Shown here: positions 1-64,000 of the stretch, piece by piece
Numbering within the stretch: position 1 is the stretch's first letter
Layout of the letters: every line of letters begins with the position of its first letter
NCBI GenBank assembly: GCA_030696455.1
Contig: JAUYSH010000091.1
Location: 1-64,000, forward strand
Length of the DNA: 64,000 bases
Reading direction: 5' to 3'
Source: Elusimicrobiota bacterium
GTDB lineage: Bacteria > Elusimicrobiota > Elusimicrobia > UBA1565 > UBA9628
Notes under the pieces: model-generated
Told to the model about the DNA's origin: nothing
Database searches by the model: none
Seen by the model: only the letters and a program-made list of their open reading frames with translations
Translations under genes and position numbers: made by a program

Positions 1-1050
1 GGCCGGCGCCGGCGGCGGCGGCGCGGCGGACGCGGCCGCCAAGGCGGCCAGGGCGGCGGTCAGAACCAAGGGGGCGGCCAGCAGCAGCACGGCCAGCGCC
101 AGGGCGGCCAGCAGTACGGCGGCGGCAATCGCCAGCAGAACGGCGGCGGCCCCCGGCCTCCCCAGATCCCTCAGGCCCCGGTGAAGTCCGACGTCGAGGC
201 GGCGTTCTCGGCGCTCACGCCCGTCGATCCCTACCAGTGGTTCCAGCTCGAGAAGGGCTCGACCGACCCGTCCATGCGCGCCCTCGACCTGCTCGCTCCC
301 ATCGGCAAGGGGACCCGCGGCCTCATCGTCGCACCCCCCAAGGCCGGCAAGACGACCTTCCTCAAGCAGGTGTCCAACGCGATCCACGAGATCGACCCGA
401 AGGTCCGCCAGTACTGCCTCCTGGTCGATGAACGCCCCGAGGAGGTCACGGACTTCAAGCGCTCCGTGCCCGCCGAGGTCTGGGCCTCGTCGTCGGACCA
501 GAGCTACCAGCAGCACAAGAAGATCGCCGAGGATCTGTTCCGCATCGCGCTGCAGAAGGTCGTGGAGGGCGAGGACGTCTTCATCCTGCTCGATTCGCTC
601 ACACGCCTTGCTCGTGTTTATAACCAGTTCGCGACCGGGTCGCGCACGATGTCGGGCGGCCTCGACTCGCGGGCGATGGAGATCCCGCGCCGTTTCTTCG
701 GCGCGGCGCGCAAGCTCGAGGGCGCGGGCTCGCTGACCATCCTCGCGACCATCCTCGTCGACACGGGCTCGAAGATGGACGACATCATCTTCCAGGAGTT
801 TAAAGGCACGGGGAACATGGAGCTTGTGCTTTATCGGCAGGCCGCGGAGCAGCGCATTTTCCCGGCCCTGAAGGTCCGCGACAGCGGCACCCGCAAGGAG
901 GAGAAGCTGTTCACGCCCGAGTATCTCGAGGGCGTCTACAAGCTGCGCCGGCTCGTCGCGGGCATGGGCGACATCGAGGCGATCAAGGCGCTCACTGAGA
1001 TGATGCGCGTGCACAAGACCAACAAGGCGCTGTTGGAGTCGTTGAAATGA
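1..1050 (+). CDS. rho: Transcription termination factor Rho, 3' part (5' end outside window)
   Basis: RNA-dependent hexameric ATPase that terminates transcription. The reading frame is open to the left edge, so 349 residues are visible and the N-terminus is missing. Residues 1-60 are a low-complexity Arg-, Gly- and Gln-rich tract that precedes the helicase core. The core shows Walker A APPKAGKTT at about residues 111-119, Walker B FILLDSLTRLARVYN, a Q-loop-like SRTMSGGLDSRAM, an R-loop-like GTGNMEL and the closing VRDSGTRKEEKL. An internal GTG at 181 lies within the gene and is not its start. The stop codon overlaps the ridA start by 4 bp. Identity is secure; the role of the low-complexity insert (extra RNA binding or condensation) is inference. 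Confidence 0.97.
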   Translation, partial: GRRRRRRRGGRGRQGGQGGGQNQGGGQQQHGQRQGGQQYGGGNRQQNGGGPRPPQIPQAPVKSDVEAAFSALTPVDPYQWFQLEKGSTDPSMRALDLLAPIGKGTRGLIVAPPKAGKTTFLKQVSNAIHEIDPKVRQYCLLVDERPEEVTDFKRSVPAEVWASSSDQSYQQHKKIAEDLFRIALQKVVEGEDVFILLDSLTRLARVYNQFATGSRTMSGGLDSRAMEIPRRFFGAARKLEGAGSLTILATILVDTGSKMDDIIFQEFKGTGNMELVLYRQAAEQRIFPALKVRDSGTRKEEKLFTPEYLEGVYKLRRLVAGMGDIEAIKALTEMMRVHKTNKALLESLK

Positions 1051-1436
1051 ACGGGCGGAAGATCCAGCCGGTCATCACGCCGAAGGCGCCCGGGGCGATC
1101 GGCCCGTACTCGCAGGGCATCTCCGCCGGCGGCATGGTCTTCGTCTCGGGCCAGACGCCGCTGCGCGCGGACGGCAGCTTCGTCGACGGGACCGTGGCGG
1201 AGCAGACCGGGCAGTGCCTCGACAACGTGCGCGAGGTCCTGCTCGCCTCCGGCCTCACCATGGACGACGTGGTCAAGACTACGGTGTACATGACCGACCT
1301 GGGCCGGTTCGCGGAGATGAACGAGGTTTACGCGAAGCGCTTCCGCGCGCCGTTCCCGGCGAGGGCGACCGTGCAGGTCTCGGCGCTGCCCAAGGGCTCC
1401 GCTGTCGAGATCGACGCCGTCGCGGTTCGGCCCTAG
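1047..1436 (+). CDS. ridA: RidA/YjgF/YER057c-family imine deaminase
   Basis: 129 residues, the usual length for RidA. Family members hydrolyse reactive 2-aminoacrylate and other enamines or imines released by PLP enzymes, as cytoplasmic trimers. Visible signatures are the N-terminal GAIGPYSQG, the VFVSGQTPL strand, PARATVQVSALPKG, which carries the conserved substrate-binding arginine, and the terminal VEIDAVAV with the conserved glutamate. The ATG overlaps the rho stop codon (ATGA), so it is probably translated by coupling to rho. Confidence 0.93.
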   Translation: MNGRKIQPVITPKAPGAIGPYSQGISAGGMVFVSGQTPLRADGSFVDGTVAEQTGQCLDNVREVLLASGLTMDDVVKTTVYMTDLGRFAEMNEVYAKRFRAPFPARATVQVSALPKGSAVEIDAVAVRP

Positions 1437-1442
1437 GCCTCC

Positions 1443-2426
1443 ATGTTCGCGCGCGGGCTCGCCGCGGCGCTGCTCGCGCTGCTCATCAGCGGCGACGTCG
1501 CGCGCCTGGGCTGGGGCGTGCTGAGCCTGTGGTATCTGACGTTCCCCTACGTCTGGCTGTTCGTCCTGCTCGAGGCCGTCCGCGCGCGGCGGCGCGTCGG
1601 GGATGGGGAGGTCTTTCTCGCCGGGACCGCGATGGCGATGCTGTACGGCGGCATCTACGCGAAGGATCTCCAATACGGCCCGCATCCGTTCGGCGTCGAC
1701 TGGCTCGGCGTCCTGGGCGCGGCCTTCGACGGGGGAATGACGACGGTCCTCGCCCTGCACGTCGCCGCGCGCCTAGTCCCTCGACCAACGGAAAGAGGAA
1801 GGGACACCCCCTTGCCTTATGGCTGGGTCGCGCCTTTCGCCACGCTTGGCTTTCTCATTTTCGTTCTCGGTGCCGCGTCGGCCGTGTACGCGGTGAAGAC
1901 CGCGCTCGATTTCTACCGCGCCGATCGCATGCTGGGCCCGACCTGGCTCGTCGCCGACCTGCTCTTCGCCGGCGCCGCCTGGTTTCTCGCGCGGCGCGCG
2001 TGGCGGCGCGCGGAGGAGGACTCGGAGGGGGAGCGGGAGCGCGGGATCTGGGCGTTGGCCGCGTTCGCCGTCTGGCTCCCCGGCTCGCGCATCATCGCGC
2101 GCGCGTGCCTGGCCGTCGAGCTGCCGATGGCGCTCGCCTACTTCTTCGTCGGGGCCTGGACCGTCGCCGCGGCCGGGCTGTTCTGGCGTCTCTGGCGCGA
2201 GCGGGCCTACGCCGACGGTACGGCCACGGAATCCGCCGCCGTCGCGGGCTCGCGTCCCGCGCTCGCCGCGGCGTTGTGGCGCGCGGCGGGGGCTCTGCTG
2301 CTCGTGGCGTGGCTCGGCGAGGATCTCAACGACGTCAGCGCCGCCGGCATCTTCTCCGCCGCGATCGACTGGCCCTCACGGGCCCTGTTCGCGTGGGCCT
2401 TCCTCACCTCGCGCCTCGAAGTCTGA
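1443..2426 (+). CDS. Polytopic membrane protein of unknown function
   Basis: 327 residues, predominantly hydrophobic, with roughly eight potential transmembrane segments, for example around residues 5-20, 30-47, 55-75, 125-150, 165-185, 208-225, 230-255 and 280-300. Charged stretches fall between them (an Arg/Glu-rich loop near residue 195). I recognise no catalytic motif or family. It starts 6 bp after the ridA stop and so probably belongs to the rho-ridA transcription unit. The last codons overlap the first of the CTGAC repeats that precede the next gene. Confidence 0.7.
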   Translation: MFARGLAAALLALLISGDVARLGWGVLSLWYLTFPYVWLFVLLEAVRARRRVGDGEVFLAGTAMAMLYGGIYAKDLQYGPHPFGVDWLGVLGAAFDGGMTTVLALHVAARLVPRPTERGRDTPLPYGWVAPFATLGFLIFVLGAASAVYAVKTALDFYRADRMLGPTWLVADLLFAGAAWFLARRAWRRAEEDSEGERERGIWALAAFAVWLPGSRIIARACLAVELPMALAYFFVGAWTVAAAGLFWRLWRERAYADGTATESAAVAGSRPALAAALWRAAGALLLVAWLGEDLNDVSAAGIFSAAIDWPSRALFAWAFLTSRLEV

Positions 2427-2447
2427 CGTCCGCTGACATAAGCTGAC
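2423..2447 (+). promoter_or_regulatory. Three CTGAC direct repeats at exact 10-bp spacing
   Basis: CTGAC occurs at 2423-2427, 2433-2437 and 2443-2447, one helical turn apart on the same DNA face. The array lies 46-70 bp before the two-component gene at 2493, where an activator of the OmpR/response-regulator type would bind. The first copy overlaps the end of the upstream gene. The spacing is seen directly; regulator binding is inference. Confidence 0.45.
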
Positions 2448-2480
2448 GCGCGGCGCCTGGCGGAGGGCGTCTGCCGGCCT

Positions 2481-2486
2481 TACATT
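2481..2486 (+). promoter_or_regulatory. -10 element TACATT, predicted leaderless start
   Basis: TACATT ends 6 nt before the ATG at 2493, so transcription should start at or next to the A of the start codon. No Shine-Dalgarno sequence could fit. No convincing -35 box is seen, consistent with activation from the upstream CTGAC repeats. Confidence 0.45.
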
Positions 2487-2492
2487 AGAGGC

Positions 2493-3656
2493 ATGGCCTG
2501 CGAGAATCGCGTCAACGTCCTCATGATCGACGACGACCCCGAGGCCCTCCTCTTGATGGGCATGCGCCTCAACGAGGCGTGCGGGACGGACCGGCGCTTC
2601 GTGCTCGAGGGCGCCGAAACCCTCGAGGCGGGCCTGGCCCAGGCCGGGCAAGAGGATTACGACGTGATCCTTCTCGACCTCAACCTGCCCGACAGTCGCG
2701 GCCTCGCCACCGTGGCGACCGCTTGCGGCAAGGCCGGAAACACGCCCATCGTCGTCCTGACCTGCTTCGAGGACGAGGCGATGGGCCTCGAGGCGATCGG
2801 CCTGGGGGCGCAGGACTACTTGATCAAGGACCGCATCAACATGACTTTTCTCGGGCGGGCGATCCGCTTCGCCATCGAGCGCTCCGCCCTGCTGCGCCAG
2901 GCGCGCGAGCTCGAGCAGCTGCGTGCCGAGGTGCGCGAGCGGCGCAAGTCCGACCAGTTCAAGGACCGCCTGCTCGGCGCCGTCTCCCACGAGCTGCGCT
3001 CCCCGCTCACCGTCGCCCAGGCCGCGGTGGCCAACCTCGCCGACGGGCTGGGCGGCAAGCTCTCCCCGGAGCAGGCCGAGCTCGTCGAGATGGCGGGACG
3101 CAACCTCGACCGCCTGGGCCGGCTCGTGATCAACACGCTCGACTTCTCGCGCCTGGACTCCGGTCGGGCGTGCCTGGAGTTCCGCCGGGTCGACTCGCGG
3201 CGTCTGATCTCCGAACTGACCTCGGATTGGAAGCGCGCACTGGCCAAGCCCCTGAGAGTCGAGCTGGACCTGGCCGACGGCCTGCCGGCGGCGCGCGCCG
3301 ACGCCGACCACTTCGCCCAGATGCTGAGCAACCTCCTCGACAACGCCGCGCGCCACGCGGCGCGGCGGGTCGGCATCAAGGCGCGCGCCGAGGGGGGAAT
3401 GCTTCGGGTCACGGTGGAGGACGACGGCCCCGGCGTGCCGCCCGAGTGCCGCGGCGAGATATTCGTCCCCTACGTACAGCTGAACCGCGCCGCGGGCTCG
3501 GGCTACAAGGGCACCGGCCTGGGCCTGGCCATCAGCCGCGAGATCGCCGCGCTGAGCTCGGGGCGCCTCTGGCTCGACGAAGCCGCCGCGCCGGGCGCGC
3601 GCTTTCACTTCGAGCTGCCGCTCTGGACGGCCCCGGCCGCGACGGTCGCGAGCTGA
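2493..3656 (+). CDS. Hybrid REC-histidine kinase
   Basis: 387 residues with no transmembrane segment, so a cytoplasmic kinase. Residues 8-125 form a receiver domain with acidic residues DDD at 13-15 and phosphoacceptor Asp62 (LLDLNLPD). Next come a coiled linker at about 130-155, a HisKA dimerisation helix with His166 in SHELRSPL, and a HATPase domain with N-box NLLDNAARHA, G1 DDGPGVP and G2 GTGLGLAIS. The order REC first, kinase second suggests its activity is controlled by phosphorylation of its own receiver by another kinase. It is followed 1 bp later by a stand-alone response regulator, the likely partner. Confidence 0.92.
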   Translation: MACENRVNVLMIDDDPEALLLMGMRLNEACGTDRRFVLEGAETLEAGLAQAGQEDYDVILLDLNLPDSRGLATVATACGKAGNTPIVVLTCFEDEAMGLEAIGLGAQDYLIKDRINMTFLGRAIRFAIERSALLRQARELEQLRAEVRERRKSDQFKDRLLGAVSHELRSPLTVAQAAVANLADGLGGKLSPEQAELVEMAGRNLDRLGRLVINTLDFSRLDSGRACLEFRRVDSRRLISELTSDWKRALAKPLRVELDLADGLPAARADADHFAQMLSNLLDNAARHAARRVGIKARAEGGMLRVTVEDDGPGVPPECRGEIFVPYVQLNRAAGSGYKGTGLGLAISREIAALSSGRLWLDEAAAPGARFHFELPLWTAPAATVAS

Positions 3657-3657
3657 G

Positions 3658-4062
3658 ATGATGCGCCTGCTCAGCATCGAGGACGATCCCGATCTCCAGC
3701 GCCTGCTAGCCCTCGCCCTGGCCGACGAGGAGTTCGAGGTGCACTTCGCCTTCACCGGGCCGACCGGCTTCGAGTCGGCGATCTCGCTGCGGCCGGACAT
3801 CATCCTCTGCGACCTGATGCTCCCCGGCTACGGCGGCCGGGAGCTGATCCGCCGCCTCAAGGAGGAACCCGCGACGCGCGACATCCCGGTGGTCGTCGTC
3901 ACCGCCTACTACGACACCGCGACCATGATCGAGGCCGAGGTGCGCAAGCTCGGCGTCATCGAGTACGTGCGCAAGCCCGTGCGCGGCGCGGAGCTCCTCG
4001 TCCTCCTGCGCCGCATCGCCGCGAACCTGCCTAAGGCCGCGACGCCGCGGTCAGAGGGCTAA
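3658..4062 (+). CDS. Single-domain response regulator (CheY-like)
   Basis: 134 residues comprising only a receiver domain: acidic pair E8-D9-D10, phosphoacceptor Asp52 in CDLMLPG, the conserved Thr/Ser of VVVTAY and the Lys of YVRKPV. There is no output domain, so it must act through protein-protein contact or within a phosphorelay. It begins 1 bp after the kinase stop with two consecutive ATG codons (3658 and 3661). The pair probably forms one translationally coupled signalling unit. Confidence 0.92.
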   Translation: MMRLLSIEDDPDLQRLLALALADEEFEVHFAFTGPTGFESAISLRPDIILCDLMLPGYGGRELIRRLKEEPATRDIPVVVVTAYYDTATMIEAEVRKLGVIEYVRKPVRGAELLVLLRRIAANLPKAATPRSEG

Positions 4063-4320
4063 GCGGGCCGGGGAGCCCGCTGCTTCGATCAGAGGATGGG
4101 CCCCAGCGGAAGCAGCCGCAGCAGCAGCCGCCTCTTGCCCGGCGGCGCTCCGGCGTCGGCCTCTCCGGAGCCCAGGCTTAAGCCCTTAAAGTCCGGCACC
4201 GGACTTCGGACCCAGAACGCCTGGGCCGACTGCCCGGCGAGTCTTTTCCCCATGGGCCCACGCAGTACAGCAACGCCTCTGCCATAATCCGGATATGTCG
4301 TTATTGATTTGGATCAATAA
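4063..4320. other. Intergenic leader of the giant bat-fusion gene with two palindromes
   Basis: 258 bp without a credible gene. It contains the palindrome AAGTCCGG-CA-CCGGACTT (4189-4206). Directly against the ATG of the next gene lies the inverted repeat TTATTGAT-TTGG-ATCAATAA (4301-4320). The first could be a hairpin ending the two-component unit, although no T-run follows. The second is AT-rich in a GC-rich context and touches the start codon, so it could be an operator or a start-occluding RNA hairpin. No Shine-Dalgarno sequence is visible before 4321. Confidence 0.5.
4301..4320 (+). promoter_or_regulatory. AT-rich inverted repeat abutting the start codon
   Basis: Perfect 8-bp arms TTATTGAT and ATCAATAA with a 4-nt TTGG loop end exactly at the base before ATG 4321. 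If transcribed, the hairpin would sit immediately before the initiating codon. If not transcribed, it is well placed as a repressor operator over the promoter. Confidence 0.5.
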
Positions 4321-7300
4321 ATGAGGCGCTTCCCCCTGCGCCGCCTGCTCGGAGCCGTGGTTTCGTTCGCCATCGTGGCGGGCGCGCCCGGCTCTCAGGC
4401 CTATCACGCCGCGGCGCAAACCGCCGCGGGTCGCCCCGCCAAGGGGGCGCCCGCGCCCGTGGCGACCGGCGCCGCCTGGTCCGCGCTGTCCGCGCCCGTC
4501 CCGTCGCTGACGCCTTCGCTGCTCTCGGTCTCGCCGTCCTTGCTCGCCGCCCCCGCCGCCGCTCCCGAGGTCCGCGCCGTCCCCGCGGCCGCCCTCGCGG
4601 TCCCCGTGCGTCCCGCCGCCGCCGTTTCCGCGGCCGTGCCGGTGGGTCCTGCCAAGATCGTGCCGACGCGCGCGCCGCTGCGCGTCGCGGCCAAGATCCC
4701 GCCCGCCGTCTCCGCCCCGTCCGCTTTGATACGTTCGCTTCCCGCCGCGTCCGCTCCTGAGACGCCCGACGCCGCGGCCCGGATGTTCGACGGTTCGGTC
4801 GCCAAGGCCGAGGCTCCCGCGGCGGTCGCCGCTCCCCGCGCGGGCGGCTTCGGCCGCTCCCTTAAGAGAGGCCTGGCCATCCTCGCGCTCTCGGTCGGCA
4901 TGCTCGCCTCCCAGCAGCAGGCGAGTGCCCAGTCCGTCCCGCTCCCCCATCCTCCGGCCGCCGCTCAGGCCCAGCCCGCCGCCGCCGTCCGCGTGGCCCT
5001 TCCCCGTCCGATCGAGGCCGCCGCCTCCGTCGACCGCCAGGGCGTGACCGTCGGCGAGCGCGTCCAGCTTTCCCTCACCTTGCGCAACACCTCGGACAAG
5101 CCGGTCACGGTGCACAACCTGCGCTCCTCGCTCCAGGAGGCCCTGCCCGCCGACCTCGAGCTCCAGGGCAAGGGCGCCGAGGCCCCCTTGGTCCTGGCGC
5201 CCGGCGAGAGCAAGACGGTCGTCTACGAGGCGATCCCGTTCGGGTCCGGCACGCTTACCTTGGATGGGGGCATCGCCGTCGTCGCCGTCGGCGAGACCGC
5301 CGTCTATCCCGAGGGCATCGAGATCGTGATGCCCAAGACCGAGCTCAAGGTCGCCACCGTGCTCACGCCGGACTGGAAGGAGAAGGGCCTGCGCGACATC
5401 GTCGGCGTCAAGCGCGCCGACGGCCCGGACTGGATGTGGCTCGCGGCGATCCCGCTGGGCATATTGCTTTTCGTCGGCGTGCACCGCCTCGTCGCGGCGC
5501 GCCGCCTGTACCCGAAGCTCGATGACTCGCGCCTCTCGCTCGTCACCGTGACCGAGACCGAACTCGAGCGCCTCAAGGCCGAGTCTGACGACCTCGACGC
5601 CGCTTCCTTCTATGCCCGCTACCAGGAGCTCCTGACCGGCTTCATGGTCGATTTCGCCGGCATGCCCAAGGCGGCGCGCGACGCGCGCACGCTCGAGCGC
5701 GACCTGCGCAAGTCTTTCTACGACGCCGGACAGGCCGGCGTGGCGTCGCGTCTCGCCGCCCAGGCGGAGGCCGCCCGCTTCGCCGGCTCCGAGACGGACG
5801 CCTCCGAGCGCGCGCGCATGATCGAGCGCCTCAAGGCCCTCGTCGAGAGCGTCGCGGGCAAGGCGGGCAAGCCCAAGGAAAGCTCGGCCGGCGTGCTCGG
5901 CATGCTGGCACTCTTGCCCGGCGCCGCGGGCCTGACCTTCGGCAGCCCCTACGTCCTCCTTCTGCTGATCCCGCTCGCGGCGTACGCCTTCTGGTCGTGG
6001 CGCTCCGGCGCCAAGTCCGCGCGCTTCGCCGTCTCCTCCTCGGCGCAGACGCCCGCCAGGCGCACCTTGCGCGAGAAGCTGGCCGGTCTTCCTAAGATAC
6101 TGCGCATGGCCGCCATCGGCCTGATCGTCGTGGCCCTCGCCCGGCCCATGATCGGCACCGAGCGCACCGAGACCTTCATCCCCTCGACGGACACCATGGT
6201 CTCCATCGACCTGTCCGGCTCGATGAGCGGCGACAAGCTCCAGGGCGTGCGCGACGCGGTGCGCGGCTACGTCGAGGAGCAGCGCCGCGGCACCGAGAAC
6301 CGCGTGGGCATGGTCACCTTCTCCGACGAGTCCTACCTGGACATGAAGCTGACGACGGACTACGACGCCCTGATCGCGCATCTCAAGGAGCTGGAGACGA
6401 CGGGCTCCACCGCGATCGGCAAGTCGATGCTGACCGCGATCGCCCATTTCCTCGAGCTCAGCGCCCTCGAGCTCGACGGCAAGAAGGACCCGCGCGCCGC
6501 CGAGGTCCAGCGCCTGCTCAAGGACTCCGGCCTGCCCGCCGCACTCGCCTACGCCAAGCAGCACCCCGACCTGCTCAAGACCATCTTGCAGCCGGAACGC
6601 GCGAAGATAGTCGTTTTATTCACCGACGGCGACTCCAACTCCGGTATTGATCCTCAGGACGCCGCTTCTATAGCGGCCTCGCTGGGCATCAAGATCTACG
6701 GCGTGGGCATCGCCGGGCCGAACGAGAGCTTCAACGAGGCGACCTTGCGCGGCGTGGCGGAGAAGACGGGGGCGAAGTTCTTCCGCGCCGGCGACGCGGG
6801 CGCGATGCGCGAGGTGCTGCTCGAGATCTCCCGCCTCGAGAAGAGCCCGGCCAAGATCGTCTCCGCGGTCTCGGTCAAGGACTACACGAGCCTGCTCGCC
6901 CTGCTCGCCTTCCTGCTCATCGGCGCCGAGCTGACGCTCGCGAACACGCGCCTGCGCACCCTCTACGGCCTGGCGTTCGTGATGGCCCTCAATCAGGCGC
7001 CCCTCGACGTTTCCTCCTTCCAGGCCGCGCCCGCCGCCGCCGTGACCGCGCAGGTCTCGGCGCCGAAGTCTTTGACCTCCGCCGTGCCCGCCGAGGTCAT
7101 CGAGGGCAACAAGCTCTACAACCAGGGACGCTTCGCCGAGGCGCTCAAGAAGTACGCCGAGGCCGTCGAGCGCCACCCCGACGTGCCCGAGATCTACTTC
7201 AACATGGCCGACGCCTACCTGCGCCTGGGCCAGAACGAGAAGGCCGACGCGGCCTGGGCCAAGTACCTGTCTTTGACGCCCGACGCGAAGAAGCAGTCCC

Positions 7301-10300
7301 AGACCCTTTTCAACCTCGCCAACTCCGCCCTCATGGCCGAGGACGCCGAGAAGGCCGTGGAGCTATACAAGGAAGCCCTGCGCCGCGACGCGACCAACAT
7401 GGACGCGAAGTGGAACCTCGAGGCGCTCAAGCAGCAGCAGAAGGAACAGGATCAGAAGGAAAGCAAGGATTCCAAGAAGGGCAAGCCCGGCAAGCAGAAA
7501 GGAAAGCCCGGCGACGGCAAACCCGGCGAGGGCAAACCGGGCGACGGTAACCCGGGCGACGGAAAACCGGGTGATGGAAAGCCCGGCGACGGAAAACCCG
7601 GCGACGGCAAGCCCGGCGACGGCAAGCCCAAGGACGCCAAGGAAGGCGCCGACAAGCTCGGCGAGGAACTCGGCAAGCAGGAAGGCGGCGAGAAGGACGC
7701 CGCGCGCAGGGGCATGACCCGCAAGGGCTCCGGCGTGTGGGGCATCGGCGCTTTGCCGCTCGCCTTCGCCGGCCAGGGCCTCGTCTTCTCGTCCTCGATG
7801 TTCCTGTGGGCCGTCGGCATCGGCCTGCCCATCCTCGTTCTCGCCGTCGCCTGGGGCATCAAAAAGCGCATGGACGCGGCCAAGCGCCTGAGCCCCGGCA
7901 CCGCGCCCAAGACCTTCCGCTCCTGGTGGGGGGCGCGCCGCTTCCTCGGCAAGTCCGCGCTCGCCTTGACGGCCGCGGGCCTGATCGGCCTCGCCGCCGG
8001 CGACCCCCGCGGCGGCATGGTCGACGAGCGCGTCAACTTCGGCGGCAAGGACATCGTCGTCACCGTCGACGGCTCCCACAGCATGGTGTACGCCGAGGAC
8101 GGGCGCATGGCGCGCACGCAGAAGGAGCTCAACGAGTTCATCACCCGCCTGCAGGGCACCGACCGGGTCGGCCTCGTCGTCTTCGCGGGGAAATCGCGAA
8201 CGGCCTCGCCGATCTCCATCGACTACGGAAACTTCGAGTTCAAGATCAACCGCCTCGAGGTCGAGTCCCGCGGCATCGGCGAGGGCTCGAACCTCGCGGC
8301 CGCGATCAAGTACTCAGCCAACCACTTCGAGACCGCCAAGAAGCTCGGCGACCGCCAGCGCATCCTGATCATCATCTCCGACGGCGACGTGCCCGACAGC
8401 GAGATCGCGGCCGCCATCGCCTCCGCGGCCGAGCACAACGTCACCGTCTACGCCATCGGCGTCGGCGACCCCGCCGGCACCAAGATCCTCATGCCCACCG
8501 CCGACGGCGCCGGCACCGAGTACTTGATCGACACCAAGACCGGAGCGCCCGCCATCACGCGCCTCAATGAGGCGCCCTTGAGACAGCTCGCCGAGCGCAC
8601 CGGCGGCGCCTTCTTCCGCGCCGGCGAGAAGACCTCGATCGACGACGTGCTCAGCGAAGTCTCCCGCCTCGAGAAGGGCCAGAAGGGCGACCTGATCAAG
8701 TCCCCGAGCCCGGTCGGCGTGTACCTGCTCTGGCCCGCCTTGCTGATGCTGCTCCTCGACCTGATCCTCCCCGGCCGTTCCCTCCTGCGGCGCGGGGCCT
8801 CGACGGCCAAGCCCGAGGAGAAGGCCAAGAAGTCCGGCCCCGGCGCCGCCGGCCTCCTCGGCGCCGCCCTCATCCCGCTCGGGGCCTGGCCCCAGATCCT
8901 GCCTTTCGCGGCACTCGCCACGGTCGTCGCCGCCTACATCGCCGCCGACTCCTGGAGCGGCGGCAAGATCACGCGCAAGGTGCGCGAGTGGTGGCAGAGC
9001 CGCCGCGGCTTCATCGAGAACGGCGTCTCCTCCGACCTGATCCACCTTTATGACCTCCGCGAAGTCGACGAGCGCCGCCTGGCTTCGTTCGTCAAAGGCT
9101 GGCGCGACGCGAAGGAGAATATTCGCGAAGCGATGATCTCGTCCGCTTCCGCCGACGACGCTCTTTGGCGCGAGAAGCTCACCGCCGCGTATCTGACCGG
9201 CGGCTCCCCCGAGCTGCTCGAGAAGGTCCTCACCGCGCTGCGCCGCGCCGCCCGCCAAAAGCTCGAGCCGCTGGCTCCCATCACGACGCGCATGTCCCTG
9301 CGCAAAGCTCAGATCTCGTGGATGGCCCACTCCGACGCCGAGGTCCGCCTCGCCGCCCTGACGGCCGTCGCGGCCGGTCAATCGGTCGCGTTCGAGGCGC
9401 CCAAGCCCATCGCTCAGGCCCCCGGCCTGTTCGCCCGCGTCAAGCGCGGCGCCTCCGTCGCCGTGCTCGCCGTGATGATCGCGGTCACCGGCGTCTCCTC
9501 GGTCGGCACGCTGAACTTCCGCGTCGAGCAGCGCGAGGCGGCCGAGGTCGCCCTCAAGCTGTTCTATGCCGAGGACCTGTTCGTCTTCTCCGACCGCTAC
9601 GTCGACGAGCGCATCGCCCGCGAGGTGATCCCGGCGCTCAAGCGCTGGCACGAGTCGCCCAAGACCGCGGGCCCGGACTTCGAGCGCGCCTTGACCATAC
9701 TCCGGGAGTCGCCCGACCCCAAGGCCGACAACATCCTGGTCACCATCTTCCGCCACTCCGGCATCCTGCCCCTGACCCAGCAGGCGGAGAACACCTTGCT
9801 GCGCTCGCTCATCGAGCGCGAGAGCGACGCGCTGTGGGGCTCGATGGAGGCCCTGATCGCGCAGTCGCGCACCGACGCCGCCTCCGCGCAGACGCTCGTC
9901 AAACTCGTCATCCTCGGCGTCGAGGTCGGCGACGAGAAGACCTTGGCCCAGCTTTTCCGCGTGCTCAAGAGCCCCAACAAGCAAGTGCAGCAGCAGGCCG
10001 CGGGCGTCCTCTACACCCATCTCTCCCGCGACGCCGGCGCCAAGTTCTACGAGGGCCTCTCCGGCGTGCAGGCCAAGCACGCCGCCGACCCGATGCTGCA
10101 GATGTGGACGACGAGCTTCGCCCTGCGCCGCCTGACCGAGCCCGCCGCCGCCGAGGCCGACCTGGTCAAGGCCAAGGGCTTCCTCGATAAGGCCCTCGTC
10201 AACGCGCGCGCCATCGACGCCGCGCGCGTGGAGATCTACAAGCAGACGCCGCCCGACCAGGAGGTCTCGGCCCCGCCCTCCATGGTCGCCATGCTCGCCA

Positions 10301-13300
10301 ACCTCGCCTCCTCGATGCAGGGCGACGGCGGCGCGCCCGCTCCGCTGGCCGGCGCCGCCCGCTACCTCGTGACCAAGGCCGCGACCGAGCTCATCAAGGA
10401 CGCCGAGAAGACGATCCCCGGCCTGCACGAGCGCCTCGTCAAGGACGGCGTCGTTCTGCCCGACACCCAGAGCTCCTACGGCGGCAGCGGCTACGACGAT
10501 TACTACGACGACCACGGCCACGGCGGCTACTACGGCCGCGGCGGCCGCTACGGCGGCACGTCCACGACCCAGAACTACCGCGAGGTTTACAAGCTCGCCC
10601 ACCTGCGCGCCCTGCAGGCGGCCATCGACGAGCTGGGCGGCCCGTCGGCCAAGACCCCGACCAAGGAGAACTTCGCTTTGCGCGAGCTGATGGAGCGCGC
10701 CGGCATGATCATCGAGCAGGGCCTCGAGGCGGGCGCCAAGTCCGGGATGATGGAGGGCGGCACCGCCCCCGAGGCCGCCGCCGAGCAGCTCTACTCCACC
10801 CTCAAGGCCGGCGACGGGACCTTCGCCGGCCACTCCTTCCTGCGCGCCTTGCGCGAGGCCGGCCTGGCCCCCGCCTCCGGCGACCTGTCGAGCCAGCTCG
10901 CCTACCCCGAGTCGCTCGACGCCGCCCAGATGAAGTCGCTGCGCGACCTGCTCGTCACCGTCGCCCGCTCCGGCAACGGCTGGGACGCCGAAGGCAAGCC
11001 GCGCGCGCTGACCTGGAGCGAGAAGCTTTATCTTTCCGGCGCCATCGAGACCGTCCAAGCCGCGCGCCTCAAGAACTTCCCCGACGCGGAGAAGCTCGCC
11101 GCCGCCGACCTCGAGCCCCTGGCCTTGGCCGCGATGTCGCGCGAGCTGACGGCCAAACCTTCCGCCGAGCTCGCTCTCGCCCTCGAGGCGCGCCTGTTCG
11201 CCCGCGCCGCCAAGGGCCCCGTCGACGTCGCCGACGCCTCGGCCCTCCTGGCGCAGGTCTTCACCGCTCTCAAGGGCTCTTCTCACGAGGCCGCCGCCCT
11301 CGACGCGCTGGCCGCGGCCCTCAAGGCCCCCAACGGCGCCGCGTTCAAGTCCGCGGCGCTCACGCTCGCCGTCGAGGGCCTGCACAAGCTCGCCGAGCGC
11401 GCCGAGAACGCGACCCCCGGCCTCAAGGCCAAGCACGCCGCGGCCGGCGTGCGCGAGAGCGAGAGCGCCTGGCGCCCCGACGTCAAGCTGCGCCACTTCC
11501 GCGTCGTCGCCGAGAGCGTCACCGGCGCCGATGCCGCAGCACTCGCCCGCTACACCAACCTCGCCGCCTTGGCCGGCGCCCCCCAGGGTGACTCCGCGGG
11601 CGAGCTGGCCGCCGACGAGGTCAACGTGGTCCTGCTCGCCGGCTACCGCCTCTTCCCCGGCTCGGAGTTCAACGAGGCCCTGCGCGCCGCCGGCCTCATG
11701 AAGGGCGACGGCAACACCCTCTCCGACTACCAGGGCAGCTACGACCGCAAGCAGCTCGAGGCGATCCGCGCCTGGCTCGCCGGCGTCGCGAAGGCCAACG
11801 CCGGCCTGGGCAAGGACGCCCGCGAGCTCAAGCTGTCCGAGAAGGTCTACCTCGCCAACGCCCTCGACCGCGTCGACGCCATACTGGCCGCCCGCTTCGG
11901 CGTCCCCGCCGCCCCCGTCGCCGCCGACGTGCTGGGCTCGGTGAGCCGCCCCGGCCAGGAACCCCTCGCTCTCGCCCGCCTCTCGCTCGCGCTCGACAAG
12001 CGCAAGGGCGACGCCGCCTACGCGCTCAAGGCCCAGGACGCGCTGTTCGCCATCTTGGCCGCCCGCCCCGGCGACGCCGAAGACGCCAAGGTCGTGCTCG
12101 AGGCCATCCGCACCGCGGTCAAGGGCACCTCCTCCGAGCAGGCCCAGCTCTCCGCCATGGTCAAAGCGCTCAAGTCCACTCATGGCAAGGAGCTGCTCGA
12201 GGCCGTCGCCGAGGACGCCGAATCCGCCGCCCAGTCCTTGGCCGAGGACGCCGAGAAGCTCTTCCCCGCTCTCAACAAGGCCCTCATCGACTCCGGCGCG
12301 CGCGAGGACAACGACTCGTGGCGCGGCGAGTTCAAGCTGCGCCACTACCGCGAGCTGCGCGCCGCCATCAACGCCGAGGCCGCCAAGGTCAAGAAGCCGA
12401 CCGCCGCCCAAAGCGCCGCCGCCGCGCGGGCCGCGCGCCTGCTGCCCCTGCTCGAGGCCGCGGCCGTCACCGCGGGCGTGCTCCCCGGCGACACCCCCGG
12501 CGAGATCGCCGCCGAGCTCATCAACGAGCCCCTGCAGAAGGGCTACCAGGTCTTCCCCGGCGTCGTGTTCAACGAGAAGCTCCGTTCGCTCGGCGTGATG
12601 GACCCCGGCACCGGCAATGGTCTCACCGATCATCGCCAGACCTACACTCAAGCCGACCTCGTCAAGCTGCGCGGCTTCCTCTCCGCCACCTTGTCCTCCG
12701 GCCAGGGCTGGGAAAGCGACGGCACGACGCGCCGGGCCTTGACCGACGCCGAGAAGAAAGCCGTCGAGGAAGCCCTCGCCGCCACCGACCGCGCCTTGGC
12801 CGCCTACGCCAAGCCCGCCAAGACCTTCGCCTTCGCCCCGCTCGCTCTGGCGGCCTTGCCCGCTCTGGGCCTGGCCCCGATCCTCCTCTTCGCCGTCCTC
12901 GGTCTGGGTGCCGCCTACATCGTCTGGAAGCTGTGGCCCTCGATCACGGGTACCGAAGAGACCGAGGCAGCCGTGCGCGAGTCCATCCCCGGCTCCATCA
13001 TCGCCCGCCACCGCCGCATCGAGCTCGTCGCCCGCCGCATGGCCACCGCCGTCAACGGCGGCAATTTCCGCTCGCGCTTCATCGGCCCCGGCGGCACGGA
13101 CTTCGCCGAGGCCCGCCCGTACCAGGGCGAGGACATGCGCGAGATCGACTGGAAGACCTCCGCCAAGAAAGACGAGCTCTACGCCAAAAAGTTCGAGCTC
13201 GAGCGCGACATGCCCCTGATGCTCGTCGTGGACATCAGCCGCTCCGGCAGCTTCGGCACCCGCGGCACGACCAAGCGCGAGGCGATCGAGAATTCCGCCG

Positions 13301-13869
13301 CCGTCCTGGCGCTCGCCGCCGCGCACTCCAACGTGCGCGTCGGCCTCGTCCTCGTCTCAGACCGCGTCGAGCAGGTCATCCCCGCGCGCGGCGGCTCGCG
13401 CCACGCGATGATGATCGTCGACGCGATCCTCAAAGCCGAGCCCACGGGCAAGGCCACCGATCTGAAGCCCGGCCTGGAGGCCGCGGGCAAGCTGCTCGGC
13501 TCGCGCTCCATGGTGGCCGTCCTCTCCGATTTCATCGCGCCCGACTTCAAGGACGCCTTGGGCTCGATCGCCTCGCGCCACGACGTGCGCGCCATCCGCG
13601 TGACCGACCCCGCCGAGCTGGCCCCTCTGCCCGACGTGGGGCTCCTGCCGGTCGTGGACGCCGAGACGGGTGAGACCCGCATGCTCGACACGTCCTCGCG
13701 CGCGGGCCGCGCCGAGAGCGCCGCCGCCATCAACCGGCGCGAAGAAGCCGTCGAGGCCGCGTTCGGGGCCTCGCGCCTCAAGCCCATACAGATTTCCACC
13801 GAGGGAGACCCGCTCGAGTCGCTCGAGCTCGCCTTCCATCCCAAAGCCAAGCAGACGTTCACGCCTTAA
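4321..13869 (+). CDS. Giant Bat-system fusion protein (BatD/BatA/TPR/BatB/repeats/DUF58)
   Basis: 3182 residues in one open frame. In order: signal peptide (1-33); Ala/Pro-rich region with M-F-D-G-S at 155-159; a second signal-like helix (about 183-200); BatD-like beta domain (237-350) with a membrane helix near 371-395; BatA-like membrane segments and VWA domain with MIDAS DLSGS (Asp630); membrane helices near 855-890; TPRs (922-1045); GKPGD tandem repeats (about 1056-1107); a membrane segment; BatB-like VWA with DGSHS (Asp1250); membrane helices near 1463, 1511 and 1705; helical repeats; a Gly/Tyr/Asp-rich patch (about 2051-2082); three related modules (about 2021-2256, 2347-2526, 2628-2827); a membrane segment (2837-2874); and DUF58 (2886-3182) with DFAEARPYQGEDMREIDW and DISRS. 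These are normally separate genes (batD, batA, batC, batB, DUF58) beside moxR. MoxR follows 8 bp downstream. Family assignments come from motif recognition. Likely role: a MoxR-regulated envelope VWA complex. Confidence 0.85.
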   Translation: MRRFPLRRLLGAVVSFAIVAGAPGSQAYHAAAQTAAGRPAKGAPAPVATGAAWSALSAPVPSLTPSLLSVSPSLLAAPAAAPEVRAVPAAALAVPVRPAAAVSAAVPVGPAKIVPTRAPLRVAAKIPPAVSAPSALIRSLPAASAPETPDAAARMFDGSVAKAEAPAAVAAPRAGGFGRSLKRGLAILALSVGMLASQQQASAQSVPLPHPPAAAQAQPAAAVRVALPRPIEAAASVDRQGVTVGERVQLSLTLRNTSDKPVTVHNLRSSLQEALPADLELQGKGAEAPLVLAPGESKTVVYEAIPFGSGTLTLDGGIAVVAVGETAVYPEGIEIVMPKTELKVATVLTPDWKEKGLRDIVGVKRADGPDWMWLAAIPLGILLFVGVHRLVAARRLYPKLDDSRLSLVTVTETELERLKAESDDLDAASFYARYQELLTGFMVDFAGMPKAARDARTLERDLRKSFYDAGQAGVASRLAAQAEAARFAGSETDASERARMIERLKALVESVAGKAGKPKESSAGVLGMLALLPGAAGLTFGSPYVLLLLIPLAAYAFWSWRSGAKSARFAVSSSAQTPARRTLREKLAGLPKILRMAAIGLIVVALARPMIGTERTETFIPSTDTMVSIDLSGSMSGDKLQGVRDAVRGYVEEQRRGTENRVGMVTFSDESYLDMKLTTDYDALIAHLKELETTGSTAIGKSMLTAIAHFLELSALELDGKKDPRAAEVQRLLKDSGLPAALAYAKQHPDLLKTILQPERAKIVVLFTDGDSNSGIDPQDAASIAASLGIKIYGVGIAGPNESFNEATLRGVAEKTGAKFFRAGDAGAMREVLLEISRLEKSPAKIVSAVSVKDYTSLLALLAFLLIGAELTLANTRLRTLYGLAFVMALNQAPLDVSSFQAAPAAAVTAQVSAPKSLTSAVPAEVIEGNKLYNQGRFAEALKKYAEAVERHPDVPEIYFNMADAYLRLGQNEKADAAWAKYLSLTPDAKKQSQTLFNLANSALMAEDAEKAVELYKEALRRDATNMDAKWNLEALKQQQKEQDQKESKDSKKGKPGKQKGKPGDGKPGEGKPGDGNPGDGKPGDGKPGDGKPGDGKPGDGKPKDAKEGADKLGEELGKQEGGEKDAARRGMTRKGSGVWGIGALPLAFAGQGLVFSSSMFLWAVGIGLPILVLAVAWGIKKRMDAAKRLSPGTAPKTFRSWWGARRFLGKSALALTAAGLIGLAAGDPRGGMVDERVNFGGKDIVVTVDGSHSMVYAEDGRMARTQKELNEFITRLQGTDRVGLVVFAGKSRTASPISIDYGNFEFKINRLEVESRGIGEGSNLAAAIKYSANHFETAKKLGDRQRILIIISDGDVPDSEIAAAIASAAEHNVTVYAIGVGDPAGTKILMPTADGAGTEYLIDTKTGAPAITRLNEAPLRQLAERTGGAFFRAGEKTSIDDVLSEVSRLEKGQKGDLIKSPSPVGVYLLWPALLMLLLDLILPGRSLLRRGASTAKPEEKAKKSGPGAAGLLGAALIPLGAWPQILPFAALATVVAAYIAADSWSGGKITRKVREWWQSRRGFIENGVSSDLIHLYDLREVDERRLASFVKGWRDAKENIREAMISSASADDALWREKLTAAYLTGGSPELLEKVLTALRRAARQKLEPLAPITTRMSLRKAQISWMAHSDAEVRLAALTAVAAGQSVAFEAPKPIAQAPGLFARVKRGASVAVLAVMIAVTGVSSVGTLNFRVEQREAAEVALKLFYAEDLFVFSDRYVDERIAREVIPALKRWHESPKTAGPDFERALTILRESPDPKADNILVTIFRHSGILPLTQQAENTLLRSLIERESDALWGSMEALIAQSRTDAASAQTLVKLVILGVEVGDEKTLAQLFRVLKSPNKQVQQQAAGVLYTHLSRDAGAKFYEGLSGVQAKHAADPMLQMWTTSFALRRLTEPAAAEADLVKAKGFLDKALVNARAIDAARVEIYKQTPPDQEVSAPPSMVAMLANLASSMQGDGGAPAPLAGAARYLVTKAATELIKDAEKTIPGLHERLVKDGVVLPDTQSSYGGSGYDDYYDDHGHGGYYGRGGRYGGTSTTQNYREVYKLAHLRALQAAIDELGGPSAKTPTKENFALRELMERAGMIIEQGLEAGAKSGMMEGGTAPEAAAEQLYSTLKAGDGTFAGHSFLRALREAGLAPASGDLSSQLAYPESLDAAQMKSLRDLLVTVARSGNGWDAEGKPRALTWSEKLYLSGAIETVQAARLKNFPDAEKLAAADLEPLALAAMSRELTAKPSAELALALEARLFARAAKGPVDVADASALLAQVFTALKGSSHEAAALDALAAALKAPNGAAFKSAALTLAVEGLHKLAERAENATPGLKAKHAAAGVRESESAWRPDVKLRHFRVVAESVTGADAAALARYTNLAALAGAPQGDSAGELAADEVNVVLLAGYRLFPGSEFNEALRAAGLMKGDGNTLSDYQGSYDRKQLEAIRAWLAGVAKANAGLGKDARELKLSEKVYLANALDRVDAILAARFGVPAAPVAADVLGSVSRPGQEPLALARLSLALDKRKGDAAYALKAQDALFAILAARPGDAEDAKVVLEAIRTAVKGTSSEQAQLSAMVKALKSTHGKELLEAVAEDAESAAQSLAEDAEKLFPALNKALIDSGAREDNDSWRGEFKLRHYRELRAAINAEAAKVKKPTAAQSAAAARAARLLPLLEAAAVTAGVLPGDTPGEIAAELINEPLQKGYQVFPGVVFNEKLRSLGVMDPGTGNGLTDHRQTYTQADLVKLRGFLSATLSSGQGWESDGTTRRALTDAEKKAVEEALAATDRALAAYAKPAKTFAFAPLALAALPALGLAPILLFAVLGLGAAYIVWKLWPSITGTEETEAAVRESIPGSIIARHRRIELVARRMATAVNGGNFRSRFIGPGGTDFAEARPYQGEDMREIDWKTSAKKDELYAKKFELERDMPLMLVVDISRSGSFGTRGTTKREAIENSAAVLALAAAHSNVRVGLVLVSDRVEQVIPARGGSRHAMMIVDAILKAEPTGKATDLKPGLEAAGKLLGSRSMVAVLSDFIAPDFKDALGSIASRHDVRAIRVTDPAELAPLPDVGLLPVVDAETGETRMLDTSSRAGRAESAAAINRREEAVEAAFGASRLKPIQISTEGDPLESLELAFHPKAKQTFTP
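7486..7632 (+). repeat. In-gene 15-bp tandem repeat encoding G-K-P-G-D/E
   Basis: About nine imperfect copies of a 15-bp unit (consensus GGCAAGCCCGGCGAC, third positions varying) encode a Gly-Lys-Pro-Gly-Asp linker inside the giant Bat protein, between its TPR region and the BatB-like part. Synonymous variation between copies argues for selection on the peptide. The linker is probably flexible and slippage-prone in length. Confidence 0.85.
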
Positions 13870-13877
13870 GGAGAGTT
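13867..13877 (+). promoter_or_regulatory. Shine-Dalgarno of moxR
   Basis: AAGGAGAG lies about 5 nt before ATG 13878, in the 8-bp gap after the bat-fusion stop. It fixes the moxR start and thereby places the signal peptide inside the translated protein. Confidence 0.7.
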
Positions 13878-15371
<1,494 letters not shown>

Positions 15372-15374
15372 GCG

Positions 15375-16658
15375 ATGACGGTCGTATTCGCGCTGGCGGC
15401 CGCTTTCGCGGCCGCCGGCGCGGCGTCTTCTCAGGTCGTCGTCAGGCTGCCGCCTTCCGCTCCTCGGGTTTCTCCGCCGGCGCTCATGGCGCCGCTACTT
15501 TCGGCGCCGGCCGTCTCCGCGCCCCCGTCTTTGCCGGGGATCCGTCTTCTGGGGGTTCCCGGGCCGGGCGTGACTCCGGCGCACATCGAGGCGGCCAAGG
15601 CGCTCGCGGTGCGCGCGGGCAAGCCGGTCGTCGTGCACGGCAGCCGGCAAACGGGCTTCAGCTATCACACGGGCCTTCCCTTCTCGGCCTCCTCCGACCT
15701 CAACCTGGGGGTGATCGGGGCTTGGGACGGGCGTCGGCCGATCGCCTCCGTCGAGGACGCGGTGGGGCGGGGTTATCTCGTGGCGGCTCCGGCGGCGGCG
15801 CGTCTGCCGGGCGCGCTGGGGCTTCTTCAGGCGCAGGCCCGGCCTTGGCGCACGGATGAGCAGCTGTCCCGTCTCGCGGCGGCGCCGCGCACTTCAGGAG
15901 AAAGCTTTCGCTTCGCCGTGATCGGCGACGCCGAGCCGGGTCGATTCTGGATCGCGCGGAAGCTTTTCAACACGCCGGGCGTTTTCTGGAAGCTGCTGGC
16001 GAGGGCGGACAGGTCCAAGCCGGATTTCATCCTCCAGCTGGGGGATATGGTGAGCCGGGGGACGGTGGCGAAATTCTGGGCGTTCTTCCGGGGGCTGAGT
16101 TCCGCGGGGCCGGAGACTCCGTATTTGACCGTCATCGGCAATCATGACCGGCACAAGCCGCATGGGGTCACGAATGATCGGGTGTATCGGGCGGCGTTCG
16201 GGGGGACGGACTATCACTTCGATCGCGCGGGGCGGCGCTTCATCGTGCTGGACTCGAGCGCGGGGCGGGTGACGCGGGCTCAGCTCTCGTGGCTGGCGGG
16301 GATCCTTGACCCTGCGGTGCCGACAGTCGTGTTCACGCACATACCGCCGGCGCCGCTCTCGGAGTGGACAGATTGGGGGCGCATCAAGGGGGCGGGGGGA
16401 TTCCGGGAGGGCAGCGAGGCCTTCATGGGGCTGATGGCCGCGAACAAGGTTCAGCGCGTGTATATGGGGCACATTCATGGTCTGGGCGTTCTCGAGCGAG
16501 GGGGCGTCAAATACGTGCTGACGGGTGGGGGCGGCTCGCCTCTATTCCCGGGGCCGGTCAAGAAGCGCCTGCATCACTGGCTCTCGGTCGAAGCGGGGCC
16601 GGAGGGGCTCGTTGAGACCGTTCACGCCGCCGACGGGTCGTCGTTCCTCCTGCGCTAG
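15375..16658 (+). CDS. Exported calcineurin-like metallophosphoesterase with NTase-like N-terminal region
   Basis: 427 residues beginning with a signal peptide (cleavage near A-S-S-Q, residue 20). Residues about 170-410 are a metallophosphoesterase with metal-binding motifs GDAE, GDMV, GNHD, THIP and GHIHG in order, so it likely hydrolyses phosphoesters outside the cytoplasm. Residues about 75-150 contain VHGSRQTG followed by SSDLNLGVIG, which resembles the G-S...D-x-D signature of nucleotidyltransferase folds with the second Asp replaced by Asn. It follows moxR by 3 bp, so it is probably the third gene of the bat-moxR operon. Substrate unknown. Confidence 0.85.
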   Translation: MTVVFALAAAFAAAGAASSQVVVRLPPSAPRVSPPALMAPLLSAPAVSAPPSLPGIRLLGVPGPGVTPAHIEAAKALAVRAGKPVVVHGSRQTGFSYHTGLPFSASSDLNLGVIGAWDGRRPIASVEDAVGRGYLVAAPAAARLPGALGLLQAQARPWRTDEQLSRLAAAPRTSGESFRFAVIGDAEPGRFWIARKLFNTPGVFWKLLARADRSKPDFILQLGDMVSRGTVAKFWAFFRGLSSAGPETPYLTVIGNHDRHKPHGVTNDRVYRAAFGGTDYHFDRAGRRFIVLDSSAGRVTRAQLSWLAGILDPAVPTVVFTHIPPAPLSEWTDWGRIKGAGGFREGSEAFMGLMAANKVQRVYMGHIHGLGVLERGGVKYVLTGGGGSPLFPGPVKKRLHHWLSVEAGPEGLVETVHAADGSSFLLR

Positions 16659-16675
16659 ACCCCGCGTTTGAACGG

Positions 16676-16697
16676 CAACTGTTTCCGGAAACAGTTG
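16676..16697. repeat. 22-bp palindrome, copy 1 (core CTGTTTCCGGAAACAG)
   Basis: Perfect palindrome located 17 bp after the metallophosphoesterase stop and 36 bp from the end of the convergent reverse-strand gene. The same core recurs at 29963 and 45858. The arms could form a strong 11-bp hairpin readable from both strands, but no T-run follows. Confidence 0.85.
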
Positions 16698-16733
16698 GGT
16701 AGCACCGGAGCGTTTGTCTCCCGCGCGACCAGG

Positions 16734-17264
16734 CTACTTCTTCGCGGCCTGCTTCACGCCCGAGCCCCTGCACTGCTGGCGCCCCAGCGGCGAGTCCGCC
16801 TTGAAGATGAATGTCGCCCGCTTGTAATTGTCCTTCAGCTTGACCGTGAGCAGGCTGCTGAGCACCGACACCTTCGAGCTGACCGTGATGTAGTCCTTCC
16901 CCGGCCCCTCCGGCTCGTCCTCATCATCCGCGACCGTGAGCGTCCCCTGTATCGGCTTGTTCCCCAGGAACTTCGTGATCGGATGCCCCGGCAGCGCCGT
17001 GAACACCCGGAACCGGTCCTCCTCCCCGACCTCGACCACATCCGCCTTGCCCCAGGAAGAGGAGGGCTTCTTCGGGTCGCGGAACTCGACCAACACCGTC
17101 TTGGTGAGCCGCTTGAACACGACGAGGACCTTGTCTTTATAGACCCTGCAGTCCCGGTCCACGAGCCAGGTGCCCATCAAGGGCTTCATCGCCGCGAACG
17201 GATCCTCCGCGCGCACGGAGAGAGGAGAGAGCAGCAGCAAAAAGACGCTTATTTTTCGGAGCAT
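16734..17264 (-). CDS. Exported protein of unknown function
   Basis: 176 residues. The start at 17264 is chosen because it begins a signal peptide (MLRKISVFLLLLSPL...RAED) and a -10-like TATCGT lies 6 nt before it; an upstream TTG-type extension has neither feature. The mature protein reads like a small beta-rich domain (MGTWLVDRDCRVYKDKVLVVF and alternating hydrophobic strands) with conserved-looking cysteines near both ends. The start of the mature part (F-x-x-M-K-P-L-M-G-T-W) recalls lipocalin-like proteins, but I cannot assign a family. It converges on the metallophosphoesterase gene. Confidence 0.7.
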   Translation of the reverse strand: MLRKISVFLLLLSPLSVRAEDPFAAMKPLMGTWLVDRDCRVYKDKVLVVFKRLTKTVLVEFRDPKKPSSSWGKADVVEVGEEDRFRVFTALPGHPITKFLGNKPIQGTLTVADDEDEPEGPGKDYITVSSKVSVLSSLLTVKLKDNYKRATFIFKADSPLGRQQCRGSGVKQAAKK

Positions 17265-17270
17265 GCCGAA

Positions 17271-17276
17271 ACGATA
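17271..17276 (-). promoter_or_regulatory. -10 element TATCGT, predicted leaderless start
   Basis: On the reverse strand TATCGT ends 6 nt before ATG 17264, with TTCGGC between. No ribosome-binding site is visible, so the mRNA probably begins at the start codon. Confidence 0.4.
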
Positions 17277-17295
17277 TGAAACTTCACCCCTGCTA

Positions 17296-17487
17296 TTAAG
17301 CCAACCTGTAAGTGGTGGCCCTGGTCTGGCCTTCACGGATCACCAGGCCGGCGTCGACCAACGGCTTGATGATCTGCCCGGCGCGAGCTCGCGTGAAGCC
17401 GAAGGCGGCTTCGATGTCGGGCGTCCTGGCCCGCCCCTTATCCCGCAGGAACCGCAGGACATCCTCCTGCCGCTTGGTCAGGCGCAT
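17296..17487 (-). CDS. Small winged-helix DNA-binding protein
   Basis: 63 residues forming a lone helix-turn-helix/wing: LTKRQEDVLRFLRDKG, then a recognition-helix region (TPDIEAAFGFTRARAGQIIKPLVDAGLV) and a wing (REGQTRATTYRL). It resembles the DNA-binding part of MarR/ROK-type regulators without any sensor domain. GGAGAAGG precedes the ATG, and a good promoter sits just upstream. TTACG repeats overlapping that promoter suggest autoregulation. It is a candidate regulator of the neighbouring accessory genes. Confidence 0.7.
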   Translation of the reverse strand: MRLTKRQEDVLRFLRDKGRARTPDIEAAFGFTRARAGQIIKPLVDAGLVIREGQTRATTYRLA

Positions 17488-17504
17488 CGGTGGAGCCTTC
17501 TCCG

Positions 17505-17536
17505 TTACGTATAGTTTACGTCAAGGGTTACGGCAA
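17505..17536 (-). promoter_or_regulatory. Promoter of the winged-helix gene with overlapping TTACG repeats
   Basis: Reverse strand: -35 TTGCCG (17531-17536), 17-bp spacer, -10 TATACG (17508-17513). Read on the forward strand, TTACGT occurs at 17505-17510 and 17516-17521 and TTACG at 17528-17532, spaced 11 and 12 bp, overlapping both promoter boxes. The arrangement fits repression by a helix-turn-helix protein. Confidence 0.5.
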
Positions 17537-17691
17537 GGGCATGTCCCCCGTTCTCCTATTGCAAGTGCTCCTAAAAATTATGAATTACCCATATATTGAA
17601 AAGAAATAACTGGGAATTCGCCTTCCGGCCCAGGGAACAATTCGGGCTGCTCGATCGTATGATGGAGAGAGGACCATGGTCCGAGGAGCCG

Positions 17692-17716
17692 ATTTTGCAA
17701 GTGACACTTGCAAAAT
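17692..17716. repeat. 11-bp inverted repeat, candidate operator
   Basis: Arms ATTTTGCAAGT and ACTTGCAAAAT around GAC, 43 bp before the -35 of the promoter driving the 17809 operon. Perfect symmetry and location suggest a dimeric regulator site. Confidence 0.55.
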
Positions 17717-17758
17717 TGACCGGGCGACCTCCGGAGCCAGGAGCGCGTCTATTTTCCC

Positions 17759-17787
17759 TTGTCATTCGGTCAGCCCCGGAGTAAACT
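17759..17787 (+). promoter_or_regulatory. Sigma-70-type promoter for the 17809 operon
   Basis: TTGTCA (17759-17764), 17-bp spacer, TAAACT (17782-17787). GGAGGG at 17800-17805 then precedes ATG codons at 17809 and 17812; the spacing is better for 17812. Confidence 0.55.
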
Positions 17788-17808
17788 CATAGCGGTTGCG
17801 GAGGGCGC

Positions 17809-18024
17809 ATGATGAAGGTTGGAACCGTCTTGATACTGCTCGGAATGGCCATCATCCCCGTGTTCTGGGGAGCGGGGATATGGGCCTTCTTCACGTCTCC
17901 GGAGATCCCGCTCATCGTCAAGCTGGCCGTGGGGTCGTTCATCAGCGGAGCATTCCTGATCGTCCTGGCCGCGCTGCGGGAGAGATGGGGCGAGAAGGAT
18001 AAATACTCGGAGGTGAAGGAATGA
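17809..18024 (+). CDS. Small two-helix membrane protein
   Basis: 71 residues with two hydrophobic helices (about 4-28 and 36-58) and a charged C-terminal tail (RERWGEKDKYSEVKE). ATG 17812 is an equally plausible start. The stop codon overlaps the next start (ATGA), so it is co-translated with the YbjQ-like protein. No family recognised. Confidence 0.7.
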   Translation: MMKVGTVLILLGMAIIPVFWGAGIWAFFTSPEIPLIVKLAVGSFISGAFLIVLAALRERWGEKDKYSEVKE

Positions 18025-18335
18025 TCATCGCGACCGCGGACGCCATCGAGGGACGGCGGATCAAAAGAGTCATCGGCCTGGCGAAGGGCAACAGCGTCAG
18101 GGCCAAGTTCTTCGTCTCGGACATCATCGCCGGGCTCAAGAACATCATCGGCGGCGAGATCTCCGAATACACCCAGCTCATGGCCCAGTCCCGGGAGCAG
18201 GCGCTCGACCGGATGGTCGCCGACGCCGAGAAGCAGGGCGCCAACGCGATCGTCGCCATGAGGTTCACGACCGCCTCGATCATGGCCTCCGCGTCGGAGA
18301 TACTCGCCTACGGGACGGCCGTCGAGCTCGAATGA
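18021..18335 (+). CDS. YbjQ/UPF0145 family protein
   Basis: 104 residues, typical of the YbjQ (UPF0145) family, which forms homopentamers of unknown function. Recognisable are VIGLAKGNSVRAKF, the long central helix with SREQALDRMVADAEKQGANAIVAMRF and the closing ILAYGTAVELE. It overlaps the genes on both sides by 4 bp, placing it in the middle of a three-gene cassette ending in the RhuM-like gene. Confidence 0.88.
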   Translation: MIIATADAIEGRRIKRVIGLAKGNSVRAKFFVSDIIAGLKNIIGGEISEYTQLMAQSREQALDRMVADAEKQGANAIVAMRFTTASIMASASEILAYGTAVELE

Positions 18336-19393
18336 CGATGAGCGGCCCCCAGGACAAGCCGGGCGGCAAGTCCGAGATCCTGTTCTATCAGTCCGAGGAC
18401 GGCAAGAGCCGCATCCAGGTCCGGCTCGAGGACGACACGGTATGGCTGACGCAGGCCCTGATCGCGGAGCTGTTTCAATCGACCAAGCAGAACATCAGCC
18501 TGCACATCATAAATGTGTTTGACGAGGGGGAGCTGGACCCCAAATCAGTTGTCAAGGAATACTTGACAACTGCCGCGGACGGCAAAAAGTACGCCACTTC
18601 GTACTATAACCTCGACGTGATCCTGTCGGTGGGCTACCGCGTACGCTCGCACCGCGGCACCCAATTCCGCAAATGGGCGACCGAGCGGCTCCGGGAGTAC
18701 CTCGTCAAAGGCTTCACGATGGATGACGAGCGGCTCAAGGAAGGCCGGAACCTGGGGAGCGACTATTTCGACGAGCTCCTCGAGCGTATTCGGGGGATCC
18801 GAGCCTCAGAGAAGCGCTTTTATCAGAAGCTGAGGGATATCTACAAGCTGGCCGTCGATTACGACCCCGCCGCCGAGTCCGCCCAGGAGTTCTTCCAGAT
18901 CGTCCAGAACAAGCTGCACTGGGCGGTCACCGGACAAACGGCGGCCGAGCTCATCGCCCGGCGCGCGGACGCGGCCAAGCCGAACATGGGGCTCACGACC
19001 TGGAAAGGGGCGAAGGTGCGCCGGCAGGACGTCGCCGTCGCCAAGAACTATCTCGACGAGAAGGAGATCCGCGAGCTCGACCGCATCGTGACCATGTATC
19101 TGGACTACGCCGAGCTGCAGGCCGAGCGCCGTCAGCCGCTCTACATGAAGGATTGGAGGGATAGGCTCGATGCCTTCCTGAAGTTCAACGAGCGCCAGAT
19201 CCTCGAGCACCCGGGCAAGGTCTCGATGGAGGTCGCCAAGAAGCTGGCCCTGGAGCAATACGAGCGATTCGAAGCCAAGCGCCTGGCCCAGGAGGACTCC
19301 ATGCCGGATGAGGACTTCGACCGGGCCGCCAAGCGCCTGGAAAGCCGGCCGGCGAAGGGGCCCAAGGCCAAGAAGAAGCGCCGACGGGGATAA
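18332..19393 (+). CDS. RhuM-family protein
   Basis: 353 residues, matching the length and motifs of the virulence-protein RhuM family (TVWLTQALIAELFQSTKQNISLHI, YYNLDVILSVGYRVRSHRGTQFRKWAT). The N-terminal part looks like a DNA-binding helix-turn-helix (W-L-T-Q-x-x-I-A-E-L-F). The middle is helical, and the C-terminus is a very basic tail (KGPKAKKKRRRG). RhuM genes are widespread in accessory and defence-rich regions and their function is unknown. It is translationally coupled to the YbjQ-like gene. Family identification is confident; any role is inference. Confidence 0.9.
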   Translation: MTMSGPQDKPGGKSEILFYQSEDGKSRIQVRLEDDTVWLTQALIAELFQSTKQNISLHIINVFDEGELDPKSVVKEYLTTAADGKKYATSYYNLDVILSVGYRVRSHRGTQFRKWATERLREYLVKGFTMDDERLKEGRNLGSDYFDELLERIRGIRASEKRFYQKLRDIYKLAVDYDPAAESAQEFFQIVQNKLHWAVTGQTAAELIARRADAAKPNMGLTTWKGAKVRRQDVAVAKNYLDEKEIRELDRIVTMYLDYAELQAERRQPLYMKDWRDRLDAFLKFNERQILEHPGKVSMEVAKKLALEQYERFEAKRLAQEDSMPDEDFDRAAKRLESRPAKGPKAKKKRRRG

Positions 19394-19454
19394 TTTTCTC
19401 TGCGAGCGGAGCGGAAGCGAAAAGACCGCTAAAACCAATTAAAACGCCTATATT

Positions 19455-19503
19455 TACCGGGAATCCCGGTAGTATTGATATATACCGGGATTCCCGGTAT
19501 AAT
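19455..19503 (+). promoter_or_regulatory. Strong promoter with two palindromic operators
   Basis: -35 TTGATA (19475-19480), 17-bp spacer, consensus -10 TATAAT (19498-19503). TACCGGGAATCCCGGTA (19455-19471) lies just upstream of the -35. Its exact reverse complement TACCGGGATTCCCGGTA (19483-19499) fills the spacer and overlaps the -10 by 2 bp. Each site is palindromic around its centre; centres are 28 bp apart. The ATG at 19512 is 8 nt after the -10, so the transcript should be almost leaderless. This is a classic tightly repressed promoter. Confidence 0.75.
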
Positions 19504-19511
19504 AGACATAG

Positions 19512-20474
19512 ATGAAGATTCACCTCCCTAACAGCGCATTCCTGGGAAACATAGACCCCTTCATTCGGGGCTTCGATCCCTCGCAGCCCGATTCGCTGGA
19601 GATCACCGCAAACGACAAGTGGATCTCGGTTCACCCGGCCGTGCTGTCGATGATCGCGGCTCTCGGGCTGACGGTCAGGTCCGAGAACATAATCTGCCAG
19701 CCTTTCGAGGCGACATCACGGCACTACTTCGTGCGCATGGGTCTTTTCAAGCTTCTCGGCATCCCTTCGGACATCGTGATCAAGGAGCACGAGCCCGCCG
19801 GGCGCTTCATCCCGCTGACCCAAATCCGGACCGCGGATGAGCAAACGCGTTTCATCACGGACATGATCCCGATGCTGCACCTCGAGGCGGAGCAGGCGAA
19901 AACCTTGGGCTACATATTCAGCGAGCTCATCCGAAACGTCATCGAGCATGCCGACGCCGAAAACGGCGCCGTGCTTTGCGCCCAGTACTACAAGAAGAGC
20001 AACTCGATACGCGTCGGCATCGCGGATACGGGCTGCGGGATCAAGAATACCATCACCCGCGCGCATCCCGCGGAAACGGATCTGGACGCGATTCGGCTGG
20101 CCCTCATGCCCGGCATCACGGGGACGACCTCGAAGGAGGGCGGAACCGAGCAGAACGCGGGCGCGGGGCTGTTCTTCATCAAGTCGATCGCCAGCGTGAA
20201 CAGGGATTTTTTCGTCATCTACAGCGGCGCCGGCTTCTATAAGCTGCTGAAGAAAACCACCGCCAGGCACCGGCGGCTCAATGCCGATCCGTTCGTCGAC
20301 AGGCACACCGTGAGCCCGGACATGCCGGCCTGGCCGGGAACGGTCGTCGGCGTGGACATCACGCTCGATCAAACCGAGGAATTCTCCCTCTTGCTCGACG
20401 CCATCCGCGACACATACAGCTCGGCGGTGCGGGAACGTCGTATGGAGCGCCATAAGAGGCCGCGTTTTTCATGA
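19512..20474 (+). CDS. GHKL (HATPase_c) ATP-binding protein partnered with a STAS-like protein
   Basis: 320 residues, cytoplasmic. Residues about 1-120 are an uncharacterised N-terminal domain. About 120-290 form a GHKL ATPase with N-box SELIRNVIEHA, G1 ADTGCGI, and G2 GAGLFFIKS after an ATP-lid region rich in Gly/Thr (ITGTTSKEGGTEQ). There is no phosphoacceptor His domain, so it is not a sensor kinase in itself. It overlaps by 4 bp a STAS-like gene, an arrangement like anti-sigma kinase/anti-anti-sigma pairs such as SpoIIAB/SpoIIAA. A switch role is inference. Expression appears to be gated by two operators. Confidence 0.85.
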   Translation: MKIHLPNSAFLGNIDPFIRGFDPSQPDSLEITANDKWISVHPAVLSMIAALGLTVRSENIICQPFEATSRHYFVRMGLFKLLGIPSDIVIKEHEPAGRFIPLTQIRTADEQTRFITDMIPMLHLEAEQAKTLGYIFSELIRNVIEHADAENGAVLCAQYYKKSNSIRVGIADTGCGIKNTITRAHPAETDLDAIRLALMPGITGTTSKEGGTEQNAGAGLFFIKSIASVNRDFFVIYSGAGFYKLLKKTTARHRRLNADPFVDRHTVSPDMPAWPGTVVGVDITLDQTEEFSLLLDAIRDTYSSAVRERRMERHKRPRFS

Positions 20475-20764
20475 AGCTCATCGAAATACGCGGTCATGCG
20501 GGGGCCTTCGCCGAAAATAAGGACACGGCGAGAGACTTGCGTTTGAATGAGATCATCCCCGCGCTTGAGAGGAAGGAAGAGGTCGTTCTGGACTTTTCCG
20601 GAGTGGACGCGACCACGCAGTCCTTTATACACGCGCTGATCAGCGACTTGCTGAGAAAATACGGCAGCGACGTCTTGGACCGGATCGAATTCAAATCCTG
20701 CAACGAGACCGTCAGGAAGATCATCACCATCGTGGTCGACTATATGCAGGAAGGGATGGATTAA
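20471..20764 (+). CDS. STAS-like domain protein (DUF4325 type)
   Basis: 97 residues: N-terminal strand KLIEIRGHAG, then LRLNEIIPALERKEEVVLDFSGVDATTQSFIHALISDLLRKYG. This matches the STAS-like DUF4325 pattern, in which DFxGV is followed by a Ser/Thr-rich turn and an amphipathic helix. It starts inside the last codons of the GHKL gene (ATGA). By analogy with SpoIIAA, the Thr-Thr-Gln-Ser turn would be the phosphorylation or contact site for the ATPase; this is inference. Confidence 0.8.
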   Translation: MKLIEIRGHAGAFAENKDTARDLRLNEIIPALERKEEVVLDFSGVDATTQSFIHALISDLLRKYGSDVLDRIEFKSCNETVRKIITIVVDYMQEGMD

Positions 20765-20768
20765 CCCG

Positions 20769-20822
20769 GGGGTTCATCGCGAACGCGACTATCCTTGAGG
20801 ATAGTTCCGTTGGGAGAACCCC
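20769..20822. terminator. Nested hairpins between convergent genes
   Basis: Outer arms GGGGTTC (20769-20775) and GAACCCC (20816-20822) enclose a perfect inner hairpin ACTATCC-TTGA-GGATAGT (20788-20805) and CGCG repeats. It fills the 72-bp gap between the STAS-like gene and the end of the reverse-strand protease gene, so a bidirectional terminator is the simplest reading. There is no T-run. Confidence 0.5.
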
Positions 20823-20836
20823 GGCGTCGAGCGCGG

Positions 20837-23344
20837 TCAGCGCTGCGGCGCGCGCGTCGGCTTGGCGTCGGCGGTCAGCACGATCTCGACGGGCTCATCG
20901 CCGCGCAGCACCGTGACCGTCGTCTTCTGCCCCGGTATCATCTTGGAGAGGACCGCGGCGACGTGCCCCGCCGCCTCCTGCCTGCCCTCGGCGATCGGCT
21001 CGCCCCCGACGGCGATGATCAGGTCCCCGCGCAGCAGGCCCGCCTTCTCCGCCGCCGAGCCGTGGCGCACGTACTCGATCTCGAGCCCCGCCTCGGGAGC
21101 CAGCGGGTCGGAGAGATTGGCGATGATGCCCATGGAGGCCGTGGCGATGTTGCCCGTCTGAGCGTACTGCGCCATCACGCGGGCGACCTCGGGAGCCATG
21201 ATGGAGAAGCCCAGGCCGTCGGAGCCCCCGCTCATGGTGAAGATCTGCGTGTTGACGCCGATGACCTCGCCGCGCGAGTTGAAGAGCGGACCGCCGGAGT
21301 TGCCCGGGTTGATCGAGGCGTCGGTCTGCATGTGCTTGACGTACATGTTCCCGCGCCCGTCCATGCCGCTGACCACGCCGGCGGTGACGGTGAAGGGAAG
21401 CCCGCGCGGATAGCCCGTCGCGGTCACTTCTTCACCTTCGCGCGGAGCCTGCGAGGCGAGCTTGACGAAGGGCCAGGGCTTGCCGTCGCCGCGCGGGGCC
21501 AGCTGCACGATGGCGAGGTCCTTGTCGTGGTTGACGGCGAGGACCTTGGCCTTGATCATGCTTGGAGCGCCCGGGACGCGGGCCTCGACGAACTCGCCGG
21601 GCTTGCGCGTGCCGACGACGTGGGCGTTGGTGATGAAGACGCCGTCGGGGGTCAGGATGAAGCCGGAGCCGGTGGCCATGCCCTGTCCCATGCGCACGAG
21701 CACGTTGACCACGGAGGGCTTGACCCGGGCGACCATGGCCTCGCGCGACTCGACGGGAGCGGTCTCGCCCGTGAGGGAGGCGATGGCGTCGGCGACCTCG
21801 GGCGGCAGGGCCTGCTGGGCGTGCTGGACCTGGGTGATGGCGGCGCGCGCGGCGGCTTCGCTCGAGGGGTTGGTCGCCGGGGCGTTGAAGAGGGAGAAGG
21901 TCGAGGCGACGATCATCACAGTCGCGAGGGCCTTGGCGCCGCTCATGCGGAAGGCGCGCTCCTTGCGGCGGGAGAGGTAGCCGTAGAGCAAGGAGGCGAC
22001 ACCCAGCAGCCCCGCGATGATGCCGAAGGCCGCGCCGGCGAAGGGGGAGACGCTCAGCGCGATGAGGAAGCCGCCGATCGCGACGAGGTTGAAGAGGAGG
22101 TGGGCCACGAAAGGGGCGGCCAGGCTGCGGCTCTTGTAGGCGGTGTGGGCGAGGAAGAGCCCGAGGATGACGTTGAGGGCCAGCACGAAGGGGGAGAAGC
22201 CCCAGGCGGCGAAGTGGGCCATCGCGAAGCTCATGGCGGAGATGGAGGCGGCGATGGGGAAGGCGAGGCGGGAGAGCCATTCGCCGGCGCGGAGGACGCG
22301 CTTGGTCGCGCGGACGACGCCGGCCGCGTCGGGAAGCTCCTCGATCATGGAGGAGATCTTGCGCGTGAGGGGCTTGAGGGCGGCGAGGACGAGGAAGGTG
22401 CCGCCGAAGCCGAGGAGGCGGAAGGTGAGCTCTTCCATGCCGACGGCGAAAGGGAGCTGGATACCGAGGAAGGCGGCGGGGGACTGGGCCAGGCCCTCGA
22501 CGATCTCGTTGGGGCCGTACTTGGTGAGCAAAGCGACGCGGCCGAAGGCGCTCAGGGCGGTGTCGGACATGTACTGCGGCCAGGGGAAGACGTTGAGCAG
22601 AGGGCGCAAGGTGACCTCGAGGATGGCGCCGAGGCCGACGAGGTTGAGGCCCTGCTTGAGGCCGTAGCCGAGGCGCTGGCGGAAGGTCATCGGCGTAGCG
22701 AGCGGGCCGCCGAACTCGTCGATGGAGGCGGCGCGCTTGGCGGCGGAGAGGGTCTTGCGGGCCTCGTGCTGCTTGAGCAGAGAAGCCTTGAAGCCGCCCA
22801 GGCGCGAGGCGGAGACGGCGGGGCCCTCGGTCTCGTTGCGTTTCGCGGAGGCGCCGTCGAAGGCGAGGTCGGCGGCGGTCTTGGCGGATTCGGCGGAGGG
22901 GACGGCGACCGGGGCCGCGGCGGGCTTGCGGCTGAAGAGGGAGGTGACGCGCGAGATCAGGGACTTTTTCGTGGCGGGGGCGGCGGCCGCCTGAGGAGCG
23001 TCGGGGCGGAGGGGGGCGTTCTCGGAGGCGGCGGCGCGGACGGCGGCGGAGAGGGCGGCGGGCGCGACGACCGGGGCGGCGGCGGAAACGGCCGCGGGGG
23101 AGGCGATGGGGGAAGGGGCGATCGAGGGGGCGCCGAGAGTCCCGTTGAGGGAGGCGGCGCCGATCGCCAGCGACGGCGCCATCGTCATTCCTGAGGCGGA
23201 GCCGATTACGGGGGAGACCGGCATGGAGCCCGTCTGCCCGGAGGCGACGCGCACGACCTGGGCCTGGACCGCCGGGGGCACGGAGCCCATGAGGAGGGCG
23301 GCGGCGAGGAGGATGGACAGGGCGCGGCGCGGGGAGGTCATCAT
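20837..23344 (-). CDS. CPBP intramembrane protease fused to an HtrA/DegP-like serine protease with PDZ
   Basis: 835 residues from ATG 23344, chosen because a signal peptide starts there and TACACT lies 6 nt before it; the frame continues upstream without merit. Order: signal peptide; Ala/Pro-rich leader to about 150 with an F-D-G-A motif; membrane region about 220-490 carrying the CPBP (CAAX-protease/Abi) motifs EELTFR, FAMAHF and HLLFN; then a trypsin-like HtrA domain with catalytic His in FITNAHVVG, Asp in HDKDLAIVQL and Ser in PGNSGGPL; and one PDZ domain (GSAAEKAGLLRGDLIIAVGG). CPBP enzymes are intramembrane glutamic proteases; HtrA proteins degrade or sense misfolded envelope proteins. 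Both active sites look intact, so one protein may cut in the membrane and in the periplasm. Confidence 0.92.
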   Translation of the reverse strand: MMTSPRRALSILLAAALLMGSVPPAVQAQVVRVASGQTGSMPVSPVIGSASGMTMAPSLAIGAASLNGTLGAPSIAPSPIASPAAVSAAAPVVAPAALSAAVRAAASENAPLRPDAPQAAAAPATKKSLISRVTSLFSRKPAAAPVAVPSAESAKTAADLAFDGASAKRNETEGPAVSASRLGGFKASLLKQHEARKTLSAAKRAASIDEFGGPLATPMTFRQRLGYGLKQGLNLVGLGAILEVTLRPLLNVFPWPQYMSDTALSAFGRVALLTKYGPNEIVEGLAQSPAAFLGIQLPFAVGMEELTFRLLGFGGTFLVLAALKPLTRKISSMIEELPDAAGVVRATKRVLRAGEWLSRLAFPIAASISAMSFAMAHFAAWGFSPFVLALNVILGLFLAHTAYKSRSLAAPFVAHLLFNLVAIGGFLIALSVSPFAGAAFGIIAGLLGVASLLYGYLSRRKERAFRMSGAKALATVMIVASTFSLFNAPATNPSSEAAARAAITQVQHAQQALPPEVADAIASLTGETAPVESREAMVARVKPSVVNVLVRMGQGMATGSGFILTPDGVFITNAHVVGTRKPGEFVEARVPGAPSMIKAKVLAVNHDKDLAIVQLAPRGDGKPWPFVKLASQAPREGEEVTATGYPRGLPFTVTAGVVSGMDGRGNMYVKHMQTDASINPGNSGGPLFNSRGEVIGVNTQIFTMSGGSDGLGFSIMAPEVARVMAQYAQTGNIATASMGIIANLSDPLAPEAGLEIEYVRHGSAAEKAGLLRGDLIIAVGGEPIAEGRQEAAGHVAAVLSKMIPGQKTTVTVLRGDEPVEIVLTADAKPTRAPQR

Positions 23345-23350
23345 GGAAGG

Positions 23351-23356
23351 AGTGTA
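23351..23356 (-). promoter_or_regulatory. -10 element TACACT, predicted leaderless start of the CPBP-HtrA gene
   Basis: On the reverse strand TACACT ends 6 nt before the tandem ATG-ATG at 23344. There is no Shine-Dalgarno match between. Confidence 0.4.
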
Positions 23357-23477
23357 GCCCTTCCCCGTCGGGACGACGGGGGCCGGAGGTCCCAAGAAGG
23401 GGGCTTCTTTGGTCCCTCCCCGGGGGGCCCGATGGACCCCCTCGGATTTCCCCGGCTCGCATTTGAGTCTCGTGTAG

Positions 23478-23505
23478 TATAATTGGCCCATTGTCATATT
23501 GGGCC
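23478..23505 (+). promoter_or_regulatory. Consensus -10 followed by a short hairpin
   Basis: TATAAT at 23478-23483 drives the forward gene. GGCCCA (23485-23490) and TGGGCC (23500-23505) then form a 6-bp hairpin at the start of the mRNA leader, and GGGAG (23516-23520) serves the ATG at 23526. The same AT-rich core reads TATACT on the reverse strand (23476-23481), a possible second promoter for the protease gene. Confidence 0.5.
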
Positions 23506-23525
23506 TTTTGGCCCCGGGAGTCCTT

Positions 23526-24605
23526 ATGCGCCTGAAACTCGCCCTCGCCGCCCTATCCCTCCTAGTATCCGCCCAATTCGCGTCTGCTGTAGACGATGCG
23601 CCTAAAGTCGATTTTGATCAGGGAGTGGATGCCGCCGGGATCCTACAGAGGGCACGCGAAATCGCAGCAAAGCAACTCACTCCGATTCCCCGCGTCAAAC
23701 GGAAGCTGTTTAAGGCGGAAAAGAGGAATAAGGCGGTCAAAGGGCCTGGCCAATATCAGCCCGTCAGTCCGCTCATCACGGGCAGCGCAGTTTACCCGCT
23801 GGGTGTGAATCTACGGGCCGATCCGAAATACCCAGCGCTCGATCCCGCCGTCCTGAAGCCTCTCGAAACTGAATGGACGGATATCACCGCTGTCAGGAGC
23901 GATCTCCTGTCGCGGGCCTCTGGCTGGGAGGGCGAGAACGAGCAACTGTACCTCGACGGGCTGCAGTTGGATCGAGATCTTGCGGGATTGGAACGGCGCC
24001 AGGCGGATCTCAACGCCGAGATCGCTCAATATAATCAAGCCTGCACGACCCGTCCTCTTCCGCCGGATCAATATCAACAATGCGTTTCCTGGCGCGACAG
24101 CCTGACCAGGCGCATATCACAGCTTGAATCCGACATCACGCGATACAACGGACGCGTGAGCTCTTGGAATCAGCGGTCACGGGCTATTTTCGATCGGCGG
24201 GGAACCTTGGTTGGACTGATCGCCGAGTGGGAAAACCGGATTCAGAATTGGATTGAAACCGTCAAGAAAGCGATGGCGGCGCAATGCCGGCCAGTCGACA
24301 CCCTTGAATCCCGACCGCCGCAGTGGAATCTATTTACCGGAGGATTCACCAAAGAATTCGAGGTGAGGGCATTTTTCAAGTCTGAGCCTAAAGACGCTCC
24401 TCCCTGCCCCGTCGATTATCTCTGGAGTTTGGTAATACATCCCCCGGTCCCTGACGGGCCTATCGGCACGATCTCTCCCTTGACTGGTCCGAAAACCGTC
24501 TTCAAGTCAGGTAATTTTCCGGGTATCGGAACGATAGTCGTCCAGGACCGAAATTCGGGTCGCGGAACGGGCTCGACCATCAACGTGGTTCACCCTTCAA
24601 AATGA
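23526..24605 (+). CDS. Exported coiled-coil protein of unknown function
   Basis: 359 residues from ATG 23526, which has GGGAG 6 nt upstream and begins a signal peptide ending A-S-A-V-D. Residues about 110-260 are strongly heptad-like with many Leu, Glu and Arg (for example LYLDGLQLDRDLAGLERRQ), and four cysteines lie in the second half. The C-terminal 100 residues look beta-rich and end in Gly/Ser/Thr. Codon use is visibly less GC-biased than in the flanking genes, as in the next gene, with which it overlaps by 4 bp. No family recognised. Confidence 0.75.
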   Translation: MRLKLALAALSLLVSAQFASAVDDAPKVDFDQGVDAAGILQRAREIAAKQLTPIPRVKRKLFKAEKRNKAVKGPGQYQPVSPLITGSAVYPLGVNLRADPKYPALDPAVLKPLETEWTDITAVRSDLLSRASGWEGENEQLYLDGLQLDRDLAGLERRQADLNAEIAQYNQACTTRPLPPDQYQQCVSWRDSLTRRISQLESDITRYNGRVSSWNQRSRAIFDRRGTLVGLIAEWENRIQNWIETVKKAMAAQCRPVDTLESRPPQWNLFTGGFTKEFEVRAFFKSEPKDAPPCPVDYLWSLVIHPPVPDGPIGTISPLTGPKTVFKSGNFPGIGTIVVQDRNSGRGTGSTINVVHPSK

Positions 24606-25432
24606 TCGAGCCAGTACTTTTCTTCGCAGTTACTCCGAAGGACAGCGACGATGAGCTCAAAATAGCTGATGCCTTGTCGCAGCTGTTGCTCGAGGACAAG
24701 GCGCTGCAAAGGCGGCTCGATCCAAATTCCGGCAAGTTGTCCGTTCTGGGAATTGATGAGATCCAGCTGGATAAGATTCGTCGCCGGCTGCAGCGGGACT
24801 TCGGTGTCCGGTCCGAGTTTGGTCCCTATGAAGTGTTCGGTCGTGAAGCGATTCGAACTAGAATACGTCAGGACGCGACATTCACCCGCGAACTCGAGGG
24901 ACGACGTCAATTCGCGCATTGCGTGCTTGAGTTTGAACCTTTAGCGGAGCGCGAGGGCTTTGAATTTATAAGCGCCGTGAAGGGGGGGGGGATATCCGCT
25001 CCCCACGTCTCTGCAGTTGAGAAAGGAGTGCGCGAAGCGCTGCAGAACGGTATCTCCTCTGGGTTTCCAATCGTAGGCGTAAGGGCGACCTTGGTGGGAG
25101 GCGAAAACCGCGACAATAATTCGGATGAGCTCGCGTTCAAAATCGCCGGCGGAATGGCGGTGCGCTCGGGCTGCATCAAAGCGGATCCGGTCGTTCTCGA
25201 ACCCATCATGAAATGTGAGGTGGGTGTGCCGGAGAAGCACGTAAAGGCCGTCGTCGGCGATCTCAACGCTCGTCGCGCCAAGATTCTCGATATCGCTGGA
25301 ACGAGCATTAGGAGCGTCAAATGCACGGTGCCGCTTTCCGCGATGTTAGACTATGCGGCCGCGGTTCTGGCCATTACGGATAACACGGCGACATTCGTGA
25401 TGAGCCTGAGCCACTTTGAGGAGAGAAATTAG
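24602..25432 (+). CDS. EF-G-like protein lacking the GTPase (domains III-V only)
   Basis: 276 residues that align along their whole length with the C-terminal half of elongation factor G. Domain III-like: EPVLFFAVTPKDSDDELKI...GIDEIQLDKIRRRL. Domain IV-like: FAHCVLEFEPL, GGGISAPHVSAVEKGVREAL, DELAFKIAGGMAV and DPVVLEPIMKCEV. Domain V-like: PEKHVKAVVGDLNARRAKI and VPLSAMLDYA. The G domain and domain II are absent, and none of their motifs occurs upstream. Domain IV enters the ribosomal A site in EF-G, so the fragment could contact ribosomes without hydrolysing GTP. The ATGA overlap with an intact exported-protein gene argues against simple debris. Lower GC than the surroundings suggests transfer. 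Confidence 0.85.
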   Translation: MIEPVLFFAVTPKDSDDELKIADALSQLLLEDKALQRRLDPNSGKLSVLGIDEIQLDKIRRRLQRDFGVRSEFGPYEVFGREAIRTRIRQDATFTRELEGRRQFAHCVLEFEPLAEREGFEFISAVKGGGISAPHVSAVEKGVREALQNGISSGFPIVGVRATLVGGENRDNNSDELAFKIAGGMAVRSGCIKADPVVLEPIMKCEVGVPEKHVKAVVGDLNARRAKILDIAGTSIRSVKCTVPLSAMLDYAAAVLAITDNTATFVMSLSHFEERN

Positions 25433-25508
25433 TCCGATCGTCCCCTAAGAGCGCCCTCAGCTTCTCCTGACTCACCCCGGCCCCTCCGCCAGGGCCTTGA
25501 TTATTTGG

Positions 25509-25514
25509 GATAAT
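25509..25514 (+). promoter_or_regulatory. -10 element GATAAT, predicted leaderless start
   Basis: GATAAT overlaps an upstream in-frame ATG (25513) and ends 7 nt before ATG 25522. Transcription would begin at about 25521-25522, so 25522 is the usable start codon. Confidence 0.4.
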
Positions 25515-25521
25515 GAACGGC

Positions 25522-25875
25522 ATGACCGTGCGCGTCTACGAGTACGAGAAGTGCTCAACCTGCCGCCAGGCGCTCAAATTCCTGGACGCACGCAAGGTGG
25601 CCTATCAGCGCGTGCCCATCGTGGACCAGCCGCCGACCTTGGCCGAGCTCAAGGCCATGCTCGCGTATACCGGCGACCTCAAGCGCCTGTTCAACACCTC
25701 CGGCGTCGTGTACCGGGAGCAAAGTATCGGCGAGAAGCTCAAGACCATGACCGAGGCGGAGGCTTTGGCGCTTCTGGCGAAGAACGGACGGTTGGTCAAA
25801 CGGCCGTTCGTCCTGCTCAAGGACCGCGGCCTGCTCGGGTTTAAAGAAGACGAATGGAAGGCGGCGTTTAAGTGA
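25522..25875 (+). CDS. ArsC/Spx/YffB-family thioredoxin-fold protein
   Basis: 117 residues from ATG 25522 (ATG 25513 is also in frame but lies inside the -10 element). It has the family's redox motif C-S-T-C near residue 11-14 (YEKCSTCRQALKFL), the conserved Arg-rich turn RLFNTSG and the terminal KRPFVLLKDRGLLGF. This matches the YffB-like branch of arsenate reductase/Spx proteins. Substrate is uncertain. Its end overlaps the glycosyltransferase gene start (GTGA). Confidence 0.85.
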   Translation: MTVRVYEYEKCSTCRQALKFLDARKVAYQRVPIVDQPPTLAELKAMLAYTGDLKRLFNTSGVVYREQSIGEKLKTMTEAEALALLAKNGRLVKRPFVLLKDRGLLGFKEDEWKAAFK

Positions 25876-26561
25876 AGGTCTCCGTCCTCGTTCCCGCTTA
25901 CAACGAGGCCAAGACGATCGCGGCGTGTCTCGAGGCGGTGTATGGGCGCAACCCGGGGCGGGACCTCGAGGTCATCGTCGTCGACGACGGGTCCACCGAC
26001 GGGACGTACGAGGCGGCGAGGGCCGCGGCGAAGACCGGCACGGTCGTGATCAAGCACGAGAAGAACTCGGGCAAGGGCATGGCGATACGGACGGCGCTGG
26101 CGGCGGCGACGGGCGAGGTGGTGCTGATTCAAGACGCCGACCTCGAGTACGACCCGGCCGATTACGCCAAGCTATTATTACCCATCGAGCAGGGCAACGC
26201 CGAGGTGGTGTATGGCTCGCGTCATCTGGCGGCGGGCAACGAGCGCTCCTACGCGCGCTACTACTGGGGCGGTCGCTTGGTCTCGGTGTGGTGCAATTTT
26301 CTGTACGGCTCTTCGATCACGGATGAGCCGACGTGCTACAAGGTGTTCAAGACCTCTTTGCTCCGGTCCTTCGATCTTAAATGCACCGGGTTCGAGTTCT
26401 GCCCCGAAGCGACGGCCAAGACCTTGCTGCGCGGCATTTCCATCTTCGAGGTGCCCATCAGCTATCGCCCGCGCCGCATCGAGGAGGGCAAGAAGATCCG
26501 CTGGCACGACGGGGTCGAGGCCCTGTGGACCTTGCTCAGGCTCCGATGGACGCGCGGCTAG
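25872..26561 (+). CDS. Family 2 glycosyltransferase (dolichyl-phosphate sugar synthase-like)
   Basis: 229 residues, GT-A fold: VLVPAYNEAKTI at the N-terminus, VIVVDDGSTDGT, then IQDADLEYDPADY with the DxD-type metal site and YGSRHL. No C-terminal membrane helix. Such enzymes move a sugar from a nucleotide donor to a polyprenyl phosphate, supplying the polytopic GT-C enzymes encoded just downstream. Start GTG 25872 overlaps the upstream stop; its end overlaps the next gene by 16 bp. Confidence 0.9.
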   Translation: MKVSVLVPAYNEAKTIAACLEAVYGRNPGRDLEVIVVDDGSTDGTYEAARAAAKTGTVVIKHEKNSGKGMAIRTALAAATGEVVLIQDADLEYDPADYAKLLLPIEQGNAEVVYGSRHLAAGNERSYARYYWGGRLVSVWCNFLYGSSITDEPTCYKVFKTSLLRSFDLKCTGFEFCPEATAKTLLRGISIFEVPISYRPRRIEEGKKIRWHDGVEALWTLLRLRWTRG

Positions 26562-27736
26562 ACCCGCGCCGTTCGGACGCGGCGGTTTTCACCTTGGCGC
26601 TGGCGCTGCGCCTGGGCTTCCTGGCTTTCTTCCTGTCTCGGGGCCTGGGCGAGGTGTACGGCCGCGACCTGTACTTCAACCTCGCGTTGTCCTGGCTCGG
26701 GCACCTGCCGATGCCGGCGTTTGACGCGACGCACCCGCCTCTTTATACGATGGTCATCGCCGCGGTGTTGGGTATTTTCCGCTCGCCGAATCCTCTTCCG
26801 GTTCTGTTGTTGCAGTGCCTCGCGGGTGCGGCCACCGTCGTTCTGGTCCGTCGTTTGGGGTCGCTCTTGGCGGATAACAGGACAGCGCGGCTTGCCGCGC
26901 TGTGGTGCGCCGTCGATCCCGCGCTCATCTTTTTTACTCCCCATCTTCAGAGCGAGACGGTATTTATCGCGATGACGCTTCTCTTTTTTGTCGGTCTGGT
27001 CCGCGAATGGGACCGTCCTCTGTCCTGGCGCCTGGTCGCGCTTGGTTTCTGGGGAGGCTTGTGCGTCCTTTGCCGTTCGGTCCTCGGCGGCTATCCCGCC
27101 CTTTTGTTTTTGGTCTTATGGCGAGCTCAGGGGCTCAAGCGAGCGTTCTTGTTCTGTGCCCTTCTCGGCGTCGGCTGGCTCGCTCCATCCATCGCGTGGA
27201 CGGCTAGAAATTATTTCGTTTACGGCAAGGTGGTCCCCGCCGCCACCTTGATGGGCTGGAACCTCTATGAGGGCTTCACTCTCGACCGCGAGGTCGTGCG
27301 CCGCCATCCCGCGGAGATGGGCGAAGAGGTCCGGCGGCTCGGGCTCACCGACCCCGTCGCCGTGGGCGATCACTTCGCCAAGAAGACCATGGCGCTCGTG
27401 CGCGCCGACCCGCTCGGCGCGGTCAAGATCGTCGTCGGCAAGGCCTTCCTGTTCTGGCGGCCCTTCCCGTACGACCCGCATGTCTGGTGGCAGCGCGGGG
27501 CGCTTGGGGTCTATTTCACCGTCGTCTTCGCGCTGGCGCTGTGGGGCGCGCGCGGAACGTTCGCCCCGGGCTCGGCGTGGGGCGCGGTGTGGGCGCTGAT
27601 CGTCTACCTGACCATGGTGCACTCCGTGTTCTTCACCTCGCTGCGCTACCGCCTGCCGCTTCAGCCCTTCCTGGTCCTGCTCGCGGCGGCGGGGGCGGCG
27701 GCCTTGCTCAGGGCGCGGGAGAAGCGGCGTGCGTAA
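26546..27736 (+). CDS. GT39/ArnT-like polytopic glycosyltransferase
   Basis: 396 residues from ATG 26546, which gives a short charged N-terminus before the first membrane helix. About nine to ten hydrophobic helices. The first periplasmic loop carries the acidic GT-C motif region (GRDLYFNLALSWL) and DATHPPLYTMVIA, the H-P-P-L-Y hallmark of PMT/ArnT enzymes. It should transfer a sugar from a polyprenyl-phosphate donor outside the cytoplasmic membrane. The acceptor cannot be predicted. Confidence 0.85.
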   Translation: MDARLDPRRSDAAVFTLALALRLGFLAFFLSRGLGEVYGRDLYFNLALSWLGHLPMPAFDATHPPLYTMVIAAVLGIFRSPNPLPVLLLQCLAGAATVVLVRRLGSLLADNRTARLAALWCAVDPALIFFTPHLQSETVFIAMTLLFFVGLVREWDRPLSWRLVALGFWGGLCVLCRSVLGGYPALLFLVLWRAQGLKRAFLFCALLGVGWLAPSIAWTARNYFVYGKVVPAATLMGWNLYEGFTLDREVVRRHPAEMGEEVRRLGLTDPVAVGDHFAKKTMALVRADPLGAVKIVVGKAFLFWRPFPYDPHVWWQRGALGVYFTVVFALALWGARGTFAPGSAWGAVWALIVYLTMVHSVFFTSLRYRLPLQPFLVLLAAAGAAALLRAREKRRA

Positions 27737-29387
27737 GCAGGTCGAGGCGGTCTCGCCCTGGGCCTGGGCCTTGCTCGCCTGCGCGGCGGCGGCCGTCCTG
27801 CTGCGCTTCATCGGCATCGGCTACGGCCTGCCGCACACCTACAACGCCGACGAGCCTCATCTCGTCAACACCGCGGTGTCCTTCGGCGGCGGCAGTCTCA
27901 AGCCGCACTCGTTCAAGTACCCGACGGTGTGGCCGACCATGCTCGCCGGGCTTTACGGCCTGTGGTTCGGGCTGTGGTCTATGCTCGGCTTGCGTAAATC
28001 CCCCGCGGACTTCGCCGCCCTGTACGGCTTCGCGCCCGCGGGCTTCTACCTGATCGCGCGCGTGGTCGCGGCGGCGGCGTCCTTGGCGGCACTCGTCGTC
28101 GTCTCGCGCACGGAGCGCGGCGAGGACCGCGCGCGCTGGCCTTACGGCGCCTTGGTGCTGGCCTTCTCGCCGGTGCTCGTCGAGCTGGCGCACGCCGCCA
28201 AGCCCGACTCGCTCATGCTCCTGTTCGTCGCGGGGGCGTGGGCCTGCGCGCTGCGCTTCCAGGCCGGCGGGCCGCGCGGCTGGCTGTACGCGGCGGGCGC
28301 CTTGGTGGGAGCCGCGTGCTCCACACAGTACACCGCCGCACCCCTGGCGTTGCTCATCCCGCTCGCCTGGCTTCTGCGCGACGGGGGAGTGGTGACATGG
28401 GCCTGGCCGCTGCAGGCCGCGGGCTTCGCCGCCGCCGCCTTCTTCCTGGGCTCGCCCTACATCGCGCTCGACTTCGGCCGCTTCGCCGCGGACTGGACCG
28501 ACTACGCCGACCTCGGCCGCCTGCGGCCTCACGACGGCGCGGCGATGGCCAAGACCGTGGCCCACAACCTCTGGACCTTCGGCGGCGAGGGCTCCCCGGC
28601 CGGGGCGGCCGCGGTTCTGGGACTCGGCGTGCTCGCGTGGCGCCGGACGCGCCGCGCGCTGCTGCTCGCGGTGCCGGTCGCGGCCTATTTCGCGGTCCTC
28701 GCGGCGTCGCCCGACGGGGGCTGGCAGCGCTACCTGCTGGGCGTGTTCCCCGCCTTGGCCCTTCTGGCGAGCGAGGGCATGGTCCTGCTCGGCGGCGTGA
28801 GCCCCTGGCGCCGGGCCGCGGTCGCCGCCCTCGTCCTGGCCCCCGGGTTGTTCCTGTCCGGGCGCTACGTCTACGACCTGACCTTGCCCGACACGCGCGC
28901 GCAGGCCGAATCATGGATGACGGAGAACATACCCGCGGGGGAGACCATACTGCTCGATCTGCCCCACGCCTCGCCGCGGGTCATCCCTTCTAAGGACCAG
29001 TGCGAAGAACTCGCCGCGCGCACCGCCGCCGCGGGCTCGGCGCGCTCGAAGCTGTGGCGCGCCATGGCCGAGCGCCATCCCGGCGGCGGCTGGCGGCTCT
29101 ACCGCATCCGGCGCTCGGCGGGGGATCTGTTCTCCGCGCCCAAGCACGTCGCCGCGTCGCAGGCCGACGGCGACTTCCTCGACGTGCGCCCCGGCCTCGA
29201 CCCCGTGCGCGCCGTGCGCGCCGGCTGGGTCGTCACGTCGAGCTTCGGCGCCGATCCGCGCCGCGCCCGGGAGCTCTCCACCTTCTTCTCCGAGCTCGCC
29301 GCCGGCGCCGACCTGGTCCGCGAGTTCCCGTCCGAGCCGGGGAAGACGATGGGGCCCTGGCTGAGGGTCTGGCGCCTGAGGAGATGA
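27729..29387 (+). CDS. Polytopic GT-C glycosyltransferase, second copy
   Basis: 552 residues starting at GTG 27729, which overlaps the previous gene by 8 bp. The N-terminal helix is followed by YNADEPHLVNTAVSF, the D-E-P motif loop typical of ArnT/PMT-like GT-C enzymes. Then come FKYPTVWPTMLAGLY, about ten membrane helices, and a soluble C-terminal domain from about residue 395 (QAESWMTENIPAGETILLDLPHASPRV). The latter resembles the periplasmic tail of this family. Part of the glycan locus. Confidence 0.82.
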   Translation: MRKQVEAVSPWAWALLACAAAAVLLRFIGIGYGLPHTYNADEPHLVNTAVSFGGGSLKPHSFKYPTVWPTMLAGLYGLWFGLWSMLGLRKSPADFAALYGFAPAGFYLIARVVAAAASLAALVVVSRTERGEDRARWPYGALVLAFSPVLVELAHAAKPDSLMLLFVAGAWACALRFQAGGPRGWLYAAGALVGAACSTQYTAAPLALLIPLAWLLRDGGVVTWAWPLQAAGFAAAAFFLGSPYIALDFGRFAADWTDYADLGRLRPHDGAAMAKTVAHNLWTFGGEGSPAGAAAVLGLGVLAWRRTRRALLLAVPVAAYFAVLAASPDGGWQRYLLGVFPALALLASEGMVLLGGVSPWRRAAVAALVLAPGLFLSGRYVYDLTLPDTRAQAESWMTENIPAGETILLDLPHASPRVIPSKDQCEELAARTAAAGSARSKLWRAMAERHPGGGWRLYRIRRSAGDLFSAPKHVAASQADGDFLDVRPGLDPVRAVRAGWVVTSSFGADPRRARELSTFFSELAAGADLVREFPSEPGKTMGPWLRVWRLRR

Positions 29388-29388
29388 C

Positions 29389-29952
29389 ATGGCCCTGCAC
29401 AATGTGATCGAGAACCTGATCCACGAGCTGCGCTACCGCGAGGTGCAGCCGCACCTGCGCCCGTGCCGCCGCCTGGCCGACCTCGGCTGCCGGTATGACC
29501 ATTTTTTCCTGACGCGGGTGAAGGACCGAGCGAAGGAATGCTGGGGACTCGACGTCACGGTCGAGAACGGGACCGACGGCAACGTAACGATAATCAATGC
29601 CGACATCACCAAACGTCTTCCCTTCGAGGACGGCTTCCTCGACCAGATCACGATACTGGCCGTGCTCGAGCACATCGCCGACCCCAAGGCCGTGCTCGCC
29701 GAGGTCCGCCGCTGCCTGGCGCCCGGCGGGCGCCTGATCGTGACCACGCCGACCAAGCTCGGCATCAAGGTCCACGATCTCCTCGTGCGCACGCGCCTGG
29801 TGCGCGACGTGGAGCCCGATGAGCACAAGGACTTCGACGTCTCGCCCGAGGCGCTCGCCGACTGGGCGCGCTCGGCCGGCCTCGTCGTCGAGGACGTGCA
29901 CTCCTTCGAGCTCGGCATGAACGCCTTCCTGCTCGCCAGCCGGCCTCAGTGA
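29389..29952 (+). CDS. Class I SAM-dependent methyltransferase
   Basis: 187 residues with a Rossmann-type SAM domain: motif I LADLGCRYDHFF is slightly unusual for DxGxGxG, then GLDVTVEN, NADITKRLPFEDGFLDQITILAVLEHI and the RRCLAPGGRLIVTTPT strand. It sits 1 bp after the GT-C gene, suggesting methylation of a glycan or lipid intermediate. Followed by the second copy of the 22-bp palindrome. Confidence 0.88.
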   Translation: MALHNVIENLIHELRYREVQPHLRPCRRLADLGCRYDHFFLTRVKDRAKECWGLDVTVENGTDGNVTIINADITKRLPFEDGFLDQITILAVLEHIADPKAVLAEVRRCLAPGGRLIVTTPTKLGIKVHDLLVRTRLVRDVEPDEHKDFDVSPEALADWARSAGLVVEDVHSFELGMNAFLLASRPQ

Positions 29953-29962
29953 GCCGCCGGCG

Positions 29963-29984
29963 CGACTGTTTCCGGAAACAGTCG
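29963..29984. repeat. 22-bp palindrome, copy 2
   Basis: CGACTGTTTCC-GGAAACAGTCG, 11 bp after the methyltransferase stop. GC-rich flanks can lengthen the stem. It separates two genes on the same strand; the promoter of the next gene lies just beyond it. Confidence 0.85.
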
Positions 29985-30000
29985 GCGCGGAGGATAATGA

Positions 30001-30006
30001 TAGGAT
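30001..30006 (+). promoter_or_regulatory. -10 element TAGGAT, predicted leaderless start
   Basis: TAGGAT ends 7 nt before GTG 30014. A second hexamer, GATAAT, is at 29994-29999. No Shine-Dalgarno is visible. Confidence 0.4.
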
Positions 30007-30013
30007 TGCGCTC

Positions 30014-30910
30014 GTGACGACGAGGAAAACGGCGCTGATCACGGGTGCCACCGGCTTCATCGGCCGGCGCCTGGCGGTCGTGCTGGCGGATCAGTACGCG
30101 GTGCGGGGGCTGGTGCGCCACTTCGCGCGCGCGAAGGAAGTGCTGCCCTCGGCCGTGGAACTCGTCCGGGGCGACCTGACCGACGCGGCGTCTTTGAAAG
30201 CCGCCGTCGCGGGCGCCGACGCGGTCGTGCACTTGGCCGCGCTCAAAGGCGACGAGCCCGACATCGTCGCGGTCAACGTGGGCGGGGCGCACAACCTGGT
30301 CGCGGCCTGCAAGGCCGCCGGGGTCAAGCGGGTGATCAACGTCGGCACCCAGGCCGCGCGCCTGCCGCGGCGCGGCGCTTACGGCGACACCAAGGCCCAG
30401 GCCGACGCGGTGTTCGCCGCCTCCGGGCTCGAGGTCACCACGCTCCTGCCGAGCGTCGTGTACGGCCCCGAGGACCCCGGCGTGTTCGGCAAGCTCGTGC
30501 GCCTGACCGCCACCGCGCCCTTCGTGCCGGTGATCGGCGACGGCACCGCCCGCTACCGGCCCGTGCACCTCGACGACGTGTGCGCGGTCATCGCGGGCTG
30601 CCTGCGCGACCCGAAGACCGTGGGCAAGACCTACGCCGTCGGCGGGCCGCAGACCGTCACCTACGACGGGCTCATCGAGGGCATCGGCGCGGGCCTGGGC
30701 CGCAACCCGTTCAAGGTCCATCTGCCCGCCCCGGCGGCGATGCTCATCGCCCGGGCCCTCGCGGCCGTCATGGCGTCGCCGCCGCTGACGGTGAGCAACG
30801 TGATCGGCGCCGTGCACAGCGCCCCCGACGCCGACTACGACGCGGTCTTCACCGAATTGGGCTTGAAAGCTCGTTCCTTTCCCCAAGGCATCAAGGACTC
30901 GTTGGCCTGA
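30014..30910 (+). CDS. NAD(P)-dependent epimerase/dehydratase-like SDR
   Basis: 298 residues, extended/atypical SDR: N-terminal ITGATGFIGRRLA dinucleotide fold, RGDLTDAASL, ADAVVHLAAL and NVGGAHNLVAACKAAGVKRVI. The active-site YxxxK is replaced in spacing by GAYGDTKAQAD, retaining Tyr and Lys. It resembles the NDUFA9-like/complex-I-type subgroup that often binds NAD(P)H and may modify nucleotide sugars or lipids. The position within the glycan locus favours a sugar substrate. Confidence 0.85.
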   Translation: MTTRKTALITGATGFIGRRLAVVLADQYAVRGLVRHFARAKEVLPSAVELVRGDLTDAASLKAAVAGADAVVHLAALKGDEPDIVAVNVGGAHNLVAACKAAGVKRVINVGTQAARLPRRGAYGDTKAQADAVFAASGLEVTTLLPSVVYGPEDPGVFGKLVRLTATAPFVPVIGDGTARYRPVHLDDVCAVIAGCLRDPKTVGKTYAVGGPQTVTYDGLIEGIGAGLGRNPFKVHLPAPAAMLIARALAAVMASPPLTVSNVIGAVHSAPDADYDAVFTELGLKARSFPQGIKDSLA

Positions 30911-30953
30911 TGTCATAGGCCTGTCGAACGCCTGAGACGGGCCCGCCATTTCC

Positions 30954-30959
30954 TATAAT
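30954..30959 (+). promoter_or_regulatory. Consensus -10 TATAAT, predicted leaderless start
   Basis: TATAAT ends 9 nt before ATG 30969, leaving at most 2-3 nt of leader. No recognisable -35 at the standard distance. Confidence 0.5.
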
Positions 30960-30968
30960 GTCGGACTC

Positions 30969-31721
30969 ATGGCCAAGCCCAAAGTCATCGTCGTCATGCC
31001 CGCCTACAACGCGGAGAAGACCCTCGAGCGCACCATCAAGGACATCCCGCCCGGCACGGTCGACGAGGTCATCCTCGTCGACGACTGCTCGAAGGACGGC
31101 ACCGTCGCGCTGGCCAAAAAGCTCGGCTTGACCGTGATCCAACACACGACCAACAAGGGCTACGGCGGCAACCAGAAGACCTGCTACACCGAGGCGCTGC
31201 GCAAGGGCGCCGACGTCGTGATCATGGTCCATCCCGACTATCAGTACGACGCGCGCCTGGTCCCGATCATGTCCGACTTGATCAGCCACGACATCTGCGA
31301 CATGGTGTGCGGCAACCGCATCCGCACCCGCTGGGAGGCGCTGCACGGCGGCATGCCGGTGTACAAGTACGTCTTCAACCGATTGCTGACCATGTTCGAG
31401 AACTCCGTCACCGGCCAGAACCTCGGCGAGTGGCACTCCGGCCTGCGCGCCTACTCGCGCAAGTGCCTGGAGACCGTGCCGTGGGAGGGCAACTCCGACG
31501 ACTTCGTCTTCGACCAGCAATTCCTCATCCAGGCGGCCTACCTGAAGCAGCGCCTCGGGGACGTGCCCGTCGCGGCGCGATATTTCGCCGAGGCCTCGTC
31601 GATCAACTTCACGCGCTCCTGCGAGTACGGCCTGTCGGCGATGTGGTGCCTGGGCCAGTACGTGCTGCAGCGCCTGGGCGTGATGCGCTTCGCCCTGTTC
31701 GAGCCGAAGACCGGGACATGA
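30969..31721 (+). CDS. Family 2 glycosyltransferase (DPM1-like)
   Basis: 250 residues: VIVVMPAYNAEKTLERTI, VILVDDCSKDGT, NKGYGGNQKTCYTEALRKGADVVIMVHPDYQYD (metal-site region with D-Y-Q-Y-D) and LGEWHSGLRAYSRKCL. Likely a polyprenyl-phosphate hexose synthase. It heads a four-gene overlapping unit with a GT-C enzyme, a WecA-like transferase and an FAD enzyme. Confidence 0.9.
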   Translation: MAKPKVIVVMPAYNAEKTLERTIKDIPPGTVDEVILVDDCSKDGTVALAKKLGLTVIQHTTNKGYGGNQKTCYTEALRKGADVVIMVHPDYQYDARLVPIMSDLISHDICDMVCGNRIRTRWEALHGGMPVYKYVFNRLLTMFENSVTGQNLGEWHSGLRAYSRKCLETVPWEGNSDDFVFDQQFLIQAAYLKQRLGDVPVAARYFAEASSINFTRSCEYGLSAMWCLGQYVLQRLGVMRFALFEPKTGT

Positions 31722-33679
31722 GCCGAGCCGCGGCGGCCTTCGCGCTGCTGACGGCCGGGCTCGGCGCGTTGTCCGCGGGCGACTCTCTGTGGGTGGCGCT
31801 GCGCCCCGGCTTCGTACCCTTGGTCCTGCTCGCGCTGACCGTGCTCTTGGCGACGGGCTCCGGGCGGATGGTGGTGGGCAAGCTCGACCTCGGCGACATG
31901 AGCGAGTCGCAGAAGACCTTGGCCGGGGCGACCTTGGGCTTGGGCCTGCTGGCCCTCGGCGGCTTCTTCCTCGGCGCGGCCGGATTGTTCAAGCCGTGGG
32001 CCGCCTCGGCGCTGCTCGCGGCGCTTTGGGTGGGGGGCTACGCCGAGCTGCGACCCGCGCTCGAGTCCTTGGCGCCCGACCGCAATCTGTTGCGCGAGCG
32101 CCCGCTCGCCGCCGCCGCCGTCGCCCTGCCCCTGCTCGCGGCGCTGTGGATGTGCCTCGTGCCGCCGCATCAGTACGACTCGCTCGTCTATCATCTCGCC
32201 TTGCCCCAGGCCTACCTGCGCGAAGGGCGCCTGTTCGCGCCGCCCGGCATCGTGTACTCCCATTTCCCGCAGAACGGCGAGATGCTCTTCTCCCTGGCGC
32301 TGTTGCTCGGCTCCGACCTGCTGGCGCAGATGTACATGTGGCTGGCGACCGTGCTCTCGATCTGGTGGATCTTCCTGCTCGGGCGGCGCGAGGCGCCGAT
32401 GAACGCGGTGGCGCTGGCGGCGATCTTCATCGCGACGCACTCGGCGCTGCTGCTGCTGTCCTCGACGACCTACGTCGAGCCGTTGGTCATGCTCTGGGTC
32501 ACCGCGGCCGCATTGTCTTATGAACGCTGGCGCGGCCTCGCCGCGGCGGGCGGTTCGCCCCGCGGCTGGCTCATCCTCTCGGCGCTGTTCACGGGCTTGG
32601 CGCTCGGGACCAAGTACTACGCCGGCATCGGCGCGGCGGCGTTCGGCCTGCGCCTGCTGTTCGCCTGCGCGCTCGACCGTCGCAAGGAGCGGGCCGTCGA
32701 CCTGCTCCTGTTCACCGGAATCGTCACGGCGCTGTTCGCGCCGTGGCTGATCAAGAACTGGGTGTGCGTGCGCAACCCCGTGTTCCCGTTCCTCTACAAG
32801 TGGTTCGAGAACACCGGGACCGGCTGGAACGCGGAGCTCGCCGCGGGCTACTTCAGCGTGCTCGTCGAGTACGGCCACGTCGGCGGCTTCTTCAAGAGCC
32901 TGATATCCTTGCCCATCCTCCTGCTGCGCAACCCGCTGCGCTTCGGCGGCGGCATGGACGTGCTCGGGGACCTGGGCTGGGACGTCACGCTGTGGCTGCT
33001 GCCGCTGGGGGCCTGGGCGGCGTCGAAGAGCCGGGCCCTGCGCGGTCTGCTGCTGCTCTGCGCGCTGTGGGGCGCGGCGTGGTTCTCGACGGGCGTCGTC
33101 CTTCGCTTCCTGACCGTGCTCGTGCCGGTGCTGGCGCTGCTCGGCGCCTGCGGCCTGGTCGCGCTGTGGGGGAGCCTTGCGCGCTGGTCGCGCGTCGTGC
33201 TCGCGGGGTCGCTCGGATTGATGACCGCGGCCCACCTGTTCCTTTTCGTCTTCGTCCACGCAACCTTCGGCTCGGGCGCGACGGCCTTCGGGCTCGAGAC
33301 GCGCGAGGAGTTCCTGACGCGGCGTCTGGATTACTACGCCTGCGCGGACTGGCTCCGGGGGCGGCCCGTCGAGAATGATAAAATACTGATCGTCGGGGAG
33401 CAGCGCGGCTACTTCGTGACGGCCGATCATCTCCCCAGCACCGTGCACATGCCCAACCTCTTCATCCGCCGGGCCAACGAGGCCGCCGACGCGCCGTCGC
33501 TGCTGGCGGCTTTCCGCGCGGAGGGGTTCACCCGCGTGCTGATCGTCCCGCGCGAGGCCGCCCGCCTGGGCCCCGGCCTGGGCTCGCTGACGCCCGCCGG
33601 CGCCGCCAACTGGAAGGGCCTCGAGGACGGCCTCAAAACGGAGTTCGCCGGCCGCGGCTGCGTGGTGGCTCGCCTGTGA
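31718..33679 (+). CDS. Large polytopic GT-C-type membrane protein
   Basis: 653 residues from ATG 31718 (ATGA overlap with the glycosyltransferase). Ten or more hydrophobic helices, with HQYDSLVYHLALPQAYLREG in the first large extracytoplasmic loop, an Asp-containing motif like that of GT39/GT83-type enzymes. It ends with a soluble region around LITVPREAARLG-like sequence after residue 600. Third GT-C-type protein of the locus. Confidence 0.78.
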   Translation: MSRAAAAFALLTAGLGALSAGDSLWVALRPGFVPLVLLALTVLLATGSGRMVVGKLDLGDMSESQKTLAGATLGLGLLALGGFFLGAAGLFKPWAASALLAALWVGGYAELRPALESLAPDRNLLRERPLAAAAVALPLLAALWMCLVPPHQYDSLVYHLALPQAYLREGRLFAPPGIVYSHFPQNGEMLFSLALLLGSDLLAQMYMWLATVLSIWWIFLLGRREAPMNAVALAAIFIATHSALLLLSSTTYVEPLVMLWVTAAALSYERWRGLAAAGGSPRGWLILSALFTGLALGTKYYAGIGAAAFGLRLLFACALDRRKERAVDLLLFTGIVTALFAPWLIKNWVCVRNPVFPFLYKWFENTGTGWNAELAAGYFSVLVEYGHVGGFFKSLISLPILLLRNPLRFGGGMDVLGDLGWDVTLWLLPLGAWAASKSRALRGLLLLCALWGAAWFSTGVVLRFLTVLVPVLALLGACGLVALWGSLARWSRVVLAGSLGLMTAAHLFLFVFVHATFGSGATAFGLETREEFLTRRLDYYACADWLRGRPVENDKILIVGEQRGYFVTADHLPSTVHMPNLFIRRANEAADAPSLLAAFRAEGFTRVLIVPREAARLGPGLGSLTPAGAANWKGLEDGLKTEFAGRGCVVARL

Positions 33680-34710
33680 GGAGCGACGCGGGGCTGCTGC
33701 TCGTCTCGTTCCTCTGCGCGGGCGCGGTCTCCTTCTTCATGACCCCGCTGGTGCGCCTGCTGTCGCTGCGCCTGGGCGTGCTCGACGCTCCCGGCTCGGC
33801 GGTCAAGACGCACAAGGAGCCCACCCCGGTGTTCGGCGGCGTGGCCATCTACCTGGGCTTCATGGCGACCATGCTCCTGCTGCGCCTGACGACGAACTTC
33901 CCGACCGGGACCCTCTACAACCTGCGCGCGCTCGTCCTCGGCGGCTCCCTGATCTTCGCGCTGGGGCTCATCGACGACCTCAAGCGCCCCGAGGGTGTCG
34001 ACTACAAGCCCAAGTTCCTCATCCAGATACTGGCCGCGATCCTGCTCATCCTGTTCGGCCTGCGCATGCGCTTCCTCGAGCCCGATTACGTCGCGGCGTT
34101 CGTGACCGTGGTCTGGGTCGTGGGCGTGACCAACGCCTTCAACATCGTCGACATCATGGACGGCCTGTCCGCGAGCCAGGCGGCGGTCGCGGCGCTGTGC
34201 TTCCTGATGATCTCCTTGCCGACCGAGGAGCTCTACGTCAACTTCGCCTCGGCGGCGCTCGCCGGGGCGGCGCTCGGGTTCCTGCCGTGGAACCTCTCGA
34301 AGAAGCGCAAGATCTTCATGGGCGACAGCGGCAGCCTGCTCATCGGCTTCCTGCTCGCGGGCATCTCGCTGGGCACGCGCTACTCCGAGGTCAACGACGC
34401 GGGCGTCTTCGCGCCGCTGTTGATCCTGTTCGTGCCCGCCTTCGACACCTTGTTCGTGAGCCTCCTGCGCTTGAACCAGGGCAAATCCCCGTTCCTGGGC
34501 TCCAAGGACCACTTCGCGCTGCGCCTCGAGAAGATGGGCTTCGCGCGCGGACGCGTGGTGCTGATGGCGGGGGCCGCGGCGGCCTTCCTCGGCTTCTGCG
34601 CGTTCCTCGTCACGCAGCTGCCGCTGGGCGGCGCGATTTCGGTGTACGTCCTCGTCGCGGTCCTGGTCGGCTGGGTCGGGCGCCGCATGGCGCTCGTCGA
34701 GATGCGATGA
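33676..34710 (+). CDS. WecA/MraY-family polyprenyl-phosphate sugar-1-phosphate transferase
   Basis: 344 residues, about ten membrane helices. Family motifs: the cytoplasmic KTHKEPTPVFGGVAIYL, GLIDDLK with the catalytic D-D, NAFNIVDIMDGLSAS (nucleophile region) and MGDSGSLLIGF. It initiates lipid-linked glycan synthesis by loading a sugar-phosphate onto undecaprenyl phosphate. It lacks the extended His motif of WecA sequences in what can be seen, so the sugar is uncertain. GTG 33676 overlaps the previous stop. Confidence 0.92.
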   Translation: MRSDAGLLLVSFLCAGAVSFFMTPLVRLLSLRLGVLDAPGSAVKTHKEPTPVFGGVAIYLGFMATMLLLRLTTNFPTGTLYNLRALVLGGSLIFALGLIDDLKRPEGVDYKPKFLIQILAAILLILFGLRMRFLEPDYVAAFVTVVWVVGVTNAFNIVDIMDGLSASQAAVAALCFLMISLPTEELYVNFASAALAGAALGFLPWNLSKKRKIFMGDSGSLLIGFLLAGISLGTRYSEVNDAGVFAPLLILFVPAFDTLFVSLLRLNQGKSPFLGSKDHFALRLEKMGFARGRVVLMAGAAAAFLGFCAFLVTQLPLGGAISVYVLVAVLVGWVGRRMALVEMR

Positions 34711-36065
34711 ACGTCGACGTCCTCATCCTCGGCGGCGGCCTGGCGGGCCTCTCGGCGGCCTATCACCTGGGCGAGCGCGGAGTCCGCTCCCGCCTCGTCG
34801 TCGAGGCCAAGGACCGCGTCGGCGGCACCGCCGGCTCGGTGAGCACCGGCAAGTTCACCTTCGACTACACCGGCCACCTCCTGCATCTGCACGACGCCTA
34901 CGGGAAGGCCCTGATCCTCGACCTGCTCCAGGGCAACCTCGCGGCGCACGAGCGCAAGGCGTGGATCTACTCCCAGGGCGCGTACACCCGCTACCCGTTC
35001 CAGGCCAACACCAAGGGCCTGCCGCCCGAGACCGTCGCGGAGTGCGTGGCCGGTTTTCTTGAGACGGTGCACCGGCCGCGACCCTTGGCGAAGAACCCCG
35101 ATTTCCTGTCCTGGTCGCGGGCCATCTTCGGCGACGGCATCACGCGCCGCTTCATGCGCCCCTACAACGAGAAGCTGTGGCGCACGCCGCTGAACAAGCT
35201 CACCACCGAGTGGCAGGGCCGCTTCGTGCCCAAGCCCACCGCCTCCGAAGTCGTCTACGGCGCGCTGGCCGACAACAACGCCCTGTTCGGCTACAACGCG
35301 ACCTTCCGCTACCCCGTGCGCGGCGGCATACAGTCCTTGCCCGACGCCCTGGCCGACCGCCTCGAGCCGGGCGTGGTGCGCGTGGAGAGCCCGGTCGTCG
35401 CCGTGGACCTGCGCGAGAAGGTCGCCTCGGTGCGGGGCCTGGGTGAGGTCCGCTACGAGCGCCTCGTGAACACCTTGCCGCTCAACGTCTTCCTCGACCT
35501 CGCCGGGCCCCTGCCCGCGGACGTCAAGTCCGCGCGCGCGGACCTGCGCTGGAACACGGTCTGGAACCTCAACGTGGGCATCGACCGCCCCGCCCCCGCC
35601 GACAAGCACTGGATCTACTACCCCGAGAAGAGATTCCCCTTCTACCGCGTCGGCTTCTCGAGCAACTTCTCGCCGCACCTCGCTCCCGAGGGCCACGCGG
35701 CGCTGTACCTGGAGGCGGCGCGCCCCGGCGGCGCGCGCGTCGACCGCGACAAGCTCGAGGCGTCCATGATCAAGGGCCTGCGCGAGGCGGGCCTCCTTCG
35801 CCGCAGCGACGAGCTCTCCGCCAAGATCTGGATGCCGGTGCCGGTCGGCTACGTCGTCTACGACCGCGCCCGCACCCCCGCCGTGGAGACGATCTTCCGC
35901 CATCTCAAGACCCTCGGGGTGGAGTCCATCGGCCGCTACGGGGGCTGGAAGTACTCCTTCATGGAGGAGACCATACTGGACGGCAAGCGCTGCGCCGAGC
36001 GTCTCACCGGCTCCGCCGACGCTCCAGAGGATCCGCCCGCCGTCCCGCTGAGGGCGCTCAAATGA
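34707..36065 (+). CDS. FAD-dependent amine-oxidase/UDP-galactopyranose-mutase-like enzyme
   Basis: 452 residues. N-terminal Rossmann FAD motif VLILGGGLAGLSAAYHLGERG, then VEAKDRVGGTAGS, FDYTGHLLHLHD (position of the G-x-H-x-x-H segment of UGM-like enzymes) and FMRPYNEKLWRTPLNKL, which recalls the W-x-x-P-P/L-x-x-L region of those proteins. The end GRYGGWKYSFMEETI is the typical C-terminal FAD-binding G-R...W-x-Y-x-x-M. Given its glycan neighbours, a sugar-nucleotide mutase or oxidoreductase is likelier than protoporphyrinogen oxidase. ATGA overlap with the WecA-like gene. Confidence 0.82.
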   Translation: MNVDVLILGGGLAGLSAAYHLGERGVRSRLVVEAKDRVGGTAGSVSTGKFTFDYTGHLLHLHDAYGKALILDLLQGNLAAHERKAWIYSQGAYTRYPFQANTKGLPPETVAECVAGFLETVHRPRPLAKNPDFLSWSRAIFGDGITRRFMRPYNEKLWRTPLNKLTTEWQGRFVPKPTASEVVYGALADNNALFGYNATFRYPVRGGIQSLPDALADRLEPGVVRVESPVVAVDLREKVASVRGLGEVRYERLVNTLPLNVFLDLAGPLPADVKSARADLRWNTVWNLNVGIDRPAPADKHWIYYPEKRFPFYRVGFSSNFSPHLAPEGHAALYLEAARPGGARVDRDKLEASMIKGLREAGLLRRSDELSAKIWMPVPVGYVVYDRARTPAVETIFRHLKTLGVESIGRYGGWKYSFMEETILDGKRCAERLTGSADAPEDPPAVPLRALK

Positions 36066-36571
36066 AAAAGAACCTGCCGCTGCTCCTGCTCATCCTCCTC
36101 TCGGCCTGCGTGGCCGAGACCGTCGAGCGCCGCCGCCCGCGCAAGGGGCCCATCAAAGAGGTGGGCTTCGTCGATCCGGGCGGGGGGACGGTCCGCTACT
36201 CCGTCGAGGGCTGGGGCTGGTTCGTCGCCGGCCGCCGCCGCGACGCCCTGCGCCGCATCCGCCGGAACTGCGGCAAGCAGCTGGCGCCGCAGATCACCGA
36301 CGAGTACCGGCGCAACGACGCCGACATCGCCTACGCCGGAGAGGACATCGCCGTCAACCTCGACAAGGGCATGGACCATTTCAAGATCGCGCCCTTCCAG
36401 CACATCGTCTACGAGTGCCGCCCCAAGGGCGCTCCGCCCGAGACGCCCGCCGTCTCGACGGCGCCCGCGCGCGCCTTCCTCGTCGTGCCGCCCACCGCGG
36501 AGGTCTCCACGACCACCGTGATCGAGCCCCCTGTCCTGTCCACCGCGACCGTCCCCCAGGAGCCCCAATGA
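36062..36571 (+). CDS. Lipoprotein of unknown function
   Basis: 169 residues with a lipoprotein signal, lipobox L-L-S-A-C at residues 12-16, so it is lipidated and membrane-attached. Residues 40-120 form a small domain (VEGWGWFVAGRRRDALRRI, NDADIAYAGEDIAVNLDKG) and the tail is Pro/Thr/Val-rich. It overlaps both neighbours by 4 bp. No family recognised. Confidence 0.75.
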   Translation: MKKNLPLLLLILLSACVAETVERRRPRKGPIKEVGFVDPGGGTVRYSVEGWGWFVAGRRRDALRRIRRNCGKQLAPQITDEYRRNDADIAYAGEDIAVNLDKGMDHFKIAPFQHIVYECRPKGAPPETPAVSTAPARAFLVVPPTAEVSTTTVIEPPVLSTATVPQEPQ

Positions 36572-37350
36572 TCAAGCTCGACCGCGCCCTCTGCATCTTC
36601 GACCTGGAGGCCACCGGCGTCAACGTCCTCGAGGACCGCATCGTCGACATCTGCATCTTGCGCCGCGAGCCCGACGGCTCCGAGACGGTCTTCTCCTCCC
36701 TCGTCAACCCCGGCGTGCCGATCCCTCCCGAGGCCACCGCCATCCACCACATCTCCGACGAGATGGTCGCCGACCAGCCCCGCCTGTCCGACCTGGCGCC
36801 GAAAATACTCGAGATGTTCAAGGACGCCGACCTGTCCGGCTTCAACGCCGCGAAGTACGACATCCCGCTGCTCTCCGCCGAGTTCAAGCGCTTCGGCGGC
36901 CAGTGGCCCGAGGCGGGGAAAAGAGTCGTGGACTCGTTCACCATCTTCCAGCGCAAGGAGCGCCGGGATCTCACCGCCGCCTACAAGTTCTACTGCGGCA
37001 AGGACATGACCGGCGCCCACCGCGCCGAGGCCGACGTGCGCGCGACCGCCGAGATCCTGTGGGCGCAGGTTGAAAGATACACCGACCTCCCGAAAGATGT
37101 GGCGGGCATCGAAGCCTGGTGCAATCAGATCGATCCAAGCAGGGTCGATGTGGATGGTAAATTCGTTTGGAAGAACGGCGAGGCCGCGTTCGGTTTCGGC
37201 AACAAGCATAAGGGTAAAACGATACGGGAAGTAGTTCGAGCCGACCGCGGTTACTTCTCGTGGATGATCGACAAAGGTAATTTCAGCGCCGATGTGGTCC
37301 GGATCTGTAAAGAAGCGTTGGAGGGCAAGTTCCCGGAGAAGAAAGGGTAG
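36568..37350 (+). CDS. DEDDh 3'-5' exonuclease with ExoX-like C-terminal domain
   Basis: 260 residues from ATG 36568. Exonuclease core: FDLEATGVNVLEDRIVDI (motif I, D-x-E), HHISDEMV, LSGFNAAKYDIPLL (motif II) and GAHRAEADVRATAEIL (motif III, H-x-x-x-x-D). The last 65 residues (FAFGFG-type GKHKGKTIREVVRADRGYFSWMI) match the small domain found at the C-terminus of exonuclease-X-like proteins. It acts on DNA or RNA 3' ends. Codon use becomes less GC-rich from about 37060 on. Confidence 0.88.
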   Translation: MIKLDRALCIFDLEATGVNVLEDRIVDICILRREPDGSETVFSSLVNPGVPIPPEATAIHHISDEMVADQPRLSDLAPKILEMFKDADLSGFNAAKYDIPLLSAEFKRFGGQWPEAGKRVVDSFTIFQRKERRDLTAAYKFYCGKDMTGAHRAEADVRATAEILWAQVERYTDLPKDVAGIEAWCNQIDPSRVDVDGKFVWKNGEAAFGFGNKHKGKTIREVVRADRGYFSWMIDKGNFSADVVRICKEALEGKFPEKKG

Positions 37351-37354
37351 TTAT

Positions 37355-37383
37355 CCCCGGACTTCCAGCGTTGGAAGTCGGGG
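37355..37383 (+). promoter_or_regulatory. Hairpin in the queC leader
   Basis: CCCCG-G-ACTTCCA (37355-37367) pairs with TGGAAGT-CGGGG (37372-37383): 12 pairs, one bulged G and a GCGT loop. It ends 9 nt before ATG 37393. It may terminate the exonuclease mRNA or control queC translation. It does not match the short preQ1-I riboswitch pattern. Confidence 0.5.
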
Positions 37384-37392
37384 GGTAAGTTT

Positions 37393-38076
37393 ATGGGTAA
37401 GAAAAATAAAAATATCGCCGTGGTCTTGCTCTCGGGAGGTTTAGACTCCACGACGGCGTTGTACTGGGCCAAGAGCGAGTACTCTTCCGTTATCGCTTTA
37501 TCCATCCGCTACGGTCAACGTCACGTCAAGGAGTTAAACGCGGCCCGCGCCGTTGCGCGGGCCGCGAAGGTCCAGCTCCACGAGGTCGTGGTATCGTTGC
37601 CGTGGCTCCAAGGCTCGTCTTTGACGAATTCGTCCCTTCGAATCCCAGACATGCCGTTGAAAAAAATCGGCTCCGGCGGCATCCCTTCGACGTATGTCCC
37701 CGGACGAAACACCGTCTTTTTGTCGTTAGCCGTTTCTCTCGCCGACGCCGTCGGCGCCTCCGCCATCGTCATCGGCGCGAACGCTCTCGATTACTCCGGT
37801 TATCCGGATTGCCGTCCTCCCTTCATCAACGCCTTCGCCAAGGTCGCAGTCGAGGGGACCAGGAGAGGCTCCGAGGGCAAGCCGTTGAAGATCCTCGCCC
37901 CGCTCCTGCGCCTCGACAAAAAGGGCGTCGTTAATCTCGCCCGTCGAGTCGGCGCCCCTCTCCGTTTAACCTGGTCGTGCTACGCCGGCGGCGCCCGTCA
38001 GTGCGGTCGTTGTGATTCGTGCAAATTGCGCGCCAAGGGCTTCCGCGAAGCCGGCATTCCGGATCCCGCCGCGTGA
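37393..38076 (+). CDS. queC: 7-cyano-7-deazaguanine synthase QueC
   Basis: 227 residues. Converts 7-carboxy-7-deazaguanine to preQ0 with ATP and ammonia. PP-loop VLLSGGLDSTTALYWA at the N-terminus, SIRYGQRHVKEL, FVPGRN-type YVPGRNTVFLS, and the zinc ligands CYAGGARQCGRCDSC at the C-terminus. Complete and of normal length. The stop overlaps the queE start (GTGA). Confidence 0.96.
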   Translation: MGKKNKNIAVVLLSGGLDSTTALYWAKSEYSSVIALSIRYGQRHVKELNAARAVARAAKVQLHEVVVSLPWLQGSSLTNSSLRIPDMPLKKIGSGGIPSTYVPGRNTVFLSLAVSLADAVGASAIVIGANALDYSGYPDCRPPFINAFAKVAVEGTRRGSEGKPLKILAPLLRLDKKGVVNLARRVGAPLRLTWSCYAGGARQCGRCDSCKLRAKGFREAGIPDPAA

Positions 38077-38792
38077 CCCAGTCCCTCAAGCTGTCCGACG
38101 AGTCCCGCGCCCGTCTCGTCGAGATCTTCTCCTCGCTTCAGGGCGAAGGCCCGCGCCTCGGCGAGCGCCAGATCTTCGTGCGCCTCGGCGGCTGCAACCT
38201 CTCCTGCGATTACTGCGACGAGCCGGATACTATTCCTATTCCATCAGGACTCGTGCGGTCCGCTGAATATGTGAAAAGCGAGATCGAGCGCCTCGCTCAC
38301 TCAAGGTCCCACCGTTCGATCTCCTGGACCGGCGGCGAGCCCCTGCTCCACCCCCAATTCCTGATGCCCTTGATGCGCTGGGCCCACAAGCGCGGCCTCG
38401 AGAACCACCTCGAGACCAACGGGACCTTGCCGGTCCCGATGTCCGCGTTGGCGCCCCTGTGCGACCTCGTCGCGATGGACATCAAGCTTCCCTCCTCGAC
38501 GGGCCGCGACACCTGGAGCGCGCACCGCGACTTCATCCGCGTGCTCCCGCCGGCCGCCTTCGTCAAGGTCGTCCTGAGCGACCGGGCGACCGAAGAGGAG
38601 TGGAAGCAGGTCGTCGAGCTCGTGCGCCGCGCGCCGCATCCCCTGCCGCTGTACCTTCAGCCCGCCACGCCCATCGGCAAGGTGAAGCCCATCCCCGCCG
38701 CCCGCTGCCTGCGCTTCGAAGCTTTCGCCCGCCGCTCCGTCAAAGACGTGATCGTGCGCCCGCAGTGGCACCACCTCTGGAACCTGCCCTAG
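38073..38792 (+). CDS. queE: 7-carboxy-7-deazaguanine synthase QueE (radical SAM)
   Basis: 239 residues from GTG 38073, which overlaps the queC stop; the frame is open further up but inside queC. EIFSSLQGEGPRLGERQIFVRLGGCNLSCDYCDEP carries the C-x-x-x-C-x-x-C cluster. SWTGGEPLLHPQFL and LETNGTL follow, as expected for QueE. It rearranges 6-carboxytetrahydropterin to the deazaguanine precursor used by QueC. The stop codon is shared as a CTAG palindrome with the convergent response regulator. Confidence 0.95.
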   Translation: MTQSLKLSDESRARLVEIFSSLQGEGPRLGERQIFVRLGGCNLSCDYCDEPDTIPIPSGLVRSAEYVKSEIERLAHSRSHRSISWTGGEPLLHPQFLMPLMRWAHKRGLENHLETNGTLPVPMSALAPLCDLVAMDIKLPSSTGRDTWSAHRDFIRVLPPAAFVKVVLSDRATEEEWKQVVELVRRAPHPLPLYLQPATPIGKVKPIPAARCLRFEAFARRSVKDVIVRPQWHHLWNLP

Positions 38793-39241
38793 GGCCGAGG
38801 CGGCCCCTCGTTGAGCATGGCCCAGAAGATGCCGACGGTCGTCACCGCGGCGAAGAATTCCTCGAACTTGACCGGCTTGACGACGTAGGCGTTGACGCCG
38901 AGCCGGTAGCACTCCGCCAGGTCGGCGGGCTCGCGCGAGGAGGTCAGCATCACGATGGGCGCGTTCTTGAGCTTCTCGCTGTTCTTGATCTCCCGGAGGA
39001 CCTCGATGCCGTTGACCTTGGGCAGCTTGATGTCGAGCAGGACGACGATGGGGCAATCGAACGGCCGCTCCGCGTAGGCGCCCTCGCATTTGAGGTAATC
39101 GAGAGCTTCGGCGCCGTCGCGCGCGACGACGATCTCGTTGGCGATCTCCGCCTCCTTCTTCAGGACCTCGACGATCATCTCGACGTCGCCGGGGTCGTCC
39201 TCGACGAGCAGTATCTTGCCCAGACAATTCTTGGCCTTCAT
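38789..39241 (-). CDS. Response regulator, Rcp1-like single receiver domain
   Basis: 150 residues: ILLVEDDPGDVEMI, phosphoacceptor Asp in VVLLDIKLPKVNGIEVL, IVMLTSS and YVVKPV. The E-D-D-P-G-D start and the long insert before the Asp match the Rcp1-type regulators that pair with phytochrome-like kinases. No output domain. It overlaps the kinase stop by 4 bp. Confidence 0.93.
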   Translation of the reverse strand: MKAKNCLGKILLVEDDPGDVEMIVEVLKKEAEIANEIVVARDGAEALDYLKCEGAYAERPFDCPIVVLLDIKLPKVNGIEVLREIKNSEKLKNAPIVMLTSSREPADLAECYRLGVNAYVVKPVKFEEFFAAVTTVGIFWAMLNEGPPRP

Positions 39242-40347
39242 GGCCCTCCTTGCGGTTGCGGCGACGGGAGAGCGAAATAGAACGCCGCCCCCCTGCCGAC
39301 CTCGCCCTTGGCCCAGGTGCGGCCGCCGTGCTTGGCGATGATGCGCCGCACGTTCGCCAGGCCGATGCCCGTGCCCTCGAACTCCTCCATGCGGTGCAGG
39401 CGCTGGAACACGCCGAAAAGCTTGTCGGCGAAGCGCATGTCGAAGCCCACGCCGTTGTCGCCCACGCACACGACCGTCTCGCCGGGCTCGCCGGGAACGA
39501 CGGCGATCTCGATGGCCGCCGGGGACCGGCCGCGGGTGAACTTCAACGCGTTGCCGATGAGATTGAAGAAGACGAGCTTGATCATCGCCGCGTCGCACAC
39601 CGCCTCGGGCAACGGGGCGACGTTCCACGTGACCTTGCGCCCCTTGAGGTCAGGCTTGAACTCCGCGATGACCTCGGCGGCGACGTCGGAGAGCGCGACG
39701 CGTGTTTTCACGAGGTCGGTCCGGGCGGTCCGGGAGAACGCGAGGAACTCGTCGATCAAGGTGCCCAGGCGCTTGGCCGAATGGGAGATCTTGTCCATCA
39801 GCTCCGCGCCGCGCTCGTCGAGCTTGCCGGCCAGGTTCTTGCGGAGCATCTGGATGAAGCCGTCGATGTGGCGCAAAGGCGCCCGAAGGTCGTGGGCCAC
39901 GGAATAGGAGAAGGTCTCGAGCTCCGTCTGCGCGGCCTCCAGGCGAGCGCTTTCCCGGGCCTGTCCCTCGGCGCGCTTGCGCTCGGTGATGTCGATGACC
40001 GAGGCCAGCACGAGGCCTTCGGACGCCTCGATCGGGGTCAGCCCGATCTCGACGGGGATCTCGCTTCCGTCCTTGCGCAGGCCGTGCAGGTCGCGTCCGG
40101 CGCCCATGGGGCGGGCGCGGGGGGCGGCGTGGAAGCCGGCGCGATGGGCGGGATGGGCGGCACGAAATCGGGGCGGGACCAGGAGCTCGATCTTTTGGCC
40201 GAGGAGCTCGCCTCGGGAGTAGCCGAACAGCTTCTCGGTCTGGGTGTTGACCATGACGATGACCCCCGCGCGGTCGACCATGATCATCGCGCTGGGGGAG
40301 GCCTCCACCGCGAGGCGGAAACGTTCATCGGACTTATTCATGCTCAT
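39238..40347 (-). CDS. PAS-domain histidine kinase (phytochrome-type HisKA)
   Basis: 369 residues from ATG 40347 (ATG 40341 is possible; an upstream TTG at 40365 is less likely). PAS domain at about 10-125 (PSAMIMVDRAGVIVMVNTQTEKLFGY to GLVLASVIDITERKRAE), HisKA with AHDLRAPLRHIDGF (phosphoacceptor His), then HATPase with N-box NLIGNALKFT, G1 VGDNGVGFD and G2 GTGIGLANV. No membrane segment, so a cytoplasmic sensor. No cofactor ligand can be read from the PAS domain with confidence. Confidence 0.93.
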   Translation of the reverse strand: MSMNKSDERFRLAVEASPSAMIMVDRAGVIVMVNTQTEKLFGYSRGELLGQKIELLVPPRFRAAHPAHRAGFHAAPRARPMGAGRDLHGLRKDGSEIPVEIGLTPIEASEGLVLASVIDITERKRAEGQARESARLEAAQTELETFSYSVAHDLRAPLRHIDGFIQMLRKNLAGKLDERGAELMDKISHSAKRLGTLIDEFLAFSRTARTDLVKTRVALSDVAAEVIAEFKPDLKGRKVTWNVAPLPEAVCDAAMIKLVFFNLIGNALKFTRGRSPAAIEIAVVPGEPGETVVCVGDNGVGFDMRFADKLFGVFQRLHRMEEFEGTGIGLANVRRIIAKHGGRTWAKGEVGRGAAFYFALPSPQPQGGP

Positions 40348-40422
40348 CCCGGGATACTCAACCAATTCGATATTTGGGCGCAGTGTCCCCGGCGGGACGG
40401 TTTCGTGACGAGCGCGACGGCG

Positions 40423-42732
40423 TCAAAGCTCCGCCCTGCGCAGGCGCAGGGCGTTGACGATGACGGAGACGGAGCTGGCGCTCATGGCCGCGCTCGCGAT
40501 CATCGGGCTGAGCAGGAGCCCGAAGAAGGGGTAAAGGATGCCCGCGGCGAGCGGCACGCCGAGGGTGTTGTACACGAAGGCGAGGAACAGGTTCTGGCGG
40601 ATGTTGCGCATCGTGGCACGGCTCAGGCGCCGCGCCCGGAGTATGCCTTTGAGGTCGCCGCGGACCAAGGTGACCCCCGCGCTTTGGATGGCGATGTCGG
40701 TGCCGGTGCCCATGGCGATGCCCACGTCGGCCAGCGCCAGGGCCGGGGCGTCGTTGATGCCGTCTCCCGCCATCGCGACACGGCGGCCCTCGGCGCGCAG
40801 GCGCTCGATGACGGCGCCTTTATCGGCCGGTGAGACCCCGGCGTGGACCTCCTCGATGCCCAGGCGCCGCGCGACGGCCTCGGCGGTGGCGCGGTGGTCG
40901 CCGGTGAGCATCAGCAGGCGCAGGCCGTCGGCGCGCAGCAGGCCCAGGGCCTCCGCCGCTCCCGGCTTCACCCCGTCGGACACGCCGAGCACGGCCGCGG
41001 CCTTCTGATCCACGGCGACGAACAGCGCCGTCATGCCCTCGGACCGGAGAACGTCCGCCTTGGCCGCCAGGCCGCCGAGCCCGACGCCGCGCTCGCTCAG
41101 CAGCGCGGCGCTGCCCACGAGCACGCTGCGGCCCTCCACGGTCCCGGCGATCCCGCGGCCGGTCACCGACTCGAAGCCCTCGGCGTCCGCCGCGGCCCCG
41201 GCGCCGCGGTCCGCGGCCCCCGCCAGCACCGCCGCGGCGAGAGGATGCTCGCTCGACTTCTCCACGGAAGCGGCGAGGCGCAGGACGGCGGCCTCTTCAA
41301 AGCCGGGCTCGAGCTCGACGGCGCTCAGGCGCGGCCGGCCCTCGGTCAAGGTGCCCGTCTTGTCGAGCACCACGGTGTCGACCTTCTCAAGCGTTTCCAG
41401 CGCCTCGGCGCTGCGGATGAGCACGCCGGCCTGCGCGCCGCGGCCGGTGGCGACCATGATGGACATCGGCGTGGCCAGGCCGAGGGCGCAGGGGCAGGCG
41501 ATGATCAGGACGGCGACGGCGTTGACCAAGGCGTAGGCCGCGGCGGGCTCGGGGCCGACGAGCGCCCAGACGAAAGCGGTGGCGACGGCGGTCGCGATGA
41601 CGGCGGGCACGAACCAGCTCGACACCTGGTCGGCCAAGCGCTGGATCGGGGCGCGGCTGCGCTGCGCCTGGCCGACGAGGGCGACGATCTGCGCCAGCAA
41701 GGTAAACGCGCCGACGCCGCGGGCCTCCATGAGGAAGCTTCCGGTCTGATTCGTCGTTCCGGCGCTCACGGCGTCGCCCGGGGCCTTCTCGACCGGGACA
41801 GGCTCCCCGGTCAGCATCGACTCGTCGACGGCGCTGGCGCCGGCCGTCACGACCCCGTCGACGGGGACGCGCCCGCCGGGCAGGACGCGCAGGCGGTCGC
41901 CGACGGCCACCTCATCGAGCGGTACCTCCTCCTCGGAGCCGTCCGCGTGGACGCGCCGCGTCGTCTTCGGCGCGAGCTTGAGCAAGGACTTGATCGCGAG
42001 GCTCGTCTGGCCGCGCGCTTGCAGCTCGAGCACCTGGCCGAGCAAGACCAAGGTCACGATGGTCGCGGCGGCTTCGAAATAGACCTGAACGCCGTTATGC
42101 CCCGCGAAAGCGGCGGGGATGAGGCCGGGAAACGCCGTCGCGACGAGGCTGTAGGCGTAGGCCACGCCGGTGCCGAGCGAGATGAGGGTGAACATGTTGA
42201 GGTTCCCGGTCTTGAGCGAGGCCAGGCCGCGCCGGAAGAAGGACGCGCCGCCCCAGAGCACGACGGGTGTCGCCAGCGCGAACTGCAGCCAGTTGAGGGC
42301 TCCGGCCGGGAAGCTCTGATGGAAGAAATGCGGCGCGAACATCTCGCCCATGGCCAGGCCGAGCAGGGGCAAGGTCAGCAGCGCGCTCCACTTGAGCCGG
42401 CGGCGGTTGTCGTCGAGCTCGGGAGCGGCCTCGTCCTCCGCCGAGACGACGGCCGGCTCGAGGTCCATGCCGCAGATGGGGCAGTCGCCTGGGCCGTCCG
42501 AGCGCACCTCCGGATGCATCGGGCAGGTATAGGGCCCGGAGCCCGAGGCCTTGGGCTTGGGCGCGTCCTCCGCGTAGGCGGCGGGGTCCTTGGCGAACCG
42601 GTCCCGGCAGGACAGGCTGCAGAAGTGGACGTCGTGGCCCTCGTGCTCGAGCTTCGCCGCCGCGTCTTCGGGAGCGATCGTCATCCCGCAGACCGGGTCC
42701 TTCACCTTCGCCGCCTTGCTTTGAGTCTTCAT
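40423..42732 (-). CDS. P1B-type heavy-metal (copper-type) ATPase
   Basis: 769 residues. N-terminal YHS-like domain ([17 protein letters not shown]...HFCSLSC), then a heavy-metal-binding domain (TCPMHPEV...CPICGMDL), and no classical GMxCxxC domain. Membrane helices follow, with actuator TGEPV, CPC in [20 protein letters not shown], and the hinge [20 protein letters not shown]. This architecture is usual in copper/silver exporters. It lies downstream of a Cys-tailed ECF sigma gene on the same strand, its probable regulator. Confidence 0.93.
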
Positions 42733-42809
42733 GTCCGCCTCCCGGCGGGCCTTTGGCCTGCCTCGTACGGTAGACGCGGGGAGGGGGAAACGATTACAGC
42801 GGAGGAGGG

Positions 42810-43349
42810 CTATTTACGGCAGGAGCAGTCGAGGCAGCCGTGGGCCGCGCAGGCGCCGCACGTCTTGAGGAGGCTGGCCTTCAAGGATTTGCGCGCGCGG
42901 TGGAGGCGCACGGTCGCGTTGTTCTTCGACAGGCCCATGCGGCCGGCCAGGTCGGCGAGCGGCTCCTCGTCGAGCTCCACCTTCTTGAGGATCTCGCCGT
43001 ACTCGGGCTTCATCGTCGGGATGATGTCGTGCAGGCAGCGGCAGACGGCCTTCTCCAGGCGGTCCTCGTCGCGGGCGGAGAGCGGTATCTCCAAGGCGGC
43101 GCGCTGCTCGGCGCCGGCGCGGGCGGCCCGCCGCCGGTAGAAGTCGGTGAGCGCGTTGCGCACGACGGCGAAGAACCACGCCCGCACCGAGCCCTCGTCG
43201 CGCGGCCGGGCCTTGCTCTTGAGGCCCTTCACGTAGGCCGCCTGCAGGACCTCTTCGGCCTGCTCGTCGCTTCCCAGGCGCGCCCTCAGGAACGAGAGGA
43301 AGACGGCGCGGTTCTCGAGCAGCTCGGGGGGGAGTTTCTTCCTCGGCAT
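42810..43349 (-). CDS. ECF sigma factor with cysteine-rich C-terminal tail (CorE-like)
   Basis: 179 residues. Region 2: [29 protein letters not shown] and [20 protein letters not shown]. Region 4: [30 protein letters not shown]. The last 18 residues are [14 protein letters not shown], the Cys-rich tail of metal-responsive CorE-type (ECF44-like) sigma factors, which bind metal directly instead of using an anti-sigma. No anti-sigma gene is adjacent, and a metal ATPase gene follows. Metal control of the ATPase is a well-supported inference. Confidence 0.9.
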
Positions 43350-43352
43350 GAA

Positions 43353-44129
43353 CTACCTCGCGTAGGCGAAGCCCATCACGACGACGAACAAGACGGAGTA
43401 GCCGACCTCGGAGTAGCCCAACGCCTTGAAGTCGACGCGCTCGGGCGCGCGCAGGCCGCGCTGGACGGATTTGAGGAAGGCGGCAATGAAGGGGATGGCC
43501 GTCGCGGAGGGCACGCCGCCCGTGGCCGCCCAGGCGCCGACCGCGCCCGCGGTCAGGACGTGGTAAAGGTTCGAGCGGGCGCGCATGGCCGAGAGCGCGG
43601 GCAGGGCCCCGGGATCGGCGACCGCGCGATGCTGGAGGGCGGCCATCTTCACGTAGAAGATGGGGCCGAGATAGAAGGCCGAGCACAGCAGCCAGATCGA
43701 CCAGGCCCGGGCGTCGAGCTGGAAGGAGGCGGCGTAGTAGGCGGCGGGCGCGCCCAGGCAAAGGCCGAAGACCCCGGCCCCCTCGTTGAACGCGCTGAAG
43801 CGCTTGCCGGAGCGGTTGGCGAGCAGGTTCTCCGCCAGGAGCAGGCCCGAGGGCACGGCGAAATACAGGAGCTTCCAGCAGCCGAGCAGGAGGATCAGGG
43901 GAACGAAGGCGCCTGTCGCCAGCACCGCGTAAAACGCCAGCCAGCCCTGAGCGCGGCGGTCGCGGGGCTTGGCCAGCAGGACCTGCAGCGGCGCGCGCGA
44001 CACGAACACCGCCAGCGCGCCCAGCACGAAGAGGACGGCCGCGAGGGGAGAGAATATGGGAGCGGCGATGAGGCCGATGAGAATCGGGGCGAGGAGGATG
44101 GCCCACGCGCCATGTTCGAGGGGGAGCAT
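43353..44129 (-). CDS. YwiC-like membrane protein
   Basis: 258 residues from ATG 44129. This start is preferred over 44159 because TAATAT lies 8 nt upstream and it gives the family's usual beginning L-P-x-E-H-G-A-W-A. Around seven to eight hydrophobic helices; resembles the uncharacterised YwiC-like family. It ends 3 bp before the sigma-factor gene, so the two are probably co-transcribed. Confidence 0.8.
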   Translation of the reverse strand: MLPLEHGAWAILLAPILIGLIAAPIFSPLAAVLFVLGALAVFVSRAPLQVLLAKPRDRRAQGWLAFYAVLATGAFVPLILLLGCWKLLYFAVPSGLLLAENLLANRSGKRFSAFNEGAGVFGLCLGAPAAYYAASFQLDARAWSIWLLCSAFYLGPIFYVKMAALQHRAVADPGALPALSAMRARSNLYHVLTAGAVGAWAATGGVPSATAIPFIAAFLKSVQRGLRAPERVDFKALGYSEVGYSVLFVVVMGFAYAR

Positions 44130-44137
44130 GTTTAGAT

Positions 44138-44143
44138 ATATTA
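44138..44143 (-). promoter_or_regulatory. -10 element TAATAT, predicted leaderless start
   Basis: Reverse strand TAATAT ends 8 nt before ATG 44129. The 93-bp region to the divergent gene at 44223 must hold both promoters; GGAGG at 44211-44215 serves the forward gene. Confidence 0.45.
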
Positions 44144-44222
44144 GCAACGATTCGACCATGAGGACGTTATGGTCGCGAGGCCGTAGTGTTGCTTACATAG
44201 GTGCGGTACTGGAGGATTTCCC

Positions 44223-44570
44223 ATGACGCGACTGATTTTGCCGGCCTTGATCCTTTTTCCCGCGAGCGCTTCTGCCGCCTGCGGTCACGCGGCGCGGGGC
44301 GGCCACGGCTGCGGCGCCATGAGCCTCGTCGCCATGGCGGCGATCGCCGCGCTCGGCGTCTGGGTGCTGCGCCTGGCCGAGAAGGACGGCGGCGCCGTCA
44401 AGCGCGCGGGGCAGGCGGTGGGCTGGACGCTCGCGGTCGTCGGCCTCGGAGGATTCCTGTGCGGGACCGTGAGCTACGGGATGAAGCGAGCCCGGAGCTG
44501 CGGCGTCCCCTCCTCCGCCGCCGGCATGGCCTTGCCGCCCGGCCATCCGCCGCTCGTGCCCGGGAAGTAG
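44223..44570 (+). CDS. Small exported/membrane protein
   Basis: 115 residues. Possible signal peptide (MTRLILPALILFPASASA), then a His/Cys/Gly-rich patch (CGHAARGGHGCG) that could bind metal, and two further helices around 34-50 and 63-85. GGAGG 7 nt before the ATG supports the start. Divergent from the metal-resistance unit. No family recognised. Confidence 0.65.
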   Translation: MTRLILPALILFPASASAACGHAARGGHGCGAMSLVAMAAIAALGVWVLRLAEKDGGAVKRAGQAVGWTLAVVGLGGFLCGTVSYGMKRARSCGVPSSAAGMALPPGHPPLVPGK

Positions 44571-44579
44571 AGCGCGATC

Positions 44580-45851
44580 ATGGCCAATAAACCCTCCGGC
44601 TACAAGAAGACGACCCGCATCGTGCACGGCGCGGCCAAGACCCCGCGGTGGGACTATGCCCACCACGTGGTGCCGCCGCTGACCGCGTCGACGACCTTCC
44701 GGCTGGAGTCCGTCAAGCGCGCCGCGCGCGGCTTCAACGAGTTCGGCGCGTTCCGCAAGGAGACCGACGCGCCGATCCTCATCTACGACCGGCTCGAGGA
44801 GCCGACCCGCGGCCTGCTGGAGAGCCAGATCGCGTCGATGGAAGGCGCCGACGCCTGCCTGACCTTCGCCTCGGGCATGGCCGCCGTCTCGGCCGCGCTG
44901 GGCTGCCTGCTCCAGAAGGGAGACGAGGTCGTCGCGCACACCTTGCTGTACGGCTGTACGCATTCGCTGTTCACGAGCTGGTACCCGAAGCTCGGCATCA
45001 AGGTCCGGCGCGTGGACTTCACCGACGCGAAGGCCGTGGCCCGGGCGATCAACTCCCGCACGCGCGCGCTTTACTTCGAGTCGCCGGTCAACCCGACCTT
45101 GGACCTCGTCGACCTGCGCGCCGTCTCGGACGTCGCGGCGAAGGCGAACAAAGGCCGCAAGCGGCGGATCTTCACGGTCATCGACAACACCTTCGCGACA
45201 CCCTTCGGCCAGCGTCCCATCGAGCACGGCATCGACGTCACGGTCCACTCCCTGACCAAGAACATCGGCGGCTTCGGCACCGAGGTCGGGGGCGCCGTGT
45301 GCTGCTCCAAGGAGGTCTTTCCCCTGCTGGCGAGCTACCGCAAGGATTTCGGCGGCATCCTCTCGCCCAAGGCCGCGTGGGCCATCCTGGTCTACGGCGT
45401 GCCCACCATCCCCCTGCGCATCAAGCGCCAGCAGTACAGCGCTTTGCACGTCGCGCGCTACCTGCAGAACCATCGCCTCGTGTCGATGGTGCGCTACCCG
45501 GGGCTCGACTCCTTCCCGCAGCACGCGCTGGCCCTGCGCCAGATGAGGGATTTCGACGGCGGCTTCGCGCCCGGCAACATGATCTACTTCAAGCTGAACG
45601 AGAAGAAGATCGACGCGGTCAAGTTCGTCGACCACGTGGCGCAGAACGCCTACTGCGTGACCTTGGCCGTCAGCCTCGGCCACACCAAGACCTTGATCGA
45701 GATGCCTTCGGGCATGACCCACTCCGCCTACGCCGGCCACGGCCCGATGAAGGAGAACCGCGGCGTGCGGCTCTCCATCGGCCTCGAGAGCCCCGTCGAC
45801 ATCATCAAGGACCTCGACGCCAGCCTGCGCGCCGTCGCCCGCCGCCGCTAG
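44580..45851 (+). CDS. Cys/Met-metabolism PLP-dependent enzyme (trans-sulfuration family)
   Basis: 423 residues, fold-type I. YDRLEEPTRGLLESQIASMEGADACLTFASGMAAVSA, DNTFATPFGQRPIEHGIDVTVHSLTKNIGG (PLP-binding Lys in S-L-T-K) and the C-terminal VSLGHTKTLIEMPSGMTHS are characteristic of methionine gamma-lyase/cystathionine gamma-synthase-type enzymes. The exact reaction cannot be fixed from sequence alone. It ends 6 bp before palindrome copy 3. Confidence 0.9.
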   Translation: MANKPSGYKKTTRIVHGAAKTPRWDYAHHVVPPLTASTTFRLESVKRAARGFNEFGAFRKETDAPILIYDRLEEPTRGLLESQIASMEGADACLTFASGMAAVSAALGCLLQKGDEVVAHTLLYGCTHSLFTSWYPKLGIKVRRVDFTDAKAVARAINSRTRALYFESPVNPTLDLVDLRAVSDVAAKANKGRKRRIFTVIDNTFATPFGQRPIEHGIDVTVHSLTKNIGGFGTEVGGAVCCSKEVFPLLASYRKDFGGILSPKAAWAILVYGVPTIPLRIKRQQYSALHVARYLQNHRLVSMVRYPGLDSFPQHALALRQMRDFDGGFAPGNMIYFKLNEKKIDAVKFVDHVAQNAYCVTLAVSLGHTKTLIEMPSGMTHSAYAGHGPMKENRGVRLSIGLESPVDIIKDLDASLRAVARRR

Positions 45852-45857
45852 ACGGCT

Positions 45858-45879
45858 CGACTGTTTCCGGAAACAGTCG
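45858..45879. repeat. 22-bp palindrome, copy 3
   Basis: CGACTGTTTCC-GGAAACAGTCG in the 31-bp gap between the PLP-enzyme gene and the convergent CoA-transferase gene. It occupies most of the gap, as expected for a bidirectional terminator hairpin. Confidence 0.85.
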
Positions 45880-45882
45880 GGG

Positions 45883-46650
45883 TCAGAGAAAGACTTTCTC
45901 GGGATCGATCTTGAGCCTCAAGGTCTTGAGCTCGAGGGCGGTCGGGTCGGCGTTGCGCGCGACCTTGGCGGCGACGGGAAAGGGGAAGCCCGTCTCGGCG
46001 ACGACCCGCTCGACCGTCTCCCCGGGGTTGAGCGCGATGAGGCGCATGCGCTTGCTCGTCGGCTCGAAGTCGAAGACGGCGAGGTCGGTGACGACCCGGT
46101 AGGGCCCCGTCTCCGGAGGCAGGCCCGCGCGCTCGCGCGCGCCGGGGCCGTCGAGGTAGCCCGGCGTGGTCAGGAAGTCGACCTTCGGCACGAAGCGCTT
46201 GCGCTCGTGCTTCATGATGATGATCGTGCGCCAGCACAGGGAGCCCACGTCGTTGGCCCCGCCCGAGCCGGGCAGGCGCACCGCGGGCGCGCCGTAGGGG
46301 CCGATCACGGTCGTGTTCAGGTTGCCGTACGGGTCGATCTGCGCGCCGCCGAGAAAACCGTCGCGCACGACGCCGCGCTGCGCGGCCTCCATCACGTCGC
46401 AGATGCCCATCGCGGCGACGCCTCGCCGAAAGGAGTTGGATTCGCCGACCGCGAGCGGCAGCCGCTCGAGCGTGGAGCCCACGCCGCCGAACTCGAAGAC
46501 GGGGATCAAGGACGGCGCGTACAGCGCGCGGGCGAGCGAAGCGGCCAGCATCGGCACGCCGGTGCCGATGAAGACGGTCGTGCGTCCCTTCATGAGGCGG
46601 GCCGCGGTGCAGGCGAGGCGCTCGACGGCGTTGGCCTTCTCAGCGCTCAT
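45883..46650 (-). CDS. CoA-transferase subunit B (glutaconate CoA-transferase type)
   Basis: 255 residues. Begins VERLACTAARLMKGRTTVFIGTGVP, with FEFGG containing the probable catalytic glutamate, then GGAQIDPYGNLNTTVIG and LPGSGGANDVGSLC, all typical of the beta subunit of class I CoA-transferases of the glutaconate/3-oxoacid type. It forms the active enzyme with subunit A, whose stop codon it overlaps by 11 bp. Acyl specificity unknown. Confidence 0.88.
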   Translation of the reverse strand: MSAEKANAVERLACTAARLMKGRTTVFIGTGVPMLAASLARALYAPSLIPVFEFGGVGSTLERLPLAVGESNSFRRGVAAMGICDVMEAAQRGVVRDGFLGGAQIDPYGNLNTTVIGPYGAPAVRLPGSGGANDVGSLCWRTIIIMKHERKRFVPKVDFLTTPGYLDGPGARERAGLPPETGPYRVVTDLAVFDFEPTSKRMRLIALNPGETVERVVAETGFPFPVAAKVARNADPTALELKTLRLKIDPEKVFL

Positions 46651-47806
46651 CGGGCCTCACCTTCAGCGCGCGCAGGCGGGAGGCGCCGACGCGCTTGAGA
46701 TAGCCGGCGTGGTCTTTCACCCCGTGCACGGTCTCGTCGAGATATTTTCTCGTCGCCTCCTCGGACCGGGTCGCCTCCAGATAGGACTTGATGTGCGGCT
46801 CGTCGCGGCGGTACGCGCCGCACGTCTCTCCCGGATGGGCGCCGAAGGGCGCCTCCACGACGGCGTCGACGAGGAAGTACGGGATGACGGTGCGTTCGGG
46901 CTTCCTGCGGAACACCTCGGTGTCGACGATCTCCTCGGCGCTCACGATGAGGCGCTTGCAGGCCCGCGACATCTCCACGGCGAAGCCCGAGATGCCGTCG
47001 ATCTGGCAGTTGCCGAACTTGTCGGCGCGGTGGACGTGGATGACCGCGGTGTCGAGGACGAGCGCGGGCAGCAAGGTCAGCTCCATTCCCGTGAAGGGAT
47101 CCTTCATCGTCTTGGCCGGGCTGCGCGCGAGCGTGTCGGTGCCGAGCATCGAGCGCGCGGGCAAAAACGGCAGGCCCATCGCCGCCGCCTTCATGCGCCA
47201 GGTGATCGCGGCGTTGGACCACTCCGCGAGCTCGATGGCGCCTCGCTCGACGGCGCGGCGCAGGATCGGAGACAGGCCGTAGGCCTCGTAGCCGACGTAG
47301 GTGATGTCGAGCTGGGAGACGAGCCCCGAGGCGATCAGGAAGTCGGCGTCCATCAGGCCCTGCCCCAGCAGGCGCAGGCCGCCGACGCGCTGGCGCACGA
47401 CCTCGCGCACGACGGAGAGCGGGCAGCGCACCGTGCCGTACAGCTCGAAGCCGACGTAGTCGCCGCTATGGATGAAGCGCTTGACCGCTTCGCGCTCGGT
47501 CATGAGCTTCGGGCGCAGCGAGAAGTCCTTTTCGTCGCGGAGGAAGCGGCGGAAGCCGTCGGGATCCGGCGGCTGGAAAAGCGGGGGCGGGGCCAGCGGA
47601 GGGGACGGCGGGGGCAGCGGGGCCTGGGCCGGAAAGGTTTTCGTGGTCTCGAGCGGGCGGAAGTCGCTGCACGGCTCGGACAGGAGGTCGACCGCGGAGC
47701 GCGGCATGCCGTGCTTGACGCAGAAGCGCAGGGAGCGGCCGTCGGCGGCGGTCCGCGTCTCCAGCCATCCGCAGTCCGAGCAGACGGGTTTGCGGATCGT
47801 CGTCAT
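46640..47806 (-). CDS. CoA-transferase subunit A with N-terminal Cys-rich module
   Basis: 388 residues. The first 55 form a zinc-ribbon-like unit (VCSDCGW...FCVKHG...EPCSDF), followed by a Pro-rich linker (about 57-80). From about 95 on it is a glutaconate-type alpha subunit (LMTEREAVKRFIHSGDYVGFELYGTVRCPL; HVHRADKFGNCQIDGISGF). The extra N-terminus is not part of normal alpha subunits and resembles two small proteins encoded in the same operon. A role in assembly or metal sensing is a guess. Confidence 0.85.
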   Translation of the reverse strand: MTTIRKPVCSDCGWLETRTAADGRSLRFCVKHGMPRSAVDLLSEPCSDFRPLETTKTFPAQAPLPPPSPPLAPPPLFQPPDPDGFRRFLRDEKDFSLRPKLMTEREAVKRFIHSGDYVGFELYGTVRCPLSVVREVVRQRVGGLRLLGQGLMDADFLIASGLVSQLDITYVGYEAYGLSPILRRAVERGAIELAEWSNAAITWRMKAAAMGLPFLPARSMLGTDTLARSPAKTMKDPFTGMELTLLPALVLDTAVIHVHRADKFGNCQIDGISGFAVEMSRACKRLIVSAEEIVDTEVFRRKPERTVIPYFLVDAVVEAPFGAHPGETCGAYRRDEPHIKSYLEATRSEEATRKYLDETVHGVKDHAGYLKRVGASRLRALKVRPDER

Positions 47807-47821
47807 GGGCTCTTGAACGGC

Positions 47822-47974
47822 TTAGGCGACGACCGCTTCCCGCGGCGCGATCGCGGGCCGCTCGACGGGGGCGACGCCCTTGCAGCAGCGCTCGCAGTAG
47901 GGCTCGGGCACGAGCCTTCCATCGATGAACAGCAAAGACGACACGGGATTGCGGCAGTCGGGACACAGTTTCAT
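47822..47974 (-). CDS. 50-residue Cys-rich protein
   Basis: MKLCPDCRNP...PYCERCCKG: two C-x-x-C pairs about 22 residues apart, a treble-clef/zinc-ribbon layout, then a short Pro/Ala tail. The ATG overlaps the transketolase stop (ATGA), so translation is coupled. Function unknown; one of three Cys modules in this operon. Confidence 0.7.
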   Translation of the reverse strand: MKLCPDCRNPVSSLLFIDGRLVPEPYCERCCKGVAPVERPAIAPREAVVA

Positions 47975-50304
47975 ATCGATCTCCCCTCGAAGGTCTTGAC
48001 CCAGGCCGTGATCGCGGCCAGCTGTCCGGGGCCGGTCAGGCCCGCCTGCTCGAGAACCTTGTCGCCGGAGCCGCTGCCCAGATAGCCGTTCTTGAGGGGA
48101 TGGATCGTGGCCGCCAGGCCGGCGTCGGAGCGAACCCACCGCCACAGCGTGGCTTGGGTGAAGTCCGTGATGCCCATGGAGCTGAAGGCCATCTCCGGCG
48201 GGAAGACCTCGCGCTTCTCGGCGTCGCTGAGCCGGTCGAAAAGCTCCGCGCTGGCCACGTAGAAGACGTTGAGCTTGACGCCCGCGGCGTCGAGCGCGGG
48301 CAGCACGTCGCGCATGAAGTGGTGCGCCACGCCGTGGCCCTGCAGGACGACCGTCGCTTTGCCGCCGCGGCGCACCGCGTAGACGCCCTTGGCCGCCGCG
48401 GACGCGGGCGGCAGGCCGAGCTTGGTGCGGTCCGGCACCGGGCAGGCGGGGCGCGTGACGAACGGGGCCAGCACGGCGGGGCGGGCGCGCAAGGACGCCA
48501 TCACGAGCGGCCAGACCTCGGACGGGTCCCACGGCGTCAAGGTGATCATCGAGCCCTTGGGAAAGTTGTCCTGCAGAAGCTGAAGGGCCTGCGGGCAGGC
48601 GTGGGTCGGGCCGTCCTCGCCGGTCAGCGGGCCGGCGTGGGCGTTGACCATGATCCAGGCCCGGTTGGGCTCGCCCGTCGCCTCGCGGCGCATCTGCTGG
48701 CCGATGGAGTGCAGGCGCGCGGGGACATGCTCGAGCGCGGCGATGAAGGCCGAGTACGAGCTCGACACGCCGATGTGCAGGCCCAGGCTCGACGCCCCGG
48801 CCATCACGCCGCCCATCGCGTCCTCGCAGATGCCGCCCACGGAGATCAGGCGCGAGAGCGGATTGTTCTTGGCGTGGAACCAGCCCTTGGCGAAGGCCTT
48901 GTTGATGGGAGACACGCTCGTGGACTCGGCCAGGTCGGCCGCGCACGCGATGATGGCACCCTTGGTGACGGAGTTCAGGTAGCCCAGCGCGTCGCCCAGG
49001 GCGCCGCGTATGGTCGCGGGCTTGCCGGCCTCGAGCTTGAGCGGGTCGGGCGTGGTCTCCGGCTTGAGCTCGGAGGCGTACAGCGCCGCCAGGTCGGGTC
49101 CGCCGGCGCGCACGGGGCGTCCTTTCGGCGTCGCCAGGGCCGCCTCGGCCACGCGTCCGGCCGCGAAGCGCGCCACGTCGGGGCGCTTCGTCTCGAAGGC
49201 CTTGCGCATCGTCAGCAAGGTCTCCCAGTACGCCGCCTCGACGCGGTCCGGGGTCCTTTCCCCTTCGAAACGAGGGAGCTTCACGCCGAACGCGGCCTCG
49301 AAGGGCTCGACGGCCGCGTAGAAGGGATCCGAGCAGAAGGCGTGGCCGGCGCCGTGGGAGCCCTTGCCCTCGATGCCGTATTTCCAGCCCTTCGTGGTGC
49401 GGTACACGATCGCGGTGGGTTGTCCGTTGTCGAGGGAAAGCGCCGCCTGCTGGGCGGCCAGGACGCAGCGGAAGTCGCTGCCGTCGCCGGCCTCGACGAG
49501 GTTCCAGTCGTTCATGTACAGCAGCTCGCGCGGGTCCCACTGCACGTAGTCGCCGGGCTTGTCGCCCTCGGCGGTCACGCGGTCGGAGTCGATCGAGGCC
49601 TGGTTCCAGTCGAGGTGCATGATCGCGTTGGAGAGCCCCGCGGTGGCCGCGGTGGCCAGCGCCTCGTGCACGCGCCCGGCGGTCATGCCGCCCTCGCCTT
49701 CGAGGATGTGGACGCGCGGCCCATTCGGGCCGAAGGCGTCCATCGCCGCCAGCGCCAGGCCCACGCCGGTGCAGTCGCCGACGCCGGAGGCGCCCGTGGC
49801 GACGGGCACGAAGGGCGTCATCGGGGTCGGATGGCCGTCGAGAGCCATGCACTTGAACTGCCGGAAGAGAGGCGTCGACTGCGTCGGGTTGCGGCGGAAG
49901 CCCAGGAGGTCCTCGAGGCGCAGGCGGCGGCGCTCGGCGGGCAGGAGGTCGGGGCGCGCGATGCGCGTCCACTCGTCGCGCAGGGCGTACATCGCGTACA
50001 GCCCCATCGCCTTGTGGCCGGCGGCGTAGACGAGGACGTCGTTGTCGATCGTGTCGGGCCGGGAGAAATCGTAGCGGAGATTTTTATAGAGGAGCGAGGA
50101 GACGATGCGCCCCGAGGAGATGCTGCCGCCCGGGTGGCCGGAGTTCGGCACGTAGTTGAAGAGGATCGCGCACAGCGCGCGGTAGGCGGCGTCCATCGCC
50201 TCGAGCGTCTCTACGCCTTCGAAGTCGGCGGGCTCGGGCTTGAGATAGACGGCGCGGCGCGGCCTTAAGGTGAACGTCTCGGTGGTCGGGGCGGCGGTGG
50301 GCAT
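47971..50304 (-). CDS. Transketolase-type TPP enzyme, unusually long
   Basis: 777 residues against about 620-670 for common transketolases. N-terminal PP domain: NSGHPGGSISSGRIVSSLLY, VLVYAAGHKAMGLYAM and GVGDCTGVGLALAAMDA. The TPP motif reads LEGEGGMTAGRVHEAL...HLDWNQASID, with G-E-G in place of G-D-G. C-terminal half: GGICEDAMGGVMAGASSLG, GEDGPTHACPQAL, SSMGITDFTQ-type end. Two-carbon ketol transfer is the expected chemistry. The location between POR and a CoA-transferase suggests a dedicated pathway. Confidence 0.85.
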   Translation of the reverse strand: MPTAAPTTETFTLRPRRAVYLKPEPADFEGVETLEAMDAAYRALCAILFNYVPNSGHPGGSISSGRIVSSLLYKNLRYDFSRPDTIDNDVLVYAAGHKAMGLYAMYALRDEWTRIARPDLLPAERRRLRLEDLLGFRRNPTQSTPLFRQFKCMALDGHPTPMTPFVPVATGASGVGDCTGVGLALAAMDAFGPNGPRVHILEGEGGMTAGRVHEALATAATAGLSNAIMHLDWNQASIDSDRVTAEGDKPGDYVQWDPRELLYMNDWNLVEAGDGSDFRCVLAAQQAALSLDNGQPTAIVYRTTKGWKYGIEGKGSHGAGHAFCSDPFYAAVEPFEAAFGVKLPRFEGERTPDRVEAAYWETLLTMRKAFETKRPDVARFAAGRVAEAALATPKGRPVRAGGPDLAALYASELKPETTPDPLKLEAGKPATIRGALGDALGYLNSVTKGAIIACAADLAESTSVSPINKAFAKGWFHAKNNPLSRLISVGGICEDAMGGVMAGASSLGLHIGVSSSYSAFIAALEHVPARLHSIGQQMRREATGEPNRAWIMVNAHAGPLTGEDGPTHACPQALQLLQDNFPKGSMITLTPWDPSEVWPLVMASLRARPAVLAPFVTRPACPVPDRTKLGLPPASAAAKGVYAVRRGGKATVVLQGHGVAHHFMRDVLPALDAAGVKLNVFYVASAELFDRLSDAEKREVFPPEMAFSSMGITDFTQATLWRWVRSDAGLAATIHPLKNGYLGSGSGDKVLEQAGLTGPGQLAAITAWVKTFEGRSI

Positions 50305-50322
50305 TGGATGTTCTCCGGGACC

Positions 50323-50499
50323 CTAGGGTCCCCAGTGGCCGGAGGGCTTGGGCGGCTCGAAGCGGTCGCAGGCCGGGCGCGAGGTGACGTTGGCCGGCAG
50401 GACGCGCTTCTTGCGCGCGCAATGATGGCGCGAGCCCTTCTTGGGGTCGAGCTGCATCTCGCAGTGGCGGCATTCGACGCACTTGCTCTTGCGTGTCAT
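50323..50499 (-). CDS. 58-residue Cys-rich protein
   Basis: MTRKSKCVECRHCEMQ...HHCARKK...PACDRFEPPK: six cysteine/histidine ligands in a compact arrangement like the N-terminal module of the CoA-transferase A subunit (C-x-x-C ... C ... C-D/S-x-F). AGAGG lies before the ATG, and the gene sits 5 bp after porB. Function unknown. Confidence 0.7.
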   Translation of the reverse strand: MTRKSKCVECRHCEMQLDPKKGSRHHCARKKRVLPANVTSRPACDRFEPPKPSGHWGP

Positions 50500-50504
50500 G
50501 ACGG

Positions 50505-51362
50505 TTACCTCTTTTCGGTCTCCCAATATTCGTCGACGCGTTTCTGGATCGCGGCGAGCTCGTCGGCGGGGATGTTCTTGAAGCGCCCCTGCAGCTTGAG
50601 GTATTCCTCCACCGGCTTGCGCTTGGCCACGGGCATGTTCAGGCGCATGGCGCCGTTCTCCACCTCGTAGAGGCGGAACAGCCCCGTCTGCACGGCCAGG
50701 CGGGACAGCTTCGTCGTGTCCATCGGGTCGGTTTTCCAGCCGGGGGGGCACGGCGACAGGACGCGGATGAAGCGGAAGCCCTTGATGGTCCGGGCCTTGG
50801 CGAACTTGCGCACCATGTCCTCGGCGTAGGCGGGGGTGGCGGTCGCGAAATAGGGGATGTGGTGGGCGAGCATGATCGCGTCGAGGTCCTTCTTCGGCCG
50901 CGCGCTGCCCGCGGGGGTCGACATCGTCCAGGCGCCGCCGGGCGTGCCGCCGCTGCGCTGCACGCCGGTGTTCATGTAAGCCTCGTTGTCGTAGCAGACG
51001 TAGAGGATGTCCTCGTTGCGGTCGGCCGCGCCGGAGAGGGCCTGCAGGCCGATGTCGAAGGTGCCGCCGTCGCCGGCCCAGGCCACGACCGTCGTCGTGA
51101 GGTCGCCGCGAGAGACGAGCCCCGCCTTGACGCCCGTCGCCGTGGCCGCGGCCGCGGCGAAGGGGCTGTGCAGCAGGGGGAGGTTGATCGAGCTGCGCGG
51201 GTTGGCGCCGGAGATCACGGTCCAGCAGCAGGCGGGAACCACCATGACCGTGCGGTCGCCGAGGCCCTTGAGGGCGTAGCGCATCGCCATCGTCGCCCCG
51301 CAGCCCTGGCAGGCGAGGTGGCCCGAGCTCATCAGCTCCGGGACCGGGATCGAGGTCTTCAT
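50505..51362 (-). CDS. porB: Pyruvate:ferredoxin oxidoreductase subunit beta
   Basis: 285 residues, the TPP-binding subunit. HLACQGCGATMAMRYALKGL with Fe-S ligand cysteines, AWAGDGGTFDIGLQALSGAADRNEDILYVCYDNEAY (TPP motif GDG...N), SPCPPGW near residue 203. Works with the alpha, gamma and delta subunits to convert pyruvate and CoA to acetyl-CoA, CO2 and reduced ferredoxin. Overlaps porA by 4 bp. Confidence 0.93.
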   Translation of the reverse strand: MKTSIPVPELMSSGHLACQGCGATMAMRYALKGLGDRTVMVVPACCWTVISGANPRSSINLPLLHSPFAAAAATATGVKAGLVSRGDLTTTVVAWAGDGGTFDIGLQALSGAADRNEDILYVCYDNEAYMNTGVQRSGGTPGGAWTMSTPAGSARPKKDLDAIMLAHHIPYFATATPAYAEDMVRKFAKARTIKGFRFIRVLSPCPPGWKTDPMDTTKLSRLAVQTGLFRLYEVENGAMRLNMPVAKRKPVEEYLKLQGRFKNIPADELAAIQKRVDEYWETEKR

Positions 51363-52513
51363 CGCGCGTCCTCCACCCAGGTCGCGGCCGGGATCTCCGA
51401 CGGCGTCGCGTCGTCGACGCGCTCCCAGATCTCTTGCAGGAGCTCAACCGTTATATCGCCGCCGCCGAGGCCGGTCACGTAGCCGTGCACCGAGACGCCG
51501 GGGCGCGGGTACAGTGCGGCCTTGAGCTCCTGGGCGAAGATGCCGCCCATGCCGGGGGAGTAGTTGCGGTCGACGACCGCGAGCTTCATGCCGGGCTTGA
51601 CGAAGGCGCGCAGGGCCTTGGCCGGGAAGGGCCGGAAGGCGCGCAGGCGCAGGTTGCCGGCCTTGAGGCCCTTCTCGCGCAGCGCGTCGACGGCGGCGCG
51701 CGCGGTGGAGCCGACGGCGCCCGAGGTCACGAGGATGGTCTCGGCGTCCGAACAGCGGTAGGCGTCGAGTTGGCCGTAGGAGCGGCCGAAGAGCTCGCCG
51801 AACTCGCGGCCGACTTCCTCAATAGCGTCCTCGGCCTCGGCCATATCGGCGGCCATGCGCCGGCGCAGGCGCAGGTAGTCCTTGGGCTGGGTCAAGGAGC
51901 CGAACGTGATCGGCTGATCGGGGTCGAGCTTGAGCTCGGGGCGAAACGGCGGAAGGAAGGAATCCACTTCGGCCTGGCTCGGCACGTCGACGGGCTCGTA
52001 GCTGTGCGACAGGGTGAAGCCGTCGAGCACCACCATCGAGGGCAGCATCACGCGCTCGGCTATCTTGAACGACATCAGCACGGTGTCGAGGACCTCCTGG
52101 TTGGTCGAGCAGTAGGTCTGCATCCAGCCGGTGTCGCGCTGGGACAGCGAATCGGTCTGGTCGGTCCACAGGTTCCAGGGTGCCGCGAGCGCGCGGTTGA
52201 CGTCGATCATCACGATGGGCAGGCGCGCGCCGGCGACCCAGTGCAGGAGCTCGTGCATGTAGGCCAGGCCGTGCGAGGAGGTCGCGGTGAAGGTGCGCGC
52301 TCCGGCCGTCGAGGCGCCGAGCAAGGCCGCCATGACGGAATGCTCGGACTCGGCGGCGATGAACTCCCCGGGGAATTCACCTTTGGACTTCATTTCCGCG
52401 ATGGCCTCGAAGACCTGGGTGGCCGGGGTGATCGGGTAGCCGACGGAGACCTGGGTGCGCGCGAGTTGGGCGCCGACGGCGGCCGCGTGGTTGCCGCTCA
52501 GGACCTTCTTCAT
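51359..52513 (-). CDS. porA: Pyruvate:ferredoxin oxidoreductase subunit alpha
   Basis: 384 residues from ATG 52513 (ATGA overlap with porD). KKVLSGNHAAAVGAQLAR, SVGYPITPATQVFEAIAE, AAESEHSVMAALLGASTAGARTFTATSSHG, and the pyruvate-type stretches VNRALAAPWNLWTDQTDS and RDTGWMQTYC...QEVLDTVLMSFKIAE. The last two favour pyruvate over other 2-oxoacids. Confidence 0.94.
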   Translation of the reverse strand: MKKVLSGNHAAAVGAQLARTQVSVGYPITPATQVFEAIAEMKSKGEFPGEFIAAESEHSVMAALLGASTAGARTFTATSSHGLAYMHELLHWVAGARLPIVMIDVNRALAAPWNLWTDQTDSLSQRDTGWMQTYCSTNQEVLDTVLMSFKIAERVMLPSMVVLDGFTLSHSYEPVDVPSQAEVDSFLPPFRPELKLDPDQPITFGSLTQPKDYLRLRRRMAADMAEAEDAIEEVGREFGELFGRSYGQLDAYRCSDAETILVTSGAVGSTARAAVDALREKGLKAGNLRLRAFRPFPAKALRAFVKPGMKLAVVDRNYSPGMGGIFAQELKAALYPRPGVSVHGYVTGLGGGDITVELLQEIWERVDDATPSEIPAATWVEDAR

Positions 52514-52791
52514 GACGCGGCCTCCGCGATGAAATGCACGCACTTGGCGGGGCACTCGGCCACGCAGATGCCGCAGCCCTTGCAGTAGTCCATGTCGATC
52601 TCGGGGACCTTGTCGGTGAGATCGACGCAGGCCTCGGGGCACTGCTTCCAGCAGATGTTGCAGCCCGTGCAGGCCTTGGCGTCGATCTCGGGGCGCATCG
52701 TACGCCAGTTGCCGGTGTGGTTCTCGTCCATCGAGCGCGTCGCGATCAGGACGCGCGGATAAGCCTTGGGATCTTCGTCAAGAAGCGGCAA
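52510..52791 (-). CDS. porD: POR delta subunit, 2x[4Fe-4S] ferredoxin
   Basis: 93 residues with two clusters: CTGCNICWKQCPEAC and CKGCGICVAECPAKC. The N-terminal 35 residues (NHTGNWRTMRPEID) are those usual for POR delta subunits. Transfers electrons from the TPP subunits to ferredoxin. Overlaps porG by 14 bp and porA by 4 bp. Confidence 0.95.
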   Translation of the reverse strand: MPLLDEDPKAYPRVLIATRSMDENHTGNWRTMRPEIDAKACTGCNICWKQCPEACVDLTDKVPEIDMDYCKGCGICVAECPAKCVHFIAEAAS

Positions 52792-53350
52792 GGAGAACCT
52801 CCCGGGCGGCTTCGAAGGCGCGGCGCGCGGCCTCCACGTTGGCGTCGGCCTTGACCGGCACGGCCTCGCGGACGCACTCGAGCAAGGCTGCTAGGCTGCA
52901 CAGCCCGAACACGGCGCAGGCGGCGCCGCACATGGCGGTGTTGACGATGGGGCTCGACGCGGAGCCGAGCTTGAGCTCGAGGGCGATGGCGTGCGCGGGC
53001 ACCGCGAGGAATTTTTGGCCGGGAAAGCGCTTGGTCAGGCGGGCGACGTCCTCCGGACCGCCGTTGGTCAGGACCGTGCCGCCGGGCTTCAAGCCTTTGA
53101 GGATGTCGGAGGCGTACAAGGTCGGGTCGAGGACGACGAGCGCGTCGGGCGCGTAAATCTTCGTGCGCGCCAGTATGGGCTTTTCGCTGACGCGGGCATA
53201 GGCCATGACCGGGGCGCCGCGGCGCTCCACGCCGAATTCGGGGATCGCGAGGCACTGCTTTTCGCCTTGACGCAGGACGGCGTCGGCGATGATTTTGGCC
53301 GCCAGGACCGTCCCTTGGCCGCCGCGGCCGTGAAAGCGGATTTCTAACAT
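52778..53350 (-). CDS. porG: POR gamma subunit
   Basis: 190 residues: EIRFHGRGGQGTVLAAKIIADA, IPEFGVERRGAPVMAYARVS and a C-terminal gamma-type region. First gene of the operon. A weak -10 TAATGT lies 9 nt before its ATG, again pointing to a leaderless mRNA. Confidence 0.94.
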   Translation of the reverse strand: MLEIRFHGRGGQGTVLAAKIIADAVLRQGEKQCLAIPEFGVERRGAPVMAYARVSEKPILARTKIYAPDALVVLDPTLYASDILKGLKPGGTVLTNGGPEDVARLTKRFPGQKFLAVPAHAIALELKLGSASSPIVNTAMCGAACAVFGLCSLAALLECVREAVPVKADANVEAARRAFEAAREVLLAAS

Positions 53351-53859
53351 AACGCCTACACATTAACGCAACAGAAGGGCCAAAGAAGCGTACTTCAAGG
53401 CAGCATAAGGTGCGCGGCGGCCGCAGGCCTGAATCCACGGCGGCCGCAGGCCGCCAAGCTCCAAGTCTGATTCAAGCGCGCGGTCGTCATAATGTCCGTC
53501 ATTCGAGCGCCCGATCCGTTGCCGTTTCGGCCTTTCGCCGTTTAACGGCAACGGCGGGGAGAATAAAAATGACGGACCTAAGGCGGGCTCCATGCTTTTC
53601 GGTCGGCTTGAAGCTAAGGGTAAGAACGGAGTAATGAGGTATACGACGACAAATTGCGGCTATTAAATAACGACCGGGTATTGGCCGCCGCGTGTTGTGC
53701 GCGGGCTTGATTGGGGGCCAAGAGGGACTATTGTAAGGCCAGAGGACCCAATCAGACCTGGGCCCAATGTCGTAGGCCTGATGGCCCTCAGGACCACGCC
53801 AAAACGACGCTATTGGCGCATAATCCCGTTAACAGATGGCCGCCGCAGGAGGACACCCC
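53351..53859. other. 509-bp intergenic region rich in hairpins and repeats
   Basis: Between the divergent POR operon and the S41 peptidase gene. Contains a 15-bp direct repeat CGGCGGCCGCAGGCC (53415-53429 and 53438-53452), a hairpin with 11-bp arms CCGTTGCCGTT/AACGGCAACGG enclosing an inner CGGC/GCCG stem (53516-53554), an inverted repeat TGATTGGG/CCCAATCA (53708-53754), and a small CCTGA/TCAGG hairpin (53777-53792). No credible ORF. A structured RNA or a long 5' leader is possible. Confidence 0.5.
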
Positions 53860-53862
53860 GTG
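53847..53862 (+). promoter_or_regulatory. Shine-Dalgarno fixing the S41 peptidase start
   Basis: AGGAGG (53847-53852) lies 7 nt before GTG 53860. This outranks the upstream ATG 53836 and the internal GTG 53881, which lack such spacing. Confidence 0.7.
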
Positions 53863-56214
53863 ATCGTCGAACGAGCCGCCGTGAAGAAGTCCATCGCCGT
53901 GAGCCTCATCCTGGCCCTCGGCCTGAGCCTGCCCGGCACCTCCGCCTGGGCGCAGACCTACAACGCGCGCGTCACCCCCGGCGTGTCCGCCGCCGGCGCC
54001 TCCGCCGCGGCCTCCGTGACCGGCGCGCTCTCAGGCTCCTTCGCCGTCCCCTCTCTTTCCGCCGGCTCGTTGAACGTCCTGACGGCCCCCGTCCTCTCGG
54101 CCCCGGCCCTCGCGCCCTCCGCGCTCGCCTTCGTCCCGTCGGCGCTCGCCGCCGTGCCCGTCGCGCCCGCCGCGGCGAAGCCCGTCGCCGTCGCCGCCGC
54201 GCGCGCCGCCGTTTCGCCGGCGAAGGCCGCCGTCAAGGCCGCGCAAGCCGCCCCGGCGCCGCTCGCCGCCCTTGCCGGCATCGCCGGGGAGTCCGCCTCC
54301 GCGATCACCGCGGTCGAGGTCGTCTCCGTCGGCCGGATGTTCGACGGGTCCGCCGCCGAAGCCCGCGCGCCCGCGCTGGACCTGCGCGGCCGCGGTCCGC
54401 TCGTCTTCTCGTCCAACCGACTGCGCGCCGCCGCCGCGCCTTCCTTCACGCCCGCTTCCCCGTCCGCCTCGCCGACCCAGCAGCGCATGGTGCGCACGCT
54501 TCATCAGGTGGCGTCGATCTTCGCCGAGCAGTACGCGCCGCTCGACATGAAGAAGGACCGCTTCCAGCTCGACCTCAAGCGCGAGTACGACAAGGCCAAG
54601 GCCGCCATCCTCGCCGACCCGGAGATCACGACCCGGAAATTCCAGGACCTGCTCGCGTCCTTGGTCGCCTCGATGCGGGACTACCACGTGAGCATCTCCT
54701 TTCACTCCACGGAGAGCTCCAAGCTCCCCTTCTCGGTCGCCGGCGCCGAAGGCCGCTACTACCTGACCTTCATCGACCGCGAGAAGCTGCCCAAGGAGGT
54801 CTTCCCCTTCGAGATGGGCGACGAGCTCGTGTCCTTCGCCGGCAAGCCGACGGCCGAGGCCGTGAAGGCCATCGCCGCGCGGATGACGGCCAACGTCGCG
54901 CAGACCGACATGCGCATGGCCGAGCTGTTCCTGACCAACCGCCGGCGCGCCCGCGGCGACAACGACATCCCCAATGGCGCCGCGCACCTCGTCATCCGCC
55001 GCAAGGGGGAGTTCTATAAGGTAACGATGCCGTGGGATTACACTCCCGAGCTGATCGCGCAGGACGTTCCGGCGCGCAATGCCGGCATGCTCGAGCCCGA
55101 GGGCTTCGACGGCGGCGCTCCCGCCGGCCCGGTCAGCGCCGGCTTCTTCAGCTCGGCCGGCAAGGCAATCGTCGCCGCCGTCCATCCCTTGATCGAGCTC
55201 TTCGCGAACATGCGCGCCGACGCCGCGGACAACCCGTTCATGATCGGCGCGCGCAAGAGCTTCGTGCCCCGCCTGGGCAAGGTCCTCTGGCGCAGCGACG
55301 AGGACAGCCACTTCGACGCCTACATCTTCGAGACCAAGGACGGCAAGAAGAAGGGCTACATCCGCATCGCGGCCTACGACGGCGACTACGCCGAGGTCCG
55401 CGAGTTCGCCAAGATCATGGCGAAGTTCCAGGTCGAGACCGACGCCTTGGTCATCGACCAGGTCAGCAACCCCGGCGGCAGCGTCTTCTACTTATACGCC
55501 CTGGCCTCTCACCTGACCGACAAGGTTCTCGTGGCACCCCGTCACCGCATGATCATCGGCGAGGCCGAGGCCCACCAGTCCGCCGAGTTCCTGCTCCAAC
55601 TGATGCGCAGCCAGAAGAATCCGCCCAAGGAAAAGAAGAAGAAGGTCAAGGAGGGCACGGAGGAGGAGCCGCCGAACGCCGGCGGCTACCCGATCACGGC
55701 GAAGTTCATGCAGCTGATGGTCCGCTCCGCTCAGTACATCCTGGAGCAGTTCACCGACGGAAAGCGCTACACCGGCCTCATCCACGTCAGCGGCGTCGAC
55801 GACATCGACCCCGCGCCGAAGGCCGCGGAGCGCTACACCAAGCCCATCCTCCTGCTGACCAACGCCCTGGACTTTTCGGGCGGGGACTTCTTCCCGGCGA
55901 TCCTGCAGGACAACAAGCGCGCGACCGTCATGGGCGTGCGCACCGCGGGCGCGGGCGGCATCGTCAAGTCGTTCTCGGTCAACCAGTTCGGCATCGACCG
56001 GCTCTCGGCCACGACGAGCCTCGCTCAGCGCCCCAACGGCCAGCCCATCGAGAACCTGGGCGTGACGCCGGATCTTCCATACGAGATCACGGCCCGGGAC
56101 CTGCGCACGGGCTTCGCCGAGTACCGCTGGAAGATTCTGAAGGCCCTCGAGGGCCTGCTCGACCCGGGGCCGGCTCCGCCCGCCGCGCCGGCCGCGCCTC
56201 AGGGCGAAAAATAG
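53860..56214 (+). CDS. Exported S41-family (CPAF-like) serine peptidase with F-D-G leader
   Basis: 784 residues from GTG 53860. Signal peptide ending S-A-W-A-Q, then an Ala/Pro-rich leader with M-F-D-G-S near residue 163. Peptidase part: MRDYHVSISFHSTESSKLPF recalls the catalytic-His segment of chlamydial CPAF; VIDQVSNPGGS precedes the membrane-facing helix; LDFSGGDFFPAILQDNKRATVMG...TAGAGG is the S41 nucleophile region (Ser in F-S-G-G-D) with the following G-x-x-T-x-G-x-G. Likely a periplasmic or secreted protease. CPAF resemblance is from memory. Followed at once by a strong hairpin. Confidence 0.87.
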   Translation: MIVERAAVKKSIAVSLILALGLSLPGTSAWAQTYNARVTPGVSAAGASAAASVTGALSGSFAVPSLSAGSLNVLTAPVLSAPALAPSALAFVPSALAAVPVAPAAAKPVAVAAARAAVSPAKAAVKAAQAAPAPLAALAGIAGESASAITAVEVVSVGRMFDGSAAEARAPALDLRGRGPLVFSSNRLRAAAAPSFTPASPSASPTQQRMVRTLHQVASIFAEQYAPLDMKKDRFQLDLKREYDKAKAAILADPEITTRKFQDLLASLVASMRDYHVSISFHSTESSKLPFSVAGAEGRYYLTFIDREKLPKEVFPFEMGDELVSFAGKPTAEAVKAIAARMTANVAQTDMRMAELFLTNRRRARGDNDIPNGAAHLVIRRKGEFYKVTMPWDYTPELIAQDVPARNAGMLEPEGFDGGAPAGPVSAGFFSSAGKAIVAAVHPLIELFANMRADAADNPFMIGARKSFVPRLGKVLWRSDEDSHFDAYIFETKDGKKKGYIRIAAYDGDYAEVREFAKIMAKFQVETDALVIDQVSNPGGSVFYLYALASHLTDKVLVAPRHRMIIGEAEAHQSAEFLLQLMRSQKNPPKEKKKKVKEGTEEEPPNAGGYPITAKFMQLMVRSAQYILEQFTDGKRYTGLIHVSGVDDIDPAPKAAERYTKPILLLTNALDFSGGDFFPAILQDNKRATVMGVRTAGAGGIVKSFSVNQFGIDRLSATTSLAQRPNGQPIENLGVTPDLPYEITARDLRTGFAEYRWKILKALEGLLDPGPAPPAAPAAPQGEK

Positions 56215-56259
56215 GAGGCGCCGAGACAGGCGTCCACTAGGGGACCGCCTCGGCGCCTC
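56215..56259 (+). terminator. Strong hairpin directly after the S41 peptidase gene
   Basis: Arms GAGGCGCCGAG (56215-56225) and CTCGGCGCCTC (56249-56259), 11 perfect pairs, with a partly paired interior (GCGTCC/GGGACCGC). It begins at the base after the TAG stop. No T-run follows, as with the other hairpins in this window. Confidence 0.6.
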
Positions 56260-56582
56260 ACAGAACCCGCCCCGAACCCGTAACGCCGGGCGCACCCTCG
56301 CGTCTCGACGACAGCGACCGCGACGACGCGCCCGATACTACGGCTTGCGACGAACACTCCGACTGCCACTTACTTCATCGCCGGTTACGGCCTCGGCCTC
56401 AACTCGGCGTCCACTTCGCGGCACCGACTGCACACCGGTTTCGGAGCGGGTATGCGATGAGTATAGCCCCGAAACCCCGGGCGTCAAGACCCACTCACGG
56501 TAAAAAATTCTCGAGTGAAAAGTGATTCGGCCTTTCCGTCAAGTGCTGGCCGCCCGAGCCGCGCGAATGGTAGGATTCGGGA
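56260..56582. other. Non-coding interval with a second hairpin; candidate RNA
   Basis: About 320 bp of mixed-composition sequence without a credible ORF. GGTTTCGG (near 56429) pairs with CCGAAACC (near 56468), and several CGACGA-type short repeats occur around 56307-56335. Signatures of RNase P RNA, tmRNA and SRP RNA were sought by eye on both strands and not found. -10-like TAGGAT at 56571-56576 serves the next gene. Confidence 0.45.
56571..56576 (+). promoter_or_regulatory. -10 element TAGGAT, predicted leaderless start
   Basis: TAGGAT ends 6 nt before ATG 56583, the same hexamer as before the epimerase gene at 30014. Confidence 0.4.
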
Positions 56583-56972
56583 ATGATCATGATCATTTTT
56601 CTCCTGATGTCCGCCGCGAACGCGAACGCCGCCGACCTGCCCGGCATGCCGGGCGCCGCCCTCGTCGCGGTCGCGCCGCCGGCGCCCGCCGAGGCGAAGC
56701 CCGCGCCCTTGCTGCCGCCCAAGGTCCCCGAGCGCCCGAAAGGCACGCTCGACACCGCCGGCGAGGTCGCCCGCGACCTGGCCGTGCGCGTGCAGTACTT
56801 CGAAGACGGCCAGGCCTACTACCGCGCCTACACCAAGGGCTCGCACACCCCCGAGGAGAACAAGGCCTTCGTGAAGTTCCTTGAGGACTACGAGAACGAG
56901 CTCGGCATCGCCAAACGCACCTACGCCATCCTCGGCGTCTGGCTCGAGAAGAAGTCCTCCATCAAGGACTAG
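56583..56972 (+). CDS. Small exported protein of unknown function
   Basis: 129 residues with a short signal peptide (MIMIIFLLMSAANANA), a Pro/Ala-rich stretch to about 55 and a helical C-terminal domain (AYTKGSHTPEENKAFVKFLEDYENEL). No family recognised. Confidence 0.6.
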   Translation: MIMIIFLLMSAANANAADLPGMPGAALVAVAPPAPAEAKPAPLLPPKVPERPKGTLDTAGEVARDLAVRVQYFEDGQAYYRAYTKGSHTPEENKAFVKFLEDYENELGIAKRTYAILGVWLEKKSSIKD

Positions 56973-57033
56973 GGGCTACTAGTAACCTGGGCGGTCAGGG
57001 CCTTTCGGCTCATGCGGCGCGCCTGAATCGGGT

Positions 57034-57066
57034 TATAATAATCACAGGGTCATTCCGACCCGGAGG
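57034..57066 (+). promoter_or_regulatory. Promoter, leader hairpin and ribosome-binding site
   Basis: TATAAT (57034-57039), a hairpin GGGTC-ATTCC-GACCC (57047-57061) and GGAGG (57062-57066) 9 nt before ATG 57076. This is a normal leadered gene, in contrast to the leaderless starts elsewhere. Confidence 0.5.
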
Positions 57067-57075
57067 TTCCCTTTC

Positions 57076-57519
57076 ATGATCATCGCCGCCCTGCTCGCCG
57101 CCGTCCTTTCCGTCCCCGCGTCGGCCCAAACCGCCGCCTGCCAGCGCAACGAGATGACCTCGGCCTGGGAGAAGATCACTTTCGGCCTGTGGCTCAGCGA
57201 CTACACCGTTCCCGATGACGCGCGTACCGCGGACCTTAAGTACGCGGGCTGCTCCGTCAGCCAATTCGGCCAGGAAGGCCGGAAGTACGTCAGCGCGGAC
57301 GGGCAGTTCACCGTCGTCGCCCTCACCGGCGCCGGCGGCGACGACGGCGCGACGACCTTGGTGCTGCTCCGCGACGGAGCGAAGGTCATCCTCGGGACGT
57401 GGGGACACCACAAGGTGTTCTACAAAGGCGTCGGCATCGACAAGGTGAGCGTTCCCAACGGCGGCCGCGGGGCCGTGGTCAAGAACGTGTTCGTGATCCC
57501 GGTCGACTGGGCCAAGTAA
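57076..57519 (+). CDS. Small exported protein of unknown function
   Basis: 147 residues. Signal peptide MIIAALLAAVLSVPASAQ, then a compact beta-rich domain with two cysteines (CQRNEM and AGCSVSQF) that may form a disulfide. Converges on the DUF3014 gene 7 bp away. Confidence 0.65.
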   Translation: MIIAALLAAVLSVPASAQTAACQRNEMTSAWEKITFGLWLSDYTVPDDARTADLKYAGCSVSQFGQEGRKYVSADGQFTVVALTGAGGDDGATTLVLLRDGAKVILGTWGHHKVFYKGVGIDKVSVPNGGRGAVVKNVFVIPVDWAK

Positions 57520-57526
57520 GAACGGC

Positions 57527-58282
57527 CTAGCGTCCGGCGGCCGGCCCGCCCAGGGCCAAGGTCAGCGCGCGCAGCTTGGCCTGCACCGCCGCCTGGTTCT
57601 TGGGGCCCATGCGCATGAGCTGCTTCTGCGCGGCGCTGCGTCCCTCCAGGCCCGCGTCGGCGTAGGTCCAGCCCAGCCCTTTCTTGCCCTCGCCGAGCTC
57701 GACGTCGCCCTTGAGCGGCGGCGCCGCCAGCAGCTCCTCGACCGCGGCGCGCAGGGACGCGCGGGCGTCGGCGGTGTTCTTTTCTCCGAGCTCGCGTTGG
57801 GCGATGTCGAGCAGCGGCAGCAGCTCCTCGAAGACGGCCGCCGCCGCGACGGCGTCCACGCCGGCGACCATGGCCGCGAAGGCGTCGTAGCGTGCGAAGC
57901 CCGCGGGGTCGACGACGGTCCGGCCGCCCTTCTTGAGGACCCGGAACTTGCCCTTCGGCGCGAAGGCGGCGAAGGTCTCGCGCGGCACCTTGCCGTCGGC
58001 GACCATGCTCATCGCGGCGGCCAGGCGCTGGATCAGGTATTCCTGCTTGAGCCATTCCGCGAAGGACGACGCCGGGGAAAGGCCCGCCGCGCGTCCGCGG
58101 ACGAAATCGTCGCTTGCCTCGAGCGCGGGCAGGCGCGGGGGCAAAGCGGGCGGGACGCCCTCCTGGGACGAGGAGACGCCCGGCTCGGCCGTGGTGTTGA
58201 GGAAGGAGCGCGCGCCGTAAAGGCCGAGCGCGGCGCCGGCGGCGAGCAGGACGAGGACGAGCAGGAGTCCGGAATTTTTCAT
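57527..58282 (-). CDS. DUF3014-family membrane-anchored protein
   Basis: 251 residues: one N-terminal membrane helix (SGLLLVLVLLAAGAALGL), a Pro-rich linker, then the DUF3014 domain (LPALEASDDFVRGRAAGL ... YAFAPKGKFRVLKKGGRTVVDPAGFARYDAFA) and the family's closing K-Q-L-M-R-M-G-P-K-N-Q. It ends a three-gene reverse-strand run of membrane proteins after mutL. Function unknown. Confidence 0.85.
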   Translation of the reverse strand: MKNSGLLLVLVLLAAGAALGLYGARSFLNTTAEPGVSSSQEGVPPALPPRLPALEASDDFVRGRAAGLSPASSFAEWLKQEYLIQRLAAAMSMVADGKVPRETFAAFAPKGKFRVLKKGGRTVVDPAGFARYDAFAAMVAGVDAVAAAAVFEELLPLLDIAQRELGEKNTADARASLRAAVEELLAAPPLKGDVELGEGKKGLGWTYADAGLEGRSAAQKQLMRMGPKNQAAVQAKLRALTLALGGPAAGR

Positions 58283-58292
58283 AGTTTTGGCC

Positions 58293-59375
58293 TCAGCGCC
58301 AGATGATACGGCTTTCGCGCGGCGATGTGGAGTCGTCGGGTGTAACGGTTAGATGCACGCGCCCGAGCTCGCGGCCGTCGGAGGTCACGACCTCGACGCG
58401 CCAGCGGCCGGGCTTGTGGCGGGCCTTGAAGGTGTACCCGCGCCAGCCCTCGTCGCGGCCGCCCGTGATCGGCAGCGGTATCGCGTCGGGCGCGCCCCAG
58501 CCGTTTTCCTCCCGAAACCGCCAGCGCACCTCGAGGCGCTCCTGGAAGCGCGTCGGGGAGAAGACGCTGACCCAGCAGTAGATCGCGTCGCCGGGCCGGG
58601 CGAGGAAGTCCTGATCGCCGCGCTGCCAGAACTTCCAGCGCGGCCGCGTCGAGGTCAGCGCGAAGCGCCCGCCCTCGCGGCGGACCTCGTGATAGATCCC
58701 GATCTCGGACAGCGACAGCGGCACAGGAGGGATCAGCTTGGCGAAATAGAGGACCGCGAACAGGGCGGAGATCGCGGCGAAGGGCATGACGACGTGGCGG
58801 CGCACGTCCTCGCGCTGATCGGGCAGGCGCACGTGGAGGCGCCACACCAGCGCCGCGATGCAGGCGGCGGCGGCGGCCAGCGAGCCGAGGAACGGCAGCG
58901 CGCCGATGCGCCCCAGCAAGGTGGGGATCAGGTAGGTGAAGTAGGAGACGAGGCACAGGCTGAACAGCGACATGCGCAGCAAGGTTCCCGAGCTCTCGAA
59001 CGGCTTGAGCTCGTTGATCGCGAGCAGAGCGGCCAGCAGGAGCAGGAAGATGAAGGAGACGCCCATCGAGGCGCTCTTGAAATAGAACAACGTGTAGATG
59101 TTGAGCAAGGTCCCGAGCATGAAGTGCGTCGCACCCGCGTGATAGCGCCAAGCGGTCTTGAGGCGTTCGGGCGGGGTGAAGGCGCCGTGGCGCTCGCGCA
59201 GCTCGAGGCCGGTGAAGAAGGCGCACAGGGACAGGTAGGCCGCCTGGTGGATGATGTTGTGAAGCTTGTCGATGCGTCCGACGACGAGGGTGTCGAACAG
59301 GAACCCGGCGATGAAGAGGCCGGCGGTGCAGGCCGCCTCGTGGTCGCGGTAGTGCGCCTTGACGCGCTCGAGCAC
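58293..59375 (-). CDS. Polytopic membrane protein with C-terminal DUF2914 domain
   Basis: 360 residues from GTG 59375, 5 bp after the previous stop; the open frame upstream overlaps another gene and has no membrane character. About seven hydrophobic helices occupy residues 15-215. The last 110 (VRWRFREENGWGAPDAIPLPITGGRDEGWRGYTFKARH) are the DUF2914 domain, predicted beta-rich and exposed. Function unknown. Confidence 0.82.
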   Translation of the reverse strand: MLERVKAHYRDHEAACTAGLFIAGFLFDTLVVGRIDKLHNIIHQAAYLSLCAFFTGLELRERHGAFTPPERLKTAWRYHAGATHFMLGTLLNIYTLFYFKSASMGVSFIFLLLLAALLAINELKPFESSGTLLRMSLFSLCLVSYFTYLIPTLLGRIGALPFLGSLAAAAACIAALVWRLHVRLPDQREDVRRHVVMPFAAISALFAVLYFAKLIPPVPLSLSEIGIYHEVRREGGRFALTSTRPRWKFWQRGDQDFLARPGDAIYCWVSVFSPTRFQERLEVRWRFREENGWGAPDAIPLPITGGRDEGWRGYTFKARHKPGRWRVEVVTSDGRELGRVHLTVTPDDSTSPRESRIIWR

Positions 59376-59380
59376 GGCGC

Positions 59381-59773
59381 CTACTTGGCCGGGCTCGGGT
59401 GGTGGAGAACCCGGTAGGCCTTGAGGGAGTCGTTGACCGCGCTGACCATGGCGCAGGTCGCGAACGCGATCAGCATCAGGTCGAACTGACGGTCCGTGTC
59501 GGCCCGGGACAGCGCGAACGCCGCGGCGGTGGTCGCGAGGTGAAAGGTCAGGATGTGCCACGGCTGGTTCCAGCCGAGCATCAGCACGTCCATCGGCATC
59601 AGGACGAAGGCGACGAGAGGCTTGACCTTCGCGCCGCCCAGGAACAGCGGGAACCAGACCGAGCCCGTCATCACGAGCCCGTACAGCGCGAGGCAGACGA
59701 CGAAGGCGAAGAGGCCCTCCAGGAGGCGGCGGGCGTGGCGGCGCGTATGGGCATGCGGGTGTTTGGCCGTCAC
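59381..59773 (-). CDS. Small polytopic membrane protein
   Basis: 130 residues: a His/Arg-rich cytoplasmic N-terminus (KHPHAHTRRHARR) and about four hydrophobic helices. It overlaps the mutL stop by 4 bp and precedes the DUF2914 gene by 5 bp, so it may be cotranscribed with mutL. No family recognised. Confidence 0.68.
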   Translation of the reverse strand: MTAKHPHAHTRRHARRLLEGLFAFVVCLALYGLVMTGSVWFPLFLGGAKVKPLVAFVLMPMDVLMLGWNQPWHILTFHLATTAAAFALSRADTDRQFDLMLIAFATCAMVSAVNDSLKAYRVLHHPSPAK

Positions 59774-61569
59774 GCGAGCGGGACGGCTCCGGGGCGTTGG
59801 AAGCGCCGGGCGAGCTCGTCGCGGTTGAGCGAGAGCATGGCGCGGCGGCCGTGCGGGCAGGCCGAGCCGTCCTTGCAGTCGCGCAGGGCGTCGAGGAGCT
59901 TGTAGGCTTCCTCCTCTCCCAGGCGGTCGTGGGACTTCACGGCGGCCTTACAGGCGATGGTGGCGGTGACATCGTGCCGTAGCCGTTCGGCTTCATGTAC
60001 GGGATCGGAAAGGCTGTCGATAATGCGGTGGATCAATTTTTTGACGTCGTCGGCTTGATAGAAAAGAGCTGGAACCGCGGTGACGTGCAATCCGTTTTTT
60101 CCGAAGGCCGCGACCTCAAAACCTATCTTGTGAAGCCGGTCGGATTTGTCCAGCACGGCCCTCACGGCGGACGCCGGAAGGTCGACCGGGACCGGGATCA
60201 TCAATTTCTGCGACTTCGCCCCGCCCGTCTCGATCTCGCCCAGGAGCTTCTCATAAAGGACGCGTTCGGCGGCCGCGTGCTGGTCGAGGATGAAGAGGCC
60301 TCCGTTGGCCTCGAAGAGCAGGTAGCTGCGCTCGATCTGGCCCACGTAGCGGAAGGGCGGGGTGTACCAGGCGGGCGCGCCGTCGGGCGCCGACATCGCC
60401 ATCGAGGCGCTGAGCTTGATCTGCTTGAACGGCTCCGGAATGAAGCCGCGGCCGCCTAAATAATGGTCGGACGCTGGGGCGTTCGACGCCGTCGCCGGGG
60501 CGTCGGCGACCACCGAGGCGGGCTCGGGCTCGGGCATCGGCGCGAGCGTGATGGGCGCGGCGGCCTTGGCCTTGGCGAGCGCGGCGGCGACGAGGCCGGA
60601 CACGATCTCGAACATCTCGCCGTCATCTTTGAAGCGCACCTCGCGCTTGCCGGGATGGACGTTCGCGTCGAAGGCGTCGGGGTTGAGCTCGAGCAGCGCG
60701 ACGCAGACCGGCTGCTTGCCGGAGGGGCGCTGATCCCCGTAGGCCTTGTATAGGGCCGTGCTGAGGATCTTCGAGGCCACCGGGCGCTTGTTGACGAAGA
60801 AGTACTGGAAGCCGCGCGAGGAGGGCATCTTGTCGAAAGGGGAGACGAGCATGCGCACGCGCACGCCGGGGCGCTCTACATCGATGGGCAAAAGGCCGCT
60901 GGCGAGGTCGTCGCCCAGCACGGCCGCGACGCGCATGTCGAAATCGTGGAAGAAGTCGCCGGAGTCCTCGGGCTCGAGGCGCAGGACCTGGCGGCCCTCG
61001 GACTTGTAGGTGAAGCGCACGCCGGGGTTGGCCAGCGCGGCCTCCTCGATGACCGCGGCGAGCTTGGAGCGCTCGGAGCCGTCGGATTTGAGGAACTCGA
61101 GGCGGGCGGGCGTGTTGTAGAACAGGTCCCTGACGAAGACGGTCGTGCCGGCGACGGCGGGAGCGGGGCCGTCGGTGATCCTGCCCTTCTCGCTCGTCAC
61201 GCGCCAGCCCGTCTTGGACTCCTTCTGGGCGCTCGTGACGGTGACCTTCGCCACGGCCGCGATGGCGTACAACGCCTCGCCGCGAAAGCCGAAAGTATGG
61301 AGGTTGTCGAGGTCCTCGAACGCGGCGATCTTGCTGGTGGCGTGGCGCTCGAGGCAGAGCTTGACGTCGTCGGCGTCCATGCCGACGCCGTTGTCGGACA
61401 CGCGCAACGAAGTCTTCCCCGCGCCGAAAATCTCTATATCAATGCTCGTCGAATGGGCGTCTAACGAGTTCTCTATTAATTCTTTTAATAAAGAGGCCGG
61501 TCTCTCGACGACCTCCCCGGCCGCAATTCTCGAAAATACTTCTTCAGATAAACGTTGAATAATCGGCAT
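59770..61569 (-). CDS. mutL: DNA mismatch repair protein MutL
   Basis: 599 residues. GHKL ATPase: IAAGEVVERPASLLKELIENSLDA, SDNGVGMD, HTFGFRGEAL. The C-terminal domain has the endonuclease motif DQHAAAERVLYE (D-Q-H-A-x2-E-x4-E) plus ACKAAVKS and CPHGRR, so this is a nicking MutL as expected where MutH and Dam are absent. The usual C-P-H-G-R-P reads C-P-H-G-R-R. ATGA overlap with mutS. Confidence 0.96.
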   Translation of the reverse strand: MPIIQRLSEEVFSRIAAGEVVERPASLLKELIENSLDAHSTSIDIEIFGAGKTSLRVSDNGVGMDADDVKLCLERHATSKIAAFEDLDNLHTFGFRGEALYAIAAVAKVTVTSAQKESKTGWRVTSEKGRITDGPAPAVAGTTVFVRDLFYNTPARLEFLKSDGSERSKLAAVIEEAALANPGVRFTYKSEGRQVLRLEPEDSGDFFHDFDMRVAAVLGDDLASGLLPIDVERPGVRVRMLVSPFDKMPSSRGFQYFFVNKRPVASKILSTALYKAYGDQRPSGKQPVCVALLELNPDAFDANVHPGKREVRFKDDGEMFEIVSGLVAAALAKAKAAAPITLAPMPEPEPASVVADAPATASNAPASDHYLGGRGFIPEPFKQIKLSASMAMSAPDGAPAWYTPPFRYVGQIERSYLLFEANGGLFILDQHAAAERVLYEKLLGEIETGGAKSQKLMIPVPVDLPASAVRAVLDKSDRLHKIGFEVAAFGKNGLHVTAVPALFYQADDVKKLIHRIIDSLSDPVHEAERLRHDVTATIACKAAVKSHDRLGEEEAYKLLDALRDCKDGSACPHGRRAMLSLNRDELARRFQRPGAVPLA

Positions 61570-64000
61570 CAGAGTTGTTTTTTTAACGCGTTCAAAGCCT
61601 GCAGCGCCTCGATCGGCGTCATCGTTTCCGGATTGATGAGCTTAAGCGTGCGTAAAACGGGATTCTCCTCGAACAAGGGCAGTTCCGGCGAGGCCGGCAC
61701 CTCACGGATGACCTTGCCGTTCAGACGCCCCGACCCCGACTCGTTCTCGAGCCCCGCCAGGATCTTCTGCGCCCGCGCGATCAGCTGCGCCGGCAGGCCG
61801 GCCAAAGCCGCGACGTGGATGCCGTAGGAGCGGTCCGCGGGGCCCTCGCCGATCTTGTGGAGGAACACGACCTCGGTGCGGCCCTCGGCGCCGGACCATT
61901 CCTTTACTTCCACGTTGCCGTTGACGACCCCGGGCAGGGATTTCGCCAGCTCGGTCAATTCGAAATAGTGGGTGGCGAAAAGCGTGCGGGGCCCTCGCGG
62001 GCCGTCCTTGTCGTCCGTTTCATAGGACGAATGCAGATGCTCGAGCACGGCCCAGGCGATCGAGATGCCGTCGAAGGTGGACGTGCCGCGGCCCACCTCG
62101 TCGAGGACGACGAGGGAGCGCGGCGTCGCCGCGCGCAGAATGTGGGACGTTTCCTTCATCTCGACCATGAAGGTCGAGTCGCCCTGCGCGAGGGCGTCCT
62201 GCGCGCCGATGCGCGTCAGGATCTTGTCGACGACGCCCACGCGCGCGGACTTCGCGGGAACGAAGGAGCCGATCTGCGCGAGCAAGGCGATCAGGGCGTT
62301 CTGGCGCAGATAGGTGGATTTGCCGGCCATGTTGGGGCCGGTGAGGATCAGGATCTGAGGGTCTCGGGAGTTCAACGTCAGCGAGTTCGCGACGAAGGTT
62401 CCCGAGGGCAGGAGCGCGGCCAGCACGGGGTGGCGGCCCTCGACGATCTCGAGGTCGTGCGAGAAGTCGACCTTGGGCTTGACGAAGTCGTGCATCGCCG
62501 CGACCGAGGCCAGGGACTGGAAGCCGTCGAGCTCGCTGAGCAGCTCGGCGAGGCGGATCAAGGCGAGCTGATAGCCGCAGGCCTCGTCGCGCAGCTCGGC
62601 GAAAAGGCGCGCCTCGAGGCGCAGCATCTTCTCTTCCGCCGAAAGGATCTTCGATTCGAGCTCCTTGAGCTCGGGCGTGACGTAGCGCTCGGCGTTGGTC
62701 AAGGTCTGCTTGCGCGTGTACGAAGCGGGGGCCTTGGCGCTCTGCCCTTTGCTGATCTCGATGTAGTAGCCGAACACCGAGTTGTAGCCGGCCTTGAGGC
62801 TCGAGATGCCGGTGGCCTTGCGCTCGCGCGCCTCGAGCTCGGCCAGCACCTGGTCGGAATCGGTCTTCAGGCGGCGCAGGACGTCGAGCTCGGCGTGGAA
62901 GCCCGGCCGGAACAGCCCGCCGTCGGAGAGCTTGACCGGAGGCTCGTCGACGAGGGCGGCGACGAGCTTGGCGCCGAGCGCCTCGAGCGACTTGGCCGTC
63001 TCGCGCAGGCCGGCGGCGAGGTCGGCCAGGCCGGAGGAGAATGCCGTCTCGGCGAGCCAGAGCTCGAGGGCGGGCAGGCGCGCCAGCGAGCGGCGCAGGG
63101 CGCCGAGGTCGCGGGGGGTGGCCGCGCGCGTGGCCAGGCGGCTCGTCACGCGGGGGAGATCGGCGACCTCCTGGAGGATCTTTCCCAGCGACTGACGGGC
63201 TTCCGGCTTATCGAGCAGATCCTCGACGCAATTCTGACGATGCTCGATCTCGCGCAGGTCGGTCGACGGGTGCAGCAGCCAATGCTTGAGCCGGCGGCTT
63301 CCCATCGGCGTGCGGCACTGGTCGAGCAGGCCCCACAGCGTGTGGCGCTTCTCGCCGCTGGCGGCCTCGACGAGCTCGAGGGTGCGGATCGCGGTCTCGT
63401 CGAGCTGCATCATCGCGCCGGCCTCGCGGTAGGCGGGCTCGGGCAGCTCGCGCAGTCGGAACTTCGCCTCGTCGACGTAGCGCCGCGCGGACAGGGCGGC
63501 GTTCAGGGCGAGGTGGTGGTTGCGCCAGATCGAGCCGGCGGCCCACGCCGGGGCGGCGCCGTCCTTGACCGGCTCGCGAACGGTGAGGCAGGCCTTCGCC
63601 GGCAGCACCGAGCGCAGCCACAGCGCGGAGGCGGCCTCGCCGGAGGCGAGGACCTCGGCCGGGCGCACGCGCGCGAGCAGGTCGTGGAGCTTGCGGTGGT
63701 CGCGGTCGTTGAGCGTCTGCGTCGCCCAGGACTCGCCGGTGGAGACGTCGAGGCACGCCGCGCCCCAGCCGACGAGGTCGTACTCGACGGCGATCAGGAA
63801 GTTGGTCGCGGCGGGGTCGAGGAGCTCATCCTCGACGACCGTGCCGGGCGTCACCACGCGCACCACGTCGCGCGCGACGAGCTTCTTGTCCTTGCTCGGC
63901 GCCTCGAGCTGCTCGGCGATCGCGACCTTGCGGCCCGCGCGCAGGAGCCGGGCGATGTAGTTCTGGGCGTTATGGAAGGGCACGCCGCACATCGGGTAGC
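61569..64000 (-). CDS. mutS: DNA mismatch repair protein MutS, 3' part (5' end outside window)
   Basis: About 810 residues visible; the frame is open to the right edge. Begins within the mismatch-binding domain (Y-P-M-C-G-V-P-F-H), then the connector and lever, and the ATPase with Walker A TGPNMAGKST, LVVLDEVGRGTSTFDG and ATHYFEL. Recognises mismatches and recruits MutL, encoded by the overlapping next gene. Confidence 0.97.
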   Translation of the reverse strand, partial: YPMCGVPFHNAQNYIARLLRAGRKVAIAEQLEAPSKDKKLVARDVVRVVTPGTVVEDELLDPAATNFLIAVEYDLVGWGAACLDVSTGESWATQTLNDRDHRKLHDLLARVRPAEVLASGEAASALWLRSVLPAKACLTVREPVKDGAAPAWAAGSIWRNHHLALNAALSARRYVDEAKFRLRELPEPAYREAGAMMQLDETAIRTLELVEAASGEKRHTLWGLLDQCRTPMGSRRLKHWLLHPSTDLREIEHRQNCVEDLLDKPEARQSLGKILQEVADLPRVTSRLATRAATPRDLGALRRSLARLPALELWLAETAFSSGLADLAAGLRETAKSLEALGAKLVAALVDEPPVKLSDGGLFRPGFHAELDVLRRLKTDSDQVLAELEARERKATGISSLKAGYNSVFGYYIEISKGQSAKAPASYTRKQTLTNAERYVTPELKELESKILSAEEKMLRLEARLFAELRDEACGYQLALIRLAELLSELDGFQSLASVAAMHDFVKPKVDFSHDLEIVEGRHPVLAALLPSGTFVANSLTLNSRDPQILILTGPNMAGKSTYLRQNALIALLAQIGSFVPAKSARVGVVDKILTRIGAQDALAQGDSTFMVEMKETSHILRAATPRSLVVLDEVGRGTSTFDGISIAWAVLEHLHSSYETDDKDGPRGPRTLFATHYFELTELAKSLPGVVNGNVEVKEWSGAEGRTEVVFLHKIGEGPADRSYGIHVAALAGLPAQLIARAQKILAGLENESGSGRLNGKVIREVPASPELPLFEENPVLRTLKLINPETMTPIEALQALNALKKQL

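Follow-up and report, generated by a model that had tools for sequence, protein, structure and literature searches.

A near-complete Bat-DUF58 fusion with a predicted alpha-solenoid, encoded next to MoxR in Elusimicrobiota

Introduction

Can the membrane half of a MoxR-Bat system be made as one polypeptide? MoxR-Bat is a stress-related machine (Bat for Bacteroides aerotolerance) that is elsewhere made as five or six separate proteins. In the 64,000-nucleotide stretch of an Elusimicrobiota draft genome analyzed here (the window), a single very long frame was read by a first-pass annotation as a whole MoxR-Bat operon fused into one protein. We ask whether this frame is a real gene, which Bat parts it contains, how it relates to ordinary Bat operons and how such a chain might work with its adjacent MoxR.

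Results and Discussion

A single frame conserved across an order

The frame runs uninterrupted from its ATG at 4321 to its stop at 13869 (3182 codons, no internal stop), and the ATG of MoxR at 13878, with an AAGGAG ribosome site in front, lies 8 bp past that stop. The first-pass reading of a single 3182-residue frame with MoxR 8 bp downstream is thus borne out by the frame itself, by HMM matches and by 12 relatives. The same annotation had suggested looking for this architecture in related genomes; on searching 58 of these with the DUF58 part, we found end-to-end homologs in 12 other independent assemblies of the same genus, family and order, all intact frames of 2767-3420 aa, which brings the full-length fused copies to 13 with that of the window, besides several more that are cut by contig ends. 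Across the relatives' loci, phmmer aligned the entire chain, with MoxR directly 3' of it wherever the sequence was readable. Two class- and order-level relatives that at first seemed unfused (G056 and G039) proved to encode large fused frames on different contigs.

Every segment, junctions included, shows dN/dS below 1 (mostly 0.12-0.6). Two repeat segments give values near 1 against one relative (L036) and 0.4-0.6 against two others (L037 and L038), so the former are best explained by misaligned repeats. Since the frame is shared by 12 relatives and all segments show dN/dS below 1, it is not a chance frame, and these comparisons confirm at the sequence level a real, conserved gene that is neither a chimera nor a frameshift artefact. 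Normal starts at the junctions, as separate genes would have, were also checked: the candidate internal start before BatB (Met1160) was rejected, with relatives showing A, L, I or other residues there. The long antisense frame at 8314-13326(-) was likewise set aside as a high-GC shadow of the fused gene.

The solenoid part (see below) occurs in 21 of 341 Elusimicrobiota genomes, contig-cut copies included, so that about 21 carry the fusion; these fall in 10 of 100 genera, comprising one order and a single genome from another family of the same class. Searching 84,980 species genomes with this part recovered 12 loci, 11 labelled Elusimicrobia or Elusimicrobiota and one labelled only 'bacterium'; phyla outside Elusimicrobiota were covered through the solenoid part, a probe that would miss a solenoid-free whole fusion there. 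The gene is absent from a good share of its own genus, including nearly complete genomes, and is hence dispensable.

Parts of the fused protein

The features of the locus are collected in Table 1. Pfam models match the fused protein for DUF58 (E=1e-58, above the cut-off), VWA (E=3e-39, three stretches), TPR (E=1e-11) and, weakly, the BatA N-terminal domain (E=0.005), and AAA_3 matches the adjacent MoxR (E=3e-55). The Leptospira NCBIfam models of BatA, BatC and BatB give E=2e-53, 5e-20 and 7e-19, all under their curated cut-offs. The names first given by motif therefore hold for BatA, VWA, TPR/BatC, BatB and DUF58, but the name BatD is weak: the N-terminal part is a marginal match to Pfam BatD (best E=4e-5, matched in 9 of 13 relatives), and in hhalign it fits a full BatD (E=0.011) more poorly than the short gene lying between DUF58 and BatA in an ordinary operon (E=1.4e-6). 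A full BatD, with several BatD domains, is missing from the fused protein, and none was found among the genes scanned up to 16658.

Table 1. Features of the fused locus and its upstream region (window coordinates).
Feature	Position	Strand	Basis or remark
-10-like ATAAT	4284-4288	+	conserved upstream in relatives; by eye, consensus only
Perfect FNR-type box TTGATTTGGATCAA	4304-4317	+	3 bp before ATG
Fused Bat-DUF58 protein, 3182 aa	4321-13869	+	frame, relatives, selection
Signal-peptide-like start, (A/S)PG...Y.A.A↓Q	4321-4419	+	conserved in relatives
Pro/Ser/Ala-rich leader ending MFDGS	4420-4860	+	N-terminal module found genome-wide
Second signal-peptide-like segment, residues 180-205, before the BatD-like domain	4861-4935	+	similar hydrophobic segment in relatives
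Short BatD-like domain and predicted cytosolic tail	4993-5886	+	transmembrane helix 5425-5496
BatA: VWA (MIDAS DLSGS) flanked by N-terminal membrane helices and a C-terminal helix	5887-6942	+	
BatC-like TPR domain	7096-7440	+	profile matches
GKPGD low-complexity linker	7453-7650	+	15-bp tandem repeat; BatC-tail position
BatB: VWA (MIDAS DGSHS) preceded by two membrane helices and followed by a C-terminal helix	7795-8769	+	
Hydrophobic hairpin and predicted cytosolic helical domain	8830-9435	+	
Transmembrane helix and predicted periplasmic alpha-solenoid (~1,100 residues)	9457-12840	+	
Last transmembrane helix	12841-12918	+	
DUF58 domain, MIDAS DISRS	12988-13866	+	predicted cytosolic
MoxR AAA+ ATPase, 497 aa	13878-15371	+	Walker A/B intact; signal peptide 13878-13961, then leader

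The DxSxS MIDAS motifs of VWA-A (in BatA), VWA-B (in BatB) and DUF58 are largely retained in relatives, with differing letters in VWA-B among the distant ones, and the earlier description of a Bat-DUF58 fusion in which a single multi-pass chain carries three MIDAS-type domains is supported. The hydrophobic segments and their flanking charges are consistent with the positive-inside rule for a topology, drawn from hydropathy only, in which the BatD-like domain, the BatA VWA, the TPRs, the BatB VWA and the solenoid are predicted to be periplasmic, and DUF58 and two linking segments cytosolic. In Borrelia, the VWA of the BatA protein BB0173 is periplasmic by experiment (PMC5700661).

The Gly-Lys-Pro-Gly-Asp (GKPGD) linker and extra repeats had both been taken as foreign to the standard system. 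For the linker this does not hold: it occupies the place of the low-complexity tail that follows the TPRs, is poly-Q in one relative (L045) and has a counterpart rich in K, P, D and E after the TPRs of the ordinary operon. The repeats are another matter: the region between BatB and DUF58 is predicted to be an alpha-solenoid and is a genuinely new part of the fused protein, found only in this protein family. It comprises a HEAT-like part followed by three units, each about 170 residues long, that are related to one another. AlphaFold predicts almost entirely helical structures for residues 1490-2260 (mean pLDDT 79) and 2050-2880 (mean pLDDT 85). Fold searches with both models retrieved only generic alpha-solenoids, with no PDB match at E<=0.001, and PDB sequence searches with both solenoid profiles only designed alpha-repeat proteins, armadillo proteins and chance matches. 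Matches of the window protein to the HEAT/ARM families are weak, with none over a curated cut-off.

Relationship to ordinary Bat operons

The same genome also encodes an ordinary, unfused operon on another contig (C15, L056), made up of MoxR (339 aa), DUF58, BatA and BatB-TPR. Its genes are homologous to the corresponding parts of the fused locus but separate, its MoxR is without a signal peptide, it has no solenoid and its members fall in distinct clades. In a class-level relative, the operon (L062) reads MoxR, DUF58, short BatD-like, BatA, BatB, BatC, BatD, relative to which the fused locus is permuted (short BatD-like, BatA, BatC, BatB, solenoid, DUF58, MoxR). As the order of parts differs from the operons seen, the fusion is not an operon minus its stops, and with the full BatD missing too, 'whole operon' was an overstatement.

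In comparison with the MoxR-Bat operon of the Bacteroides fragilis and Leptospira type, the fused locus has homologous MoxR, DUF58, short BatD-like, BatA, BatB and BatC parts, MIDAS-bearing ones among them, but differs in presenting one chain instead of five or six proteins, in its permuted order, in a protein without full BatD, in the large new solenoid and in the MoxR signal peptide. The statement that the parts are separate genes in known Bat loci does not stand: BatB and TPR share one frame in the ordinary operon of this very genome, batB-batC is fused in Leptospira biflexa, with other fusions in Spirochaeta thermophila and Francisella (PMC3557215), and Borrelia BB0170 is a BatD+TPR+SH3 fusion (PMC5700661). 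The L. biflexa BatB-BatC and BB0170 proteins likewise hold Bat parts in one frame, but only two or three of them, without DUF58 and without a solenoid. Partial bat fusions are thus already known; what is new here is the near-complete Bat-DUF58 fusion with a solenoid, of which we found no instance in the open-license papers searched.

In phylogenetic trees, DUF58 of the fused loci forms one clade (100/98) apart from ordinary-operon DUF58, and their MoxR a clade of its own (98/96) apart from ordinary MoxR, the exceptions being long branches and G056. The recurrence of genus and family groups within the fused clade suggests mostly vertical descent with losses.

An adjacent MoxR with a signal-type start

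The MoxR of the window has about 155 additional N-terminal residues, consisting of a signal-peptide-like start and a leader. Such a signal-type start with an AxA↓Q-type end is present at about 14 loci over the genus, family and order (nearly every readable MoxR) and is unrecognizable in L046 and L055. The ordinary MoxR of the same genomes begins directly, without this segment. The low dN/dS of the signal segment (0.2-0.5) and of the leader (0.3-0.6) indicates that they are translated, and Walker A and Walker B are intact. The signal peptide, if used, would place the motor across the membrane from DUF58. Directly 3' of MoxR, in the window and in several genus members, is a metallophosphoesterase with a signal-like start (15375-16658(+)).

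A conserved FNR-type box upstream

The box in front of the fused gene fits the FNR consensus TTGAT-N4-ATCAA (PMC5398030). At the seven genus loci with a readable start it is invariant at -17, apart from a single C/T difference within the N4 spacer, while its flanks vary; the relative L045 has an FNR-type box TTGATCTAGATCAA at -116. Perfect boxes are rare, numbering five in the 4.0-Mb genome versus one for the reversed control, and the window holds one. Other boxes adjoin a succinate-dehydrogenase-cytochrome-b-like gene (named by eye), a CRP/FNR regulator and a leader-bearing protein. The regulator (L135:1550-2275(-), contig C135) is of the CRP/FNR family, with an FNR-like CxxCx5C near its N-terminus and the perfect box just upstream, and is possibly a self-regulating oxygen sensor. 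With the ATAAT at 4284, the box of the fused gene would fall just downstream of the transcription start, a position that suits repression. The sequence preceding the fused gene in loci L036-L055 repeatedly shows GGCCCA-type and ATAAT elements; in L043, L045 and L052 the ATAAT lies about 8 nt ahead of the ATG, suggesting leaderless transcripts.

Proposed mechanism and alternatives

We posit, as a probable though by no means secure reading, that the fused chain is the one-polypeptide membrane half of a MoxR-Bat system, a multi-pass MoxR adaptor that acts beside the ordinary operon under FNR-type oxygen control. The likely working principle, a MoxR AAA+ ring with a VWA/MIDAS adaptor, is that of NorQ/NorD, where one VWA adaptor is seated on a MoxR hexamer and its MIDAS grips the client (PMC9976466). 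NorD has a single VWA domain and serves cNOR, whereas the fused protein combines two VWAs with DUF58 in one multi-pass chain. By analogy, this chain would cross the inner membrane many times and serve as adaptor of the MoxR ring; its VWA/MIDAS sites would grip a client envelope protein, which MoxR might remodel through ATP hydrolysis (e.g., to assemble it or to insert a cofactor); the solenoid may be an added scaffold or client-binding platform, so that three MIDAS-type domains and a solenoid would be offered on one adaptor. The fused system would run alongside the ordinary Bat operon without replacing it, and an FNR-type oxygen regulator would control its gene, probably blocking transcription without oxygen. 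Counting against this oxygen link, expression of the Borrelia bat genes falls rather than rises in air (PMC5700661).

Evidence against a one-chain adaptor also comes from the relative G010, in whose single-contig genome the fused frame is split into several pieces, although this would fit indel errors given its 83% completeness. The split frame, together with the draft state of the window's genome (147 contigs), could suggest that separate genes were joined by sequencing error, chimeric assembly or pseudogene formation; the intact frames of 12 independent assemblies and the purifying selection refute this, loss of stops alone cannot make a fusion whose parts are ordered unlike those of the operons examined, and we give the idea practically no credence. 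Hardly better placed is the idea that the fused family split off only recently from its own genome's ordinary operon, to which all the Bat parts are homologous: fused-locus DUF58 and MoxR form their own clades spanning families, the opposite of copies nested beside those of their own genome's operon, the order is permuted and the ordinary operon is without the solenoid. The 3182-aa chain could instead be made whole and then cut into Bat proteins of ordinary size, in which case the fusion would change little. The signal-like segments within it, ahead of the BatD-like part and ahead of the TPRs, and the low-complexity linkers speak for such processing, yet the junctions displayed no conserved protease site and are themselves under purifying selection, and we regard such cutting as unlikely.

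Only slightly less likely is that an exported MoxR acts as a motor in the periplasm, on the side of the VWAs, TPRs and solenoid, with ATP somehow present there, perhaps regenerated by a leader-bearing polyphosphate kinase 2 (PPK2). Its AxA↓Q-type signal at about 14 loci, with intact Walker motifs, an AAGGAG start and selection on the segment, the lack of a signal on the ordinary MoxR of the same genomes and a leader common to an S41 peptidase, a CAAX-HtrA fusion and the PPK2 of relatives all favor this; but ATP would not be expected in the periplasm, a cytosolic location is predicted for DUF58, and the MoxR segment may remain uncleaved as an anchor or be no signal at all. The fuller picture, in which the signal-bearing MoxR works periplasmically on the giant VWA/TPR/solenoid chain of a lineage that also exports an ATP-making polyphosphate kinase, strikes us as more doubtful still.

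On the adaptor reading, a single natural chain kept over a whole order argues that the Bat parts belong together physically and bears on their complex, order and ratio; the fusion would fix their stoichiometry, as the first-pass annotation had proposed. A one-chain Bat protein is also expressible or imageable as one object, and its predicted topology assigns each part sharply to one side of the membrane. The signal peptide of MoxR renders testable the side on which MoxR meets its VWA partners, and the predicted FNR box would link the fused system to oxygen without cultivation.

A leader module shared with other proteins

The N-terminal module of the fused protein and of its MoxR recurs in this genome as a signal-peptide-like start running to AxA↓Q, followed by a Pro/Ser/Ala-rich leader (PSLSAPAL), often with (M)FDG(S/A)xA. 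We observed it in the window at 4321, 13878, 20840-23617(-) and 53833-56211(+) and at the loci L079, L081, L093, L098, L099, L105 and L136; this leader type is displayed by 8 of 339 sampled genes, a ninth match being without the leader. The proteins behind it are very different enzymes, some usually cytosolic, such as PPK2 (found by motif). PPK2, normally a cytosolic enzyme, here has a signal-peptide-like start and a leader ending RFDGA.A.PGE.VDL (L081:1018-2295(+), contig C11), and about ten relatives have the same. The window frame at 20840-23617(-) fuses a CAAX protease (Rce1-like) to an HtrA-type trypsin+PDZ protein behind the leader; this fusion and a leader-bearing S41 peptidase look extracytoplasmic. 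The leader is further found on a LOG/lysine-decarboxylase-like protein (L099:1-1944(-)) and on a 1303-aa PspA/IM30 protein (L110:7681-11589(-)).
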